Origin: Streptomyces dangxiongensis
GTDB taxonomy: Bacteria; Actinomycetota; Actinomycetes; Streptomycetales; Streptomycetaceae
Direction: 5' to 3'
NCBI RefSeq assembly: GCF_003675325.1
Contig: NZ_CP033073.1
Location: 7,626,001-7,690,000 of the forward strand
DNA length: 64,000 nucleotides
In this document: positions 1 to 64,000 of the stretch, one piece after another
Position numbering within the stretch: position 1 is the stretch's first letter
How the letters are laid out: each line of letters begins with the position of its first letter
Made by a program: the position numbers and the translations under genes
Notes under the pieces: model-generated
Told to the model about the DNA's origin: nothing
The model's database searches: none
The model's input: the letters and a program-made list of their open reading frames with translations, nothing else

Positions 1-710
1 GCCCGGGTGAGCACCAGCAGCGGGTCGGCGTCCTTCCCGGAGCCGTGCAGCCTCTCCGCCCCGAGCTGAGCCTCCCCGAGGGTCCACTCGACCAGGGCTG
101 GAAGGGACTTGGCGGGCACGTCCAGGATGAGGCCGCCGACGCCGTAGCCGGTCACCTGCCTCTCGTCGTCGGCGTCGAGCACGAGCAGCGGGCCGTGCGC
201 GTACGCGCCGCCGTGCGCGGGAGTGTCCTTCCCGGCGGCCTTCTTCCCGTCCGGGCGGCGCGAGGTCTGCGACGGCCGGGCAGCAGGTGCCGGACGGGGC
301 GCGGCGGCCGGTGCGGGAACAGTGGCGGGGGGAGCGGGTGGGGCGTTGTCGGCTGTGCTCTTGTCCGCGAGGGCGGTCCCTCGGCCCATGGGTGCAGGCG
401 GTGCCTCGGGCGCCGAAACCGTGTCCGGCGCGGCGGCGGTGTCCTCCCGCGGCGCACCGGTGTCTCCGGGGACAGGGTAGAGCTGCGCGAGTTGCTTCAT
501 CAGACGCGCGTACGCCTCCCGTTGCGGCGGCCTCGGCTCCGTCCTGCCGGACTCCCAGTCGCCCACGGTCGCGCGCCGCACGCCCAGAGCGGCGGCCACT
601 TCGTCCAGGGTGAGCGCATGAGCCTGGCGCAGCCGCTTGCGCTCCGCCGGCGGCGGCAGCGTGGACCGGGACGCGACCAGCGCGTCCACCGCATCGAACA
701 ACTCGGACAT
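1..710 (-). CDS. XRE-family DNA-binding protein, Tap-like N-terminus (partial)
   Basis: The minus strand reads open from an ATG at 710 to the left edge of the window, so the C-terminus is missing. The first 75 or so residues form a helix-turn-helix of the XRE/Cro type (AERKRLRQAHALTLDEVAAA, then VRRATVGDWESG). A Pro/Ala-rich linker of roughly 80 residues follows, then a more structured part (GPLLVLDADDERQVTGYG). The opening residues MSELFDAVDALVA and the HTH resemble, from memory, the telomere-associated Tap proteins and related plasmid regulators of Streptomyces. That assignment is inference; the HTH itself is clear. An ACGTACGT double repeat about 70 bp upstream is a possible operator. The neighbouring Imm49-like gene is divergent. 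Confidence 0.75.
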   Translation of the reverse strand, partial: MSELFDAVDALVASRSTLPPPAERKRLRQAHALTLDEVAAALGVRRATVGDWESGRTEPRPPQREAYARLMKQLAQLYPVPGDTGAPREDTAAAPDTVSAPEAPPAPMGRGTALADKSTADNAPPAPPATVPAPAAAPRPAPAARPSQTSRRPDGKKAAGKDTPAHGGAYAHGPLLVLDADDERQVTGYGVGGLILDVPAKSLPALVEWTLGEAQLGAERLHGSGKDADPLLVLTR

Positions 711-775
711 GAAGCACCTCCGCCCCCACCCTATGCCCCGAACCGTACCCATGCCGTACTGATCACGGGCAGCCG

Positions 776-794
776 ACGTACGTTTCACGTACGT
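776..794. promoter_or_regulatory. Tandem ACGTACGT operator-like repeat
   Basis: Two copies of the self-complementary octamer ACGTACGT (776-783 and 787-794) are separated by TTC. They lie in the gap between the XRE-type gene (start 710, minus strand) and the Imm49-like gene (start 1044, plus strand). The position suits an autoregulatory operator for the XRE protein; this is inference from symmetry and location only. Confidence 0.4.
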
Positions 795-1043
795 ATCGTG
801 TCCGACATTGGCGTGACAGGCTTGCGGGGGGCGTCAGAAGGCTTCGCAGGGCGGCGTCGGAGTCCCGGAAGGTGGGCCCGGAAGTCCCGGCCGCTGCCAC
901 CGAGGCGGGGATCGGTGAGCTGCGGGTCGTGCAGCCGTAGGCGCCTTCGGGTCTCCCGTCCCCGACGACGCCCGTCCGCGCACGGCCTGTCAGACCCCGC
1001 GCCTAGGCTGTCCGCACAGGGACCGGCATCGAGGAGCAGTGCA

Positions 1044-2819
1044 GTGCGGATAGAACGTCACCAGGTAGCCGAGGCAGTCATCTCGGCGGCGCGCGAGGAC
1101 TTCGCGAACCGGATCGGGCGACAGGTCCGGTCCATGTCGAAGGCCGGCCGGATGGCCACCTACGAGTGGCAGGCCATCGCCGACGAGTTCCTCGACTACC
1201 TGGGTACCCTCTCCGCCGAGACGCCCAGCCTCGACACCCCGGAGGCCAAGGCCGTCCTCAAGGACGCCACCGAGGCCGCCGCCGGCGCAGTCGCCTACGC
1301 GGCGTACTACCCGCACTGCACCTTCCAAGTCTTCCTCGACTACGTGAACTTCGGCATCGGCTACGACCCCCGTGACGAGGACGGCGCCGACGGCCCGCAG
1401 GAGAGCGTCACCCCCGCCGAATGGATCGACGCGTTCTGCCTCGCCATCCTCACCGACAAGTCCACCTTGCACGGTGAGGCCTTCCACTTCGCCCGGGAGA
1501 AGTTCACCGAGAAGGCCGAGGGCACCCCGGCCGGCGAACTCGCCACCGGGTTCATGGCCCAGGTCCTCGGCGACACCGGGAACGACGAGGACCCGTACCC
1601 GCCCAGTGCGCAGGCGAAGCTGGCGGCCCTCGACGCCGCGCTGGCCCGCCTCCGCAGCCGCGCCGAGGAGACCGGCGAGAGCCTCCTCGACCGGCCGGAC
1701 AGCGTGGCACTGAACACGCTGCGCGCCGTGGCCGCCGAGGACCGGGAAGCCTTCGACGCGGGCCTGGCCGCCCTCCTGCTCCCGCACACCGCCCTGCACG
1801 GCCCCGGCGCCCGCGCGCGAACTCTCCTTCCGCTGCTGCCGCTCGGCCTGGCCGCGCTCGCGTACCGGACGCTGGGCTGGATGCCGGCCCTTCGCACCCC
1901 CTACCTCCCGCACGCCCTGGTCACGGGTTTCGAGACCCGCGGCCCGAGGGTCGAGGGCTTCGGCCGGAACCGGCGTCCCGACGCCGTCGCAGCGCTGGCC
2001 GCCGGCCCGCTGGTGGTGGACCGACCGGTGTTCGAATACACCGTGCACCCGGACACCGAGGCCCAGTTCGACGAGTACACCCGGGAGGCCTTCACCCCGG
2101 AGAACGGGGAGCCCCTCGCCGTACGGCGCCTCGGGAGCGCCATCCGCCACCAGGAACTCCTCTTCAAGTGGCGCGCCGGGAACTCCGCCGACGTCACCGA
2201 CGCCCAGCTCGAGAACCTGCGGCTGGCCTCCCGGATGGGGGCGGCCCTGTTCCGCGTCGCCCTCGCCGAGCCGGGCACCGAGACCGAGGTGACCATCGAC
2301 GGACGGAAACACCGCTACCCGGCCGTCCGGGACAGCGGAGCGAGCCCCGCCGCCTGGGAGAACGCCACCGCTTTCGCCCTGATCACCGGCGTACGCGAGG
2401 ACCTCGCGCCCCTGGTCCTCACCGGCCCCACGGTGGTGGCCGGCAAGGGCGGCTCGGCCTTCACCGCCTACCGGGAGGCCCTCCACGCCTACCTGAGGGG
2501 CGTGGACCTGGAGGCGGCGGCGGAGCGGGCGCTGGCCGAGGCGGAGAAGGCCAGGGACTGGGGCTTCTTCCCGCGGCCGGCGGTCCTGCTGTCGCAGCTC
2601 GTGGAGGGCGACGAGGAGAGCTTCAACCTGGCGTTGGCCGACGCCCTCGAAGCCCACCGCGACTACTACCGGGTCGGCGACCGGGCCGGGGACCCCGACG
2701 CGGCCATAGACCTCAACGTTGTCGCACTGGCCTGCCACGCCCGCCGCCGGGGCTGGACCATCCGGGTCGAGTCCCCCTACCTGCCCCAGAGGCTCCTCCA
2801 GGCCGCCGAACGCCTCTAG
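1044..2819 (+). CDS. Imm49 family immunity protein
   Basis: A 591-residue protein. The GTG at 1044 is chosen because GAGGAG sits seven bases upstream and the preceding reading frame has atypical composition. The sequence looks like the Imm49 family, predicted immunity proteins of polymorphic toxin systems that are common and often multicopy in Streptomyces. Supporting signs are the overall length, the KAVLKDATEAAAGAVAYAAYY region near the N-terminus and the C-terminal block LNVVALACHARRRGW followed by RVESPYLP. No signal peptide or membrane segment is visible, so it should be cytoplasmic. No cognate toxin gene is adjacent, so it may be an orphan. The family call rests on recalled motifs. Confidence 0.7.
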   Translation: MRIERHQVAEAVISAAREDFANRIGRQVRSMSKAGRMATYEWQAIADEFLDYLGTLSAETPSLDTPEAKAVLKDATEAAAGAVAYAAYYPHCTFQVFLDYVNFGIGYDPRDEDGADGPQESVTPAEWIDAFCLAILTDKSTLHGEAFHFAREKFTEKAEGTPAGELATGFMAQVLGDTGNDEDPYPPSAQAKLAALDAALARLRSRAEETGESLLDRPDSVALNTLRAVAAEDREAFDAGLAALLLPHTALHGPGARARTLLPLLPLGLAALAYRTLGWMPALRTPYLPHALVTGFETRGPRVEGFGRNRRPDAVAALAAGPLVVDRPVFEYTVHPDTEAQFDEYTREAFTPENGEPLAVRRLGSAIRHQELLFKWRAGNSADVTDAQLENLRLASRMGAALFRVALAEPGTETEVTIDGRKHRYPAVRDSGASPAAWENATAFALITGVREDLAPLVLTGPTVVAGKGGSAFTAYREALHAYLRGVDLEAAAERALAEAEKARDWGFFPRPAVLLSQLVEGDEESFNLALADALEAHRDYYRVGDRAGDPDAAIDLNVVALACHARRRGWTIRVESPYLPQRLLQAAERL

Positions 2820-3128
2820 CCTCCCGCCCGTACGCCGTGCCGGACGGACCCCGCCCGTCACGTGCCCTGCGCTGCTCGCCCGCCCGCGGGCAGCGGAAGA
2901 GGCCTCGGCCGGCCAGGTCGGAGCGGCTCTCGGTCCGTGGCGCGTCACCGAAGGGGACGGGGCACTTCCGAGCGCTCCGCACCACGACGCCGGCCCTCAC
3001 GCCGTGTTAGCCTTGCGTTTTTGCGTGCTCGTGGCGGCTGGCGTTCCTGCCCGTTCGGTTCCCCTTGTTCGTCGGCTGCTCATTCCCGCCGGGCCTTCCT
3101 GGGTACGTCTCCACGCGGAAGGCTCTTC
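2820..3128 (+). promoter_or_regulatory. Intergenic region and probable leader of the RNA helicase gene
   Basis: This 309-bp gap holds no convincing gene. Its last 120 bases are comparatively T-rich (for example GCGTTTTTGCG near 3014) and end in GCGGAAGGCTCTTC just before the helicase ATG. Actinomycete DEAD-box helicase genes often have long cold-responsive leaders, so a regulatory 5' UTR is plausible, but no defined structure was recognised. Confidence 0.3.
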
Positions 3129-4544
3129 ATGAACCACCCCAACCGCCCCGGCACCTCGCACGACGACCGTGCCCAGCCGGTGGCCACCGCCCCGACGGCG
3201 CCCTCGGTCGCTTCCTTCGCCGACCTGGACCTGCCGGCCGAGGTGCTGCGGACGCTCACCGAACTCGGGGTGCGCGAGCCCTTCCCGATCCAGGCGGCCA
3301 CGCTGCCCGACGCCCTCGCGGGACGCGACGTCCTGGGGCGTGGGCGCACCGGATCAGGCAAGACGCTCGCCTTCGGCCTGCCGCTGCTCGCACGGACGGC
3401 CGGGCGGCGCGCGGAACCCAAGCAGCCCCTCGCACTGGTCCTGGTACCTACCCGGGAGCTGGCCCAGCAGGTCACCGAGGCGCTCGCGCCGTACGCCGAC
3501 GCGCTCCGGCTGCGGATGGCCACCGTCGTCGGCGGCGTGTCCATCGGCCGGCAGACCGCTGCGCTCCGGGACGGAGCCGAGGTCGTCGTCGCCACTCCCG
3601 GCCGTCTGCACGACCTCGTCCAGCGCAAGGCCTGCCGTCTGGGACGGGTCCGGATCACCGTCCTCGACGAGGCCGACCAGATGTGCGACATGGGTTTCCT
3701 GCCGCAGGTCACCGAGGCGCTCGACCAGGTCCACCCCGACGGCCAGCGGATGCTGTTCTCGGCCACCCTGGACCGCGATGTCGACGACCTGGTCGGCCGC
3801 TACCTCCATGACCCCGTCGTCCACTCGGTCGACCCGTCCGCGGGCGCCGTCGCGACGATGGACCACCATGTCCTGGTCGTCCACGGCCCGGACCGGTACG
3901 CCGTCACCACCGAGATCGCCGCCCGCGACGGCCGCGTCCTGCTGTTCCTGGACACCAAGCACGCGGTCGACCAGCTCACCCGGCATCTGCGGGCCAGCGG
4001 AGTGCACGCCGCCGCCCTGCACAGCGGCAAGTCCCAGCCCCAACGCACCCGGACCCTCGGGCAGTTCAAGAGCGGCCAGATCACCGTCCTGGTGGCCACC
4101 AACGTCGCGGCCCGTGGACTGCACGTCGACGATCTCGATCTGGTGGTCAACGTCGACCCGCCCACCGACCCCAAGGACTACTTGCACCGAGCGGGCCGCA
4201 CCGCCCGGGCGGGTGAGTCCGGCAGTGTCGTCACCTTGGTGCTGTCGGGTCAGCGCCGCGAGATGAGCCGGCTGATGGCCGAGGCCGGCATCGAGCCGAC
4301 CGTCTCCAAGGTGCGTTCGGGCGAGGCGGAGCTGAGCCGCATCACCGGGGCCAAGGTCCCCTCCGGCACCCCTCTCGACGGCGGGCCCGCCGCACCCCGT
4401 CCCAAGAACGTCAATGCTCCCTTCCGCGGCCTGGGCACCAGCAAGGACGCCTCCCGCGGCACGGGCGGCAAGTCCCGGAAGGCCGACCAGGCCCGCAAGC
4501 TCGCCGAGGCCCGCAGGGCGGCGGCGACGCGTCGCGGCGGCTGA
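3129..4544 (+). CDS. DEAD/DEAH-box ATP-dependent RNA helicase
   Basis: A 471-residue superfamily 2 helicase. Motifs appear in order: Q-motif region (FADLDL, PFPIQAATLP), motif I as GRTGSGKT near residue 75, Ia (PTRELAQQ), Ib (TPGRL), II as DEAD (VLDEADQM), III as SAT, IV-V (VLVATNVAARGLHVDD) and VI as HRAGRTARAG. The C-terminal 80 residues are basic and low-complexity (GGKSRKADQARK), typical of an RNA-binding tail. It should remodel structured RNA in the cytoplasm, for example in ribosome assembly or cold adaptation. The ATG at 3129 is preceded by GGAAGG. The gene is transcribed alone and converges on the SMR gene pair. Confidence 0.93.
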   Translation: MNHPNRPGTSHDDRAQPVATAPTAPSVASFADLDLPAEVLRTLTELGVREPFPIQAATLPDALAGRDVLGRGRTGSGKTLAFGLPLLARTAGRRAEPKQPLALVLVPTRELAQQVTEALAPYADALRLRMATVVGGVSIGRQTAALRDGAEVVVATPGRLHDLVQRKACRLGRVRITVLDEADQMCDMGFLPQVTEALDQVHPDGQRMLFSATLDRDVDDLVGRYLHDPVVHSVDPSAGAVATMDHHVLVVHGPDRYAVTTEIAARDGRVLLFLDTKHAVDQLTRHLRASGVHAAALHSGKSQPQRTRTLGQFKSGQITVLVATNVAARGLHVDDLDLVVNVDPPTDPKDYLHRAGRTARAGESGSVVTLVLSGQRREMSRLMAEAGIEPTVSKVRSGEAELSRITGAKVPSGTPLDGGPAAPRPKNVNAPFRGLGTSKDASRGTGGKSRKADQARKLAEARRAAATRRGG

Positions 4545-4714
4545 GCGAGGCCGACAAGCCCCTTCCACTCGGCCTCGGCGATCCGCAGTCCCGGGCCCTT
4601 CCGAGGTGGCGCGGACCCGAGCTGGTCGTTCGCGTCGTTGGGGTTTCCGCACCCGTGAGCGTCTGATACCGGCGTGCGCGGGCGGGCGGGGACGGCCGCC
4701 GGCGCCGGCAACCC

Positions 4715-4744
4715 CCGGCCCGGGCTCTGCGGGCCGCGGGCCGG
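4715..4744. terminator. GC-rich hairpin between convergent genes
   Basis: CCGGCCCG (4715-4722) pairs perfectly with CGGGCCGG (4737-4744) across a 14-base loop. It lies between the helicase stop (4544) and the SMR gene end (4776), where a shared terminator is expected. There is no U-tract, as is common in Streptomyces. Confidence 0.45.
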
Positions 4745-4775
4745 CGGCGCCGGTGCGGGCTGTGCGGGGTGGGCG

Positions 4776-5201
4776 TCAGGCGCCCTGGGTCTCGTGCCGG
4801 CCGGCGGGGACCTCCTGGGCGCCCTGCGGCGCGGCGGCGGACTCGGCACCGGCCTGCGGCCGGTCGGCGAGCTTGAGCCAGACCACGCCGACGATGATCA
4901 GGCCCAGCCACAGGGCCTGGGTGGCGGTGAGGGTCTCGTCGAAGAAGACCGGGCCGAGCAGCGCCGCGCCCGCCGAGCCGATGCCGGCCCAGACGGCGTA
5001 GCCGAGAGCGACGTCGATGGTGCGCAGCGCGGCGCTCAGCGCCCACAGCGTCAGGAGGAAGAACACGACGGCGACCAGCGACCACGTCAGGCGGGTGAAG
5101 CCGTGGCTGCCTCCGACGGAGAGGGCGTAGCCGACCTCGAAGCCGCCGGCGAGGAGGAGCATCAGCCAGGAGTTGGCGGAGGAGGGGCTGGTGTCGGACA
5201 T
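4776..5201 (-). CDS. SMR family multidrug efflux subunit
   Basis: A 141-residue protein with four hydrophobic segments, the size and pattern of small multidrug resistance transporters. The first helix holds the family's essential glutamate (GGFEVGYAL). VALGYAVWAGIG in the third helix matches the conserved GYAVWAGIG signature, and the last helix is LGLIIVGVVWLK. The C-terminus carries an extra 25-residue hydrophilic tail. The ATG at 5201 follows AAAGGA at good spacing. The upstream gene encodes a second SMR protein 49 bp away, so the two probably form a heteromeric exporter of the EbrAB/YkkCD kind. Confidence 0.88.
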   Translation of the reverse strand: MSDTSPSSANSWLMLLLAGGFEVGYALSVGGSHGFTRLTWSLVAVVFFLLTLWALSAALRTIDVALGYAVWAGIGSAGAALLGPVFFDETLTATQALWLGLIIVGVVWLKLADRPQAGAESAAAPQGAQEVPAGRHETQGA

Positions 5202-5250
5202 GTGCGTGGGTCCTTTCGGGAAGTGGAGGGGGCGGGCGGCGGCGTGAGGC

Positions 5251-5571
5251 TCAGGCGGCACCACTGAGCTGGAGGCCGACGACGCCGACGATGATGGCGA
5301 GGATGCCCAGCGCCTTGCGCCAGGTCAGACGCTGGCCGAAGAGCAGCGCGCCCAGCAGCGTGATGCCGATACCGGCGACGGAGGTCCAGATGGCGTAGCC
5401 GACACCGACGTTGAAGGTCAGCAGCGCCTTGCTGAGGAAGTACGTTCCGATGGCACCGCTGACCAGGGTCGCGATGGTCCACTTGCGGTTCTTGAAGCCC
5501 TCGGCCTTGCCGGCCGCGATGGCGACGGCGATCTCGAAGATGTCGGCGATGGCGAGGTAGAGCCACTGCAT
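5251..5571 (-). CDS. SMR family multidrug efflux subunit (partner)
   Basis: A 106-residue, four-helix SMR protein starting MQWLYLAIADIFEIAVAIAAG. The membrane glutamate lies in IFEIAVA and the signature is VGYAIWTSVAGIG. GAAGGGA precedes the ATG at 5571. It is shorter than its neighbour, the usual asymmetry of paired SMR transporters in which the two subunits insert with opposite topology. It follows the DsbA-like gene by about 160 bp and may have its own promoter. The substrate cannot be read from sequence. Confidence 0.88.
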   Translation of the reverse strand: MQWLYLAIADIFEIAVAIAAGKAEGFKNRKWTIATLVSGAIGTYFLSKALLTFNVGVGYAIWTSVAGIGITLLGALLFGQRLTWRKALGILAIIVGVVGLQLSGAA

Positions 5572-5733
5572 GGCGGGTCCCTTCGTTCGTATGGAGGCCG
5601 GCGCGGCGGGGACGGCGCGCCGTGGGGTGCGCCGTACCGGGTGAGCGGTCGCGGGCACGGGGAAGCGGGGGTGGGCCGGAAGATCAGGGCACGCGCCGGC
5701 CGGTGGGCGAGGAGGTGGGGCGGTGCGGTGTGC

Positions 5734-6396
5734 TCAGCATCCGTCGATGCCGCAGGCGGCGCCGCGGGCGACGGCCTGCTCGGCCTGGATGTCGAGCACG
5801 GCCTTGCGGATCTGGGCGGGGGAGGGGACGCCCTCGATGCGGTGGCGTTCGCCGATGACGAGGGTGGGCGCGACGGAGACGCGGTAGGCGGCGGCGCTGC
5901 GCAGCGCCTCCTGGTGGGCGGCGGTGTAGGTGCCGTCGATCAGTGCCTGGGCGAACTCGTCCCCGTCCAAGCCCAGTTCGCGGGCGATGTCGGTGAGGAC
6001 GTCCACCCGGCCGATGTCCCGGTTCTCCTGGAAGAACGCCCGCAGCATGCGTGGGGTGTACTCGGCGGCACGGCCGTGCTCGGCGGCGTACTGGTAACCC
6101 TCGAACGCCAGCCGGGTGTAGGGCTGCGGCGAGACGGTGGGCAGGGTGATGTCCACGCCCATCCGGCGGGCCATCGGGTAGACCGAGCGGGCCCAGACGG
6201 CCGGCAGGTACTCGTCCTCCGGCCGCAGGGTCGGGGTGGGGTGGGGCCGCAGTTCGAACGGCATCCACTCGATCTCGACATCCAGGTCCCGGGTGGCCTC
6301 GTGCAGCGGGCCCTCGGCGAGCATGCAGAACGGACAGACGTAGTCCGACCAGACCTTGATGGGGACCGTGCTGGTGCGCGTGTCGTTGTCGTTCAC
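5734..6396 (-). CDS. DsbA/FrnE-like thioredoxin-fold oxidoreductase
   Basis: A 220-residue protein of the DsbA/FrnE family. The CPFC active site lies near the N-terminus (VWSDYVCPFCM), and the cis-proline loop is probably SVAPTLVIG near residue 180. A helical insertion separates them, as in FrnE proteins. There is no signal peptide, so it should act in the cytoplasm. The C-terminus ends CGIDGC, a second cysteine pair. The GTG start at 6396 overlaps the stop of the nucleoside deaminase gene (GTGA), so the two genes are translationally coupled. Such proteins are sometimes polyketide tailoring or isomerase enzymes; nothing here indicates a specific substrate. Confidence 0.85.
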   Translation of the reverse strand: MNDNDTRTSTVPIKVWSDYVCPFCMLAEGPLHEATRDLDVEIEWMPFELRPHPTPTLRPEDEYLPAVWARSVYPMARRMGVDITLPTVSPQPYTRLAFEGYQYAAEHGRAAEYTPRMLRAFFQENRDIGRVDVLTDIARELGLDGDEFAQALIDGTYTAAHQEALRSAAAYRVSVAPTLVIGERHRIEGVPSPAQIRKAVLDIQAEQAVARGAACGIDGC

Positions 6397-6881
6397 ATCC
6401 GCCTCCGGTTCAGGGCGAGGAATTCTTCGAACGGTTCCGTCCCCTCCGGGACCGGCAGCGAGGTGACCTCGACCGGCCACAGGGCCGGGTCCTGGGCGAA
6501 GATCGAGTAGGACCCCGAGTAGTCGAAGCCGTAGCGCGCGGCCGTCTTGCGGTCCACCACGTGGACGATGTGGCTGACGTTGAAGTACAGCGAGGCCATG
6601 TAGCACAGGGCGCAGGGCTCGCCGGAGGCGAACAGCGTGGCCCCGGCGGTGGCGTGCAGCCCGTACCGGGCGGCGGCCTCCCGCAGCGCCACGACCTCGG
6701 CGTGCGCGGTGGGGTCGTTGTCCTCGCGCACCCGGTTGAAGCCGGTGCCCAGGACGCGGCCGTCGTTGACCACCACCCCGGAGAACGGGATGCCGCCCCT
6801 GGCGACGTGCTCGCGGCTGATGCGGACCGCCTCGCGGGCGTACTCGGTCAGCTCGCTCTGTGAGATCTCGTGATGGGACAT
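6393..6881 (-). CDS. Nucleoside (guanine/cytosine-type) deaminase
   Basis: A 162-residue zinc-dependent deaminase of the CMP/dCMP deaminase superfamily. The catalytic motif is HAEVVAL, and the second zinc site is EPCALCYMA. Length and the C-terminal EEFLALNRRRM match the guanine deaminase/nucleoside deaminase subgroup. The ATG at 6881 follows GGAGCGA. It is coupled downstream to the DsbA-like gene and preceded by a possible 84-residue ORF, all divergent from a MarR gene that may control them. The exact base deaminated is not evident. Confidence 0.88.
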   Translation of the reverse strand: MSHHEISQSELTEYAREAVRISREHVARGGIPFSGVVVNDGRVLGTGFNRVREDNDPTAHAEVVALREAAARYGLHATAGATLFASGEPCALCYMASLYFNVSHIVHVVDRKTAARYGFDYSGSYSIFAQDPALWPVEVTSLPVPEGTEPFEEFLALNRRRM

Positions 6882-6895
6882 CGTCGCTCCCCGAC

Positions 6896-7150
6896 TCAGA
6901 CCGTGTCCGGGCGGGGCCGCACGGCGCCGCCGATGACCGAGGCGGAGGAGATCGGCCGGAAGACGCTGATCCCCTTCCGCTTGTTCCGCTCGGCGGCCGC
7001 GCCGCGCACGGCGACGCCCGCCGCGCGGGCCGACAGGCCGGCGTCCCCGCCGACGGCCACCGGGACGGTCCCCGGCAGCGACGGGCCCGGCGGCCGGGCG
7101 CGGCTCCCGCGAGGGGAGCGGCCGACGGCGGGCACGGTGGTATCGGGCAT
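6896..7150 (-). CDS. Small hypothetical protein upstream of deaminase
   Basis: An 84-residue ORF from an ATG at 7150 with a G-rich stretch (GGGGGC) just upstream; its stop lies 14 bp before the deaminase start. Third codon positions are strongly GC, as in real genes here. The protein is rich in Ala, Gly, Arg and Pro, with a short segment ERNKRKGISVFRP in its second half. No domain was recognised. It could be the first gene of the operon or a chance ORF in its leader. Confidence 0.4.
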   Translation of the reverse strand: MPDTTVPAVGRSPRGSRARPPGPSLPGTVPVAVGGDAGLSARAAGVAVRGAAAERNKRKGISVFRPISSASVIGGAVRPRPDTV

Positions 7151-7284
7151 GAAGCCCCCAATACTTGTTTGTACGTGCATCTTTTTGAACTTCAACAGAT
7201 CCGATGCAAGAGTCGGGTGGGCGGTGAAAGCTTGCATGAACATGTATCTTGTTGTCAACGCGCCGCCTGAGAGGGAGCTGCTTC
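7151..7284. promoter_or_regulatory. Divergent promoter region with MarR-type operator candidates
   Basis: The gap between the divergent deaminase operon and marR is AT-richer than its surroundings. It holds an inverted repeat, ATGCAAG (near 7203) and CTTGCAT (near 7231), and related segments such as GCATGAACATGTATC next to the marR start. MarR regulators usually bind short palindromes in such divergent promoters. The exact operator is not defined. Confidence 0.45.
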
Positions 7285-7731
7285 ATGACCACGATCTCCT
7301 ATGCGTCGGCCGCCTCGTCGGACCAGGCCATGTGGGGGAGAGTCCTCACCCTGCACGCACATGTGGAGCGCCAGCTCACCCAGGCCCTGCAGCGCAAGCA
7401 CGGAATAGGACTTTCCGAATTCCGCGCCCTGGAGTGTCTCGTCCAAGCGAAGGACAGCGAGCTGCGCATGCAGGAGCTGGCCGAGAAGGTCGGGCTCGGG
7501 CAGAGCTCGGTGACCCGGCTGGTGGGCCGGCTCTTCTCGGCCGGCTTCGCCTTCCGTGACCTGTGTCCCGACGACAAACGCGGTGTCTACGCCGTTATCA
7601 CCGACGAGGGCAGGCAGCGCTACGCCGACGCGCGCGGCACCTACGCCGAGGTCCTCAGCGCGGCGCTGAACACCGCCGGCGCCGACCCCGAACTGGCCGG
7701 TACGGTCCAGTCGCTGCGCAGCGGTCTCTGA
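7285..7731 (+). CDS. MarR family transcriptional regulator
   Basis: A 148-residue winged-helix protein. The recognition region is LRMQELAEKVGLGQSSVTRLVGRL and the wing follows at RDLCPDDKRGVYAVITDEGR, matching the MarR signature. The ATG at 7285 (MTTISYAS) is chosen over an upstream in-frame start because GAGGGAG precedes it. It is divergent from the deaminase/DsbA-like operon and probably represses that operon or itself in response to a small ligand or oxidation. A strong hairpin terminator follows the stop. Confidence 0.92.
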   Translation: MTTISYASAASSDQAMWGRVLTLHAHVERQLTQALQRKHGIGLSEFRALECLVQAKDSELRMQELAEKVGLGQSSVTRLVGRLFSAGFAFRDLCPDDKRGVYAVITDEGRQRYADARGTYAEVLSAALNTAGADPELAGTVQSLRSGL

Positions 7732-7777
7732 GCGCCGCGGACCCGTATGCCCGCCCCGCCCCTCCGGGGGGCGGGCC

Positions 7778-7816
7778 GAAGGAGCCGCCCCCCCCCCGGA
7801 AAGGGGCGGCTCCTTC
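7778..7816 (+). terminator. Strong hairpin terminator after marR
   Basis: GAAGGAGCCGCCCC (7778-7791) pairs perfectly over 14 bp with GGGGCGGCTCCTTC (7803-7816), leaving an 11-base loop. It is followed by TGTGTG. It lies 46 bp after the marR stop and insulates cluster 1 downstream. Confidence 0.85.
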
Positions 7817-7976
7817 TGTGTGTGCGGGCGGCGGCCGGGGCGGGCGTGGGTGAACGGCCGCCGCCGTGCGCCGCCCCCTTCCTTAAGCCCCGCGACGCAT
7901 GCGCGGAAGGCCTGAAAGGAACTCGAAACCCATAGTTCATCAAGCAAGCGGGGCCCCGCCGAGCCGCCTCCACCGA

Positions 7977-7990
7977 GTGATGTGCATCAC
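7977..7990. promoter_or_regulatory. Crp-like palindrome upstream of cluster 1
   Basis: GTGA, six bases, TCAC: the sequence GTGATGTGCATCAC has arms GTGATG and CATCAC. This matches the Crp/Fnr half-site arrangement (GTGA-N6-TCAC). It lies about 200 bp upstream of the first gene of cluster 1 and just upstream of a candidate -35 box, a possible activator position. Binding is inferred only. Confidence 0.4.
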
Positions 7991-8012
7991 GGGCAGGGAG
8001 CTAGATAGATGC

Positions 8013-8040
8013 TTGACTCTGCATGCACCGCCGGTACGGT
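8013..8040 (+). promoter_or_regulatory. Candidate vegetative-type promoter of cluster 1
   Basis: TTGACT (8013-8018) and TACGGT (8035-8040) with a 16-bp spacer resemble a Streptomyces housekeeping-sigma promoter. It would give a leader of roughly 135 bases before the GTG at 8183. No other promoter-like pair was seen in the gap after the marR terminator. Confidence 0.4.
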
Positions 8041-8182
8041 TGGTCGCGGCTCGATCACGGGGGAGTGATGCGGGGCCGGCCGAGCAGCTACATGCCGGGC
8101 TCCGCGATGTCTCGGCGCGACTCATGCGCCATCATCCCCCTTCCGCATGATCCCGTAGTCATGTACATGAATAGGGGGAATT

Positions 8183-9661
8183 GTGCCGCTACCAAGCTTT
8201 CTGGACGTGCTGGCCGCGCACGCCCGGCTCCGACCCGATCAGGTCGCCCTGATCCACGGCGACCAGCAGGTGACCTACCGCCGGCTGGCCGCCCTCGCCG
8301 AAGAACTCTCCAGCGCCCTGGAGGCGAGCGGACTCGACCGGCGGCAGCCGCTGTGCATACCGGCCCGCAAGACGCCCGCCACGATCGCCCTGCTCATCGG
8401 CGCCTTCAACGCCGGCCACGCGGTCCTGGCGCCGTCACCCGAACTGGGCGCCGACGCCCGGGCGGCCATCGCCGCGCAGGCTCGCTGCTCGGCCCTGCTC
8501 ACCGTCGACGACCAGGCGGTGCTCGACATCGCCCCCCTCGCCGCCGACCCGCAGGCCGCCGAGGGCTTCGACGCCGCGGACCCGGACACCGCACCCCTGA
8601 TGCTCACCACCTCCGGCTCCACCGGCACTCCGAAGATCGTGCCCATCCCGGCCGGGGGCTTCGTCCGCTTCGCCCGCTGGGCGGCCGAACGGTTCCGCCT
8701 CACCGAGCGGGACACCCTGCTCAGCTACGCCCCCCTGAACTTCGACCTCTCCCTGCTCGACGTGTGGACCGCGCTGCACCTGGGCGCCCGCGCCGTCCTC
8801 GTCGAGACGGAACTGAGCACCGACGCCCGCCACCTGCAGGACCTGCTCGCCCGCCACGAGGTGACCTTCGTCCAGGGCGTGCCCATGCTGCACCGGCTGC
8901 TCACCCAGGACGGCGCCGTCCACCCGCACATCCGCACGGTGATCTTCACCGGCGACGCGATGCCCCGGACGCTGCTGGAGCAGCTCGGCACGGCCTTCCC
9001 CGCCGCCGGCTTCCACAACGTCTTCGGCTGCACCGAGACCAACGACAGCTTCATCCATGACGCCGACCCGGCCCACGCCGGCGAGCGGACCCCCATCGGC
9101 CGGCCGCTGCCCGGAGTGCGGGCCCTGCTGATCGACGCCGAGGGGGGGATCCTCACCGGCCCCGGCAACGGTGAACTTCTCGTGACGACACCGTTCCAGA
9201 CGCGCGGATATCTGCAACGCTCCCGCAACGAGGGCGTGTTCGTGCCCGCTCCCGACGGCGGCGGCGAAGTCTTCTACCGCACCGGCGACCTCGTCACCCG
9301 CGACCCCGACGGTCTGTTCTGGCTCCAGGGCCGCACCGACTTCCAGGTCAAGGTCCGCGGCGTGCGCACCAACGTCCAGGAGGTCGAGAACGTGCTGGCG
9401 GCCCACCCCGAGGTCGCCGAGGCCGCCGTCGTGGCGATACCCGACACCGAGGCCGGCTACCGGCTGCACGCCCAGGTGACCCGCCGGCCCGGCACCTCGC
9501 TGACCTCGCTGCGGCTGCGCTCGCACAGCGCCGCGCGCCTGCCCCGCCACGCCATCCCCTCCTCCGTGCACGTGGGCGACACCCCGCTGCCGCGCACGTC
9601 CACCGGAAAGCCCGACCGCAACCTCATCAAGGCAGCACGACAGAAGGGAAATCCCGCATGA
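8183..9661 (+). CDS. AMP-dependent ligase loading a free carrier protein
   Basis: A 492-residue ANL-superfamily adenylating enzyme: P-loop TTSGSTGTPK near residue 143, A5-like FGCTETNDSF near 288, YRTGDL near 365, VKVRGVR hinge and catalytic lysine in STGKPDRN near the C-terminus. It is a free-standing ligase, and its stop overlaps the carrier protein start (ATGA), so it should activate an acid or amino acid and load that carrier. The set ligase, carrier and acyl-CoA-dehydrogenase-like enzyme is the layout of prolyl-carrier oxidation systems (PltF/PltL/PltE, RedM/RedO/RedW, CloN4/N5/N3). The pocket residues I could align (D, L, L, Q, I, T, V, D, S) do not clearly indicate proline. The GTG start follows AGGGGGAA closely. 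Confidence 0.88.
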   Translation: MPLPSFLDVLAAHARLRPDQVALIHGDQQVTYRRLAALAEELSSALEASGLDRRQPLCIPARKTPATIALLIGAFNAGHAVLAPSPELGADARAAIAAQARCSALLTVDDQAVLDIAPLAADPQAAEGFDAADPDTAPLMLTTSGSTGTPKIVPIPAGGFVRFARWAAERFRLTERDTLLSYAPLNFDLSLLDVWTALHLGARAVLVETELSTDARHLQDLLARHEVTFVQGVPMLHRLLTQDGAVHPHIRTVIFTGDAMPRTLLEQLGTAFPAAGFHNVFGCTETNDSFIHDADPAHAGERTPIGRPLPGVRALLIDAEGGILTGPGNGELLVTTPFQTRGYLQRSRNEGVFVPAPDGGGEVFYRTGDLVTRDPDGLFWLQGRTDFQVKVRGVRTNVQEVENVLAAHPEVAEAAVVAIPDTEAGYRLHAQVTRRPGTSLTSLRLRSHSAARLPRHAIPSSVHVGDTPLPRTSTGKPDRNLIKAARQKGNPA

Positions 9662-9915
9662 CCTCCCTGATGGACGAGATCCGGGGCTACGTCGTCACCG
9701 AGTTCCTCGACGGCGAGGACAGTGCCGACCTGACCCCTGACTACGACCTCATCGACAACGGCGTCGTCGACAGCCTGGGCGTCGTCCGCGTCGTCTCGCA
9801 CCTGTCGCGGGCCTACGCCATCCCGATCGACGACATCCCGCTGAACCCGGACAACTTCCGCAGCATCGGCTCCATCTCGGCGTTCGTCGAGGACGCGACG
9901 AAGACGGCCGCCTGA
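9658..9915 (+). CDS. Acyl/peptidyl carrier protein
   Basis: An 85-residue free carrier protein. The phosphopantetheine serine lies in GVVDSLGVV near residue 39, with acidic helices around it. It is translationally coupled to the ligase gene. It should hold the activated substrate as a thioester while the dehydrogenase and perhaps the flavoenzyme act on it. A 175-bp gap follows before the cupin gene. No phosphopantetheinyl transferase gene is present in the window. Confidence 0.92.
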   Translation: MTSLMDEIRGYVVTEFLDGEDSADLTPDYDLIDNGVVDSLGVVRVVSHLSRAYAIPIDDIPLNPDNFRSIGSISAFVEDATKTAA

Positions 9916-10090
9916 GCCCGAATCCGTCGCGCGAAGAGCCACGGAGAACCCGAAGACCGGCAGAAGACCGCGGCCCGGGAGCACAACGGATTCGCCGCTC
10001 CGCAGCGAACCGGACGCAGCGCATCGCACCCCGGCATTCGGACGACACCCGCAGATCTTCCGAAGAACGCTATCACACAAGGAGATCACC

Positions 10091-10465
10091 ATGATCGTGC
10101 GCAGCACCAGTGACCTCGCCCCCGTCCAGTGGGGCAACGGCACCAGCTACCGCCTGCTCACCGAGGCCGACGGCATGGGCTTCACCGTCTGCGAGACCCT
10201 GGTCCGCAAGGGCACCTCCAGCGCCCTGCAGTACCGCCGCCACCTCGAGGCCTGCTACTGCACCGGCGGTTCCGGCGAGGTCGTCACCGCCTCCGGCGAG
10301 CGCCACAAGATCACCGAGGGCACCATATACGCCCTCAACGAGAACGACGCGCACTACCTCATAGCCTCCGACTACGAGGATCTGAGACTGATCTCCGTCT
10401 TCAGCCCGGCCCTGCGCGGCGACGAGAAGCACACGCTGTCCGCCGACGGCTTCTCCCAGTACTGA
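10091..10465 (+). CDS. Ectoine-synthase-like cupin (EctC homologue) with altered pocket
   Basis: A 124-residue cupin close in length and pattern to ectoine synthase, which cyclises N-acetyl-diaminobutyrate. By eye the iron ligands of characterised EctC (Glu57, Tyr85, His93) correspond to Glu53 (LEACYC), Tyr80 (GTIYAL) and His88 (NDAHY). The GDEKH end keeps the Glu/His pair. However, the conserved Trp near residue 21 is Gly17 and the conserved Cys before VF is Ser102. No ectA or ectB is adjacent, and the gene sits between a carrier protein and a dehydrogenase. I infer a water-eliminating cyclisation of a different substrate, possibly a carrier-bound amide. AAGGAGA precedes the ATG. Confidence 0.8.
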   Translation: MIVRSTSDLAPVQWGNGTSYRLLTEADGMGFTVCETLVRKGTSSALQYRRHLEACYCTGGSGEVVTASGERHKITEGTIYALNENDAHYLIASDYEDLRLISVFSPALRGDEKHTLSADGFSQY

Positions 10466-10547
10466 GTTACGCGCACCGGGGCCCGTCCCACCCACCGCGG
10501 CACGGGCCCCGGCCCCGACCAGCGACGTACCGGAAGGCAGCACACAC

Positions 10548-11693
10548 ATGACCCCCGCACCGCGGACCGCCGGCACCGCACCGGACCCCTACACCCTCGC
10601 CACCGCCTGGGCCGAGGAACTCAATCTGGACGTCGAGGAGTGGGACGCCCGCGCACAGTTCCCCTGGGAGAAGTGGAAGGCCATCCAGCGCTCGGGGCTG
10701 CTCGCCGTGCCCTTCGAGACGCAGTACGGCGGCCACGGCGGCACCCTGACGGACACGATGCGCGCGCTCCAGGGCCTCGGACACACCTGCCGCGACGCCG
10801 GTCTCGGCTTCTCCGCCTCCACCCAGATCGTCAGCGTCGGCGTCCCGCTCCAGGCGTTCGGCTCGCAGGAACTGAAGTCCCGCTTCCTGCCCGCCATCAT
10901 CAACGGCGAGCTGATCACCGCGCACGCCATCACCGAACCCGACAACGGCTCCGACGCCCTGAACATCTCCACCACCGCCACCCGCGACGGCGACGACTAC
11001 GTCATCGACGGCGGCAAGATGTTCATCACCAACGCCCCCATCGCCGACCTCTTCCTCCTCTACGTCCGCACCGGCAGGCCCGGCCCGTTCGCCCTGAGCG
11101 TCTTCCTGGTCGAACGGGACACCCCCGGCCTGACCGTCGGCGAACCGCTGTCCAAGATGGGACTGCGCACCTCCCCGCTCAGCGCGGTCACCTTCGACGG
11201 GCTGCGCGTGCCCGCCACCCGCCGCATCGGCCAGGAGGGCGCCGGCTTCCTGATCCTCGACCACGTGATGAAACGGGAGATCCTCTTCTCCTTCTCCCTC
11301 ACGCTCGGCGAGATGGAGCACCGCTTCGAACGCGTCCTCGCCTACGCCAAGTCCCGCCGCCAGTTCGGCGAACCCATCGGCTCCTTCCAGGGCGTCTCCC
11401 ACAAGATCGCCGACATGAAGATCGCCGTGGAGAGCGCCCGAAAGTGGCTGACCGACACCGGCGCCAAGGTGGAGGCCGGCCAGGATGCCGCGATCGACAT
11501 CGCCGCGACCAAGACCGTGGTCAGCGAGGCCAACAAGCAGACCGCCCTCGACGCCGTCCAGATCTTCGGCGGCCAGGGCTACCTCACCGCCACCGGCCTG
11601 GAGAGGGACGTCCGCAACGCCGTCGCCGGAACGATCTACTCCGGCACCAGCGAGATCCAGCGCAACCGCATCGCCTCCCTCCTGGGCCTGTGA
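10548..11693 (+). CDS. Acyl-CoA-dehydrogenase-like carrier-bound amino acyl oxidase (PltE type)
   Basis: A 381-residue flavoprotein of the acyl-CoA dehydrogenase fold: AITEPDNGSDA, KMFITNAPIADLF, YAKSRRQFGEPIGSFQ, IFGGQGYL and GTIYSGTSEIQ. The NAPIAD block is also found in PltE, the L-prolyl-carrier dehydrogenase of pyoluteorin biosynthesis. With the ligase and free carrier this supports alpha,beta-oxidation of a carrier-bound amino acid rather than fatty acyl-CoA oxidation. Whether the product is pyrrole-2-carboxylate is not settled. GGAAGG precedes the ATG. The next gene begins 26 bp downstream. Confidence 0.87.
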   Translation: MTPAPRTAGTAPDPYTLATAWAEELNLDVEEWDARAQFPWEKWKAIQRSGLLAVPFETQYGGHGGTLTDTMRALQGLGHTCRDAGLGFSASTQIVSVGVPLQAFGSQELKSRFLPAIINGELITAHAITEPDNGSDALNISTTATRDGDDYVIDGGKMFITNAPIADLFLLYVRTGRPGPFALSVFLVERDTPGLTVGEPLSKMGLRTSPLSAVTFDGLRVPATRRIGQEGAGFLILDHVMKREILFSFSLTLGEMEHRFERVLAYAKSRRQFGEPIGSFQGVSHKIADMKIAVESARKWLTDTGAKVEAGQDAAIDIAATKTVVSEANKQTALDAVQIFGGQGYLTATGLERDVRNAVAGTIYSGTSEIQRNRIASLLGL

Positions 11694-11718
11694 GCCGAAC
11701 ACCGACGAAAGAGTCACC

Positions 11719-12405
11719 ATGAACGCACTCAGTCCCGAGGACCTGCGGCGGCTCACCGCGCCCACCGACTTCCTCGACTACGACACCGACGCCGTCCAGG
11801 GCTTCATCGACGAGGCGGTCACCGACCGCGCCGCCGACAAGCGCCGGCTGGCCGTCGAGCTCTACTACGCCGTCCGCGACGAGGTCTTCTACGAGGTCTA
11901 CGGCGCCGACCTGTCCCCCCAGGGCCTCAAGGCCAGCCACACCGCCGCCACCCGCAAGGGCTTCTGCCTGCACAAGTCCGCCCTGTACGCGGCGGCCTGC
12001 CGCGCCGTGGGCATCCCCGCCCGCGTCCACTACGGCGACGTGCGCAACCACCTCGCCTCCGACCGGCTGCGCGCCCACATCGGCGGCGACATCTTCTTCC
12101 ACGGCCTCAACTCCGTCCACCTGGACGGCGCCTGGGTCAAGGCCACCCCCGTCTTCAACAAGATCCTGTGCCGGCTGTACGGGATGAAGCCGCTGGACTT
12201 CGACGGCACCACCGACAGCCTGCACCACCCCTTCGACGACGAGGGCCGACGGAACATGGAGTTCATCACCGACCACGGCGGCTTCGACGACGTCCCCTAC
12301 GAGTTCGTCATGACGAACATGCGCCGCAAGCACCCCGACTTCCTCGACGCCGAGGGCACCGGCACCGTCCGCGGCGGGTCCCTGGCCGCCGAGGCCACCA
12401 CCTGA
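11719..12405 (+). CDS. Transglutaminase-like (Cys-His-Asp) enzyme
   Basis: A 228-residue protein with the transglutaminase-core pattern: nucleophile in KGFCLHKSALYAAACRAVG, and a later His in NSVHLDGAWVKATPVF with the following acidic/polar residue completing a Cys-His-Asp/Asn triad. Small proteins of this superfamily are usually proteases, but the homologue AdmF of andrimid biosynthesis forms an amide between carrier-bound partners. In this operon, with a carrier protein and a chorismate-derived acid, acyl transfer from the carrier to an amine is a reasonable hypothesis. The start at 11719 is the only ATG with good context. Confidence 0.75.
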   Translation: MNALSPEDLRRLTAPTDFLDYDTDAVQGFIDEAVTDRAADKRRLAVELYYAVRDEVFYEVYGADLSPQGLKASHTAATRKGFCLHKSALYAAACRAVGIPARVHYGDVRNHLASDRLRAHIGGDIFFHGLNSVHLDGAWVKATPVFNKILCRLYGMKPLDFDGTTDSLHHPFDDEGRRNMEFITDHGGFDDVPYEFVMTNMRRKHPDFLDAEGTGTVRGGSLAAEATT

Positions 12406-12452
12406 CCCCGGCGACGACCGGCCCACCCGAGTCACACGAAGGAGACAGCCAG

Positions 12453-13262
12453 ATGAGCAGCATCCGAGCGCAGAAGGACGGCTGGGAGGCACGGGCCCGC
12501 ATCGGCGTGGTGGTCCCGCACGCGGACGTCGGCCCCGAATCGGAGTTCCAGGCGATCGCCCCCGACGACGTGTTCGTCCACGGCTCGCGCGTCCACTTCG
12601 GCGCCATGCGCGCCGGCGGCGAGATGGATCCCAAGATCCCTCACGACCCGGTCCGCGCCTTCGTGGAGCCCCCGCACATCGACCACGCCGTCGAACTGCT
12701 CGCCGCATCCCCCCTCGACGCGATCGCACTCGGCTTCACCAGCTCCGCCTACGTCCTGGGAGCCGACGGCGAGAAGAAGCTGTTCGACCGGCTCGCCCAG
12801 TACACCCGCGGCCTGCCGCTCACCGGCACCACCGCCGCGGCCGTCGCCGGCTTCACCGCCCTCGACACCCGCCGCATCGCCCTCGTCAACCCCCCGTGGT
12901 TCGACGACCGCCTCTCCACACTCGGCGCCGACTACTTCACCGAGCAGGGCTTCGAGGTCGTCCACCACGGCCCCTGCGGGCTGCCCAGCAACCAGAAGCT
13001 GATCACGCCCGAGGCACTGTCGCAGTGGATCCGCTCCACCGTCGCCGAACACCGCCCCGACGCCGTCCTGGTGGCCGGCAACGGCATCCGCGCCGTCGGC
13101 GTCATCGACGCCCTCGAACAGGAACTCGGCTTCGCGGTCCTGACCGCCAACCAGGTCCTGTTCTGGCACGCCCTGCACCTGGCCGGGGCAGCCGACGCCG
13201 CCCGCTCCATCACCGGATACGGCCGCCTGTTCACCGCCGAGCCTCCCGGCGGCCGGGCATGA
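12453..13262 (+). CDS. Asp/Glu racemase/arylmalonate decarboxylase-fold protein lacking the catalytic cysteines
   Basis: A 269-residue member of the Asp/Glu/hydantoin racemase superfamily, closest in pattern to maleate isomerase, EutA and arylmalonate decarboxylase (IGVVVPHADVGPESEF; TANQVLFWHALHLAG). These enzymes use one or two cysteines. Here the first site reads GFTSSAY (residues 94-100) and the second VAGNGIRA (207-214), with no Cys; the only cysteine is residue 175. Either the chemistry is cysteine-free or the protein has been repurposed. A clean AAGGAGA precedes the ATG, and the stop overlaps the next start (ATGA). Confidence 0.8.
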   Translation: MSSIRAQKDGWEARARIGVVVPHADVGPESEFQAIAPDDVFVHGSRVHFGAMRAGGEMDPKIPHDPVRAFVEPPHIDHAVELLAASPLDAIALGFTSSAYVLGADGEKKLFDRLAQYTRGLPLTGTTAAAVAGFTALDTRRIALVNPPWFDDRLSTLGADYFTEQGFEVVHHGPCGLPSNQKLITPEALSQWIRSTVAEHRPDAVLVAGNGIRAVGVIDALEQELGFAVLTANQVLFWHALHLAGAADAARSITGYGRLFTAEPPGGRA

Positions 13263-13504
13263 GCCTGCTGCCGGCCGACGGCTACGTCTCCCTCTTCGTC
13301 ACCGACGAGGGAGACGCCCACCGGCTTCCCCTCGTGTGCTGGCGCGACGACGGCACCACCGTCCACGGCATGGTCCTGTACCGGGGAGCGCTGCGCCGGG
13401 CCGAGCACGTCCCCGGCTTCCGCCGCTACGCCCACCCCCTGGAGGACGACACCCCCGTGCGCCGCACGGACACGCCCTCCCACCCACGAAAGGCACACCT
13501 GTGA
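13259..13504 (+). CDS. Small protein of unknown function, coupled to chorismatase
   Basis: An 81-residue protein with no recognised domain. The first 55 residues look like a compact beta-rich unit (GYVSLFVTDEGD, RLPLVCWRDDGTTVHGMVLY), and the tail is charged and Pro-rich. Its start overlaps the stop of the racemase-fold gene and its stop overlaps the GTG of the chorismatase gene, so it is embedded in the operon and should be co-translated. It may be a subunit or a chaperone-like partner; the sequence gives no evidence beyond context. Confidence 0.7.
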   Translation: MSLLPADGYVSLFVTDEGDAHRLPLVCWRDDGTTVHGMVLYRGALRRAEHVPGFRRYAHPLEDDTPVRRTDTPSHPRKAHL

Positions 13505-14514
13505 ATCAGCATCCCTCCTTACAGGCCTACTTCGCCCCCCTGGCCGGTACCCCGCAGCCGGCCCTGGGACGGCACGTCCTGGGCACCGTCGCCTTCGGTG
13601 ACCGCTTCGGCCTCGCCGCCGACGCCGACGGACACCCCGAACTCTCCGTCCCCATGACCTCGCCCGGTTTCGACGCCTTCCGAGAGGTGTGGACCACCAC
13701 CACCCGGCCCGTCTCCGGCACCCGCGACGGACTGCACTTCGCCCACGACGGCGAACACCTCTTCGTCAGCGGCACCATCACCGCGCGCCCCGTGTACGCG
13801 CCCACCGTCCGCACCACCTACGAGGCGGCGTTCTCCCTCGTCACCGAGCTCGGTTACCCCCACATCTTCCGGATGTGGAACTTCGTCGGAGACATCCTCG
13901 GCCCCAACGCCGAAGGACTGGAGATATACCAGGACTTCGTGGCCGGCCGCGCCGAGGCGTTCGCCGCCCACCACGGCGAAGGCACCGCGCACATGCCCGC
14001 CGCCACCGGCATCGGCACCCGCGGCGAGGGCATCGCCTTCGTCCTGCTCGCCGCCCGCACCTCCACCCCCCGGCACGTGGAGAACCAGCGCCAGACGCCC
14101 GCCTACCACTACCCCGAGCAGTACGGCCCGAAGCCGCCCAGCTTCGCCCGCGCCACCCTGCTCGACCCCGGCGGCACCCTCTACGTCTCCGGCACGGCCA
14201 GCATCCTCGGCCACGAGACCGTCCACCGGGGCGACGTCGCCGCCCAGACCGACGTCGTCCTGGACAACATCGCCGAACTCATCGGCGGCCCCAACCTGAG
14301 CGCGGCAGGACTCGACGGCGGCCACGAGCTCAAGGACCTGCGGCTGGTCAAGGTCTACGTCCGCCACGAACGCGACCTGCCCGTCGTCCGCGCCCGCTGC
14401 CGCGAAGCCCTCGGCCCCGACGCCGAACCCACCTTCCTCAACGTCGCCGTGTGCCGTGACGACCTCCTCGTCGAGATCGAAGGACTCGTCCCCGGCCAGG
14501 AGTGGGCCCGATGA
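13501..14514 (+). CDS. Chorismatase (FkbO/Hyg5 family) with TTA codon
   Basis: A 337-residue chorismate hydrolase of the FkbO/RapK/Hyg5/XanB2 family. Recognisable blocks are RMWNFVGDI, PAATGIGTRG, ENQRQTPAYHYPEQYG, SGTASILGHETVHRGDV and VYVRHERDLP. It removes pyruvate from chorismate and gives 3-hydroxybenzoate, 4-hydroxybenzoate or a dihydroxycyclohexadienoate depending on subtype, which I cannot settle without an alignment. Leu7 is encoded by TTA (13519-13521), implying dependence on the bldA leucyl-tRNA in Streptomyces. The GTG at 13501 overlaps the previous stop; AAAGG lies upstream. The DAHP synthase gene follows with a 4-base overlap. Confidence 0.9.
   Translation: MNQHPSLQAYFAPLAGTPQPALGRHVLGTVAFGDRFGLAADADGHPELSVPMTSPGFDAFREVWTTTTRPVSGTRDGLHFAHDGEHLFVSGTITARPVYAPTVRTTYEAAFSLVTELGYPHIFRMWNFVGDILGPNAEGLEIYQDFVAGRAEAFAAHHGEGTAHMPAATGIGTRGEGIAFVLLAARTSTPRHVENQRQTPAYHYPEQYGPKPPSFARATLLDPGGTLYVSGTASILGHETVHRGDVAAQTDVVLDNIAELIGGPNLSAAGLDGGHELKDLRLVKVYVRHERDLPVVRARCREALGPDAEPTFLNVAVCRDDLLVEIEGLVPGQEWAR
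13519..13521 (+). promoter_or_regulatory. TTA (bldA) codon 7 of the chorismatase gene
   Basis: The seventh codon of the chorismatase is TTA, read in frame from the GTG at 13501. TTA is very rare in Streptomyces and makes translation depend on the developmentally controlled bldA tRNA. It is the only TTA I found in cluster 1. Confidence 0.8.
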
Positions 14515-15704
14515 GCGAGCCCTCGCCGCTCACCCTGCACGAGGACAGCACGCCCGCGGTGTGGGAACTGCTGCCCGCCGAGCAGCAGCCCGACTGGGGC
14601 GCCCATCCCGACCTCAGCGACATCCTCGGCGAACTGCGCACCACCCCCGCGCTCACCACCGCATCCGACGTCAGGGTCCTGCGCCACCAGCTCGCCGAGG
14701 TCGCCCTCGGTCACGCCCGGCTGCTGCAGACCGGCGACTGCGCCGAGGACCTGCGCGAATGCACCCCCGAGCACACGGCACCCAAGGCCGAGGTCCTGGA
14801 CGAACTGGCCGACCGGCTCACCCTGCACACCGGCCGGCCGGTGGTGCGGGTGGGCCGTATGGGCGGACAGTTCGCCAAACCGCGCAGCAGTCCCACCGAG
14901 CGGCACGAAGGGCAGGACCTGCCCGTCTTCCGCGGGCACCTCGTCAACGCGCCCGAGCCGACGCCCGACGCCCGCCGCCACGACCCGCACCGCATGCTCA
15001 CCGCCTACCGGGCCAGCGCCCGAGTCCTGCACGAACTCGACCTGCGCCGCACCGGCCCACTGGGCCCCTGGGCCAGTCACGAAGCACTCGTCATGGACTA
15101 CGAGAGCTCCCTGGTCCGCCGTGACGAGGAGACCGGCGCACCCTACCTGGCCTCCACCCACTTCCCCTGGATCGGCGAACGCACCCGCCAACCGGGTCTG
15201 GGCCACGTCGAACTGCTCGCCGCGATGGCCAACCCCGTCGGCTGCAAGATCGGTCCCTCCGCCGCACCCGAGGACGTGGTGCGGCTGTGCGAGGCCCTCG
15301 ACCCGCACCGGCTGCCCGGCCGCCTCACCCTGATCCTGCGCATGGGCGTACGCGCCGCCGAGACGGCCACCCCCGCCGTCGCCCGCGCCGTACGCCGCGC
15401 CGGCCACCCCGTGATCTGGCTCAGCGACCCGCTGCACGGCAACACGGTCCGCACCGCCTCCGGCCTCAAGACCCGCCACCTCGCCGACGCCATCTGCGAG
15501 GCGGCCACCGTCCGCCGAGCCCTGGAGGACGAAGGACTGCACGTCGGCGGCCTGCACCTGGAGACCGCCGCCGCCGACATCACCGAATGCGTCGGCGGCC
15601 CCGTCACCGGCGAACACCTGGTCCCCGAACGCTACGAGACCCTCTGCGACCCGCGGCTCAACCCGCGCCAGGCCCGCGAACTGGTCGACGCCGTCTTCGG
15701 CTGA
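14511..15704 (+). CDS. Class II DAHP synthase (pathway-dedicated)
   Basis: A 397-residue plant-type 3-deoxy-D-arabino-heptulosonate-7-phosphate synthase: GDCAEDL, GRMGGQFAKPRSSPTE, MDYESSLVR, HFPWIGERTRQ, NPVGCKIGPS, WLSDPLHGN and GLHLETAAADITECVGG. It condenses phosphoenolpyruvate with erythrose-4-phosphate, the first shikimate step. It lacks length relative to the housekeeping form (about 450 residues) and resembles the shorter PhzC type that boosts chorismate supply in secondary metabolism. It is coupled to the chorismatase gene by an ATGA overlap, so it feeds that enzyme. Confidence 0.92.
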   Translation: MSEPSPLTLHEDSTPAVWELLPAEQQPDWGAHPDLSDILGELRTTPALTTASDVRVLRHQLAEVALGHARLLQTGDCAEDLRECTPEHTAPKAEVLDELADRLTLHTGRPVVRVGRMGGQFAKPRSSPTERHEGQDLPVFRGHLVNAPEPTPDARRHDPHRMLTAYRASARVLHELDLRRTGPLGPWASHEALVMDYESSLVRRDEETGAPYLASTHFPWIGERTRQPGLGHVELLAAMANPVGCKIGPSAAPEDVVRLCEALDPHRLPGRLTLILRMGVRAAETATPAVARAVRRAGHPVIWLSDPLHGNTVRTASGLKTRHLADAICEAATVRRALEDEGLHVGGLHLETAAADITECVGGPVTGEHLVPERYETLCDPRLNPRQARELVDAVFG

Positions 15705-15750
15705 GGCCACACCCGCCCCCGCAGACACACCCCCCATACAGAGGAACCCC

Positions 15751-16737
15751 ATGCCCCAGTCACCCGCCGCCCTGCGCGTCGGCGTCGTCCTGCCCGGACG
15801 CGAATCCGTCGTCGAACGCGGCGACTACCCCCGCCACCTCGGACAACTCGCCCAGCGGATCGAGGAGCTGGGCTACGACTCGATCTGGGCCGGCGAGTCC
15901 CCGCTGGCCCGCTCCCGCATGAACCCGCTGCTCGCGCTGACCGCCGCGGCGACCACCACCGAACGCGTCGAACTGGGCACCGCCGTCCTGCTGCCGCTGC
16001 GCCCGCCGGTGCACCTCGCCCACGAACTCGCTTGCCTGGACCGCATCTGCGGCGGACGCCTGATCACCGGCATCGGCTCCGGCTTCAACTCACCCGCCGC
16101 CGAAGCCGAGTTCCAGGCCTACGGCATCCCGTTCACCGAACGGGTCGGCCGCATGCGCGAGACCCTGGAGATCTGCCAGGCACTGTGGCACGCCCAAGGA
16201 GAACCCGTCTCCTACGAAGGCCGCTACCACAGCCTCCAGGACGTGGCACTGCTGCCCGTGACCGAACAGCCCTCCGGCCCGCCGGTGTGGATCGCCCACG
16301 GCGGCGAGAAGATGCTGGAACGCACCGGCCGCCAGTACGACGGCTGGATGCCCACCAGCACCACCTCCGGCGCCTACGCCAAGGGCTGGCTGCGCGTCCA
16401 GGAGGCCCGCGAGGCCGCCGGCCGCCCCGAGGACGACGTCACCGCCGCCGTCTACCTGTCCGTCGCCGTCGACGACAGCCTCGAGAAGGCCGAAGACACC
16501 CTCCAGGCCTACTTCCGGGCCTACTACCGCCTGGACCTGCCCACCATGCGCACCACCCAGGGCATCTTCGGCGGCACCGCGGAGCAGGTCGCCGAATGGC
16601 TCGGCGGCTACATCGACGCCGGCGCCCGCCACCTGGTGCTGCGCCTTCCCACCGCCGACCTGCACGAGCCCCGCTACCGCGCAGCCCTGGAACGCACGGC
16701 CGAGGAACTCCTGCCGCTGCTGCGCGGCCTCGCGTGA
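15751..16737 (+). CDS. LLM-class (luciferase-like) flavin-dependent oxidoreductase
   Basis: A 328-residue TIM-barrel protein of the bacterial luciferase-like family: RVGVVLPGR at the N-terminus, IEELGYDSIWAGE, ERVELGTAVLLPLRPP, GGRLITGIGSG, ERVGRMRETLEI and PVWIAHGG. It would use FMNH2 or F420. A dedicated flavin reductase is not encoded nearby. In this operon it is a candidate for hydroxylation or oxidation of the assembled product or of the carrier-bound intermediate. GAGGAA precedes the ATG; the stop overlaps the MFS gene start. Confidence 0.88.
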   Translation: MPQSPAALRVGVVLPGRESVVERGDYPRHLGQLAQRIEELGYDSIWAGESPLARSRMNPLLALTAAATTTERVELGTAVLLPLRPPVHLAHELACLDRICGGRLITGIGSGFNSPAAEAEFQAYGIPFTERVGRMRETLEICQALWHAQGEPVSYEGRYHSLQDVALLPVTEQPSGPPVWIAHGGEKMLERTGRQYDGWMPTSTTSGAYAKGWLRVQEAREAAGRPEDDVTAAVYLSVAVDDSLEKAEDTLQAYFRAYYRLDLPTMRTTQGIFGGTAEQVAEWLGGYIDAGARHLVLRLPTADLHEPRYRAALERTAEELLPLLRGLA

Positions 16738-17930
16738 TGGGAGCGGCCGGCCCGATCGCGGCAGCCACCCGACGGCCGGCGCGCCAGAGCGACCTCTGGC
16801 GCGCCGCCTGGCCGCTGACCGCCGTCTTCATGCTCTCCAACGTGCCCACCCCGCTGTTCGTGATCTGGCAGGACCGCATCGGCTTCGGCACCGGCACCCT
16901 GACCGTCGTCTTCGCCCTCTACATCGGCGGCCTGCTCCTCGCCCTGCCCGTGGCGGGCGCCGTCTCCGACCGCTACGGGCGGCGCACCGTCCTGTTCCCG
17001 GCCGTGCTGTCGGCCCTGCTCGCCTGCCTGCTCTACGCGTCCGCCGAGAGCGTCACCGCCCTCCTCGTCGCCCGGCTGCTCACCGGCCTCGCGGTGGGCG
17101 GCACCGTCGCCGCCGGCATGGCGGCCGTGGCGGACGTCGGCGGACCCGACCGCCGTCGGCAGGCCTCGCTCGCCGGCTCGGTCGCCATGGGCGCCGGCCT
17201 GGCCGCCGGCCCGCTGCTGTCCGGCTGCTGCGCCCAACTCCTGCCCGCGCCCACCCACACGGTCTTCGTCATCGAAGCGGTACTGCTGCTGTCCGTGCTG
17301 CCCGTCGTCCGCTCCCTGCCCAACGTCCGCAGAGCCGGCGCCGGCACCTGGCTGCGCCCGCCCTCCGTGCCCCGGGGTAGCCGGCGTGACCTGCTGGTCG
17401 GCCTGGCCGCCTACATGCCGGGCATGACCGGCACCTCGTTCCTGCTCGCCCTCGGCCCCACCCTGCTGGCCACGCTGCTGGGCACCGGCAACCGGATCGT
17501 GGCGGGCGGCTCGGCCTTCGTGATGTTCGGCGCCTCCACCGCGGTGCAGTTCGCCGTCAGTCGCTGGCCCACCCGCCGGCTGCTGACCACCGCGACCGCG
17601 GCCACCGCCGTCGGCATGGTGCTGGTGGTCCTGGCCGTGCGCGCCGCGTCGGTCACCACCCTGATCGCCGCCGCCGTGTGCGCCGGCACCGGGCAGGGCA
17701 TGGCCCAGCTCGGCGGCTTCTCGCTGCTCAACGCCCGCGTGCCGGCGGCCCGCCTGGCCGAGTCGAACGCGGCGCTGAGCGCCTGGGGCTATCTGTTCGC
17801 CGGAGTGCTGCCGGTGGCCACGGGATACCTCGCCGACGCCACCAGCGTCGGTTTCGGCGCGACCGTGCTGGGCCTGGCGGTGGCCGCGGCGGCCGGCGCG
17901 GCGGGCCTGGCCATCAGCCGCACCCGCTGA
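16737..17930 (+). CDS. MFS exporter of cluster 1
   Basis: A 397-residue major facilitator with about twelve hydrophobic segments and the loop 2-3 motif GAVSDRYGRRTVL. The ATG at 16737 lies within TGATG, overlapping the LLM gene stop, which fixes the start. Its position as last gene of the operon suggests export of, and self-resistance to, the cluster product. The C-terminus ends in ISRTR with no extra domain. Confidence 0.88.
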   Translation: MGAAGPIAAATRRPARQSDLWRAAWPLTAVFMLSNVPTPLFVIWQDRIGFGTGTLTVVFALYIGGLLLALPVAGAVSDRYGRRTVLFPAVLSALLACLLYASAESVTALLVARLLTGLAVGGTVAAGMAAVADVGGPDRRRQASLAGSVAMGAGLAAGPLLSGCCAQLLPAPTHTVFVIEAVLLLSVLPVVRSLPNVRRAGAGTWLRPPSVPRGSRRDLLVGLAAYMPGMTGTSFLLALGPTLLATLLGTGNRIVAGGSAFVMFGASTAVQFAVSRWPTRRLLTTATAATAVGMVLVVLAVRAASVTTLIAAAVCAGTGQGMAQLGGFSLLNARVPAARLAESNAALSAWGYLFAGVLPVATGYLADATSVGFGATVLGLAVAAAAGAAGLAISRTR

Positions 17931-18264
17931 GGGCCGGACGTGGGTGCGCGGTGTCGGAGCAGGGGGGTGCTCGGTGCCTGGAGCAGGGTGGTGGTGTGCG
18001 TGCTCTCAGCCGAGGGACCACCCCGCGACCGTTCCGGGCACGTGCAAGCCGACCAGAACTCCTGGCCGGGTGATCTTCCGCCCGTAGGCGCATGAGGGCA
18101 GGGCCTCCTGACAGCTCGGGGGCCCTGTCGTCGTTGCTGCCGCAGTGCCCCCGAGGCCGACCGCCGGCTGGAGGCGCGAGCGTGGCGGGCGCGGGGCCGC
18201 CGGGCATCGGATCGCTCACCCCGGGTACGCGACTGCCGGCACTGCTCACCACTCGGGAGGCGTC
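17931..18264. other. Intergenic region with possible terminator hairpin
   Basis: No gene is visible in this 334-bp stretch. CAGGGCC (18099-18105) can pair with GGCCCTG (18121-18127) across a 15-base loop, a modest terminator candidate for cluster 1. The segment just before 18264 carries GGGAGG, the ribosome site of the next gene. Confidence 0.4.
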
Positions 18265-18444
18265 ATGGGGCAGCAGGATTCGGACCAGCCGGTCAACCGG
18301 TACTGCAAGGCTTGCGGAACCCCGGCCGGGGACGCCGACATGTGCGGGCGCTGCGGGGCCGTCCTGACGCTGCCCGACGGCGCGGGACTGACGGAGGACG
18401 AAGGCGCCGCCGTACGACGGGACTTCGAAGGGCGAGGCCGGTAG
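18265..18444 (+). CDS. Small zinc-ribbon protein
   Basis: A 59-residue protein with two CxxC knuckles (CKACG and CGRCG, residues about 14-30), a minimal zinc ribbon, and an acidic C-terminal half. GGGAGG precedes the ATG at the usual spacing. Such short zinc-ribbon proteins are common in Streptomyces and have no fixed function. It converges on the membrane-anchored XRE gene. Confidence 0.7.
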   Translation: MGQQDSDQPVNRYCKACGTPAGDADMCGRCGAVLTLPDGAGLTEDEGAAVRRDFEGRGR

Positions 18445-18531
18445 CGGACGCGCCGCAGCCCCTGGCCGCGGGGCGGCGCGACCCGCGCGGCGCCGGAGTC
18501 GGCCACGACGGGCGTGGTCGCCCTGGACACG

Positions 18532-19857
18532 TCAGTGGGCCCGGGGCGCCCACTCGTGCTTCCAGGTCGCGTACGAGTAGTGCGGCAGGCCCTTGATGCC
18601 GGTCGTGCGGAACGGGCGGCCGTGGTCGTCGATGCGGACCGTGCCGGTACGGCCCTGTGAGGACCACTCCAGTTCGAGGTACCAGCGGCAGTCGCAGGTC
18701 GCGGTCTCCGCGGTGACCAGGAGGACTTCCGGGTCCGTGGCGGAGACGCGGTACGGCAGGCGCATGGCCGGGATCGGTGCGCCCATGTCGCTGCCGGGGA
18801 CCGGGCGGGCGATGGGCCGGTCCTTGTCGAGGTCGACGCCGAAGTAGCGCGGGCTCATGTCTGCGCCGCAGCCCTGGTCCATGGCGTAGACGTTGCCCTC
18901 CGGCGGGGCCGCCGTGCGTCCGACGACGCGTACGCGGAGCGCTTCCAGGACGACGGCCGTGGACGTCTTGCCCTGCACCGAGATCTCGACCAGCGTGTTG
19001 CGTCCGTGCACCGCGTTCTGCGTCGCCGCCCAGGCCCCGGCGTCCTGCGGTGCCGGGGGCGGCGGCACCTCCTGGGGCGGCTTGGCGATGACGTAGTCGT
19101 GACTGCATCCGATCTCCCAGATCTGGGAGTCGGCGGTCCAGGTGAGGGGGACACCGGCGGCGGGCGGCTTCGACGGGCTGCCCTGCGATGAACGGGCGGG
19201 GGTTTTGGTGGGCGTGGCCGAGGGCTTCTCGGTGAGGATCGCCGAGGGCATGGGGCTCGCGGAGGCGGTTGCCGGGCCGTGGGCCGCCGCCGCCGTCGTC
19301 CTCGTACGGGAAGGTGTCGGGCGGTGCGCGGTGCCACGCGCCGTGGGGCGGTCGGACGGCAGGTGGACGAGGCTGCCGAGGGTGGCGACGAGCATGGACG
19401 CCGCGGCTGCGGCGACGATGACCCGTCTGCGGCGGTACCAGGGGCGACGGGGAGGTGCTGCGGCCGGGGCCGGTTCCTCGGCCGCGGAGGAACCGGCCCC
19501 CGCGACGGCGCCCGAACCGATGCCCCCGCCCGAAGCGACAGCCGCGACGGGGACGCCCCCACCCGAAGCGGCACCCGCACCCGCGCCCGCCGTACGAGCC
19601 CGCTGTCGTGACGCCACCGCCAGGAGCCACAGCCGGTGCAGTTCCAGCCGCTCCTGCGGTGACGCCCCGCACAACGCGGCGAGGCGTTCGACGGGGGCGA
19701 AGTCGACGGGGACCGTGTCACCGGCGCAGTAACGGTGCAGCGTGGAGGTGTTCATGTTGAGGCGCCGGGCCAGTTGGCCGTAGCTGCGATCCGTGCGTTC
19801 CTTCAGGCGCGTGAGCCGCGCCGCGAATTCCTGGACGTCGTCCGGTGGTGCCGACAC
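18532..19857 (-). CDS. XRE-type HTH protein with membrane anchor and extracytoplasmic domain
   Basis: A 441-residue protein. Residues about 5-75 form a Cro/XRE helix-turn-helix (SYGQLARRLNMNTSTLHRYCAGD). An Ala/Gly-rich linker leads to one transmembrane segment (RRRVIVAAAAASMLVATLGSLV, near 140-160), then a Pro/Thr/Ser-rich stalk and a C-terminal domain of about 200 residues with paired cysteines (EIGCSH, GCGADM, TCDCRWY), probably outside the membrane. The GTG at 19857 follows GGGAGAA. The architecture suggests a regulator that senses surface conditions. It is an established type in Streptomyces with no known ligand. Confidence 0.8.
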   Translation of the reverse strand: MSAPPDDVQEFAARLTRLKERTDRSYGQLARRLNMNTSTLHRYCAGDTVPVDFAPVERLAALCGASPQERLELHRLWLLAVASRQRARTAGAGAGAASGGGVPVAAVASGGGIGSGAVAGAGSSAAEEPAPAAAPPRRPWYRRRRVIVAAAAASMLVATLGSLVHLPSDRPTARGTAHRPTPSRTRTTAAAAHGPATASASPMPSAILTEKPSATPTKTPARSSQGSPSKPPAAGVPLTWTADSQIWEIGCSHDYVIAKPPQEVPPPPAPQDAGAWAATQNAVHGRNTLVEISVQGKTSTAVVLEALRVRVVGRTAAPPEGNVYAMDQGCGADMSPRYFGVDLDKDRPIARPVPGSDMGAPIPAMRLPYRVSATDPEVLLVTAETATCDCRWYLELEWSSQGRTGTVRIDDHGRPFRTTGIKGLPHYSYATWKHEWAPRAH

Positions 19858-20068
19858 TGTTCTCCCGTGTCCTCCCCGTCCCGGGACGGCTCCCAGGCAC
19901 TCCACACATCTGCACGTCACAGGCGCTGGGATGGTTCCAAGGTCGCGGATCCGCCGCCGGTGCGCTGCCGGGCAACGGAGTCCGACGCCCGCCAGGCCTG
20001 CTGATCCACGGTCATCTCCGGCTGGCCGGGCGGTCGAGTGCGCTGGTCCGCGTGCGCGGCGAGGCCGG

Positions 20069-20653
20069 CTACGGGTTCGGGGGCGGCGTTCCGGTAGCGG
20101 TGCCTGCCGGATTCGTCAAAATCGCGCCGGCGACAACCTCGAAGAGGCGGTCGGCGCGTGGCGCCAGTGAGGGCTGATCACCGAGCCAAGCGAGCATGGC
20201 CACCAGCGCGAACAGATCGGCGCCGTCGATCTCGCTGCGAGCCAGGCCGGCGGCCTGGGCGCGGATGAGGAGCCGCGCGCCGGCCGCGCGCAGGGTCACG
20301 CAGGAAGCGTGGAGAGCGGATTCGGTGTCCTCGATGGCGGCTGCCATCAGCACGGTCACGCCCCGGTACTCGGTGGTCCACGCGACACAGTCGCGCAGCC
20401 ACGAAACGAGGGCGTCCTCGGGCGCACCCGACGTCTCCAGCTCGCTCGCCCTTGCCGTCAGCTCGTCGAAGCTCGCGTGGAGCAGGGCTTCGAGAAGCGC
20501 CTCGCGCGTCGGGAAGTGCCGCAGCAGCGTCGCGAGCCCGACCTCGGCCCTGCGCGCGATGTCGCGCAGGGACACGTCGACGCCTTGCTCGGCGAGGGCG
20601 GTGCCGGCTACTGCCAGCAGGTGGTCGCGGTTCTTCCTGGCGTCGGCCCGCAT
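20069..20653 (-). CDS. TetR family repressor
   Basis: A 194-residue protein. The N-terminal HTH (VSLRDIARRAEVGLATLLRHFPTREALLEALL) is typical of TetR. The remainder is a helical ligand domain of the kind found in SbtR-like actinomycete repressors. The ATG at 20653 follows GAGGGAC. It is divergent from a quinone-oxidoreductase-like gene. The gap holds three copies of a 13-bp palindrome, so repression of both genes, relieved by a small electrophile or substrate, is likely. Confidence 0.92.
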   Translation of the reverse strand: MRADARKNRDHLLAVAGTALAEQGVDVSLRDIARRAEVGLATLLRHFPTREALLEALLHASFDELTARASELETSGAPEDALVSWLRDCVAWTTEYRGVTVLMAAAIEDTESALHASCVTLRAAGARLLIRAQAAGLARSEIDGADLFALVAMLAWLGDQPSLAPRADRLFEVVAGAILTNPAGTATGTPPPNP

Positions 20654-20672
20654 CTGTCCCTCTTGACTTTCC

Positions 20673-20727
20673 GGATCAGTGGTCCATATATTCGGATCAC
20701 TGATCCATTTATGTGGATCGCTGATCC
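20673..20727. promoter_or_regulatory. Three phased TetR operator palindromes
   Basis: GGATCAGTGGTCC (20673-20685), GGATCACTGATCC (20694-20706) and GGATCGCTGATCC (20715-20727) are three versions of one dyad, GGATCA-N-TGATCC. Their starts are exactly 21 bp apart, two helical turns, so three repressor dimers would sit on one face of the DNA. They fill the promoter region between the TetR gene and the oxidoreductase gene. Confidence 0.85.
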
Positions 20728-20764
20728 GGATAAGCGTATCCCGTGGCGCGGGCAGGAGAGAACG

Positions 20765-21775
20765 ATGCCGACACACACGATGAGAGCGGTCCGACTCCAT
20801 GAGTACGGCGGTCCAGAGGTACTGCGCTGCGAAGAGGTGCCGGTTCCGGAGCCGGGGCCGGGCGAGGTGCTGGTCAGCGTGCACGCGGCCGGCGTCAATC
20901 CGCCGGACCGGTACCTGCGCGGCGGGCTGACCAGGATGCCCGGGGAGACGGAATCGACGGTCGGCCTGCCGGTGATTCCGGGCACGGACGTCTCGGGCGT
21001 CGTCGAGGCCGTCGCCGGGGGCGCGGAGGGCTTCTCCGTCGGTGACGAGGTCTTCGGCCTGCTGCGCTTTCCCGGCTTCGACGGCAGGGCGTACGCAGAG
21101 TACGTGGCGGCGCCCGCGTCACACCTCGCACGCAAGCCGGCCGGCATCGATCACGTGCACGCCGCTGCGGCGCCCATGGCCGGGCTGACGGCGTGGCAGT
21201 TCCTGATCGAGACCGGACACGATCACCCCTCGCCCTTCCAGAAGGAACGGCATCGCCCGACGGCACTCGGCGCCGGCACGACGGTGCTCGTCAACGGCGC
21301 CGCGGGCGGCGTGGGCCACTTCGGGCTGCAGCTCGCGAAATGGAGGGGCGCACATGTCATCGCGGTGGCGTCCGGCGCGCACGAAGCGTTCCTGAGCGAA
21401 CTCGGCGCCGACCGGTTCATCGACTACACCAAGAGTCGTCCCGAGGAACTCGTGCACGACGTCGACCTCGTTCTCGACACCGTCGGCGGTCCCGACAGCA
21501 AGCGCTTCTTGCGCACGCTCAAGCGCGGCGGCGCCCAGTTCCCCGTGCTGCCCGGGGACTTCGACGAAGAAGAGACGGCGAAGCTCGGCGTCACAGTCTC
21601 GAGCGCCCAGGTCCGCTCGAACGGCGCGCAACTCGCCGAACTGGGGCGCCTGCTCGAGGCGGGCACGGTCCGCGCCGCGATCGACAGCACGTTCGCCCTC
21701 GCGGACGCCCGAGCAGCGCACGAACGCGCCGCCCGAGGGCACGTCCAGGGCAAGATCGTGCTCACGGTCGCGTAG
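20765..21775 (+). CDS. NADP-dependent quinone-oxidoreductase-like protein (MDR family)
   Basis: A 336-residue medium-chain dehydrogenase/reductase without structural zinc: GroES-like half (GEVLVSVHAAGVNPPDRYLRGG, PVIPGTDVSGVVEAV, VGDEVFGLL) and Rossmann half with VLVNGAAGGVGHFGLQLAKW. The C-terminus HVQGKIVLTVA is typical. It should reduce quinones or enones with NADPH. AGGAGAG precedes the ATG. It is divergent from, and probably repressed by, the TetR protein. No link to either biosynthetic cluster is evident. Confidence 0.9.
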   Translation: MPTHTMRAVRLHEYGGPEVLRCEEVPVPEPGPGEVLVSVHAAGVNPPDRYLRGGLTRMPGETESTVGLPVIPGTDVSGVVEAVAGGAEGFSVGDEVFGLLRFPGFDGRAYAEYVAAPASHLARKPAGIDHVHAAAAPMAGLTAWQFLIETGHDHPSPFQKERHRPTALGAGTTVLVNGAAGGVGHFGLQLAKWRGAHVIAVASGAHEAFLSELGADRFIDYTKSRPEELVHDVDLVLDTVGGPDSKRFLRTLKRGGAQFPVLPGDFDEEETAKLGVTVSSAQVRSNGAQLAELGRLLEAGTVRAAIDSTFALADARAAHERAARGHVQGKIVLTVA

Positions 21776-22155
21776 AGAGCGGATCGAGACGCTCCAGCGG
21801 TCGGCCGGCGTCCGTGTCCGCACCCACCGAGCATGCCGGCCGCGAACCCGCACCGGCCACGGCCTGTACGGACCACTCGCCCCTTGACTCCGGTGAGCCG
21901 TGCACCGTACGGGTGGTCGTCCGCGTCCCGGCCCAGGGAGCTACTGCCACAAGTCCGCGCCGCCGTCCCGCCCACTCGGATCCGTCGTCAGCAGGTCCTC
22001 GTGAAGATGCGACAGGCGCCGACCAGTAGAAGTCCCGTCCTCGCCGGACTCCATCACCAAGTTGAGGTGGACGGCCTTCTCCTGCCCGCTGCCCGGCACC
22101 GCCCCCGACGGGACGACGACGGCCGGCGCCGGGCGGACGGCCCGGCCGTCGCCGG
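21776..22155. other. Intergenic region between convergent genes
   Basis: No well-supported gene lies in this 380-bp stretch. On the minus strand a frame ending at 21941 (ATG at 22054, 37 residues) reads MESGEDGTSTGRR..GADLWQ with good composition. It has no ribosome site at proper spacing and no recognised family. GC-rich inverted repeats around 22110-22145 may terminate the minus-strand operon. Confidence 0.3.
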
Positions 22156-23169
22156 TCAGCCGAACGCGGCGCCGGCGGGTTCCGGCAGGAAGTCCGGTGC
22201 CCAGGTGCCCAGCCCCAGGGGTTCGGCCCGGCGGCGGACGAGGTCGGCGAGGGCGAGGTCGAGGGTGCCCAGGCCGAACGGGGAGAAGACGGTGACGCGG
22301 TCCTCGCGACGTCGGAAGGGCTCTTCGGGGTTCAGAACGGAACCGATCGAGGTGTCGATGAAGTCCCGGTTGCCGCAGAGCTGTTCCGCCAGGTGCAGGG
22401 AGGTCGACTCGCGGCACACGTGGTCCGCGTCGTCGACCACGTTGACGACGGACAGGATGCTTTCCGGGGTCAGGTCGCGCAGCGACACGTGCAGGACCAG
22501 GGTGCCGGGCCGGCAGGCGTCGGTGGTCAGGTGCGGGGCGGCGGCGGTGGTCGCCAGGCAGACCAGCCGGTGGGCGGCGAGCGTCTCCTCGGCGCTCTGG
22601 GCGACCTCGGTCTTCAGCGCGGGCCAGCGGGCCCGGCAGCGGTCGGCGAAGGTCTCCGCCCGGGAGCGGTCGAGGTCGAACACGGTGACTGCGGCGAGGT
22701 CGGGCAGGACGGCCCGGAGGTAGGCCAGGATCTCGAAGCCGATCACGCCGCAGCCGATCAGGGAGACACCGGTCTCGGGGACGGACGAGCCCAGCGCCGC
22801 CGCTGCCAGGGCGGCGCTCGCCGCGGTACGGCGCGCCGAGATCACCGAGCCCTCCAGCAGGGCCTCCGGCTGCCCGGTGACCATGGAGTTGAGGATCACG
22901 GCGGCGGAGGCGCGCTCCAGGCCGCACGCGGTGTTGCCGGGGAAGGAGGCGATCCATTTGATGCCCGCCACCGGCTCGTCCTCGCCGAGGTAGGCGGGCA
23001 GTCCGATGATCCGGTTGCGCGGGTCGTCGGGAAAGCGGAGGAAGACCGAGTGCGGCAGGGCCGTCCGGCCCCGGTCGTGCAACCGGTACGCGCGGCGTAC
23101 CGCCGCGACGACCTCGGTCTCGGCGCCGTCGAGGACCCGGTGGACGTCCCCGGATCCCAGGATCAGCAT
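22156..23169 (-). CDS. sbnB: SbnB-like N-(carboxy-carboxyethyl)-diaminopropionate dehydrogenase
   Basis: A 337-residue member of the ornithine cyclodeaminase/mu-crystallin family. The Rossmann motif is VSLIGCGVIGFEIL, preceded by GSVISARRTAASAALAAAAL, and AGIKWIASFPGN lies near residue 75. It pairs with the SbnA-like gene upstream (7-base overlap), the layout of staphyloferrin B and tuberactinomycin loci. In the known pathway SbnA joins O-phosphoserine and glutamate, and SbnB oxidatively hydrolyses the product to L-2,3-diaminopropionate and 2-oxoglutarate. The ATG at 23169 follows GAAGGTGG. It is the last gene of the mbtH-MFS-sbnA-sbnB operon. Confidence 0.88.
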   Translation of the reverse strand: MLILGSGDVHRVLDGAETEVVAAVRRAYRLHDRGRTALPHSVFLRFPDDPRNRIIGLPAYLGEDEPVAGIKWIASFPGNTACGLERASAAVILNSMVTGQPEALLEGSVISARRTAASAALAAAALGSSVPETGVSLIGCGVIGFEILAYLRAVLPDLAAVTVFDLDRSRAETFADRCRARWPALKTEVAQSAEETLAAHRLVCLATTAAAPHLTTDACRPGTLVLHVSLRDLTPESILSVVNVVDDADHVCRESTSLHLAEQLCGNRDFIDTSIGSVLNPEEPFRRREDRVTVFSPFGLGTLDLALADLVRRRAEPLGLGTWAPDFLPEPAGAAFG

Positions 23170-24182
23170 GATGCCACCTTCATCGCCGACTTCTTCTCCT
23201 TCCACAGGTGGGACACGTCGCCGAAGTGGCGGGCGACCCATTCGTCGTCATAGATCGTGTCGAGGTACCGCTCCCCGCGGTCGGGCAGGACGACCGCACA
23301 GCGCGCGCCCGCCGGGATGCGGTCGGCCATCTGGTCGACCGCCGCCACCAGGGCCCCGGAGGAGCCGCCCGCGAGGACCGCCTCCCGGGCGGCGAGCCGT
23401 CGGCAGCCGACCACACAGTCGAGGTCCGTCACGTGGACGACCTCGTCGGCGAGCCCGTCGCGGTAGAGCGCCGGCCGTACGGCCGCGCCGTGCCCCGGGA
23501 TCAGCCGGGACGTCGGGACGCCGCCGAAGATGGCGCTCCCTATGGCGTCCACCGCGACCACGGTCACCGGCAGCCCCCGGTCGCGGACGTACTCCGCGCA
23601 GCCGCGCAGTGTGCCGCACGAACTCGTCGCGCAGAACAGGTAGTCGATCCCGCCCGGCGAAGCCTCCAGGATCTCGCGCATCGTCTGCCGGTGTGCCTGG
23701 GGGTTCAGCGGGTTGGCGTACTGGTTGGGCCAGTAGGCGCCGGGGGTGCGGGCGATCAGCGCGCGGATGCGGCGTATCCGGACGGGCAGGTACTCACCGG
23801 TCACCGGGTCGCACTCGCTCACCACCTCGACCTCCGCGCCGAGGGCCCGCATGACGGCGATGTTCTGCCGGTTGGTGCGGGGGTCCACCACGCAGATGAA
23901 CCGGAGCCCGTAGTAGGCGCAGATCTGGGCGAGCCCGATGCCGAGGTTGCCGGAGCTCGACTCGACGACCACCGAGCGGCCGGGCACGAGGGTGCCGTTC
24001 CGAATCAGCTCGCGGAGCATCTCCAGGGCCGAACGGTCCTTCATGCTGCCGCCGGGGTTGAAGGCCTCCAGCTTGGCGTAGGTGGTGAAGTGCCGCCCCG
24101 GAGCGAGCTTGGCGAGTTCGACCAGCGGGGTGCCGCCGATCGTGCCGAGAACGCCGGCCGGTCCGTCGTCAGGTTCCGGCAT
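23163..24182 (-). CDS. sbnA: SbnA-like 2,3-diaminopropionate biosynthesis enzyme
   Basis: A 339-residue PLP enzyme of the cysteine synthase fold. The PLP lysine is in NPGGSMKDRSA near residue 48; the substrate loop is ESSSGNLGIGLA; CATSSCGTLRGCAEY binds the phosphate; AGGSSGALVAA closes the site. Cysteine synthases are shorter and differ at these loops; the pairing with the SbnB-like gene supports the diaminopropionate assignment. It should use O-phospho-L-serine and L-glutamate. The product would feed one of the NRPS modules or the carbamoyltransferase. Confidence 0.9.
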   Translation of the reverse strand: MPEPDDGPAGVLGTIGGTPLVELAKLAPGRHFTTYAKLEAFNPGGSMKDRSALEMLRELIRNGTLVPGRSVVVESSSGNLGIGLAQICAYYGLRFICVVDPRTNRQNIAVMRALGAEVEVVSECDPVTGEYLPVRIRRIRALIARTPGAYWPNQYANPLNPQAHRQTMREILEASPGGIDYLFCATSSCGTLRGCAEYVRDRGLPVTVVAVDAIGSAIFGGVPTSRLIPGHGAAVRPALYRDGLADEVVHVTDLDCVVGCRRLAAREAVLAGGSSGALVAAVDQMADRIPAGARCAVVLPDRGERYLDTIYDDEWVARHFGDVSHLWKEKKSAMKVASC

Positions 24183-24339
24183 GGTGGCCTCGCCCCGTCG
24201 GGTCGGGGCACGGCCCGAGCATGGTGCGGAACACGCTGGTTCCTCCTGTCAGCACTGAATCGAGGGTGTGTGCGGCGACCGCCGCCCGGCCGGGTGCGGC
24301 GGGGGGCCGGAGCCGGGGCCGGGCCGGGGGCCCGGCGGG

Positions 24340-25623
24340 TCACCGCGCCGGTGGGCCGGGGGTGGCGCGTACGGAGCGGGCGACCGAGGCGGCGCCGGCG
24401 ATCAGCACCATCCATCCCGCCAGGGCCAGCGCGGCGGTCCGCGCGCCGGCCGAGTCGAGCAGCAGACCGCCGAGCAGCGAGCCGATCGGCAGCGCCCCGT
24501 TGGACAGCGTGCTCATCGCCGCGAGCACCCGGCCGCGCAACCGGTCCGGGGTGATGCTCAGTTGGTAGCTGCCGAGCGCCACGTTCCACAGCGGTCCGAC
24601 GAACCACATCGCGGCGTAGGCGGCGGCGAGCGTGAACGGGTCGCGGCTGAGGGCGATCACGGCCATCAGCACCGCCCATGCCCAGTTCGCCCCGATCACC
24701 AGGGCGCCCAGTCCGACCCGGCGGGCGAACCACGGTGCCGCCAGCGAGCCGAGGACGCCCCCGGCCCCCGCGAAGCCGACCATCAGGCCCACCCCCGTAG
24801 AGGACGTGCCGACGTCGGTCGCCAGCACGACGGCGACCAGGAACAGCGCCCGGAACATCAGGTTGCTGCCGGCGACCAGCAGGGTGCTGGTGCGCAGGAA
24901 GGGCTGTCGCCACAGCCACCTCAGGCCCTCGCGGACCTGCTCGCCCATGCCGCCGGTGCGGTCGGACCGCTCGGCCTCGAACTCCTTCCGGATGAACAGC
25001 AGTCCGGTCAGCGAGACCAGGTAGGTCAGCGCGTCGGCCAGGAACGGGACGGCGCGGCCGAGACCGAACAGCGCACCGCCGAGCGGTGTCCCGAGCATCA
25101 CGGCGGCCCGCCCCCGCGCCTCGTTGCGGGACAGGGCCAGCGAGAGCTGGACCGGCGGTACGACGTTCGGGACGGCCGCGTGCGCGGCGAGCCCGTGGAA
25201 CACCGTGAGCGCCCCCTCGGCGAAGCCCACGGCCAGCACCAGCGGCAGACCCAGGACGTCGAGGGCGGACGCGACCGCGATGGTCGCCGCGCCGAGCGCG
25301 CGCAGCGCGTCGCACCAGATCATCAACCGCCGGCGCGGCCAGCGGTCCACCAGGGCACCGGCCGGCAGCGGGAGGAGCAGTGCGGGCAGCAACGCCACGA
25401 ATCCGGCCAGCCCGGCGGCGAACGGCGAGCCGGTGATGGCCAGGACCAGCAGCGGGTAGGCGATCGTGGTCGCCGTCGAGCCGAGCAGGGAGACCGCTGA
25501 GCCGCCCCACAGCAGCAGGAAGTCGCGGTTGCGATGCAGCGGGACCACCGCGGTGGCGGTGGCCGCGTCCGGCGGATCCGGCGGACGCGCGTCCGCCTGG
25601 GCCCGCGTGTCGGGGCTCGTCAT
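24340..25623 (-). CDS. MFS transporter of cluster 2
   Basis: A 427-residue major facilitator of the DHA3/enterobactin-exporter-like type: NRDFLLLWGGSAVSLLGS at the N-terminus, GALVDRWPRRRLMIWCDALRA as loop 2-3 motif, about twelve hydrophobic segments, and TPDRLRGRVLAAMSTLSNG in the second half. The ATG follows GAGGAG. It lies between mbtH and sbnA in one operon, so export of the nonribosomal peptide is the likely role. Confidence 0.9.
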   Translation of the reverse strand: MTSPDTRAQADARPPDPPDAATATAVVPLHRNRDFLLLWGGSAVSLLGSTATTIAYPLLVLAITGSPFAAGLAGFVALLPALLLPLPAGALVDRWPRRRLMIWCDALRALGAATIAVASALDVLGLPLVLAVGFAEGALTVFHGLAAHAAVPNVVPPVQLSLALSRNEARGRAAVMLGTPLGGALFGLGRAVPFLADALTYLVSLTGLLFIRKEFEAERSDRTGGMGEQVREGLRWLWRQPFLRTSTLLVAGSNLMFRALFLVAVVLATDVGTSSTGVGLMVGFAGAGGVLGSLAAPWFARRVGLGALVIGANWAWAVLMAVIALSRDPFTLAAAYAAMWFVGPLWNVALGSYQLSITPDRLRGRVLAAMSTLSNGALPIGSLLGGLLLDSAGARTAALALAGWMVLIAGAASVARSVRATPGPPAR

Positions 25624-25656
25624 CTGTCACACTCCTCGTCCGGCCCGGGCCGGACG

Positions 25657-25875
25657 CTAGTCGCGCGCCGCCCGCTCCATCTGCCGGCGCAGGCTGAGCG
25701 GTCGCATGTCGGTCCAGACGGTGCCGATGTGGGCCAGGCATTCGGCCCGGGTGCCCTCGGTGCCCTCGGCGTGCCAGCCGAGCGGCAGTTCGCGGTCGGC
25801 GAGCCAGACGGAGTACTGCTCCTCGTCGTTGAGGACGACGCGGTACGTACGCTCGTCGATGTCTTCCTCGGCCAC
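25657..25875 (-). CDS. mbtH: MbtH-like NRPS helper protein
   Basis: A 72-residue protein with the MbtH signature: YRVVLNDEEQYSVW, ELPLGWH, and CLAHIGTVWTDMRPLSLRR. MbtH proteins bind adenylation domains and are needed for their folding or activity. This one probably serves the NRPS proteins of cluster 2 and possibly the free adenylation domain. GTG start at 25875. First gene of the minus-strand diaminopropionate/export operon, divergent from the hydroxylase-NRPS operon. Confidence 0.95.
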   Translation of the reverse strand: MAEEDIDERTYRVVLNDEEQYSVWLADRELPLGWHAEGTEGTRAECLAHIGTVWTDMRPLSLRRQMERAARD

Positions 25876-25913
25876 GGCGGGCCCTCCCTCGGGTGAACTG
25901 CCGCGTCACGAAC

Positions 25914-25923
25914 GTCACGTGAC
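25914..25923. promoter_or_regulatory. Palindrome in the divergent mbtH-hydroxylase promoter
   Basis: GTCACGTGAC is a perfect 10-bp palindrome, preceded by a further CGTCACG half. It lies about 40 bp upstream of mbtH and about 150-230 bp upstream of the hydroxylase gene, a suitable place for a regulator that controls both operons. The binding protein is unknown. Confidence 0.4.
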
Positions 25924-26149
25924 CGGTGGCGGCGCCAGAGAGCCTGCCGCAACCGCCCGGTCCGGCTGCAGAGAAGGAGGCGCAGTCACCGCGACGCCAA
26001 CGCTGCCGACGTGACTGCCGGTTGTTCTCTCGGAGCGGCGGCGGCCCGGCGGCGACGCTGAGGCGCATGACTGCGAACCCCTCCATCCGGATCGCGCCGG
26101 CCGACAGCGCGCCCGGGAGCGCGACGCAAGCTCCGCCCTCCCGCTGACG

Positions 26150-27086
26150 ATGCCTGCCGAATCCCCCGGTACGCCCCTGTCCGAGTACCTGTCGGCCGCC
26201 CGACCGCTCGTCCGCGGCCGGCTGCTCGAACACGGCGCGGTGCTGCTGCGCGGCTTCGACGTCGGCGGCGTGGACGGCTTCGAGGCCGCGGTGCGGGCGG
26301 TGTCCGGCGCGCCGCTGCCCTACGCGGAGCGGTCCTCGCCGCGCAGCACCATCAAGGGGCAGGTGTACACCTCGACCGACTATCCGCCGAGCGAGGAGAT
26401 CTTCCTCCACAACGAGAACTCCTACCAGGCGGACTGGCCGCTGTACCTGTTCTTCCACTGCGTGCAGCCGCCGGACACCCTGGGCGCCACGCCCCTCGCC
26501 GACACCCGCCGGGTGTACGAGGCGATCGACCCGGCCGTCCGGGAGGAGTTCGCCGCCCGGGGCTGGATGGTGGTGCGCAACTTCTCCGACGGCTTCGGCG
26601 TGCCGTGGCAGCAGGCCTTCAACACCGGCGACCGCGGCGAGGTCGAGGCGTACTGCGCCCGCAACGGCGTCGAGACCGAGTGGACCGCGGACGGCCTGCG
26701 GACCCGCGCGCGCCGCCGGGCGGTGCACCGCCACCCGGTGACCGGGGAGACGGTCTGGTTCAACCACCTCACCTTCTTCCACGTGACCACGCTGGCCGAG
26801 GAGGTGTGCGGCGCCCTGCGGGAGATGTACGACGACGCGCGGCTGCCGACCAACACCTACTACGGCGACGGCCGGCCGATCCCTGACGAGGTCGTCGCGC
26901 ACCTGCGGGCCTGCTACCGCGCCGAGCAGCGGCGCTTCGACTGGCAGCGGGACGACGTGCTGATCGTGGACAACATGCTGTCGGCGCACGCCCGTGAACC
27001 GTTCACCGGGCCGCGCCGGATCGCCGTGGCGATGGCCGAGACCCACTCGGCAGCCGTGAGTTCCGCCTCGTCCGTGGAGGTGTCCG

Positions 27087-27100
<14 letters not shown>
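26150..27100 (+). CDS. SyrP/TauD-type Fe(II)/2-oxoglutarate beta-hydroxylase (start probably frameshifted)
   Basis: A 316-residue TauD-superfamily oxygenase. The iron triad is HNE (in FLHNENSY, near residue 85) and a distal His in NMLSAHAREPF; ARG near RRIAVAM binds 2-oxoglutarate. In NRPS loci such enzymes hydroxylate carrier-bound Asp or other residues at the beta carbon. The ATG at 26150 has no ribosome site. Family homology seems to begin earlier, since the frame reads LPLTMPAESPGTPL before it. An ORF in another frame starts at 26067 (MTANPSIRIAPADSA) after TGAGG and stops at 26147. A one-base indel near 26120-26146 would join them. The stop overlaps the NRPS start by 14 bases. Confidence 0.82.
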
Positions 27101-33550
<6,450 letters not shown>

Positions 33551-33554
<4 letters not shown>

Positions 33555-36500
33555 CCGACACCAGGGACCGTGCGCAAATGCGGCAGGAGCTGCTTCGCCG
33601 GCGCCTCGCCGGGCGGGTGGCCCCCGCCCCGGCGCAGGGCATCGCCCGCGCGCCGCGCGGCGGCCCGCTCCCGCTCTCCTTCGCCCAGCGCCGCCTGTGG
33701 ATCCTCGACCGGCTCCAGCCCGGCGGCACCGAGTACCTGATGACCGCGGCGCTGCGGCTGCGCGGCCCCCTCGACCGGGCCGCGCTGCGCACCGCGCTGG
33801 ACGGAATCCTCCACCGGCACGAGGTGCTGCGCACCCGCTACCCGGTCGTCGACGGCGAACCCGTGCAGGTCGTCGACGGGCCGGGGAGCGTCCCCCTCGA
33901 CGAGGAGGACCTCGGCACACTCGACCGGGCGACCGCGGATGCCCGGATCGCCGCCCTGGCCACCGGCGCGCGCCGGCCGGTCGACCTCGCCGAGGGCCCG
34001 GTGTTCTCCGCCGTGCTGGCCCGGCTGTCACCGGAGGAACACGTCGTCCTGCTGACCGTCCACCACATCGCCTGCGACGGACGGTCCGAGGACATCCTGG
34101 TCCGCGAGCTCGCGGAGCACTACGAGGACGCGGTCGCCGGGCGGGCGACCCGCTCACCAAAACCGCCGGTGCAGTACGCCGACTTCGCGCTGTGGCAGCG
34201 CGAACGGCTCTCCGGTGCGGCGCTGAGCCGCCAACTCGACCACTGGTGCGAGCGGCTGGCCGGGCTGCCACCCCTGGAGCTGCCCACCGACCGGCCCCGC
34301 CCCGCCGTGCGTGACTCGGCGGGCCGGCTGGCGCCGCTCGCCGTGCCGACCGGCACCGCCCGCCGGCTGACGGCGCTCGCCCGGCAGCACGGCGCCACCC
34401 CGTTCATGGCCCTGCTGGCCGCGCAAGCCGTCCTGCTCGGCCGCTGGAGCGGGCAGCGCGACGTGGCCGTGGGCTTCCCGGTGGCCGGCCGGGACCGGGC
34501 GCAGCTCCAGGACATGGTCGGCCTCTTCCTCAACACGCTGGTGCTGCGGGTCGACCTGTCCGGGGCGCCGTCGTTCGCGGACCTGCTGCGGCAGGTCCGC
34601 GAGAGCGCGCTCGACGCCTACGCCCACCAGGAGACGCCCTTCGAGCGGTTGGTCGAGGCGCTGGCACCGGAGCGGGACCCGTCCCGCACACCGCTGTTCT
34701 CCTCCATGCTGCTGTGGCAGGACGCGGCCGGCTCGCCGGAGCCGGCGGCGATGGGCGCCCTGACGGCCGAGCGGCTGCCGGTCGGTGAGAGCACCGCGAA
34801 GTTCGACCTCACCGTGGGCCTCGCCGAGCAGCCGGACGGCTCGCTGGCCGGCGGCGTCAACTACGCCTCGGCGTTGTTCGACCGGGCGACGGCCGAGCGG
34901 TTCGCCGCCCAGTTCGCCCGCCTGCTGGAGAGTGCGGCCGCCTCGCCCGACACCCCGGTGGACGAGCTGGAGATCCTGCCCGCGGCGGAGCGCGACCGCC
35001 AGCTCATCGGCTGGAACGCGACCGGCCGGCGCTACCCGGCCGGCACCCTCCCGAAGCTGTTCGAGACCCAAGCAGCCCGCACCCCCGACGCCGAAGCGGT
35101 CCGATACGAGGGCGTCGGTCTCAGCTACCGGGAGCTGGCCGAACGGGCCGACCTGCTCGCCCACCACCTGCGGACCCTCGGCGTCGGACCCGAGTCCGTG
35201 GTCGGCGTCTGCCTGCACAGGGGCACCGACCTCGTGGTGGCGCTGCTGGCGGTGCTCAGGGCCGGCGGCGCCTACCTGCCGCTCGACCCGGACTACCCGG
35301 CCGACCGGCTCGCCTTCATGCTGGCGGACTCCGGCGCCCGCGCCGTGATCACCGACCCCGGGCTCGCCCCCCTGGTGCGCGACCGCACACCGCACCTGGT
35401 CGACATCACCGGCGAGATCCCCCGCGGCCGGCCCGACGACCCGCTCGTAGCGGCGGCCCCCGAACACCCGGCGTACCTGATCTACACATCGGGCTCCACC
35501 GGCCGCCCCAAGGGCGTGCTGATCGAGCACCGGGCCATCGTCAACCGGCTGCACTGGATGCAGGAGGCCTACGGGCTCGACGCCGACGACCGGGTGCTGC
35601 AGAAGACGCCCTACAGCTTCGACGTCTCGGTGTGGGAGTTCTTCTGGCCGCTGATCACCGGCGCGACACTGGTGCTCGCCCGCCCCGGCGGCCACCGCGA
35701 CCCGGCCTACCTGGCCGGGCTGATCGGCACCGAGGCGATCACCACCGTCCACTTCGTGCCGTCGATGCTGCGGGCCTTCCTCGCCGAGCCGCTGCCCGCC
35801 CTGCCCTCGCTGCGCCGCATGATGTGCAGCGGCGAGGCGCTGCCCGCCGACCTGGTCACCGCCGTGCACGAGCGGATCGGCTGCGAGCTGCACAACCTGT
35901 ACGGGCCGACCGAGGCCGCGGTGGACGTCACCGCGACCCGGTGCGAGCCGGGCCTGCCCGTCACCATCGGCCGCCCGATCGCCAACACCCGCACCTACAT
36001 CCTGGACGCCTCCCAGCGGCCGGTGCCGATCGGCGTGCCCGGCGAACTCCTGCTCGGCGGCGTCCAGCTCGCCCGCGGCTACCTGAACCAGCCGCTGCTC
36101 ACCGCCGACCGCTTCGTGCCCGACCCCTTCGCCACCGAGCCCGGCGGGCGGCTGTACCGCACCGGCGACCTGGCCCGGTACCGCGCCGACGGCGCGATCG
36201 AGTACCTCGGCCGGCTCGACCACCAGGTGAAGCTCCGCGGCCAACGGGTCGAACTCGGCGAGATCGAGGCGGTGCTGGCTCAGGCCCCCGGCGTCGCGGC
36301 CGCGGCCGTCGCCGTGCACGACGACCAGCTCGTGGGGTACCTGGTGCCGCCCACGGCCGACGTCGAGGCGGCCCGCGAGCACCTGCGCGGGCGGCTGCCC
36401 GAGCACATGCGGCCCGTGCACTGGACCCGGCTGGAGACGCTGCCCCTGACACCCAGCGGCAAGACCGACCGCAAGGCGCTGCCCGCGCCCGACCGGGCAC

Positions 36501-39500
36501 GCTCCGACCTGGTCGGCGCGTTCGTCGCCCCGCGCACGGCGATCGAGCGGACCCTCGCGGACACCTTCGCCACGGCCCTCGGCGTCGACAAGGTCGGGGT
36601 GCACGACGGCTTCTTCCAGCTCGGCGGCGACTCCATGCGCGCCATCCGGGCCGTCGGGGCACTGCGCGACCAGGGGCTGGCCGTCTCCGTGCAGGACGTC
36701 CTGGCCCGGCAGACCGTCGCCGAACTGGCCCCGGTGGCCGCCGCCCGGCCGGCGGCCGAGCCGCAGGAGACCGCCCTGGTCCGCCCGTTCGAGCTGCTGG
36801 CCCCGGGCGACCGGGACCGGCTCCCCGAGGGGCTGGTGGACGCCTACCCCATGGGCCAGGTCCAGGTGGGCATGGTCTACGAGATGCTCGCCGACCCCGA
36901 GCGCAACACCTACCAGAACGTCAGCACCTTCCAGATCGTGGACGACGGCCCGTTCTCCGCCGAGGCCCTCACCGGCGCGGTACGCCTGCTGATCGAACGG
37001 CACGAGATCCTGCGCACCTCCTTCGACCTCTCCGGGTACTCCGAACCGCTCCAGTTCGTGCACCCCGCGGACGGCCTGGAGGTGGAACTCGGCGTCACCG
37101 ACCTGCGCGGCCTGCCGCCCGAGGAGCAGCAGACGCGGGTGCGGGACTTCCGCGCCGAGGCCCAGCGCACCCCGTTCGACGTCGGCCGCGCCCCGCTGCT
37201 GCGCTACCACGCCCACCTGACCGGCGACCGGGAGTGGCTGCTGACGCACGTCGAGTGCCACGCCATCCTGGACGGCTGGAGCCACCACTCGGTCATCGGC
37301 GAACTGCGAGCGGCCTACCGCGAGCTGTCCCGGGGCACCGCGACCCCGTCCGCGGCCCCGCCGCGGGTCCGCTACGCCGACTTCGTCCACCTGGAGAAGC
37401 GAGCCCTGGCCTCACCGGCGGACCGGGAGTTCTGGCGGGAGCGGATCACCGGCCACGAGCGGCTCCGGCTGCCCGCCGACTGCGCCTCGGCCGGGGCGGA
37501 CGTGCCGGCCCCCGAGGTGCGGCTGCCCTGGGCGGACCTGGAGCCGCGGCTGCGCCGGCTCGCCGCCGACACGCAGACCTCGCTCAAGAGCGTCCTGTAC
37601 ACCGCCCACCTGAAGGTACTCGGCCTGATCAGCGGCCAGCACCGGTTCTTCGCCGGCGCCGTCACCAACGGCCGCCCCGAACTGCCGGGCGGCGACCGGG
37701 TGCGCGGCATGTACCTCAACACGGTGCCGTTCGCCGTCGACCTGCGGGCGCCGAGCTGGCGCGAGCTGGTGCGGTCGGTGTTCGCCGAGGAACTGGCCCT
37801 GTGGCCGCACAGGCGCTACCCGCTGCCCGCGATGCAGCGCGCATGGGGCGACGGCGAACCGCTCGTCGAGGTGGTCTTCGCCTACCTGGACTTCCACGTG
37901 CTCGACGAGCAGCGCGCGGACATCGGCACGGTCGACGACCACAGCCCGAACGAGTTCACCTTCGACGTGTGGACCTTCCCCGGCGAACTGCGGATGACCT
38001 GCCGGCCCGGCTGGGCCGACCGGCAGCGGCTCGCGGCGATCGGCGAGGCCTTCCTCGGCGTCCTCACCGCGATGGCCGACGACGCCGACGCGGACCCGCG
38101 CAGCTTCCGCGCGCCCGGCCTGGAGCAGGCGGGCGGAACCCCCGCCGTCACCCGGCCGCTGCCCGAGGTCTGCGTGCCCGAGCTGATCGCCGCCCGCGGC
38201 CGCCCCGAGGCGACCGCACTGGAGGACGGGCAGCGGCGCCTGACCTACCGGGAACTCGACGCCCGTTCCAACCAGCTAGCCCACCTGCTGCGCGGGCTCG
38301 GCGTCGGCCCGGAGAAGCCGGTCGCGCTCTGCCTGGACCGCGGCATCGAGGCGGTGCTGGCCATGCTCGCCGTCCTCAAGGCCGGCGGCTACTACGTGCC
38401 CCTCGACCCCGCCTACCCGGACGCGCGCATCGGCTACGTCCTCGACGACGTCCGGGCCGAGGTGGTCCTCTGCCGCCCGCAGGACACCACCCGCCTGGCC
38501 GGGTTCGCCGGCATCCGCGGCATCCCCCTGGACGCCGGATCGGCCGTCCTGGACGGGCTGCCCGAGACCCCCGTCGAGGCGGGCACGCACCCCGACAACC
38601 TGGCGTACGTCACCTACACCTCGGGCTCCACCGGCCGGCCCAAAGGCGTCCAGGTCACGCACCGAGGGATCGTCCGGCTGGTGCACGACCCGAACTACGC
38701 CGACCTCGACCCGGACCAGGTGCTGCTGCTGCACGCGCCGCTCGCCTTCGACGCGTCCACGCTGGAGGTGTGGGGGGCGCGCTGGCCAACGGCGCCCGGC
38801 TCGCCGTCTGCCCGCCCGGGGCGACCACGGCCGACGAACTGGCCGAGGTGGTCCACCGGCACGGAGTGACGATGCTCTGGCTCACCGCCGGCCTGTTCCA
38901 GCACATGGTGGAGACCCGCCCGGAGCTCCTGGCCGACGTACGGCAGGTGCTCGCCGGCGGCGACGCGCTCTCGCCCGCGCACGTGCGCACCGCCCTGGCG
39001 CACGGCGTGGCGCTGACCAACGGCTACGGCCCCACGGAGTGCACCACCTTCAGCACCGCGCTGCGCGGGGGTGACCGAGGCCGACGCCGACCGCGGCGTG
39101 CCGATCGGCACGCCGATCACCGACACCCGGGTGCTGGTGGTCGACGAGGACCTCGGCCCGGTGCCGTTCGGGGTGCCCGGCGAACTCCTGGTCGGCGGCC
39201 CCGGACTCGCCCGCGGCTACCTGGGCCGCCCCGATCTGACCGCGGACCGCTTCGTGCCGGATCCCTCCGGGACCGTCCCCGGGGCGCGCCTGTACCGCAC
39301 CGGGGACATCATCCGCCGCGCCCCCGACGGGACGCTGTCCTTCATCGGCCGGCGCGACGGCCAGGTCAAGATCCGCGGCCACCGGGTCGAGCTCGCCGAG
39401 GTCGAGGCCGCGCTCGGCGGCCTCCCGTCCGTCCGGGCGGCGGCGGCCGGCGTGCACCCCGGGCCGGACGGCCACAAGCGGCTGGCCGGCTATGTCGTCC

Positions 39501-40780
39501 TCGAACCCGGGCACGGTCCGCTGGACGTCGCGGCGCTGCGCGAGCAGCTCCGGCGGCGGGTGCCCGACCACCTGGTGCCCGGTGCCTGGGTGGAGCTGCC
39601 CGCCCTTCCGCTCACCGCCAACGGGAAGATCGACCGCGCCGCGCTGCCCGAGCCCGCCGGGCCGGCCGTGACATCGGCCTTCACCGCCCCGCGCACGCCC
39701 GCCGAGCGGGCCGTGGCCGAGGTCTGGGCCGAGGTGCTCGGTGTGGAGCGGGTCGGTGTCGACGACGACTTCCACGTCCTCGGCGGGCACTCGCTGGCCG
39801 TGCTGCGGATCACCGCCCTGCTGCGCGAGCGGCACGGCATCGAGCTGACCGTCCGTTCGTTCCTGGAGCACCCCACCGTGGCCGGGCTCGCCGGGCTCGC
39901 CGGGGCCGCCGAGGCCGGCGCACCGGCGGCCGAGTCGCTGGTCTGGCTGCGGCGCGAGGGCACCCGGCCGCCGCTGTTCTGCGTGCACCCCGGCGGCGGC
40001 AGTGCCCACTGGTACCGCCCACTGGTGAAGTACCTCCACCCCGACCAGCCGGTCGCGGCCTTCGCCTGGCCCGGCCTGCAGGCCGAGCACGGCCCCGTCC
40101 CCTCGACGGAGCGGATGGCGGAGCGCTACCTGGCCGAGCTGCGGGCCGAGGCACCGCACGGCCCGTACCGGCTGTTCGGCTGGTGCGGCGGCAGCGGCAT
40201 CGCCAGCGAGCTGGCGCACCGGCTCACCGCCGAGGGCGAGGAGGTCACCTTCATCCTGCTCGACCCCGGGCTGGACAACCACGAGCGGCACGAACTGTGG
40301 CAGGAGTTCCGGCTGATCGAGAGCTGCGTGGCGAAACTGGAGGAGCTGGCCGCCGCGCCGCCCGGGCAGGACACCTCGGTGCTCCGGACGGAGGCCCTGG
40401 CGCTGCTCGAACACCTGGTGGACGACGTCGACCCCGAGGTGGGGATCGTGCTGCCGGAGCACGGCGCCGGTGAGGTCTGGCTGCCCTCCGCGAAGATGTG
40501 GCGGGAGGTCATGGAGCTGTGCCTGACCTACCGGCACCGTCCGTACCCGGGCCGGCTGCACCTGATCGCCAGTGACGAACTGGCGGACGGCAAGCACGAG
40601 GTGGCCTCCGGGCAGTCGTTCCCCGACTACCTCGCCCGCTGGCGCGAGCTGACCGGGGACGTCACGCTGCACCGGATCACCGGTGACCACTTCGGTGTGA
40701 TGAAGCCGCCGCACCTCGGCCGGCTCGCCGAGGCCGTCACCGGCATCCTCGGCGGCGGGAGCGAGCAGGGCACCGGCTGA
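33551..40780 (+). CDS. Nonribosomal peptide synthetase, C-A-T-C-A-T-TE, with two apparent frameshifts in the second A domain
   Basis: About 2410 residues if repaired. C3 (HHIACDG near 170), A3 (TSGSTGRPKG near 642), carrier (GGDSMRAI near 1024), C4 (CHAILDG near 1235, first His is Cys), A4 (TSGSTGRPKG near 1687), carrier (GGHSLAVL near 2077), thioesterase (GWCGGSG, nucleophile Cys near 2212). A3 residues D-V-W-H-M-S-L-V-D match serine; A4 residues D-A-L-W-L-G-G-T-F resemble valine codes. The reading frame breaks near 38777-38782 (an extra CG in GCGCGC) and returns near 39065-39071 (an extra G). The segment between encodes normal A-domain sequence in another frame. Two compensating sequence errors are likeliest; a true pseudogene is possible. 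Confidence 0.9.
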
Positions 40781-40802
40781 CACCGGCGGGCGGGACGACC
40801 GG

Positions 40803-40835
40803 GAGGGCGGGGGCGCACGGAGCGCCCCCGCCCTC
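40803..40835. terminator. Strong hairpin terminator after NRPS
   Basis: GAGGGCGGGGGCGC (40803-40816) pairs perfectly over 14 bp with GCGCCCCCGCCCTC (40822-40835), loop ACGGA. It lies 22 bp after the NRPS-thioesterase stop and can work in both directions. Confidence 0.88.
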
Positions 40836-41419
40836 TTGGCATCCGCGGACCCGGCCGCCCCCGGCGTTGCCGTGCCTGGCGGGTGGCCCCGTCTCAGCGG
40901 ATGGGCGGTGCGGAGCGGGCGCCGCGGTCGGCGGGCCGGTGCGGCCGGCCGGTGGGAAGCCGAGCCCGAGCGGACGGCGAGGGCCCGCACCGCGAGGCGG
41001 GCCACGATGCGAGCGTCCCGGTCCTGAGGGAGCGCGGTACCGTCCCGACCGGTGTGGCCGCTGCCCCGCCCACCGATGTCGTCGTCCGACGGTTCGCCGA
41101 GCGGGACCACAGCGCCGCCCGCTGGACCGAGCCGGAGCGCCACGCCATCCCCTCGCGCCCGAGCCGCCGGAGCCGCCGGAGGCGTTCGTCCGCGACGCCC
41201 GCGCTGTCTTCGCCGGGCCCGGTGCCTCGCCGCGGCCGGCGCCCGGGTCGCGGCGCTGGTCACCTGCCGTCCGCGCCCGCACGGCACGACTCGTCGCGTC
41301 CACCGGACCGCCGGGCCGGCACCGCACGCGAGCGCGGGCCGGGCTCCTGATGCGGAGCCCGGCCCGGTTCGGCGGTGCGCGGTGGACCCTGGCTCGGGAG
41401 CGCGGGTCGGTCGGGAGGT
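40836..41419. other. Intergenic region between convergent operons
   Basis: 584 bp between the NRPS terminator and the end of the first LanB-like gene. Several overlapping frames are open because of high GC, but none has a ribosome site, a recognisable domain or a consistent codon pattern. It may be degenerate coding sequence. I see no supported gene. Confidence 0.4.
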
Positions 41420-43717
41420 TCAGTCGGTGACGGCGACGAGGCGTAGTTCGGAGGTGTAGCGCCGTCCCCGGTCGTCGGTGAGCCAGGCCTGTTCGGGGGT
41501 GGGGAGCATCTCGGTGACGGTGAGCCGGGCGTCGGGGTCCTTGCGGGCGAGGCGGCGGGCGGCCTTGGCGAGGATGTTGACGTAGACGGGGCTGTCGAAG
41601 TCGACGAAGAACGGGCGTGGTTCGGTGGGGGAGACGACGAAGACGAAGCGGGGCAGTTCGTGGGTGTCCCGCCACTGCCGGGCCCGGACGAACCGCCGGG
41701 CCTCGCTCTTGTCGTCGGCGAAGGCCAGCGCGGAACCGGCGAACCGCCAGGTCTCCCGGGCCACCGTCATCCGGTCGATGGTGACCCGGGGGGAGTGGTC
41801 GGCCTCCGGCAGGAGCCGGAACCGGTCCGTCACCAGCGTGGTCAGCACATGGGCGAAGACCTCGATCACCGGGAACACCGCGCCGTCGGGCAGTACCACG
41901 CAGAGCCGGTCGTCGCGGTGTTCCACCACGGCGTCGGCGCTCGGCACGGTCCGGTCGCGGTACGGGTCCGCCGTGTTGTCGAGGAGGGCGACCTGGTAGT
42001 CCTCCGGCCGTACCAGCGCGTGCCGGATCCGGGCGGACAGCCGGGACTTGTGCTCCTTCGGCAGCAGCGGCATCAGCCGTGGCGCCGGGTGGTCCCGGTC
42101 GGTCCGGTCGAAGAGTTCCCGGGGATCGGGATGCTGGTTGACGAACAGTTCGTTCCCCAGCGTGTTGGCGGCCAGGTGGAGTTCGCCGAGGGTGAGGTGG
42201 AACTCGCCGCGCTCCACGGCGGCGGCGTCCTCCGCGGCGATCATCACATCCGGGCTGACGTACCGCGCCGCGGTCCAGCCCGGCGCGGTGGCCGGCCCGA
42301 AGACCTCCGCCACCCGGTCGGCGATGTCCGCGCCGACGACCGTGACCCGGCGCAACCCCTGCGACGCCGGAAGGATCCGCTGCCAGCGGCGCTCGAACTC
42401 CGCCTGGAGTTCGGCGGCGTCGCAGACCGCGGCCCCGTGGAGGACCGGCATGCAGGCGAACCAGAAGGCGGCGAGGTCCACCGGCCGTCCGGGCCCGGTG
42501 CCGGCGCGCAGCCGCTCGTACACCTCGGTGACGCGCTCCGCCACGCGGGCGGCCAGGGCGGAGGCGAGCCAGGCGGTTGCGGACATCAGCAGGTCGAGCG
42601 GGGCGAGCGCGGCCAGCACGTGGCTGCCGAGCGTCACCCGGGCGGCGCGGCGGCTGTCCGAGTAGACCACGGCACGGCCGGGGGCCGTGGTGGTGCTCTT
42701 CTCGCGTTTGGCGGCCGCGTCGGTCACCTGTCGGAACATCTCCTCGACGCCGGTGAGAGCCGCGACCAGGCGCTCGGGATCCTCGGCTGCCGCCCGGACG
42801 GCCTCGACCGCGCCCTGCAGTTCGTCCAGCCGGGCGAGGGCGGCGGCGCGCAGGGCCGGCTCGCCGATCCGCTCCAGGCAGGTGCGCAGCCGGCGGTCGG
42901 GCCGGATGTCGGCGGGTACGTCGAGCCGCCAGGTGATCCAGCGCCGTCGGACCAGTTCGTCGAGCAGGGCGGCCACGTCCGTTCCCGGGCCGACCTCCTC
43001 CTGGAGGGCCGGGACGGAACGGGTGCCGTCGCACAGGCGCAGCACCCGGAGCGTCTCCGGCGGCACCGGGTGCGGCGGCCTGGCGGGGGTCCGTACGGCG
43101 TTCTCCTCCAACCGTACGTACGGCACCCGGCGGGGTGCCGTCCAGGCGTGCACCGCCGGGTCGGCGTCGATCTCCCGGGCCAGGGCGTCGACCGACCAAC
43201 TGGACCAGAAGACCTCCGAGGACGCGGTCAGTCCCGTGCCCGGCTCGACGGTCATGCCGGGCCGGGAGGGGGCCAAGGTGCCCCAGCCGACCGGTCCGAA
43301 GAAGCCGATGGTGTCGTTCTTGACGCAGAACCGCTGCCAGTAGTGCGCGACGAGTTCCTCGCGCTGACGCTGCTTGAACGTCCGGCCCCCGGCCGCCGGT
43401 GACCAGTTGAGGAACGGCCGGATCGCCGAGTCGAGCACCCCCCGGTTCTGCCAGGCGACCGCTGCCCGGAACGGTCCGGAGGCGGCGATCTCCTGAGCGC
43501 TCGCGGCCGCCCGCACGGCGGCCTGTGTGAACTCCTCCTCGAAGGCCTTCCAGGCCGCGCCGGACAGCGCGTCCCTCGGCCCGAACTTGTCCGCGGCGGC
43601 GGCCAGGCCCTCCGGCGCGAGCCGGAGCACCCCGTCCGCCGGGAACCCCGCGCCGCGCACCGCGACCTGGTCCCACAGCCGCCAGCGACCGCTCAGAGAG
43701 ACGGATCCCTCGTGCAT
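41420..43717 (-). CDS. LanB-like glutamylation-domain protein 1 (short, no elimination domain)
   Basis: A 765-residue protein of the lantibiotic dehydratase N-terminal family. Conserved blocks are AVAWQNRGVLDS, AHYWQRFCVKNDTIGFFGPVGWG near residue 150, ALVRPEDYQVAL and PRFVFVVSPTEPRPFFVDFDSPVY near the end. Full LanB enzymes have about 1000 residues with a C-terminal elimination domain, which is absent here. That places it with split LanBs and with PEARLs (TglB, AmmB), which use aminoacyl-tRNA to modify or extend peptides. The last 111 residues are identical, even in DNA, to LanB-like 2. It follows the free carrier gene by 11 bp and ends the operon. The substrate is unknown: carrier-bound residue, peptide or the LanM precursor. 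Confidence 0.8.
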   Translation of the reverse strand: MHEGSVSLSGRWRLWDQVAVRGAGFPADGVLRLAPEGLAAAADKFGPRDALSGAAWKAFEEEFTQAAVRAAASAQEIAASGPFRAAVAWQNRGVLDSAIRPFLNWSPAAGGRTFKQRQREELVAHYWQRFCVKNDTIGFFGPVGWGTLAPSRPGMTVEPGTGLTASSEVFWSSWSVDALAREIDADPAVHAWTAPRRVPYVRLEENAVRTPARPPHPVPPETLRVLRLCDGTRSVPALQEEVGPGTDVAALLDELVRRRWITWRLDVPADIRPDRRLRTCLERIGEPALRAAALARLDELQGAVEAVRAAAEDPERLVAALTGVEEMFRQVTDAAAKREKSTTTAPGRAVVYSDSRRAARVTLGSHVLAALAPLDLLMSATAWLASALAARVAERVTEVYERLRAGTGPGRPVDLAAFWFACMPVLHGAAVCDAAELQAEFERRWQRILPASQGLRRVTVVGADIADRVAEVFGPATAPGWTAARYVSPDVMIAAEDAAAVERGEFHLTLGELHLAANTLGNELFVNQHPDPRELFDRTDRDHPAPRLMPLLPKEHKSRLSARIRHALVRPEDYQVALLDNTADPYRDRTVPSADAVVEHRDDRLCVVLPDGAVFPVIEVFAHVLTTLVTDRFRLLPEADHSPRVTIDRMTVARETWRFAGSALAFADDKSEARRFVRARQWRDTHELPRFVFVVSPTEPRPFFVDFDSPVYVNILAKAARRLARKDPDARLTVTEMLPTPEQAWLTDDRGRRYTSELRLVAVTD
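41429..41761. repeat. 333-bp perfect direct repeat, copy 1
   Basis: By eye this stretch is identical base for base to 46627-46959 (offset 5198). It encodes the C-terminal part of LanB-like 1. Outside it the two genes are clearly diverged. Confidence 0.9.
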
Positions 43718-43728
43718 CCCCGCGCCCC

Positions 43729-43989
43729 CTAGGCCGACGCGCGAGCGAGGGAGAGGTCGGCGACGACGACCTCCGCCAGCTCGGCCGGGGACGGGTAGGT
43801 GAAGACCAGGGCGACGGCGATCTCGGCGTCGAGCAGTTCCTGGAGACGGTCGACGATCTGGAAGGCGGCGAGCGAGTCGCCGCCCGCCTCGAAGAAGTCG
43901 CTCGCGGAGTCGAGGGTGTCGTCGCCGAGCGTCTCGCGGTAGTAGCCGGTGATCAGCCCGGTGAGTTCGGCGGTGTCGATGAGGTTCAT
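43729..43989 (-). CDS. Free-standing peptidyl carrier protein
   Basis: An 86-residue carrier with the phosphopantetheine site FFEAGGDSLAAF (Ser near 46). GAAGGAC precedes the ATG. It lies between the dehydratase-like gene and LanB-like 1 in the minus-strand operon. It is the natural partner of the free adenylation domain encoded two genes upstream, so a single residue may be held here for modification, possibly by the LanB-like proteins, before transfer to the NRPS line. Confidence 0.92.
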   Translation of the reverse strand: MNLIDTAELTGLITGYYRETLGDDTLDSASDFFEAGGDSLAAFQIVDRLQELLDAEIAVALVFTYPSPAELAEVVVADLSLARASA

Positions 43990-44126
43990 GGCCTGTCCTT
44001 CTTCGAGTGGTGTGGGTGTGGACGAGGGAGCGGGGCGGAGCGGCGCGGTCGATGGGTCGACCGGTCGATGGGGCGATGGGCCGTGGGGCTGGTCGGTCCG
44101 CCGGCGGCCGGTCAGCGACCGGCCGG

Positions 44127-45074
44127 TCAGCGGCCGGTGCCGGCGTGCGCGGACCGGGCGGCGGCCAGGGCCACGGCGCTGTTGCCGCCGGAGACGACGA
44201 CGGCGCTGCGGCCGGGGAGCCCGAGCCGGAGAGCGCCGGCCAGGGCGGCGGCGCCGCTCGGCTCGGCCGGAATGCCGGCGCGGTGCAGCAGGGTCATCGC
44301 GCGGAGCACGGCCCGGTCACCGACACCGATCAGCTCGTCGACCCGGTGCCGGACGATCGGTAGGATCACCTCGCCGGGCCGCTGACCGCGCAGCCCGTCC
44401 GCCACCGAGTCGCCGGGCGGCAGTTCCACCGGGCGGCCGGCGGCGACCGAGCGGGCGTAGCGGCGGGTCCGGTCGGGTTCCACGCCGATGATCCGGACCG
44501 CGCTGGAGAGGTGGGCGGCGGCGAGACAGACACCGGCCAGCAGGCCGCCACCGCCCACCGGCACGAAGATCGCGTCGAGGTCGGGGGCGTCCCGGAACAC
44601 CTCCAGAGCGACGGTGCCCTGGCCTGCCACCACGAGTTCGTGGTCGGAGGAGGGCACCAGCACGGCCCTGGTGCGGGCGGCGAGGTCCTTGGCGTACCGG
44701 TCGCGGTCGGCCACCCCGCCGGACACCCGGACGACCCGGCCGCCGAGCGCCCGGATGGCCCGTTCCTTGGCCTCGGCCGCGCCGGCCGCCATCACCACGG
44801 TGACCCGGACGCCGAGAGTGCGGCCGAGCGTGGCCACCGCGATGCCGTGGTTGCCGGAGGAGCCGGCGACGACCTCGTCGGCGCCGAGCGCGAGCATCGC
44901 GTTGGCCGCGCCGCGGAGCTTGAACGACCCGCTGTGCTGGAGGTGTTCGGCCTTGAGCAGCAGTCCGGGCAGACAGTCGCGACGCAGCAGCGGGGTGTGC
45001 CGGACGTGCGGGGCGATCCGGTCGGCGGCGGCCGGCACGGCGGCCGGTCCGATCCGGGTGTCGGCGGCCGTCAT
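44127..45074 (-). CDS. Threonine/serine dehydratase-like PLP enzyme
   Basis: A 315-residue fold-type II PLP enzyme: HTPLLRRDCLPG, PLP lysine in HSGSFKLRGAANAM near 52, SSGNHGIAVA, and phosphate loop VPVGGGGLLAG. It resembles catabolic threonine dehydratase, serine racemase and the ectoine-utilisation enzyme EutB. Possible roles are deamination or racemisation of Ser, Thr or a hydroxylated or diamino acid used by the pathway. The ATG overlaps the stop of the adenylation-domain gene (ATGA). A 137-bp gap separates it from the carrier gene. Confidence 0.87.
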   Translation of the reverse strand: MTAADTRIGPAAVPAAADRIAPHVRHTPLLRRDCLPGLLLKAEHLQHSGSFKLRGAANAMLALGADEVVAGSSGNHGIAVATLGRTLGVRVTVVMAAGAAEAKERAIRALGGRVVRVSGGVADRDRYAKDLAARTRAVLVPSSDHELVVAGQGTVALEVFRDAPDLDAIFVPVGGGGLLAGVCLAAAHLSSAVRIIGVEPDRTRRYARSVAAGRPVELPPGDSVADGLRGQRPGEVILPIVRHRVDELIGVGDRAVLRAMTLLHRAGIPAEPSGAAALAGALRLGLPGRSAVVVSGGNSAVALAAARSAHAGTGR

Positions 45075-46597
45075 GACACGGGCTCCGGCGCGCGGGCGCG
45101 CAGTGCCCGACGGTCGGCCTTGCCGCTGTGCGTGACGGGCAGGCGCTCCAGCCGGGTGAACCGCCTGGGCATCATGTGCGGCGGCAGGGTACGGGCCAGG
45201 TGCGCGCGCAACTGGGCGTCGGTGGTGCCGTCGAGCCGGCCGGTGACATGGGCGCCGAGCCAGGTCCGGCCCCGGTCGTCGGTCTCGGCGGTCACGACGG
45301 CGCCGGTGACCTCGGGGTGGGCGAGCAGGGCACCCTCGATCTCGGCCGGGTCCACCCGATGGCCGCGGATCTTGACCTGGCGGTCGGCCCGGCCGAGGTA
45401 CTCCAGGGTGCCGTCGGGGGCGCGCCGGGCCAGGTCGCCGGTCCGGTACAGCCGCGCGCCGGGCGGTCCGTACGGATCGGGCGGGAACCGGTCGGCTGTC
45501 AGGCCGGGCTGCCCGCCGTAGCCGCGGGCGACGCCCGCGCCGCCGATGTGCACCTCGCCGGTCCACCCGTCCGGGACTTCGCGCCCCCGCGGGTCGAGCA
45601 GGCGTACGACGGTGCCGTCGACGGCGGTGCCGACGGTGTCGGCGGAGGTGTCGGGGACGGCCGGCACGTCGTATCGGGTGGAGGTCATGGTGCACTCGCT
45701 GGGCCCGTACTGGTTGACCAGCCGGCCGCCGATCAGAGCGCGACCGCCGGCGGCGAGGAAGGGGCGCAGCGACTCGCCGCTGGAGCAGACCAGGCGCAGG
45801 GTGCGCAGTCGTGCGGCCGCGCGGGGAGACTGCGCGAGGAAGCTCAGGAAGGAGGGGGTGGTGCTGAGGACGCTGTCCACGCCGTACTCGGCGACGGTGT
45901 CGGCGAAGGCCTCGGCGCCGAGCAGCCGCGCCCGTTCGACCAGGACGACGCTCCCGCCGGCGGCGAGCGGCGCGAAGGTGTCCCGGATCGACGCGTCGTA
46001 GCCGGGCGGGGCGAGCTGGAGGGTGACGGTGCCGGGACCGAGGGCGTTGTCGCGGACGACGGCGCGGAGGTACCTGTCCAGGCCGCCGTGCTCGATCAGG
46101 ACGGGATTGGGGGCGCCGGTGGAGCCCGAGGTGTGGCTGACGTAGGCGAGCGAACGCGGATGGGGGGCGGGGAACGCGGTCGGCGGCGGGCCGTCGGCCG
46201 GGAGCCGGTCCAGCAGGACGGCGGGCGCGTCGAGCAGTGGTCCGAGGCGGCCGGCGAGGGCGGCGGAGGTGAGCAGGCGGGCCGCGCCGCCGCCGGCGGC
46301 GAGCGCGGCGAGCCGCCGGTCGGGCAGGCCGGTGTCGAGGGTGAGGAACGCCCCGCCGGCCCGGACGACCGCGGCGGTCGCGACCACGGCGTCGGCGCCG
46401 GGGGGCAGGGCCACCGCGCAGACCCGCTCCGGTCCCACGCCGTGGGCGGCGAGGTGGGCGGCGAGCCGGTCGATCCGGGCGGCGAGTTCGCCGTAGCACG
46501 TCGGGCCGTCGGCGGTCAGCAGGGCGGGGGAGTGCGGTGCGCGGTCGGCATGCGCGCGGATGTCCTCGACGAAGCTCGTCCGTGCGGGGGCGGTCAT
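45071..46597 (-). CDS. Free-standing adenylation domain with altered P-loop
   Basis: A 508-residue amino-acid adenylating enzyme: HTSGSTGAPN near residue 155, NQYGPSECT, YRTGDLARR, GRADRQVKIRGHRVDPAEIE and SGKADRR. In the P-loop the usual PK is PN, so the lysine is lost, yet the A10 lysine is kept. Hand-read pocket residues are D-A-R-S-C-S-Q-M-T, unlike any code I know; Arg in the third place could bind an acidic substrate. It should load the free carrier at 43729-43989. Both ends overlap neighbours by ATGA, tying it tightly to LanB-like 2 and the dehydratase. Confidence 0.88.
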   Translation of the reverse strand: MTAPARTSFVEDIRAHADRAPHSPALLTADGPTCYGELAARIDRLAAHLAAHGVGPERVCAVALPPGADAVVATAAVVRAGGAFLTLDTGLPDRRLAALAAGGGAARLLTSAALAGRLGPLLDAPAVLLDRLPADGPPPTAFPAPHPRSLAYVSHTSGSTGAPNPVLIEHGGLDRYLRAVVRDNALGPGTVTLQLAPPGYDASIRDTFAPLAAGGSVVLVERARLLGAEAFADTVAEYGVDSVLSTTPSFLSFLAQSPRAAARLRTLRLVCSSGESLRPFLAAGGRALIGGRLVNQYGPSECTMTSTRYDVPAVPDTSADTVGTAVDGTVVRLLDPRGREVPDGWTGEVHIGGAGVARGYGGQPGLTADRFPPDPYGPPGARLYRTGDLARRAPDGTLEYLGRADRQVKIRGHRVDPAEIEGALLAHPEVTGAVVTAETDDRGRTWLGAHVTGRLDGTTDAQLRAHLARTLPPHMMPRRFTRLERLPVTHSGKADRRALRARAPEPVS

Positions 46598-48924
46598 GCC
46601 GGCTCCCCGGGGGCGGTGCTCCGGTCGACGGCGACGAGGCGTAGTTCGGAGGTGTAGCGCCGTCCCCGGTCGTCGGTGAGCCAGGCCTGTTCGGGGGTGG
46701 GGAGCATCTCGGTGACGGTGAGCCGGGCGTCGGGGTCCTTGCGGGCGAGGCGGCGGGCGGCCTTGGCGAGGATGTTGACGTAGACGGGGCTGTCGAAGTC
46801 GACGAAGAACGGGCGTGGTTCGGTGGGGGAGACGACGAAGACGAAGCGGGGCAGTTCGTGGGTGTCCCGCCACTGCCGGGCCCGGACGAACCGCCGGGCC
46901 TCGCTCTTGTCGTCGGCGAAGGCCAGCGCGGAACCGGCGAACCGCCAGGTCTCCCGGGCGACGACGGTGGAGTCGATGGTGATCCGGGGCGAGTGGTCGC
47001 CGTCCGGGCGCAGGGTGAAGCGGTCCATCACACGGTTGGTGAGCGCGTGGCAGAACACGTCGAGCAGGTCGAAGACCGAGCCGTCGGGCAGCACGGCCGA
47101 CAGCCGGCCCGCGCGCTCCTCCACCCGCACGTCGCCGGAGCGGACCGTACGTGGGCGGTGCGGATCGGCACTGTGGTCGCTGAGTGCGACGTAGTGGTCC
47201 TCCGGGCGTTCCAACGCCTGCCGGCTGCGGGCGGACCACTTCAGCGGAAGCTCCTTGGGCAGCATGGGGAGCAGCCGTGGGCCGGGGAAGTCGCGGGTGG
47301 TCTCGTCGATGAGTTGCGCGCGGTCGGGGTGCTGGTGGACGAAGAGCGACTGGCCGATGGTGTTCATCGCGACGTGCAGCTCGCCGATGACGAGCTGGAA
47401 CTCGCCGCGTTCGACGGCGCCCAGGTCCTCGGCGATGATCATGAGGTCGGGGCTGACGTACCGGCTGAGCGACCAGCCGCGCCCGCCCGCGGGGAACGCC
47501 TCGCGAACCTGGTCGGCGATGGCGGCGCTGGAGAGCGAGACCCGCCTGGCGCCGGCCGGGGCGTCGATGATCCGCGCCCAGCGCTCGCGCAGCTCGGCCT
47601 GGATGCGCTCGATGTCGGTGAAGGACTCCGGGTGCGGGGCGGGCAGGCAGGCGAACCAGAGCGAGCCGAGGTCGACCCGCTCGTCCCGCTCCCGCAGCCG
47701 GAGGTAGGCCTCGCGGATGCGCGCGCCGACGGCCTCGGCGTACCGGTCGGTCATCCAGCGGGCGGCGGTCAGGCACAGCTCCAGCGGCGCGAGCTGCTCC
47801 AGGACGGCGGTGCCCACGGTCGCCGTGGCGGACCGGCGGCAGTCGGAGTACACGAGGGCGCGGTTGGGTGCGGTCCGGGCCCCCTTCTCGCGGACCGCCG
47901 AGACCTCGGTGATCTCGGCGAAGCCGGCCTCCAGGGCGGCGAGCGCGGCGGTCAGCTCCTCGGGGTCGGTGCCGGCCCGCTCGACCCGGTCGCGGCCGGT
48001 CTCCAGCACCGCCAGCTTGGCCAGGGCGGGCTCCCGTACCGCCGGGTCGCCGATGCGTTCCAGGAGGGTGCGCAGTTCCCGCTCGGGGTAGGTCCCGGCG
48101 GGCACGTCGAGCTTCCAGCCGATCAGGCGGTGGGAGACCAGCCGTTCCAGGGCCTCGGTCACCTCACCGGCCGGCAGGTCCCGGCCCAGCTCCCGGGCGG
48201 CCAGGTCGGTGATCTCGGCGGGGGTCCGGCGCCCGTCGCACAGGCGCAGGACGGTGAGGGCGGGTTCGGGGACCGGCTGCGGGGGGCGGCCGGGCAGGCG
48301 CACCGTGCCGTCGGTCACCCGGACGAACGGGACCTGGCGCGGCGGTGTCCACCAGCGCACCCGCGGGTCACGGTCGATGGCCTTCGCTAGGGCGTCCATC
48401 GACCAGCTTGAGAAGTAGACCCGGGACTCGGCGACCAAGCCGGTGCCGGGGTCCACCTCGACGCCGCGCCGGTGGGTGTCGAAGGTGCCCCAGCCGACCG
48501 GGCCGAAGAACCCGATGGTGTCGTTCTTGACGCAGAACCGCTGCCAGTAGTGGGCGACCAGCTCCTCGCGCTGGCGGGGCATGCTGGTGCGGCTCTCCGC
48601 GGACGGCGTCCAGTCGAGGAACGGCTTGATGCCGGTGCGGAGCACCGCGCGGTTCTGCCAGGCGACCGCGGCCCGGAACGGCGCCGAGGCGGCGATCTCC
48701 TGGAGGGCGCGCGCGGTCCGCACCGCGGCGGCGGCGAAGGCCTCCTCGAACGCCTCCCAGTCCGCCCCCGCCGGCACCTCCCCGGGGGCGAACTTGTCCG
48801 CGGCCGAGGCCAGGCCCTCCGGGGCCAGCCGGAGTACCCCCGCGGCGGGGAAGCCGGGTCCGCGGAGTGCGAAGTGCGTCCACAGGCGCCACCCGTCGCC
48901 GGGCATGCGTATGGTGTCGGACAT
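46594..48924 (-). CDS. LanB-like glutamylation-domain protein 2 (short, no elimination domain)
   Basis: A 776-residue paralogue of the protein encoded at 41420-43717, with the same blocks (AVAWQNRAVLRTG, YWQRFCVKNDTIGFFGPVGWG, ALERPEDHYVAL) and the same lack of a SpaB_C-type elimination domain. It diverges over most of its length but shares an exactly identical C-terminal 111 residues. GGGAGGT precedes the ATG at 48924. The stop overlaps the adenylation-domain start, so both are made together. Two such proteins in one operon suggest two successive tRNA-dependent steps, or a working and a guiding subunit. Confidence 0.8.
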   Translation of the reverse strand: MSDTIRMPGDGWRLWTHFALRGPGFPAAGVLRLAPEGLASAADKFAPGEVPAGADWEAFEEAFAAAAVRTARALQEIAASAPFRAAVAWQNRAVLRTGIKPFLDWTPSAESRTSMPRQREELVAHYWQRFCVKNDTIGFFGPVGWGTFDTHRRGVEVDPGTGLVAESRVYFSSWSMDALAKAIDRDPRVRWWTPPRQVPFVRVTDGTVRLPGRPPQPVPEPALTVLRLCDGRRTPAEITDLAARELGRDLPAGEVTEALERLVSHRLIGWKLDVPAGTYPERELRTLLERIGDPAVREPALAKLAVLETGRDRVERAGTDPEELTAALAALEAGFAEITEVSAVREKGARTAPNRALVYSDCRRSATATVGTAVLEQLAPLELCLTAARWMTDRYAEAVGARIREAYLRLRERDERVDLGSLWFACLPAPHPESFTDIERIQAELRERWARIIDAPAGARRVSLSSAAIADQVREAFPAGGRGWSLSRYVSPDLMIIAEDLGAVERGEFQLVIGELHVAMNTIGQSLFVHQHPDRAQLIDETTRDFPGPRLLPMLPKELPLKWSARSRQALERPEDHYVALSDHSADPHRPRTVRSGDVRVEERAGRLSAVLPDGSVFDLLDVFCHALTNRVMDRFTLRPDGDHSPRITIDSTVVARETWRFAGSALAFADDKSEARRFVRARQWRDTHELPRFVFVVSPTEPRPFFVDFDSPVYVNILAKAARRLARKDPDARLTVTEMLPTPEQAWLTDDRGRRYTSELRLVAVDRSTAPGEPA
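46627..46959. repeat. 333-bp perfect direct repeat, copy 2
   Basis: Identical to 41429-41761. It encodes the C-terminal part of LanB-like 2. Same orientation, so recombination between copies would delete the carrier, dehydratase and adenylation genes. Confidence 0.9.
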
Positions 48925-48976
48925 TGCTGTGCTACCTCCCTGGGAAATGTGCGCCGGGCCGGCGGCCGGCCGGTCG

Positions 48977-49924
48977 TCAGGCCGGCTCTGCCGGGATGCC
49001 GCCGAGGCACCACTCCAGGACGGCGCGGGCGCTGTGGTACTTGTTCTCGGCCTGTTCGAACGCGATGCTCGCGGGGCCGTCCAGGACCTCGCCGGTCACC
49101 TCGTCGCCGCGGTGCGCGGGCAGGTCGTGCATGAAGACGGCGCCGGGGCAGGCCGCCAGCACGGCGGCGTCCACCTGGAACGGGGCGAAGACGCGCCGCC
49201 AGTCCGGGTCGTACTTGGTCGTGCCGGTCGTCTGCCAGCGCGTGGTGTAGACGATGTCGGCCTCCGGCAGGTCGGCCATGTCGTGCCGTTCCTCGACCAG
49301 CGCGCCGGACTCCTTGGCGTGGCCGCGGGCCCGGTCGAGGAAATCGAGGTCGAGTCCGTAGCCGGCCGGGGTCCGCAGGTGCAGCTCGGTGCCGGGGAAC
49401 CGGCTGAGGGCCAGGGCGAGCGCCGAGGCGGTGTTGTTGCCCTCGCCGGCGTACAGCACCCGCAGCCCCTCGATCCGCCCGAAGCGGCCGAGCATCGTGG
49501 TGAGGTCGGTGAGGGCCTGGGTGGGGTGCTCGGCGGCGCTCATCGCGTTCACCACGGCCATCCGTCGCTGGGCGGCGTAGGCGCGCAGCTCCTCGGTGCT
49601 GCCGGCGGTACGCGCCACCAGCACGTCGAGCATGCCGGAGAGCACCTCGCCGGTGTCCTCGGAACTCTCCCCGGTGTTCTCCTGGAGGTCGCCGGGACCG
49701 TAGGTGATCAGCCGGCCGCCCAGCCGGAGCGCGCCGGCCGAGAACGCGGTCCGGGTGCGGGTGGACGTCTTGCGGAACAGCACGCCGACGACGGCGTCGG
49801 CGAGCGGTCGGGCGCCGTCGCACTCGCCGGCGGCGTACTGGGCGCCGCGGTGCACGAGCCAGCGCAGCTCCCGGTCGGTCAGGTCGTCGACGGAGATCAG
49901 GTGGTGGCGGTCGGGTCGAGGCAT
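48977..49924 (-). CDS. Ornithine-carbamoyltransferase-like enzyme with altered substrate loops
   Basis: A 315-residue transcarbamoylase. The carbamoyl-phosphate motif is KTSTRTRTAF near residue 54, and EHPTQALTDL is conserved. The amino-acid-side motifs differ from ornithine enzymes: HCLP is HDLP (in VFMHDLPAHRG) and the SMG loop is WQTTG. The C-terminal AENKYHSARAVL is intact. It is likely active on another amine; 2,3-diaminopropionate or 2,4-diaminobutyrate, both predicted products of this locus, are good candidates, giving a ureido amino acid as in viomycin-type pathways. GAGGAGGAA precedes the ATG. It lies 28 bp after the aminotransferase. Confidence 0.87.
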   Translation of the reverse strand: MPRPDRHHLISVDDLTDRELRWLVHRGAQYAAGECDGARPLADAVVGVLFRKTSTRTRTAFSAGALRLGGRLITYGPGDLQENTGESSEDTGEVLSGMLDVLVARTAGSTEELRAYAAQRRMAVVNAMSAAEHPTQALTDLTTMLGRFGRIEGLRVLYAGEGNNTASALALALSRFPGTELHLRTPAGYGLDLDFLDRARGHAKESGALVEERHDMADLPEADIVYTTRWQTTGTTKYDPDWRRVFAPFQVDAAVLAACPGAVFMHDLPAHRGDEVTGEVLDGPASIAFEQAENKYHSARAVLEWCLGGIPAEPA

Positions 49925-49952
49925 CGGACGTTCCTCCTCGGGTGGCCGGCCG

Positions 49953-51224
49953 TCAGTTCGCGCGCAGGGCGTCGTGCAGGATGCCGAGCCCCTCGTCGAG
50001 CAGGCCGGGTGTGACGGTCAGCGGGGGCATCACCTTGAGGACCTCGTCGTACCGGCCGCAGCGCTCGACGATCAGGCCGTGCTCGAAGGCGTGGCGCTGG
50101 ACGCGCTCGGCCCGGTCGGCACCGCCGGCCCGGGCGGTGTCGATGCCGAGCACCATTCCCCGGCCGCGCAGGCCGAGGTCGGGGTCCAGCGCACCCACGT
50201 CGGCCCGGAACCGGGTGAGGCGCTGCGCGCCCTGCCGAAGGCCGGTCAGGAAGTCGTCCTGCTGCCACAGTTCGCACGCCGCGGTGGCCGCGACGAAGGC
50301 GAGCTGGTTGCCGCGGAACGTGCCGGTGTGCTCGCCGGGCTGCCAGAGGTCCAGCTCACGGCGGAACAGGGTGAGCGAGAGCGGCAGCCCGTAGCCGCTG
50401 AGGGACTTGGAGACGGTGACGATGTCCGGCACGATCCCGGATTCCTCGAAGCCGAAGAACGTGCCGGTACGACCGCAGCCGGTCTGGATCTCGTCCAGGA
50501 TCAGCAGCACCCCGTACCGTTCGGTGACCTCGCGCAGCCGGCGCAGCCACTCCCGGCTCGCCGGGTGGACGCCGCCCTCCATCTGCACCGGTTCGACGAC
50601 GACCGCCGCGGGCAGTTCGGTGCCGGAGGACGGGTCGGCCCACAGCCGCTCGATCAGGCCGATCGAGTCGAACGGGCCCAGCGGGCCGTCCTCGAAGGGG
50701 ATGAAGGTCGTGTCCCCGCCGGCGACCGCGCCCGCGCGGCGGGCGCGGCGGCTGCCGGTGATCTCCAGCGAACCGCGCGACATACCGTGGTAGGCGCCGG
50801 TGAAGGCCGTCAGGCCGGTGCGACCGGTCGCCCGGCGGGCCAGCTTGAGGGCGGCCTCCACCGCGTCGGTCCCGGTCGGGCCGGTGAACTGCACCTTGTA
50901 GTCGAGGCCGCGGGGCCGCAGCACGACCTCGGTGAACCGGGTGAGGAAGTCGCGCTTGGCGACGGTGTGCAGGTCGAGGCCGTGCATGAGGCCGTCGTCG
51001 GAGAGGTAGTCGACGATCCGCCGCTTGACGGCGTCGTGGTTGTGCCCGTAGTTCAGGCTGCCGGCGCCGCAGAAGAAGTCGATGAAGGTCCGGCCGTCGT
51101 CGGTGTGCAGCAGCGCGCCCTTGGCGCGCTCGAACACCGCGGGGAAGGTGCGGCAGTACATGCGCACCTCGGACTCGATCTTCTCGAAGACGGAGGTGTC
51201 GGTGGTCACGGGGGCGAGGGTCAT
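49953..51224 (-). CDS. L-2,4-diaminobutyrate:2-oxoglutarate aminotransferase (EctB-like)
   Basis: A 423-residue class III PLP aminotransferase: [18 protein letters not shown] at the N-terminus, [51 protein letters not shown] and PLP lysine in [11 protein letters not shown]. These match EctB and siderophore diaminobutyrate aminotransferases, which convert aspartate semialdehyde to diaminobutyrate. No ectA is present, so the product should go to the peptide rather than to ectoine. AAGGA precedes the ATG; the NRPS module gene ends 30 bp upstream. Confidence 0.92.
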
Positions 51225-51254
51225 GGCGGTCCTTGGGCGAGAGGGCGGTTTCGG

Positions 51255-54200
51255 TCAGCGGCCGGCGGTCGTGCGGTCGCCGCGCGGGCGGGCGGTCAGC
51301 CGCGGCAGGGGGCCGTCCGCGGCCGACCGCGGGTAGCCGTCGAGGGCCGCGGCGAGGGCGGCGACGGTGGGGTGGTCGAACAGTGCCCGCACGGGGACGT
51401 CCACCCCGAGGGCGGCGCGCAGTCGCACGGACACCCGGGTGGCGAGCAGCGAGTGCCCGCCGAGCAGGAAGAAGTCGTCGTGGGCGCCGATCCCGGTGGC
51501 GCCCAGGACCTCCTCCCAGACCTCGGCCACGGACCGTTCCCGGGCGGTGCGCGGAGCGGTGGCCGGGCCGGCCGCCTGCGGCGCCGGCACCGGCAGCGCG
51601 TGGCGGTCGACCTTCCCGCTGACCGCGGTCGGGATGGCGTCCAGCAGGACGAACGCGGCCGGGACCAGGTGGTGGGGCAGGGAGTCGAGCAGCTCGGCGC
51701 GCAGGGCGTCGGGCGTGGGAGGGTTCCCGGCGTCCTCCGCGACCAGGTACGCGGTGAGCTGCTGGCCGCCGCCGGCGTCCGGCGTCGGGTGCACCACGGC
51801 GGCGCGGATGCCGTCGAGGGCGAGCAACGCGGCCTCGATCTCGCCCGGTTCGATCCGGTGGCCGCGGATCTTCACCTGGTGGTCGCTGCGGCCCAGGATC
51901 TCCAGCGAGCCGTCCGGGCGGAGCCTGCCGAGGTCGCCGGTGGCATAGAGCCGGCCGCCGGGCGCGGTGGCGTGCGGGTCGGGGAGGAAGACGCCGGCGG
52001 TCTGGGCAGGCCGCCCCCGGTAGCCCCAGGCGAGGCCTTCGCCGCCGATGCAGACCTGCCCGGTGCCGCCCTCGGCCACCGGCTCCAGCCGGTCGTCGAG
52101 CACCCGGACGGTGGTGTTCTCCAGCGCGCTCCACCGCCGTACCTGCCCGTCGGCACCGTGCCGGGCGACGCTGGTCCAGATCGTGGCCTCGGTCGGCCCG
52201 TAGAGGTCCAGGACCGGAGCGCCACCGGCGGCGAGCGCCGCGGCCAGGTCGGTGTGGAGCTTCTCGCCGCCGGACAGCACGGTCAGGCCGGGATCGGGCG
52301 TCCAGCCGGTGTCGACCAGCATCCGCAGCATCGACGGGGTGGCCTGGATCAGGTCCGGTCGGGCCTCGCCGATCAGACGGATCAGGCGCTCCGGGTCGCG
52401 GGCCTGCTCGCTGTCGGCCAGCACCAGCCGGGCGCCGGTCAGCAGCGGCAGGCACAGCTCCAGCATCGAGGGGTCGAAGGAGGCGGTGGTGACACCGAGG
52501 ACGGTGGCCTGCGGCCCCAGCTCCAGCCGGGCCGTCATCGCGTGCAGGAAGTTGGTCAGGGCACGGTGCGGGATCTGCACGCCCTTGGGTGTGCCGGTCG
52601 AGCCGGACGTGTGGAAGACGTACGCGAGGTCGTCCGGGCCGGTGGTCCGGTCGAGCCGGTGCGCCGGTCCGGCCGGCGGCAGGGCGCCGTCGAGCAACAG
52701 GGTCCTCGCCTCCGTGCCGGCCACGCGTTCGGCCAGCGCGCCGGTGGTGACGACCACGGCGGCCCTGGTGTCCTCGATCAGGTGGCCGAGCCGCCGCGCG
52801 GGATGCAGGGGGTCGAGCGGGACGTAGGCGGCGTCCGCCTTGAGGACGGCGAGCAGGGCGACGAGGAGCCCGGTGCCGCGCTCCAGCAGGACGCCCACCC
52901 GGGTGCCGCGGCCGACGCCGAGGGCGCGCAGCCGGTGCGCCAGCCCGTCGGCCCGCTCGTCGAGCCCGGCGTAGCTCAGCTCGCCGTCCCCGGAGCGGAC
53001 GGCGGTGGCGTCCGGGGTGCGGCGCACCTGCTGCTCGAACAGGTCGGTGACGGTCCGCGGGGGTACGGCGCGGGCGCTGCCGAGGCCGAGCGCGAGCCGG
53101 CGGCGGCGTTCGCCGTCGGGCAGCAGTTCGAGTTCGGCGGTGACGCCGACCAGCGGCTCGTCCGGGGCGGCGAGCATGCCGCGCAGCAGCCGGACGTAGT
53201 CCTCCGTGAGGCGGGCGGCCGTCGCGGGCGCGAACAGCGCGGTGGCGTACTGCAGGCGCAGCCCCAGGCTGCCGTCCGGGCGTCCGAGCAGGTCGAGCGC
53301 CAGATCGAACGGTGTCCCGGCGACCGGGGTGGGCACCAGTTCGACCGCCAGGCCGGGCAGGTCGGGCGGCTCGGCCTGGGAGTCGAGGGTCAGGAAGGAG
53401 ACCTGGAAGAGGGGGTTGCGGCTGAGGTCGCGGGGCGGGGCCAGCTCGCCGACCACGCGTTCGAACGGTGTGTCGGCGTGTGTGAGGTCGGCCAGGGACG
53501 CGTCCCGGACCCGGTCCACCAGCTCGCCGAAGCTCGGCCGGCCGGACAGGTCGGCGCGCAGGACCACGGTGTTGACGAAGGGGCCGATGAGGTCGCGGGC
53601 GGCGGCATGGCCGCGGCCCGCGACCGGGGTGCCGACGGCGAAGTCGCTCTGTCCGCTGTACCGGCCAAGCTGGGCCTGGAATGCCGCGAGCAGCACCATG
53701 AACCGGGTGGCGCGGTGGGACCGGGCCAGCCGGTCGGCCTGTGCCACCAGGTCGGCCGGGAGGGTGCACCGGGTCACGGCGGCGGTGCCGTCGAACTCGG
53801 CGGGGCGGGGCCGGTCGGTCGGCAGGTCCAGTGGCGGCAGGCCCGCCAGCCGCGTGCGCCAGTGGTCGAGGCTGCGGGCGAGCCGGGGGCCGGCCGACCG
53901 CTCGCGCTGCCGGGCCGCGAGGTCGGCGTACTGCAGGGGAAGCTCCGGTAGCCCCTGGGAGACACCGGCGGTCCTGGCGCGATAGGCCGCGGCCAGATCG
54001 CGGGTGAAGATGTTCCAGGAGGAGAAGTCGAAGGCGATGTGGTGCACCACGACGGCCAGCAGGTGGTCGTCGGGCCCGAGCCGCGCCAGGGTGGCCCGCA
54101 GCGGCGGCGCGGTCGACAGGTCGACCGGCCCGTGCACCGCGCGCCCGAGGACCGCGGCGATGCCGGCCTCCCCGGCGGCGGGCGCCTCGACCGTGTCCAG

Positions 54201-54446
54201 CGGAACCTCCACCCGCGGGACCACGTATGCCCGCGGCTCGCCGTCGGCGGCCGAGTACCGGGTGCGCAGCACCTCGTGCCGGTCGACCACGTCGGCCAGG
54301 GCGCCGGCGAGGGCCTCGGCGTCGAGGTCGCCGCGCAGGCGCAGCGCCAGCGGAAGCAGATGGTCCGCCGTGCCGGGTCGCAGTTGGTCGAGGAACCACA
54401 GCCGTTGCTGCGAGAAGGATGTCGTCCGGCCGTCACCGCGGTCCAC
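51255..54446 (-). CDS. Nonribosomal peptide synthetase, single module C-A-T
   Basis: A 1063-residue module. C5 (about 5-440) has HHIAFDFSSW near 136, with Phe in place of the usual Gly of HHxxxDG. A5 (460-960) has TSGSTGTPKG near 611 and hand-read pocket residues D-P-L-Q-L-G-L-I-W, close to glycine codes (DILQLGLIW). The carrier site is GGHSLLATR near 993. No thioesterase. The GTG at 54446 is chosen because GGAGGTGA lies just upstream; the longer open frame has no homology. It heads the minus-strand operon with the Dab, carbamoyl and LanB-like genes, and must cooperate in trans with the two plus-strand NRPS proteins. Confidence 0.92.
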   Translation of the reverse strand: MDRGDGRTTSFSQQRLWFLDQLRPGTADHLLPLALRLRGDLDAEALAGALADVVDRHEVLRTRYSAADGEPRAYVVPRVEVPLDTVEAPAAGEAGIAAVLGRAVHGPVDLSTAPPLRATLARLGPDDHLLAVVVHHIAFDFSSWNIFTRDLAAAYRARTAGVSQGLPELPLQYADLAARQRERSAGPRLARSLDHWRTRLAGLPPLDLPTDRPRPAEFDGTAAVTRCTLPADLVAQADRLARSHRATRFMVLLAAFQAQLGRYSGQSDFAVGTPVAGRGHAAARDLIGPFVNTVVLRADLSGRPSFGELVDRVRDASLADLTHADTPFERVVGELAPPRDLSRNPLFQVSFLTLDSQAEPPDLPGLAVELVPTPVAGTPFDLALDLLGRPDGSLGLRLQYATALFAPATAARLTEDYVRLLRGMLAAPDEPLVGVTAELELLPDGERRRRLALGLGSARAVPPRTVTDLFEQQVRRTPDATAVRSGDGELSYAGLDERADGLAHRLRALGVGRGTRVGVLLERGTGLLVALLAVLKADAAYVPLDPLHPARRLGHLIEDTRAAVVVTTGALAERVAGTEARTLLLDGALPPAGPAHRLDRTTGPDDLAYVFHTSGSTGTPKGVQIPHRALTNFLHAMTARLELGPQATVLGVTTASFDPSMLELCLPLLTGARLVLADSEQARDPERLIRLIGEARPDLIQATPSMLRMLVDTGWTPDPGLTVLSGGEKLHTDLAAALAAGGAPVLDLYGPTEATIWTSVARHGADGQVRRWSALENTTVRVLDDRLEPVAEGGTGQVCIGGEGLAWGYRGRPAQTAGVFLPDPHATAPGGRLYATGDLGRLRPDGSLEILGRSDHQVKIRGHRIEPGEIEAALLALDGIRAAVVHPTPDAGGGQQLTAYLVAEDAGNPPTPDALRAELLDSLPHHLVPAAFVLLDAIPTAVSGKVDRHALPVPAPQAAGPATAPRTARERSVAEVWEEVLGATGIGAHDDFFLLGGHSLLATRVSVRLRAALGVDVPVRALFDHPTVAALAAALDGYPRSAADGPLPRLTARPRGDRTTAGR

Positions 54447-54612
54447 CGGCTCACCTCCAAGGAGTTGGGTAGGTCGTCGCCCGCCTCGGGTGGTCGGGGC
54501 ACACCCGGAGCTTGCCGTTCTGGTGCGGCGGCACAGTAGGGAAGGAACGGCAGCAGGCGTCGCGGCTTTTGCTGCGTCAATGTCTCTGGTCGCGGCTGCC
54601 ACCGGGACCGGG

Positions 54613-55254
54613 TCAGATCAGCCCGGTGCGGACGCCGTGCGCCACCGCGTGGGCCCGGTTGCGGACCTGGAGGCGGGTCATCAGGTCGTACATGACGTTC
54701 TTCACGGTGTGCTGGGAGCAGGAGAGTTCACGGGCGATGGCCGCGTTGCCGTGCCCCTCGGCGACCAGCGTGAGCACCGTCGTCTGCCGGGCCGTCAGCG
54801 GCGAGCCGGGGGTGGGGTGCCGCCGCTCGGCGTCGTCGCCGCCCGCCTCGCCGAGGAGGCGGACCAGGACGCCGTAGGGCATCCGGCCCTCCCCGTACCG
54901 GGCGCTGTGGACGGCGGTGAGCAGACGCTCCGGGGTGGCCTCGGCGGAATGCAGCATGGCCACCGCCCCGGCCCGGACGGCCCGCCGCACTCCCGCGGCG
55001 GTGAAGATGTCGGCGACCAGCAGGAGGGGCCCGCCGCCGGGCTCCGGCCAGCCGTCGAGCGCCGCACCGGGCGTCCGCCCGGCGGCCACCCGGACGGCCC
55101 CGTCGGAGTGTACGGCCGCCAGCTCGATGCCGGCCCGGCGCAGGCCGGCGGCCACCGTGTCGCGGGCCGCCCCGCCCGCCGGGCCGAGGTGCACGCGCAG
55201 CGCGCCGTCGCGCCGCCCGGCCTCCGGCGCCGCTTCGAGGACGAGGGCGGTCAC
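54613..55254 (-). CDS. LuxR-type regulator with degenerate receiver
   Basis: A 213-residue protein. The C-terminal LuxR helix-turn-helix is LTARQTTVLTLVAEGHGNAAIARELSCSQHTVKNVMYDL. The N-terminal part has receiver-like spacing (LLLVADIF, AVRAGAVAMLHSAEATPERLL) but no clear phosphorylatable Asp pair. The GTG at 55254 overlaps the stop of the upstream LuxR gene. The two share the ending RNRAHAVA..RTGL, so they are a tandem duplicate that may act as a heterodimer on cluster 2 promoters. Confidence 0.87.
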   Translation of the reverse strand: MTALVLEAAPEAGRRDGALRVHLGPAGGAARDTVAAGLRRAGIELAAVHSDGAVRVAAGRTPGAALDGWPEPGGGPLLLVADIFTAAGVRRAVRAGAVAMLHSAEATPERLLTAVHSARYGEGRMPYGVLVRLLGEAGGDDAERRHPTPGSPLTARQTTVLTLVAEGHGNAAIARELSCSQHTVKNVMYDLMTRLQVRNRAHAVAHGVRTGLI

Positions 55255-55874
55255 AGCAGACCCGTCCGCAGGGCGTAGGCCACCGCGTGGGCGCGGTTGC
55301 GCAGCCGGAACCGCTGGGTGATGTCGCGGACCACGGTGGTCACGGTCCGCGCGGAGTAGCACAGTTCCTTGGCGATCTCGTCGGTCTCCCGGCCGTCGGC
55401 CACCATCCGCAGGACCGCGCGTTCGCGCTCGTCCAGGCCCCAGTCAGGTCCGTGCCCCCGCGCGCCGGGCTGCGCGTCGGTCTCGGTGCTCTGGTCGAGG
55501 AGGCCGTCGATCAGGTCGGGGGGCACGGTGCAGTCGCCGCCGGCCACGGTCAGCACGGTCCGCGCCAGCCGGTCGGCGTTGACCTCGTTCCGGCGCAGGA
55601 GGCCGCGGGCCCCGGCGTTGATGGCGTCCGCGGCCTCGGCCGGGGACAGGTCGGAGGCGATCACGATGATGGCGGGCCTGTGCGGGCCGGTGCCGGTCGC
55701 GTTCACCAGGTCGAGTTCCCGGCGGCCCACTCGGTCGAAGATCACGACGGCCACGTCCGCCTTCTCCTCCGGCTGGACCAGCGTGATGTCCGGGTTGCCG
55801 GACAGGGCGCTGACGGCGCCGGCTTCGAGCAGCGGGTCCAGAGCCACGACGCAAAGCGGTAGGGGGTTGCCCAT
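55251..55874 (-). CDS. LuxR-type regulator, atypical response regulator
   Basis: A 207-residue protein: receiver-like N-terminus (CVVALDPLLEAGAVSAL, VAVVIFDRVG, IIVIASDLSPAEAADAINAGARGLLRRN) and LuxR HTH (LDERERAVLRMVADGRETDEIAKELCYSARTVTTVVRDI). There is no neighbouring sensor kinase gene, and the phospho-acceptor region is atypical, so ligand control is possible. The ATG at 55874 follows GAGGAG. Divergent from the LanM gene and first in a possible operon leading into the NRPS module gene. Confidence 0.88.
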   Translation of the reverse strand: MGNPLPLCVVALDPLLEAGAVSALSGNPDITLVQPEEKADVAVVIFDRVGRRELDLVNATGTGPHRPAIIVIASDLSPAEAADAINAGARGLLRRNEVNADRLARTVLTVAGGDCTVPPDLIDGLLDQSTETDAQPGARGHGPDWGLDERERAVLRMVADGRETDEIAKELCYSARTVTTVVRDITQRFRLRNRAHAVAYALRTGLL

Positions 55875-56223
55875 GTGCACTCCTCGGTCAGCGTGCGACG
55901 AACCTCTCGGCGAGGAGTTTCGGCAACCCGTACGCCGCACCGCATGGGGTGCGATCACCCGCATTTCCGCACCCCGCCGGCCCCGCCCCGGGGCCGCACA
56001 CCGGCGGCCCGGCCACAGACGGCCGGGCACCGCCGGGCGGCACCGGCCGCCGGGAGCCCGGTGACGCGGAAGCGGCGCCGCCGTGGTCGCTCGGGGGCCC
56101 CGCCGCGCCGCCCGGCGGCGCAAAGGGGGGCGCGGCGGTGACGGCGACTGGGTAGTCCGCCGCGAAATGTACGGGTGCCCCTCCCCTGTACGGGCGGGTG
56201 ACGCCGCTGGAAGAGTGGCGGAT
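55875..56223. promoter_or_regulatory. Divergent promoter region between LuxR pair and lanM
   Basis: 349 bp, no gene. It holds a direct repeat TGTACGGG at 56168-56175 and 56187-56194 (19 bp apart) close to the lanM start. This is a possible activator site, without further support. The rest is GC-rich without clear promoter boxes. Confidence 0.35.
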
Positions 56224-59200
56224 GTGACCACAACCGACACCGCATCCCCCGTCACGGGGGTGACGCCCTCCTGGTGGGCGCCGGCCGCGACACTGCGCGA
56301 ACGGCTGTCGGCCCCGTACCCGCCGGCGGCGCCGGCGGCGGGCCCCGCCGCCGGGCCGCGCACCCGCTCGGCGGTCGAGCAGGCCTGCGAGTCCGTGCGC
56401 TCGGCCCGACTGGGCGCCGACGCCCGGCTGGTGGCGGCGCTCGCCGCCGAACCGCCGGCCCGGCTGGCCGGCCGGCTCGCCAAGCCGCAGTGGGCGGTGT
56501 TCGTGGAGGGGGCGGTCACCGCGGCTCCGGAGACACCCGAGGGCGTCCGCGCGGGCGCGGTGACCGTGCCCGCCGACGCGGCGGACGGGGCGGCGGTGTT
56601 CGAACCGGTGCTGCGCCCGCTGGTGACGGCGGCCGTCGCCGAACTGGTCGAACAAGCCGGGACGGGCGGCGCCGAGCCCGGCGAGGTGGCGGTGTTCGCC
56701 CGGGAGTACGCGCACTGGCTGGCACGGCGGCTGGCCAAGGCGGCCGCCCGGACACTGGTCGTCGAGCTCGCCGCCGCGCGGGACGCGGGCGACCTGTCCG
56801 GCGCCACCGCGGCGGACCGGTTCGCCGACTTCGCCGCCCGGGCGGGCACCAGGGCGGGACTCGCCCGGTTCTTCACCGGATACCCGGTGCTCGCCCGTCT
56901 GCTGGCCCGGACCTGCCGGCACACCGCCCGGTCCGGCGCCGAGCTGCTGACACGGCTCGCCGCCGACCGGCGGAAGCTGGCCGACGCACTGTTCGGCGGG
57001 CGGGACCCCGGCCCACTGACCGCCGTACGGCTGGGGCTGGGAGACCTGCACCAGCAGGGCAGGTCGGTGGCGGTGCTCCGGTTCGCCGACGGCAGCGCGG
57101 TCTACAAGCCGCGGCCGGTCGACCAGCACGCCCTGCTCGACCACATGGCCGGCTGGCTGGACGCCAAGGTGCCCGGCCTGGGACTGCGCACCCCGCGCTG
57201 GGTGGCCGGGGACGGCTACGGATGGCTGGAGTACATCGACCACCGGACGTGCCGTTCGCTGACCGAGATCGACCGGTTCCACCGTCGGCAGGGCGCGCTG
57301 ATCGCGCTGGCCTACACCCTCGAAGGGGTGGACCTGCACTGCGAGAACCTCCTCGCCCACGGCGACCAGCCCGTGCTCGTCGACGTAGAGACACTGCTGC
57401 ACCCCGTCCTGCGGGAAGGGGGAACCACCCGGCCGGATCCGGCCGCCGGGGCGCACGCCTCCTCGGTGCACCGTACCTGCCTGCTGCCGCAGCTCATGCT
57501 GGGCGAGCTGGGCGCCGTCGACATTTCCGCGCTGGGCGGCGCACCCGGCGGGGAGTTCCCCAACACCCGGATGATCTGGGAGGACGCCGGCACGGACCGG
57601 ATGCGCCTGGTCCGCCGCCCGGCGCCGTTCACCGGCGCGCTCAACCGGCCGTACAGCGCCGCGACGGCACCCAGGAGTGCCGACCGGCTGGCCGCGGTCC
57701 TGGCCGGATTCCGCACCGGGTACGACGCCGTCGTCCGGCACCGCGACGAACTGTCCGGCCCGGCCGCGCCGCTGGCCGCCGGCGCGGACGCGGTCGGCCG
57801 GCTCGTGGCCCGTCCCACCGTGCTGTACGCCACCCTGCTGGAGGAGGCGACCCATCCGCAGGTGCTGCGCGACGGGCTCGACCGGGACGCCATGTTCGCG
57901 GTGCTGTGGGCCGAGTCGGACGGCGACCCGGCCCGCCAGGCCCTCATCGAGTACGAGATCGCCGACCTGTGGGACGGCGACGTCCCCGTCTTCTTCCACC
58001 GGCCCGGCTCACCGGAGGTCTTCGCCTCGGACGGCAGCCCGGTGGACGGCGTCCTGGACACCTCCGGCCTCGCCTCGGCACGGGCGAAGCTCGCCACCAT
58101 GAGCACCGTCGACCGCCACGCCCAGGAGTGGATCATCTCGGCCACCCTGGCGTCCACGGAACCGGGCGCCGCCGGACCCCGCCACCGGGTGGGTCGCCGG
58201 GCCCGCCCGGCTCCCGCCGCCCTGTCGGAACCCTCCGCGCTGCTGGCCGCCGCCACCGGGATCGCCGACGAGATCGCCGGCCGGTCCGTCCGCGGGCACG
58301 GGCGGGTCAACTGGATCGGCCTGGAGGCGGTCGACGACCGCTGGACGGTACTGCCCATGGGCGCCGGACTGGCCCAGGGGTACACCGGGGTGGCCCTGTT
58401 CCTGGCCCAGTTCGGCGCGCTCACCGGCTCCGCCCGGCACACCGAGCTGGCCCGGGCGGCACTCGCCCCGGTGCCCGAACTCGTCGCCGCGATCGCCGCC
58501 GACCCGGCGCTGAGCCGGGCCGTGGGCCCGGGCGGCTTCGAAGGCCTGGGCGGCGTCTGTTACGCCCTCGCACGGGTGGCCACCCTGGTCGGCGACGACC
58601 TCGCCGCGTGCCTGCCGACGGCGCTGGACGCCCTGGCGCTGGCGGCGCTCGGCGACGACACCCCACCGGACGTGTCGGCCGGCCTGGCCGGAGCGCTCGC
58701 CGCCCTGCACGCGGTGCACCGCGAGCGCGGACTGCCGCAGGCCGCCGAACTCGCCGACCGGATCGCCGAACGGCTGCTGCGGCTCGGGCCGGCCGGCCGG
58801 CCCGGCGACGGGCTGCCGGAGCGCTTCGGCTTCGCCTTCGGCGAGGCCGGGATCGGCTGGGCCCTCACCCGGCACGCCCGGTTCGCCGGCGGCCCGCTGG
58901 GCGCACGGGCCGGCGCGGCGGGCCGGGCCAGGCTGACCGCCGCACTCGCGGCGGCGGACCGGCTCGACGTGGGCTGGTGTTCCGGCGCGACCGGCGTCGT
59001 GCTGGCGGCGGCCGACGCCGGACTCTGTCCGCAGCCGGCGGACGGCCCGGCCCGGGACGCGAGCCGCCGGCTCACCGAGCACCCACCCGTGGCCGACCTC
59101 AGCCTGTGCCACGGCGAGCTGGGCATCGCGGAGGCGGTGGCCGCCCTCGCCGGGCGCGGCCACGCCGAGGCGCGGACCAGCCTGACCGGCCGGATCGGCC

Positions 59201-59373
59201 CGGTCCTCGGAGTGCTCCACGACTGGGGGCCGCGCTGCGGGACGCCCGGGCACGTACCGACGCCCGGCCTGCTCACCGGGCTGTCGGGCATCGGCTACCA
59301 GCTCCTCCGGCTGGGCTTCGCCGACACCGTGCCCTCGGTCCTGCTGCTCGACCCCGCCCCGGGCGGCGGGTAG
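56224..59373 (+). CDS. lanM: Class II lanthipeptide synthetase (LanM)
   Basis: A 1049-residue bifunctional enzyme. The dehydratase half (DUF4135 type) shows LGDLHQQGRSVAVLRF near 272, AVYKPRPVDQ, GVDLHCENLL near 370, LVDVETLLHP and DLWDGDVPVFF. The cyclase half is LanC-like with GWCSGATG (Cys919) and LCHGELG (Cys962, His963), the complete zinc set. It should phosphorylate and eliminate Ser/Thr and then form lanthionine rings. The GTG at 56224 is chosen for GGAAGAG upstream; an in-frame ATG at 56167 is an alternative. The candidate precursor gene lies 131 bp downstream. There is no lanthipeptide protease-transporter (LanT) gene nearby. Confidence 0.93.
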   Translation: MTTTDTASPVTGVTPSWWAPAATLRERLSAPYPPAAPAAGPAAGPRTRSAVEQACESVRSARLGADARLVAALAAEPPARLAGRLAKPQWAVFVEGAVTAAPETPEGVRAGAVTVPADAADGAAVFEPVLRPLVTAAVAELVEQAGTGGAEPGEVAVFAREYAHWLARRLAKAAARTLVVELAAARDAGDLSGATAADRFADFAARAGTRAGLARFFTGYPVLARLLARTCRHTARSGAELLTRLAADRRKLADALFGGRDPGPLTAVRLGLGDLHQQGRSVAVLRFADGSAVYKPRPVDQHALLDHMAGWLDAKVPGLGLRTPRWVAGDGYGWLEYIDHRTCRSLTEIDRFHRRQGALIALAYTLEGVDLHCENLLAHGDQPVLVDVETLLHPVLREGGTTRPDPAAGAHASSVHRTCLLPQLMLGELGAVDISALGGAPGGEFPNTRMIWEDAGTDRMRLVRRPAPFTGALNRPYSAATAPRSADRLAAVLAGFRTGYDAVVRHRDELSGPAAPLAAGADAVGRLVARPTVLYATLLEEATHPQVLRDGLDRDAMFAVLWAESDGDPARQALIEYEIADLWDGDVPVFFHRPGSPEVFASDGSPVDGVLDTSGLASARAKLATMSTVDRHAQEWIISATLASTEPGAAGPRHRVGRRARPAPAALSEPSALLAAATGIADEIAGRSVRGHGRVNWIGLEAVDDRWTVLPMGAGLAQGYTGVALFLAQFGALTGSARHTELARAALAPVPELVAAIAADPALSRAVGPGGFEGLGGVCYALARVATLVGDDLAACLPTALDALALAALGDDTPPDVSAGLAGALAALHAVHRERGLPQAAELADRIAERLLRLGPAGRPGDGLPERFGFAFGEAGIGWALTRHARFAGGPLGARAGAAGRARLTAALAAADRLDVGWCSGATGVVLAAADAGLCPQPADGPARDASRRLTEHPPVADLSLCHGELGIAEAVAALAGRGHAEARTSLTGRIGPVLGVLHDWGPRCGTPGHVPTPGLLTGLSGIGYQLLRLGFADTVPSVLLLDPAPGGG

Positions 59374-59452
59374 GGCCGAGCGCCCTGGTACCGCCGTCCG
59401 TCCGGTGCCCGCGGCGCGGACACCACGACGACCTTCTCGGACAGTGCAACAG

Positions 59453-59480
59453 TTGACAACAGAACGATCCCAGGTCGGAT
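59453..59480 (+). promoter_or_regulatory. Candidate promoter of the precursor gene
   Basis: TTGACA (59453-59458), a 16-bp spacer and TCGGAT (59475-59480), one base from the Streptomyces -10 form TAGGAT. It would give a very short leader to the 68-residue ORF, suggesting transcription separate from lanM. Confidence 0.55.
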
Positions 59481-59483
59481 CGC

Positions 59484-59495
59484 TTTCCATGGAAA
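59484..59495. promoter_or_regulatory. Perfect palindrome touching the ribosome site of the precursor gene
   Basis: TTTCCATGGAAA is a 12-bp perfect palindrome just after the predicted -10 and running into the ribosome binding site GGAAAGGAAG. It could be a repressor operator at the start point, or could fold over the ribosome site in RNA. Confidence 0.45.
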
Positions 59496-59504
59496 GGAAG
59501 ACCC

Positions 59505-59711
59505 ATGTCCCACTTCCTGCAGAACGGTACCGTCCGCGGCGAGGCCACAAGCGCGTCCGCGACGGGCACCGACCCGGCCGGCGAGATCCGACTGGTCCGC
59601 TGGAACGGGGCGTGCGCCAGGACCCGGGCGCTGGCCGGAATGAACCTCGGCAGCGGTGTGGTGATCGGCCTCGGCTCCGCCAGCATGACCACCGTGTCGG
59701 TGCCGTTCTGA
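59505..59711 (+). CDS. Candidate lanthipeptide precursor, 68 residues, one cysteine
   Basis: A short ORF with GGAAAGGAAG five bases before the ATG, strong GC3 and its own promoter candidate. It follows lanM and precedes a LuxR-type activator gene, the usual place for a precursor. The peptide starts MSHFLQNGTVRGEATS; the C-terminal part has a single cysteine in RWNGACARTRALAG and ends SASMTTVSVPF, with several Ser/Thr. Cleavage after NGA (a GA-type site) would put Cys first in a 32-residue core. With one Cys only one thioether ring is possible; other Ser/Thr might stay dehydrated. It shows no similarity to precursors I know, so the assignment rests on context. Confidence 0.6.
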   Translation: MSHFLQNGTVRGEATSASATGTDPAGEIRLVRWNGACARTRALAGMNLGSGVVIGLGSASMTTVSVPF

Positions 59712-59783
59712 CCTGCCGTCACCCACGATCCCGTCCGAGCAGGTGTGCGACCTTCGTGAGACAAGTGACTACTATCCGGAGGT

Positions 59784-62690
59784 ATGCGTCTGCGGGCAGC
59801 TCATCTCATTGGCCGTGAGGCCGAAGTCACCGAGCTCGGCGAATCGTTGCAGGATCTGGACCGGTCACGCGGAGGCACGGCGTTTCTGGTCGGAGAGGGG
59901 GGAATCGGTAAGTCGCGGCTGGTCGCCGAGTTGATCGGATCGGCACTGGACGCCGGCGTCCGGGTCCTGAGGGGCCGGAGCAGCACCATCGGACCGATGG
60001 TGCCGCTCCGGCCGCTCACCGAGGCCCTGATGCCGCTCTCCCGCGGCGGGGTGACACCCGACGAGGCGAGCCTCGGGCCGTACCGCCCGGTGCTCGGGCG
60101 GCTCATCCCGGGCTGGAGCACCGGCGCCCCCGACCAGGGATCGACGGTGGTGCTCGCCGAGGCGGTCCTGCGGCTGCTCGCCTCCGCCGGCCGCGAGAAG
60201 GGCTGCCTGCTCGTGCTGGAGGACCTGCACGACGCCGACACCGAGACCCTCGCCGTCGTCGAGTACCTGGTGGACAACCTGGAACAGCAGCCGCTGATGC
60301 TGGTGGCGACCATCCGGTCGGAGCCCGGCGAGGCGCTGCGCCTCGCCGAGTCCGCCGGGCGCCGTGGCAGCGCGACGGTGTTCCGGCTGGCACCGCTGGA
60401 CGCCGACCAGGTCGGCCGGATGATCGCCTCCTGCCTGGACACCGACCCCGGCCTGATGCCCGCCGAGGTGCTCCTCCAGATGTGGGAGGACAGCGCGGGC
60501 ATCCCGTTACTGGTCGAGGAGCTCCTCCAGGGCGCGGTCGCCGGCGGCTCGCTCGTCCGCGAGGGCGCCGCCTGGCGGGTGGTCGGCGACCTGCGCCGCA
60601 ACATGCCCAGGGCGCTGCTGGAGGGCGCCATCCACCGCATCGACCAGCTCGGCCCGCAAGGGCGGACCCTCCTCTCCGCCGCCGCCGTGCTGGGCCGGCG
60701 GTTCCCCCTGTCGGTGCTCCAGTTGATGACCGGCGTCGACGACCGGAGCCTGCTCACCCACCTGCACGCGAGCGTGGCCGCCCGGCTGGTCGCGGCCGAC
60801 GAACCCGCCCCCGACTGGTACGCGTTCCAGCATCCGCTGACCGCCGAGGCGCTGCTCGCGCAGCTCACCCCGACCGCCCGGGCCGCCCTGTCCCACCAGG
60901 CCGCGAACGCGATCGAGGCCCTCAACCCCGGCCTGCCGGGCGACTGGTGCCCACTGGCGGCGACCCTGCGCGCCGACGCCGGCGACCCCGTCCGGGCCGG
61001 CCGGCTGTTCACCGAGGCCGGGCGCCGTGCCCTCGCCGACGGCTCGGTCGGATCCGCGGTCGCCCTGCTCGACCGCGCCGAGCGGTTGCTGGCGGGGGGC
61101 GGCGACTTCGCCGCCCGCGCCGAAGCCCTGGAGGCACTCCTGCCCGCGCTCGCGGAGACCGGCGACCTGACCCGCGCCCTCAGCCTCTCCGGCAGCCTGC
61201 GCGAACTCGTCGGAGCCGGCCTGGGCGCGGCCCGGCTGGCGGCCCTGCACACCCGCCTCGCGCACGTGGCGTACCGGGCGGGTCGCTGGGCCGACGGCAA
61301 CAACCAGATCGAACGGGCCCGCGCCCTGCTGGGGACGGCGCCGGACGAGGCCCACACCGCGCTCACCGACGTGGTGGAGGCGTACCTGTGCCTCGACACG
61401 CCCGGACAGGACCGCACCCAGCGGGCCGAGCGGCTGGCCCGGGCCGCGCTCGGCACCGCCGAGCGGCACGGCCTGCCCCTGGTCGCCTGCCAGGCGTGGG
61501 AGCTGCTGGGCGTGGTCGCCCGCGAACGCGACCTGTCGGAGGCCAGCACCTACCTGGAACGGGCGATGAGCACCGCCGAGCGGCACAGCCTGCCGCTCCA
61601 GCGGATGTACGCGCTCACCCGCCTCGGCGGCATCCGCTGGCTGGACGACGGCAGCACCGCCACCCTGGACGAGGCCCGCACGGAGGCACGCCGGCTGGGC
61701 GCGGTCACCGTCGTCTACGACATCGACGGAATCCTCACCCTGCACGATGTGCTGTGCGGCCGGTTCACCGAGGCCCGGGCGCTGGGCGACGAGACGCTGA
61801 CCATGGCAGCCCGCCTGAAGCTGACACCCGTGGCCCGCTACCTGCTGATGACCCGCTCGGTGCTGGCGGCCCACCAGGGCGACCGGACCGCCATGGAGGA
61901 GGCCTTGACCGACTTCAGACGCTGGGGCGGGAACTGCTCACCCGAGGAGCCGCTGGCCCTCGGCCTGGCCCAGGTCTTCTGCGCCCTCCTGGAGGAGGAC
62001 CGGGACCGGGCGGCCCGGAACATGGCCGACCTCCAGGCGCTGGAGGCCGAGAACCCGACCACCTTCCACCTGAGTGGACGGCACGGCCTCGGCCTGCTGC
62101 TCGACACCCTGGACGGCCGGGCCGACCGCGACCACCTCGACCGGGTGGCCGCCAGTGCCGCGGGACGGATGCGGTGGAACCGCCACTTCGTCCTGCTCGC
62201 CGAGGCCGTCCTGCTCGGCCGGGAGGGCCGGCCGGAGCCGGCCGGACGCACGGCACTTCTCGCCCAGAAGGCGGGCGCGCTCTACCCCACCGCCCGCCAC
62301 CTCGGGCAGCGGCTGGTCGCGGAGGAGGCCCACGCGCTGAGCTGGGGCGATCCGGAAAGATGGCTGCGGGAAGCCGAGCACCACTTCCGCGAGACCTCCG
62401 CCACCGCGGTGGTCGGCGCTTGCCGGACCCTCCTCCGCGCGATCGGCGCGCCGGTACGCCAGCACCGCACCGGCAGCGATCAGATCCCGCCGGAGCTGCG
62501 CCTCAGGGGCATGACGGTCCGCGAGTACGAGATCTTCCGGCTGCTGGCCGACCGCCCCAGCAACAAGGACATCGCCGCCCGGCTCTTCATATCGCCGCGC
62601 ACCGTCGAGAAACACGTCGCCAGCCTGATCGCCAAGACCGGGCTGCCCAACCGCTCCCAGCTCTGCGCCCTGGCGGCGGAGCAGTCCTGA
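59784..62690 (+). CDS. LAL-type (large ATP-binding LuxR) transcriptional activator with TTA codon
   Basis: A 968-residue regulator. The AAA/NTPase part has Walker A GEGGIGKSR near 38-46 and Walker B LLVLEDLHDAD near 143. A long TPR-like helical region follows, and the C-terminal LuxR HTH is MTVREYEIFRLLADRPSNKDIAARLFISPRTVEKHVASLI near 910-950. Codon 242 (60507-60509) is TTA, so translation should depend on bldA tRNA. GGAGG lies only one base before the ATG at 59784, an unusually tight spacing. It is probably the pathway-specific activator of cluster 2 or of the LanM part. Confidence 0.93.
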   Translation: MRLRAAHLIGREAEVTELGESLQDLDRSRGGTAFLVGEGGIGKSRLVAELIGSALDAGVRVLRGRSSTIGPMVPLRPLTEALMPLSRGGVTPDEASLGPYRPVLGRLIPGWSTGAPDQGSTVVLAEAVLRLLASAGREKGCLLVLEDLHDADTETLAVVEYLVDNLEQQPLMLVATIRSEPGEALRLAESAGRRGSATVFRLAPLDADQVGRMIASCLDTDPGLMPAEVLLQMWEDSAGIPLLVEELLQGAVAGGSLVREGAAWRVVGDLRRNMPRALLEGAIHRIDQLGPQGRTLLSAAAVLGRRFPLSVLQLMTGVDDRSLLTHLHASVAARLVAADEPAPDWYAFQHPLTAEALLAQLTPTARAALSHQAANAIEALNPGLPGDWCPLAATLRADAGDPVRAGRLFTEAGRRALADGSVGSAVALLDRAERLLAGGGDFAARAEALEALLPALAETGDLTRALSLSGSLRELVGAGLGAARLAALHTRLAHVAYRAGRWADGNNQIERARALLGTAPDEAHTALTDVVEAYLCLDTPGQDRTQRAERLARAALGTAERHGLPLVACQAWELLGVVARERDLSEASTYLERAMSTAERHSLPLQRMYALTRLGGIRWLDDGSTATLDEARTEARRLGAVTVVYDIDGILTLHDVLCGRFTEARALGDETLTMAARLKLTPVARYLLMTRSVLAAHQGDRTAMEEALTDFRRWGGNCSPEEPLALGLAQVFCALLEEDRDRAARNMADLQALEAENPTTFHLSGRHGLGLLLDTLDGRADRDHLDRVAASAAGRMRWNRHFVLLAEAVLLGREGRPEPAGRTALLAQKAGALYPTARHLGQRLVAEEAHALSWGDPERWLREAEHHFRETSATAVVGACRTLLRAIGAPVRQHRTGSDQIPPELRLRGMTVREYEIFRLLADRPSNKDIAARLFISPRTVEKHVASLIAKTGLPNRSQLCALAAEQS
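60507..60509 (+). promoter_or_regulatory. TTA (bldA) codon 242 of the LAL regulator gene
   Basis: In-frame TTA encoding Leu in GIPLLVEEL. In Streptomyces this restricts production of pathway activators to late growth through the bldA tRNA. Confidence 0.8.
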
Positions 62691-62881
62691 CCCCGGACAG
62701 GCCCCCGCCCCGGTGCGACGCCCGCCCGGAACGGCCGGACACGGGCCGCCCGTCGCGTGCCGCCTCGGGTCCCTCGGGCTGATCGACACTGTATAAGGGG
62801 GTGAATGCCGGGGATGCCCGGCGACCCGCGTCGCCGAGGGATGCGCGGGTCCCGTGGCAGCGACCGGAAGGGCCAGGCGGT

Positions 62882-63598
62882 ATGGCGCGTACGCGTGCGG
62901 ATGCGAGCGTCAGGCATCCTCGACATGAGCGCAGGGGCGAGGCACGGCTGCCGGCCGTTGTGGCGACGCTCGCCGCCATCGCTCTGTACCTGGTCCTGCC
63001 GCAACGGCTGTTGGTCGCTCCCCGTTACGTGCTGCCCGCCCTGGAGTGTCTGCTGCTCATCCCGCTCATCGCGATCAACCCGAAGCGTCTGACCCGGCAG
63101 ACCAAGGCCTTCCGGGTGTGCTCGCTGACGCTCGTGGCCGTCATCGCGGTCAGCAATCTCGTGGCACTGACCATCCTGATCCATGAGCTGGTGTACGCAG
63201 GGGTGAAGGACGGCCGCTCCCTGCTGGTGGCGGCGCTGCAGGTCTGGCTCACCAACATCATCGTCTTCGGTCTGGCCTACTGGGAACTGGACCGGGGCGG
63301 CCCTGTCAGCCGCACCCAGGCGCCCCGCTCCGCTCTGCCCCTGGCGGACTTCCGTTTCTCGCAGGACGAGAACGACGACGCCGTCCAGGAAGTCGCCGAC
63401 GGCGCGAGCGGCGCGTCGGACTGGGTCCCCACTCTGGTGGACTACCTGTATGTGTCCGTCACCAACTCCACGGCCTTCAGTCCGACCGACACGATGCCGC
63501 TGTCGACCCGCGCGAAAGTCATGATGAGCGTGCAGAGCATCTCCGCCCTCATGACCTCACTCCTCGTGATCGCACGAGCCGTCAGCATCCTGCACTGA
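62882..63598 (+). CDS. DUF1345-like integral membrane protein
   Basis: A 238-residue protein with about five hydrophobic segments (VVATLAAIALYLVLP, YVLPALECLLLIPLIAI, SLTLVAVIAVSNLVALTILI, VWLTNIIVFGLAYW, and the last at the C-terminus). The block YLYVSVTNSTAFSPTDTMPLSTRAKVMM near the end recalls DUF1345/ion-channel-like membrane proteins. The ATG at 62882 is chosen for AGGCGG upstream and because the longer frame from the GTG at 62801 adds a basic, unstructured segment. TATAAG before 62800 may belong to a promoter. It appears unrelated to cluster 2. Confidence 0.75.
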   Translation: MARTRADASVRHPRHERRGEARLPAVVATLAAIALYLVLPQRLLVAPRYVLPALECLLLIPLIAINPKRLTRQTKAFRVCSLTLVAVIAVSNLVALTILIHELVYAGVKDGRSLLVAALQVWLTNIIVFGLAYWELDRGGPVSRTQAPRSALPLADFRFSQDENDDAVQEVADGASGASDWVPTLVDYLYVSVTNSTAFSPTDTMPLSTRAKVMMSVQSISALMTSLLVIARAVSILH

Positions 63599-63698
63599 CC
63601 GCCGTTCCCGGAGCGGCGATCCCGGCCCGTCACCTGCCCCGGCGCCTGTGGGAGCGGCGGGGCAGGCCCGGCCGGGGTCGTTGCCGGTGCGGTGTGTG

Positions 63699-64000
63699 TC
63701 AGTTGTCGGACTCCGGCGACGGGAGGTAGGCGCCGGGCACGTCGTCGGGGGTGTGGATCTTCTTCTCGCCGGGGTACGGGCGCGTCCAGTTGTGGGTCTG
63801 GTACCAGGTGAGGTGGTTCATCTGAGCCGGGTTGGCGTAGTCGGGGACGGCATGGGGGCCGGTCAGGTGCTGCTTGGACTTCCAGGCGTCCCACGCGGCG
63901 GCGAGGGACTTCTTGTCCGCCGGCGTCCTCGTCGCCGGTACGGCCGCTGCCTCGGGGTCCTGCGCGGCGGGCGTGTCCACGCCGCAGGACGGCGGGGTCT
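63699..64000 (-). CDS. Secreted or lipoprotein-like hypothetical protein (partial, C-terminal part)
   Basis: The minus strand is open from the right edge of the window to a stop at 63699, about 100 residues. It starts inside TPPSCGVDTPAAQ, which could be just after a lipobox cysteine. The rest reads KKSLAAAWDAWKSKQHLTGPHAVPDY and MNHLTWYQTHNWTRPYPGEKK. No family was recognised. The true start lies outside the window. Confidence 0.55.
   Translation of the reverse strand, partial: TPPSCGVDTPAAQDPEAAAVPATRTPADKKSLAAAWDAWKSKQHLTGPHAVPDYANPAQMNHLTWYQTHNWTRPYPGEKKIHTPDDVPGAYLPSPESDN

What the first reader, a model, noticed from the sequence alone, without database searches (positions are those of the whole stretch)
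41420..54446. NRPS operon carrying two elimination-less LanB-like proteins with a free A domain, free carrier and dehydratase
One minus-strand operon combines an NRPS module, an EctB-like aminotransferase, a carbamoyltransferase, LanB-like 2, a free adenylation domain, a dehydratase-like enzyme, a free carrier and LanB-like 1. LanB glutamylation domains use aminoacyl-tRNA; short forms such as TglB and AmmB (PEARLs) add amino acids to peptide ends. Here the nearest partner is a carrier protein rather than a scaffold peptide. I infer a possible tRNA-dependent step on a carrier-bound residue (glutamylation, aminoacyl transfer or Ser/Thr activation). I know of no characterised pathway of this layout.
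Basis: partly seen in the sequence, partly recalled or inferred. Interest (0 to 1): 0.9.

Follow-up and report, generated by a model that had tools for sequence, protein, structure and literature searches.

The report
Paired LanB-like amide ligases in NRPS cluster
A Streptomyces-type peptide gene cluster carries two proteins annotated as lantibiotic dehydratases that look instead like ATP-driven amide-bond makers, tied into a fixed five-gene set with a free adenylation enzyme and carrier protein that recurs across many actinomycetes.

Summary
The genes are there as described: a minus-strand operon with NRPS C-A-T, EctB-like, carbamoyltransferase, LanB2, free A domain, PLP enzyme, free carrier and LanB1. 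LanB2-A-PALP-PCP-LanB1 is a collinear cassette, complete in 44 of 66 related loci. Both LanBs lack the elimination domain and keep invariant residues at spacings matching the ATP-grasp and tRNA-CCA sites of peptide-aminoacyl-tRNA ligases (PEARLs). The LanB2 model has the LanB fold plus a winged-helix (RRE-like) domain. Best reading: paired PEARL-like amide ligases in an NRPS pathway, not a split dehydratase. One NRPS-linked PEARL (SnaE, 2024) is published, so the kind is known; this paired cassette is a variant, and SnaE's ureido-domain partner is absent here. New: the cassette travels with a LanM-like synthetase, a conserved small peptide and a LAL regulator (37 of 37 cassette genomes searched have a LanM domain; within about 30 kb in 29). 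Most cassette-linked LanMs have lost their cyclase zinc cysteines; the window's copy has not. That unit also occurs without the cassette, so it may be regulatory. The substrates of A, PALP and both ligases remain unknown.

The parts
41420..43717 (-). LanB1: PEARL-like protein, 765 aa
   Evidence: PF04738 139 bits, no PF14028; LanB1 clade of 56 sequences
43729..43989 (-). Free peptidyl carrier protein, 86 aa, GGDSL serine motif
   Evidence: PF00550; GGDS in 55 of 55 loci with a hit
44127..45101 (-). Fold-type-II PLP enzyme (serine/threonine dehydratase-like), SFK lysine motif
   Evidence: PF00291 241 bits; best NCBIfam threo-3-hydroxyaspartate ammonia-lyase, 221 bits under a 452 cut-off; SFK in 54 of 55 loci; start not fixed, the ATG lies inside this range
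45071..46597 (-). Free adenylation domain; specificity letters DARSCSQMT
   Evidence: PF00501, PF13193; TIGR01733 346 bits; code pattern shared
46594..48924 (-). LanB2: PEARL-like protein, 776 aa
   Evidence: PF04738 190 bits; AF2 model pLDDT 87 matches TbtB, GodF, MibB, NisB; LanB2 clade of 58
41429..41728 (.). 3' segment of LanB1 identical to LanB2 at 46627-46926 (exact match of 333 bases in all): gene conversion
48977..49924 (-). Ornithine-carbamoyltransferase-like enzyme
   Evidence: PF00185, PF02729
49953..51224 (-). EctB-like diaminobutyrate aminotransferase
   Evidence: PRK09264 572 bits
51255..54602 (-). NRPS module C-A-T; A code by eye near Gly (known codes recalled)
   Evidence: letters
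54613..55362 (-). LuxR-family regulator
   Evidence: PF00196; relatives at cassette loci
56083..59373 (+). LanM-like class II lanthipeptide synthetase (true start probably later)
   Evidence: TIGR03897 640 bits over a 304 cut-off; DUF4135 + LANC_like; motif table
59505..59711 (+). Conserved small peptide, 68 aa, with a purine-rich stretch before its ATG; candidate LanM precursor
59784..62690 (+). LAL-type large LuxR regulator
   Evidence: AAA_16 + GerE; beside LanM in related loci
22156..23241 (-). SbnB: 2,3-diaminopropionate synthesis
   Evidence: TIGR03944 401 bits over a 327 cut-off
23163..24182 (-). SbnA: 2,3-diaminopropionate synthesis
   Evidence: TIGR03945 421 bits over a 350 cut-off
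24340..25623 (-). MFS exporter
   Evidence: PF05977, PF07690
25657..25875 (-). MbtH-like protein
   Evidence: PF03621
26150..27100 (+). TauD-family dioxygenase
   Evidence: PF02668
27087..33554 (+). NRPS C-A-T-C-A-T
33551..40780 (+). NRPS C-A-T-C-A-T-TE, with two reading-phase changes around 38770-39050 in the window sequence

Best explanation
LanB1 and LanB2 are a pair of PEARL-like amide ligases inside an NRPS pathway, not a glutamyl-transferring dehydratase. Each would phosphorylate a carboxylate with ATP at an ATP-grasp-like site and let the amino group of an aminoacyl-tRNA attack it, making an amide bond outside the condensation-domain assembly line. The A domain loads one particular amino acid, probably the same in nearly all cassettes, onto the free PCP. 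The PLP enzyme makes or modifies that amino acid or a related one. I infer that one or both ligases act on the PCP-bound unit or on the NRPS product carrying it. Shown by sequence and model: gene content, cassette conservation, LanB-type fold, absence of the elimination domain, invariant putative ATP- and CCA-site residues, near-invariant A-domain code. Inferred: ATP/tRNA chemistry, the amino acids used, the carrier-bound substrate, the order of steps.
Confidence: 0.62

Rival explanations
1. Ordinary split LanB dehydratase: LanB1/LanB2 glutamylate Ser/Thr (on a lanthipeptide or on the carrier) and a separate elimination protein completes dehydration.
For: PF04738 family and LanB fold; a SpaB_C protein exists 3.1 Mb away in this genome and PF14028 somewhere in 29 of 37 cassette genomes.
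Against: No PF14028 anywhere in 8 of 37 cassette genomes; in the others the nearest one certainly on the cassette's contig is about 255 kb away (G166), and none could be closer than about 95 kb. No SpaB_C tblastn hit in the 66 loci. Glu-x-His and Glu-x-Arg present where canonical LanBs lack them. The distant SpaB_C sits beside its own full-length LanB.
Confidence: 0.07
2. The two ligases work on the LanM-linked ribosomal peptide: its C-terminus is a scaffold or core extended by aminoacyl-tRNA and then joined to the NRPS product, making a ribosomal-nonribosomal hybrid.
Confidence: 0.15
3. For the LanM part: LanM + peptide + LAL is a regulatory module (a modified peptide signal and its sensor) that switches on the NRPS cluster and takes no part in the chemistry. 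This does not exclude the main explanation.
For: Peptide next to a LAL regulator in both cassette and control loci; control loci L182 and L186 have SARP-type regulators and, among nine control ORFs scanned, no NRPS domains.
Against: No direct evidence of signalling; the LAL could be plain pathway regulation; 30 of 36 cassette-linked LanMs lost cyclase zinc cysteines while 24 of 24 readable controls kept them, which suggests a changed role.
Confidence: 0.5
4. LanB1/LanB2 have lost catalysis and serve as carrier-binding or substrate-shuttling proteins.
For: Very low sequence similarity to solved LanBs (no LanB hit in PDB by sequence).
Against: The putative active-site residues are invariant or nearly so in 114 sequences and the C-terminal part is more alike between the paralogs than the rest in 47 of 47 pairs.
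Confidence: 0.05

Closest known systems
SnaE (threopeptin pathway, Stackebrandtia nassauensis), PMC11212132
   Same: PF04738 protein without elimination domain in an NRPS cluster, shown by gene omission to form an amide bond
   Different: Single enzyme, with a ureido-forming C domain that frees a carboxylate; here two enzymes, no ureido signature, and a free A domain, PCP and PLP enzyme as regular partners
PEARLs TglB, AmmB, BhaB (PMC12945691 section 9; PMC11962472 parts 1-3 of 6)
   Same: Size class, no PF14028, invariant residues at matching spacing for ATP and tRNA-CCA
   Different: Those add residues to a ribosomal scaffold peptide; here the conserved neighbours are NRPS parts, and scaffold use is unproven
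Split LanB glutamylation proteins TbtB (6ec7) and GodF (9jhq)
   Different: Those have a partner elimination protein in their pathway (recalled) and use Glu-tRNA without ATP (LanB/PEARL contrast in PMC11962472 part 1)
Livipeptin tRNA-utilising L/F transferase with C-minus NRPS (PMC10548850, passages seen)
   Same: tRNA-dependent amide bond proposed for a residue activated by an A-PCP protein
   Different: L/F-transferase family, unrelated to LanB (recalled)
Class II lanthipeptide synthetases LanM
   Same: Neighbouring protein passes TIGR03897 (640 bits)
   Different: Linked to an NRPS/LanB cassette; most linked copies lost the zinc cysteines

Membership tests
PEARL (peptide aminoacyl-tRNA ligase) | PF04738 domain without PF14028, none in the gene neighbourhood | tested here: met
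PEARL (peptide aminoacyl-tRNA ligase) | ATP-site residues (BhaB7 Asp558, Glu575, His577, Glu813, Arg815) | tested here: inconclusive
   Invariant or nearly invariant residues at matching spacing in 114 sequences; Glu-x-His and the second Arg absent from 18 canonical LanBs; no real PEARL sequence was available to align
PEARL (peptide aminoacyl-tRNA ligase) | tRNA-CCA residues (Tyr205, Arg208 in BhaB7) | tested here: inconclusive
   Tyr126..Arg129 in 114 of 114, same spacing; canonical LanBs also have this Tyr..Arg, so it does not discriminate
PEARL (peptide aminoacyl-tRNA ligase) | ATP- and aminoacyl-tRNA-dependent amide formation | not testable with these tools
   needs protein
PEARL (peptide aminoacyl-tRNA ligase) | Ribosomal scaffold peptide as substrate | tested here: inconclusive
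   A conserved 68-aa ORF exists but lies beside LanM
SnaE-type NRPS PEARL | Partner Curea domain with EHHxxHDG | tested here: not met
   0 of 86 C motifs in 39 loci, window included
Class I LanB dehydratase | Elimination domain PF14028, fused or as a partner gene | tested here: not met
Class I LanB dehydratase | R-x-TPFG glutamylation-domain motif (motif recalled) | tested here: not met
   KNDTIGFFGP instead; seen in the canonical set, which was itself picked by TPFG
Class I LanB dehydratase | LanB fold | tested here: met
   PEARLs are described as relatives of LanB
LanM (window 56083-59373) | Family model and phosphotransfer motifs | tested here: met
   TIGR03897 640 bits; YKPR, DLHCEN, DVET; residue roles recalled
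LanM (window 56083-59373) | Cyclase zinc cysteines WCxG and CHG (role recalled) | tested here: met
   WCSG and LCHGE in the window; 30 of 36 readable cassette-linked copies lost at least one

The most novel reading that the evidence does not exclude
The LanB-like pair takes aminoacyl-S-PCP (loaded by the free A domain) as amine donor or acyl acceptor where PEARLs use tRNA and a scaffold peptide, and the LanM-modified small ribosomal peptide is part of the same product: a carrier-protein-dependent ATP-grasp ligase system joining ribosomal and nonribosomal chemistry.
Probability: 0.12. Interest if true: 0.92.

Novelty: new variant of a known kind. Interest (0 to 1): 0.63.

Why it matters
Around two thousand NRPS/PKS clusters carry 'lantibiotic dehydratases' (PMC11212132) and the only one I found characterised is SnaE. 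This cassette pins one widespread subset to regular partners (A, PCP, PLP enzyme) and residues, so the substrate question becomes testable with five genes. It also shows that, unlike the clusters described in that paper, where no precursor-peptide genes could be identified, this subset travels with a LanM and a conserved short peptide.

Tried and rejected
Split-LanB reading: rejected on PF14028 absence and residues. SnaE-like chain reversal: no Curea signature. Finding SnaE-type relatives through one Curea pattern: 8 of 394 class genomes had it, none with PF04738 nearby. Of six solitary PF04738 proteins from those genomes looked at (L209-L212, L214, L215), L211 and L212 have GEMH and ELR like LanB1/LanB2, L214 and L215 have KTSPF, and the script printed nothing for L209 and L210. 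Sequence searches of PDB with LanB2 and with its family profile found no LanB; structure search did. The LanC 'FAHG' histidine was considered as a sign of a dead cyclase and dropped, because controls vary there too. A first hhalign run failed on unoriented loci and was redone. My first scripts for A-domain codes were off: one search read positions 278/299/301 one or two columns wrong, and the tallies counted the window's own pieces and secondary hits; one search replaces them. The 18 canonical LanBs were picked by length and by containing TPFG, so they do not test that motif independently. A binomial figure rests on a guessed LanM density and is not used. Passages of PMC11855644 (dmxorosin) and PMC4705527 were seen; the first describes a class I lanthipeptide with split LanB, the second only mentions a lantibiotic dehydratase gene. 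Ten literature searches (three of them empty) listed no paper that I recognised as describing this cassette; most listed papers were seen as listings only, and the library holds open-licence PMC papers only. No tRNA gene and no Rfam family in the window.
Full report
WHAT IS THERE. The region 41420-54602 is a minus-strand operon. In transcription order: an NRPS C-A-T module (51255-54602), an EctB-like aminotransferase (49953-51224), a carbamoyltransferase (48977-49924), LanB2 (46594-48924), a free adenylation domain (45071-46597), a fold-type-II PLP enzyme of the serine/threonine dehydratase superfamily (44127-45101), a free carrier protein (43729-43989) and LanB1 (41420-43717). Both LanBs match only PF04738; no PF14028 is present. 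The surrounding cluster runs from SbnB/SbnA (diaminopropionate supply, over NCBIfam cut-offs), MFS and MbtH through a TauD-family enzyme and NRPS genes with four further C-A-T units and a thioesterase to a LanM-like protein, a small ORF and LuxR/LAL regulators.

A CONSERVED CASSETTE. A scan of the species-genome collection with the LanB family alignment A1 gave 162 relatives; the best were kept as 66 distinct loci. In 44 of the 66 the order LanB2-A-PALP-PCP-LanB1 is complete and collinear. Of the 22 others, 17 are loci cut short by a contig end (L069 and L070, described below, are among these 17). Five long loci differ: two Amycolatopsis loci (L040, L041) have LanB2-PALP-LanB1 and no free A or PCP, and L063, L068 and L072 lack LanB2 and PALP (L072 also shows no A hit). 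Eleven loci with both carbamoyltransferase and EctB hits form the window's type (L007, L008, L009, L015, L016, L018, L025, L045, L065, L069, L070); L040 and L041 have the carbamoyltransferase alone. An MbtH gene is found in 46 of 66 loci, and neighbouring NRPS genes differ between loci. One homolog of 120 listed fuses LanB2 to an A domain (P0099). Of 57 loci with a cassette A domain, 47 read DARS[A/V/C]SQMT in full at the pocket positions, 7 more read the same or nearly so with a position unread or changed, 2 differ (LAHIT, LSHIT endings) and 1 was unread (position numbering recalled). So the loaded residue is probably the same across different NRPSs. An Arg at position 239 is compatible with an acidic side chain, but that is inference. 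GGDS is kept in 55 of 55 PCPs and SFK in 54 of 55 PALPs.

WHY LIGASES RATHER THAN DEHYDRATASES. The 114 LanB proteins read from these loci (window's two included) split at the midpoint root into groups of 56 (LanB1) and 58 (LanB2), supports 1.0 and 0.96, with no locus holding two of one group; 46 loci and the window have both (tree from the first 640 reference columns to avoid the converted segment). The split is less clean at its base: members from L063, L068 and L072 are about equally far from both window copies, and in L069 the gene in the LanB2 position groups with LanB1. Over the 114, Tyr126, Arg129, Lys133, Asp493, Glu515, His517 and Arg657 are invariant; Phe696 is 112 of 112 readable, Arg704 111 of 112, Glu760 110 of 111, Arg762 111 of 111, Arg21 110 of 111. 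Papers on PEARLs name, for BhaB7, Arg34 (TglB Arg10), Tyr205/Arg208 for the tRNA CCA end, and Asp558, Glu575, His577, Arg715, Phe755, Lys763, Glu813 and Arg815 for ATP and carboxylate activation (PMC12945691 section 9; PMC11962472 part 3). The pairs Y-x-x-R, E-x-H, F-(7)-[KR] and E-x-R recur at the same internal spacing and in the same order. The Asp offset differs (17 against 22). This is a correspondence by spacing; I could not fetch a real PEARL sequence. Eighteen LanBs of 30 fetched loci, picked by length and TPFG from a search of 148 actinomycete-class genomes, lack the E-x-H and the second R (the profile alignment stops at residue 750, so the C-terminal comparison is by eye).

THE ELIMINATION DOMAIN. 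In this genome PF14028 occurs only about 3.1 Mb away, fused in an intact 1074-aa LanB and in a separate neighbouring frame. Of 37 cassette genomes searched (genomes of 37 of the 66 loci), 29 have PF14028 somewhere and 8 have none. Contig numbers, contig lengths and coordinates exclude any within about 95 kb of a cassette; the nearest certainly on the same contig is about 255 kb off. tblastn with SpaB_C parts finds nothing in the 66 loci. A split LanB is therefore very unlikely.

RELATION TO SNAE. SnaE forms an amide bond on an NRPS product after a ureido-forming C domain frees a carboxylate (PMC11212132, parts 1-3 of 6 read and passages searched). That paper counts around two thousand such clusters and notes that no precursor-peptide genes were identifiable. 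Here no C motif matches EHHxxHDG (0 of 86 in 39 loci including the window; NRPS genes beyond the fetched 10-kb flanks were not read), so the carboxylate must come from elsewhere: a side-chain carboxylate of the PCP-bound residue, a released peptide, or a scaffold. Livipeptin offers a precedent for a tRNA-dependent enzyme acting with an A-PCP protein (PMC10548850, passages).

THE LANM UNIT. The LanM-like protein 56083-59373 passes TIGR03897 (640 bits). All 37 cassette genomes searched have a DUF4135 domain, against 30 of 101 same-genus genomes (Fisher p 2e-15, ignoring relatedness, genus mix and that the 101 include cassette genomes). In eight it is not on that contig: L018, L022 (cassette near a contig end, LanM on a 7.9-kb contig), L023, L029, L040, L041, L065, L067. 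Of 27 same-genus genomes with a LanM, 10 have some LanB2 relative at E <= 1e-20. Five have a full-length pair; these include all four whose LanM lost the zinc cysteines (two of the four are the genomes of L011 and L020). Two more (G039, G253) show two part-length genes at contig ends and one (G211) two short pieces, so they may hold a broken-up pair with a zinc-intact LanM elsewhere; G236 and G261 have single distant relatives. Of 36 cassette-linked LanMs readable at both sites (one, L167, on the separate contig of L022's genome), 6 keep both zinc-cysteine motifs (the window, L045, L072, L140, L160, L164), 1 keeps one, 29 keep neither; 24 of 24 readable controls keep both, some of them from genomes that also hold LanB-family genes (6 linked and 2 control rows unreadable, 3 not extracted; the four Cys-less copies of the genus sample were set apart as cassette type). 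The phosphotransfer motifs are kept in all rows.

THE SMALL PEPTIDE. Between LanM and the LAL regulator lies a 68-aa ORF (59505-59711). Its iterated profile finds 31 copies at E below 1e-15 in the loci then held, the window's included, all from cassette genomes (control LanM loci reached only 1.5 kb beyond the domain then), and two more in later loci. The core reads GRN-ACARARALAGMVLTSGIVITLSSxDTSVSAP with 0-4 variable end residues in the Streptomyces groups. Relatives L176 (L015), L180 (L045) and L072 have divergent versions ending near TTCCPP, together with zinc-intact LanMs. But 10 of 10 control LanM loci of 14 kb, with no LanB hit in them, also have a LAL relative (42-46% identity) and a short ORF with a similar [DEH]-P-[AV]-G motif (by pattern; profile E 0.007-1.3 in nine). 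Nine ORFs scanned around three controls showed sugar-metabolism and SARP-type genes and no NRPS. So the unit occurs beyond the cassette and may be regulatory; whether it supplies chemistry is open.

HOW IT MOST LIKELY WORKS. A conserved amino acid is made or altered by the PLP enzyme, loaded by the A domain onto the PCP, and coupled through one or two ATP-driven, probably aminoacyl-tRNA-using amide ligations to give a unit that the NRPS takes up or finishes. My odds: ligases not dehydratases 0.8; ATP and aminoacyl-tRNA used 0.65; carrier-bound substrate 0.45; LanM unit functionally tied to the cluster 0.75, of which regulatory about two thirds.

GENE CONVERSION. The compared 111 C-terminal residues of LanB1 and LanB2 are identical in the window and in L016, 97% in L008, 91% and 85% in the two Amycolatopsis loci. 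In all 47 pairs this part is more alike than the first 640 columns. It holds the putative adenine and Glu-x-Arg residues, consistent with the two enzymes sharing that half-site.

Noticed in passing
window 56083-62690 and L181-L190: LanM + short peptide with a D/E/H-P-A-G motif + LAL regulator recurs with and without the NRPS/LanB cassette; some control peptides end in PWTTFTVPM or PYTTFTVPL with no cysteine in that end. May be a modified-peptide signal module.
   Followed up: partly
window 38770-39050: The last A domain of the large NRPS changes reading phase twice; relatives L008 and L016 read both flanking parts in one frame at matching distance. Sequencing error or damage cannot be told apart here.
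   Followed up: partly
window 8183-16737: A separate set of genes: AMP-binding enzyme, acyl-CoA dehydrogenase, transglutaminase-like, chorismatase FkbO/Hyg5-like, class II DAHP synthase, luciferase-like monooxygenase.
   Followed up: no
G000:C2:4510209-4515193 (L001, L005, L006): Intact canonical LanB with a second SpaB_C frame next to it, elsewhere in the same genome.
   Followed up: no
L211, L212: Solitary PF04738 proteins with GEMH and TELR, like LanB1/LanB2, in genomes that also hold a Curea motif elsewhere; a second solitary class (L100, L101, L214, L215) has KTSPF and lacks those residues.
   Followed up: partly
L040, L041: Amycolatopsis clusters keep carbamoyltransferase, LanB2, PALP, LanB1 and SbnB but no free A or PCP, so the missing functions may be built into their NRPS.
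   Followed up: no
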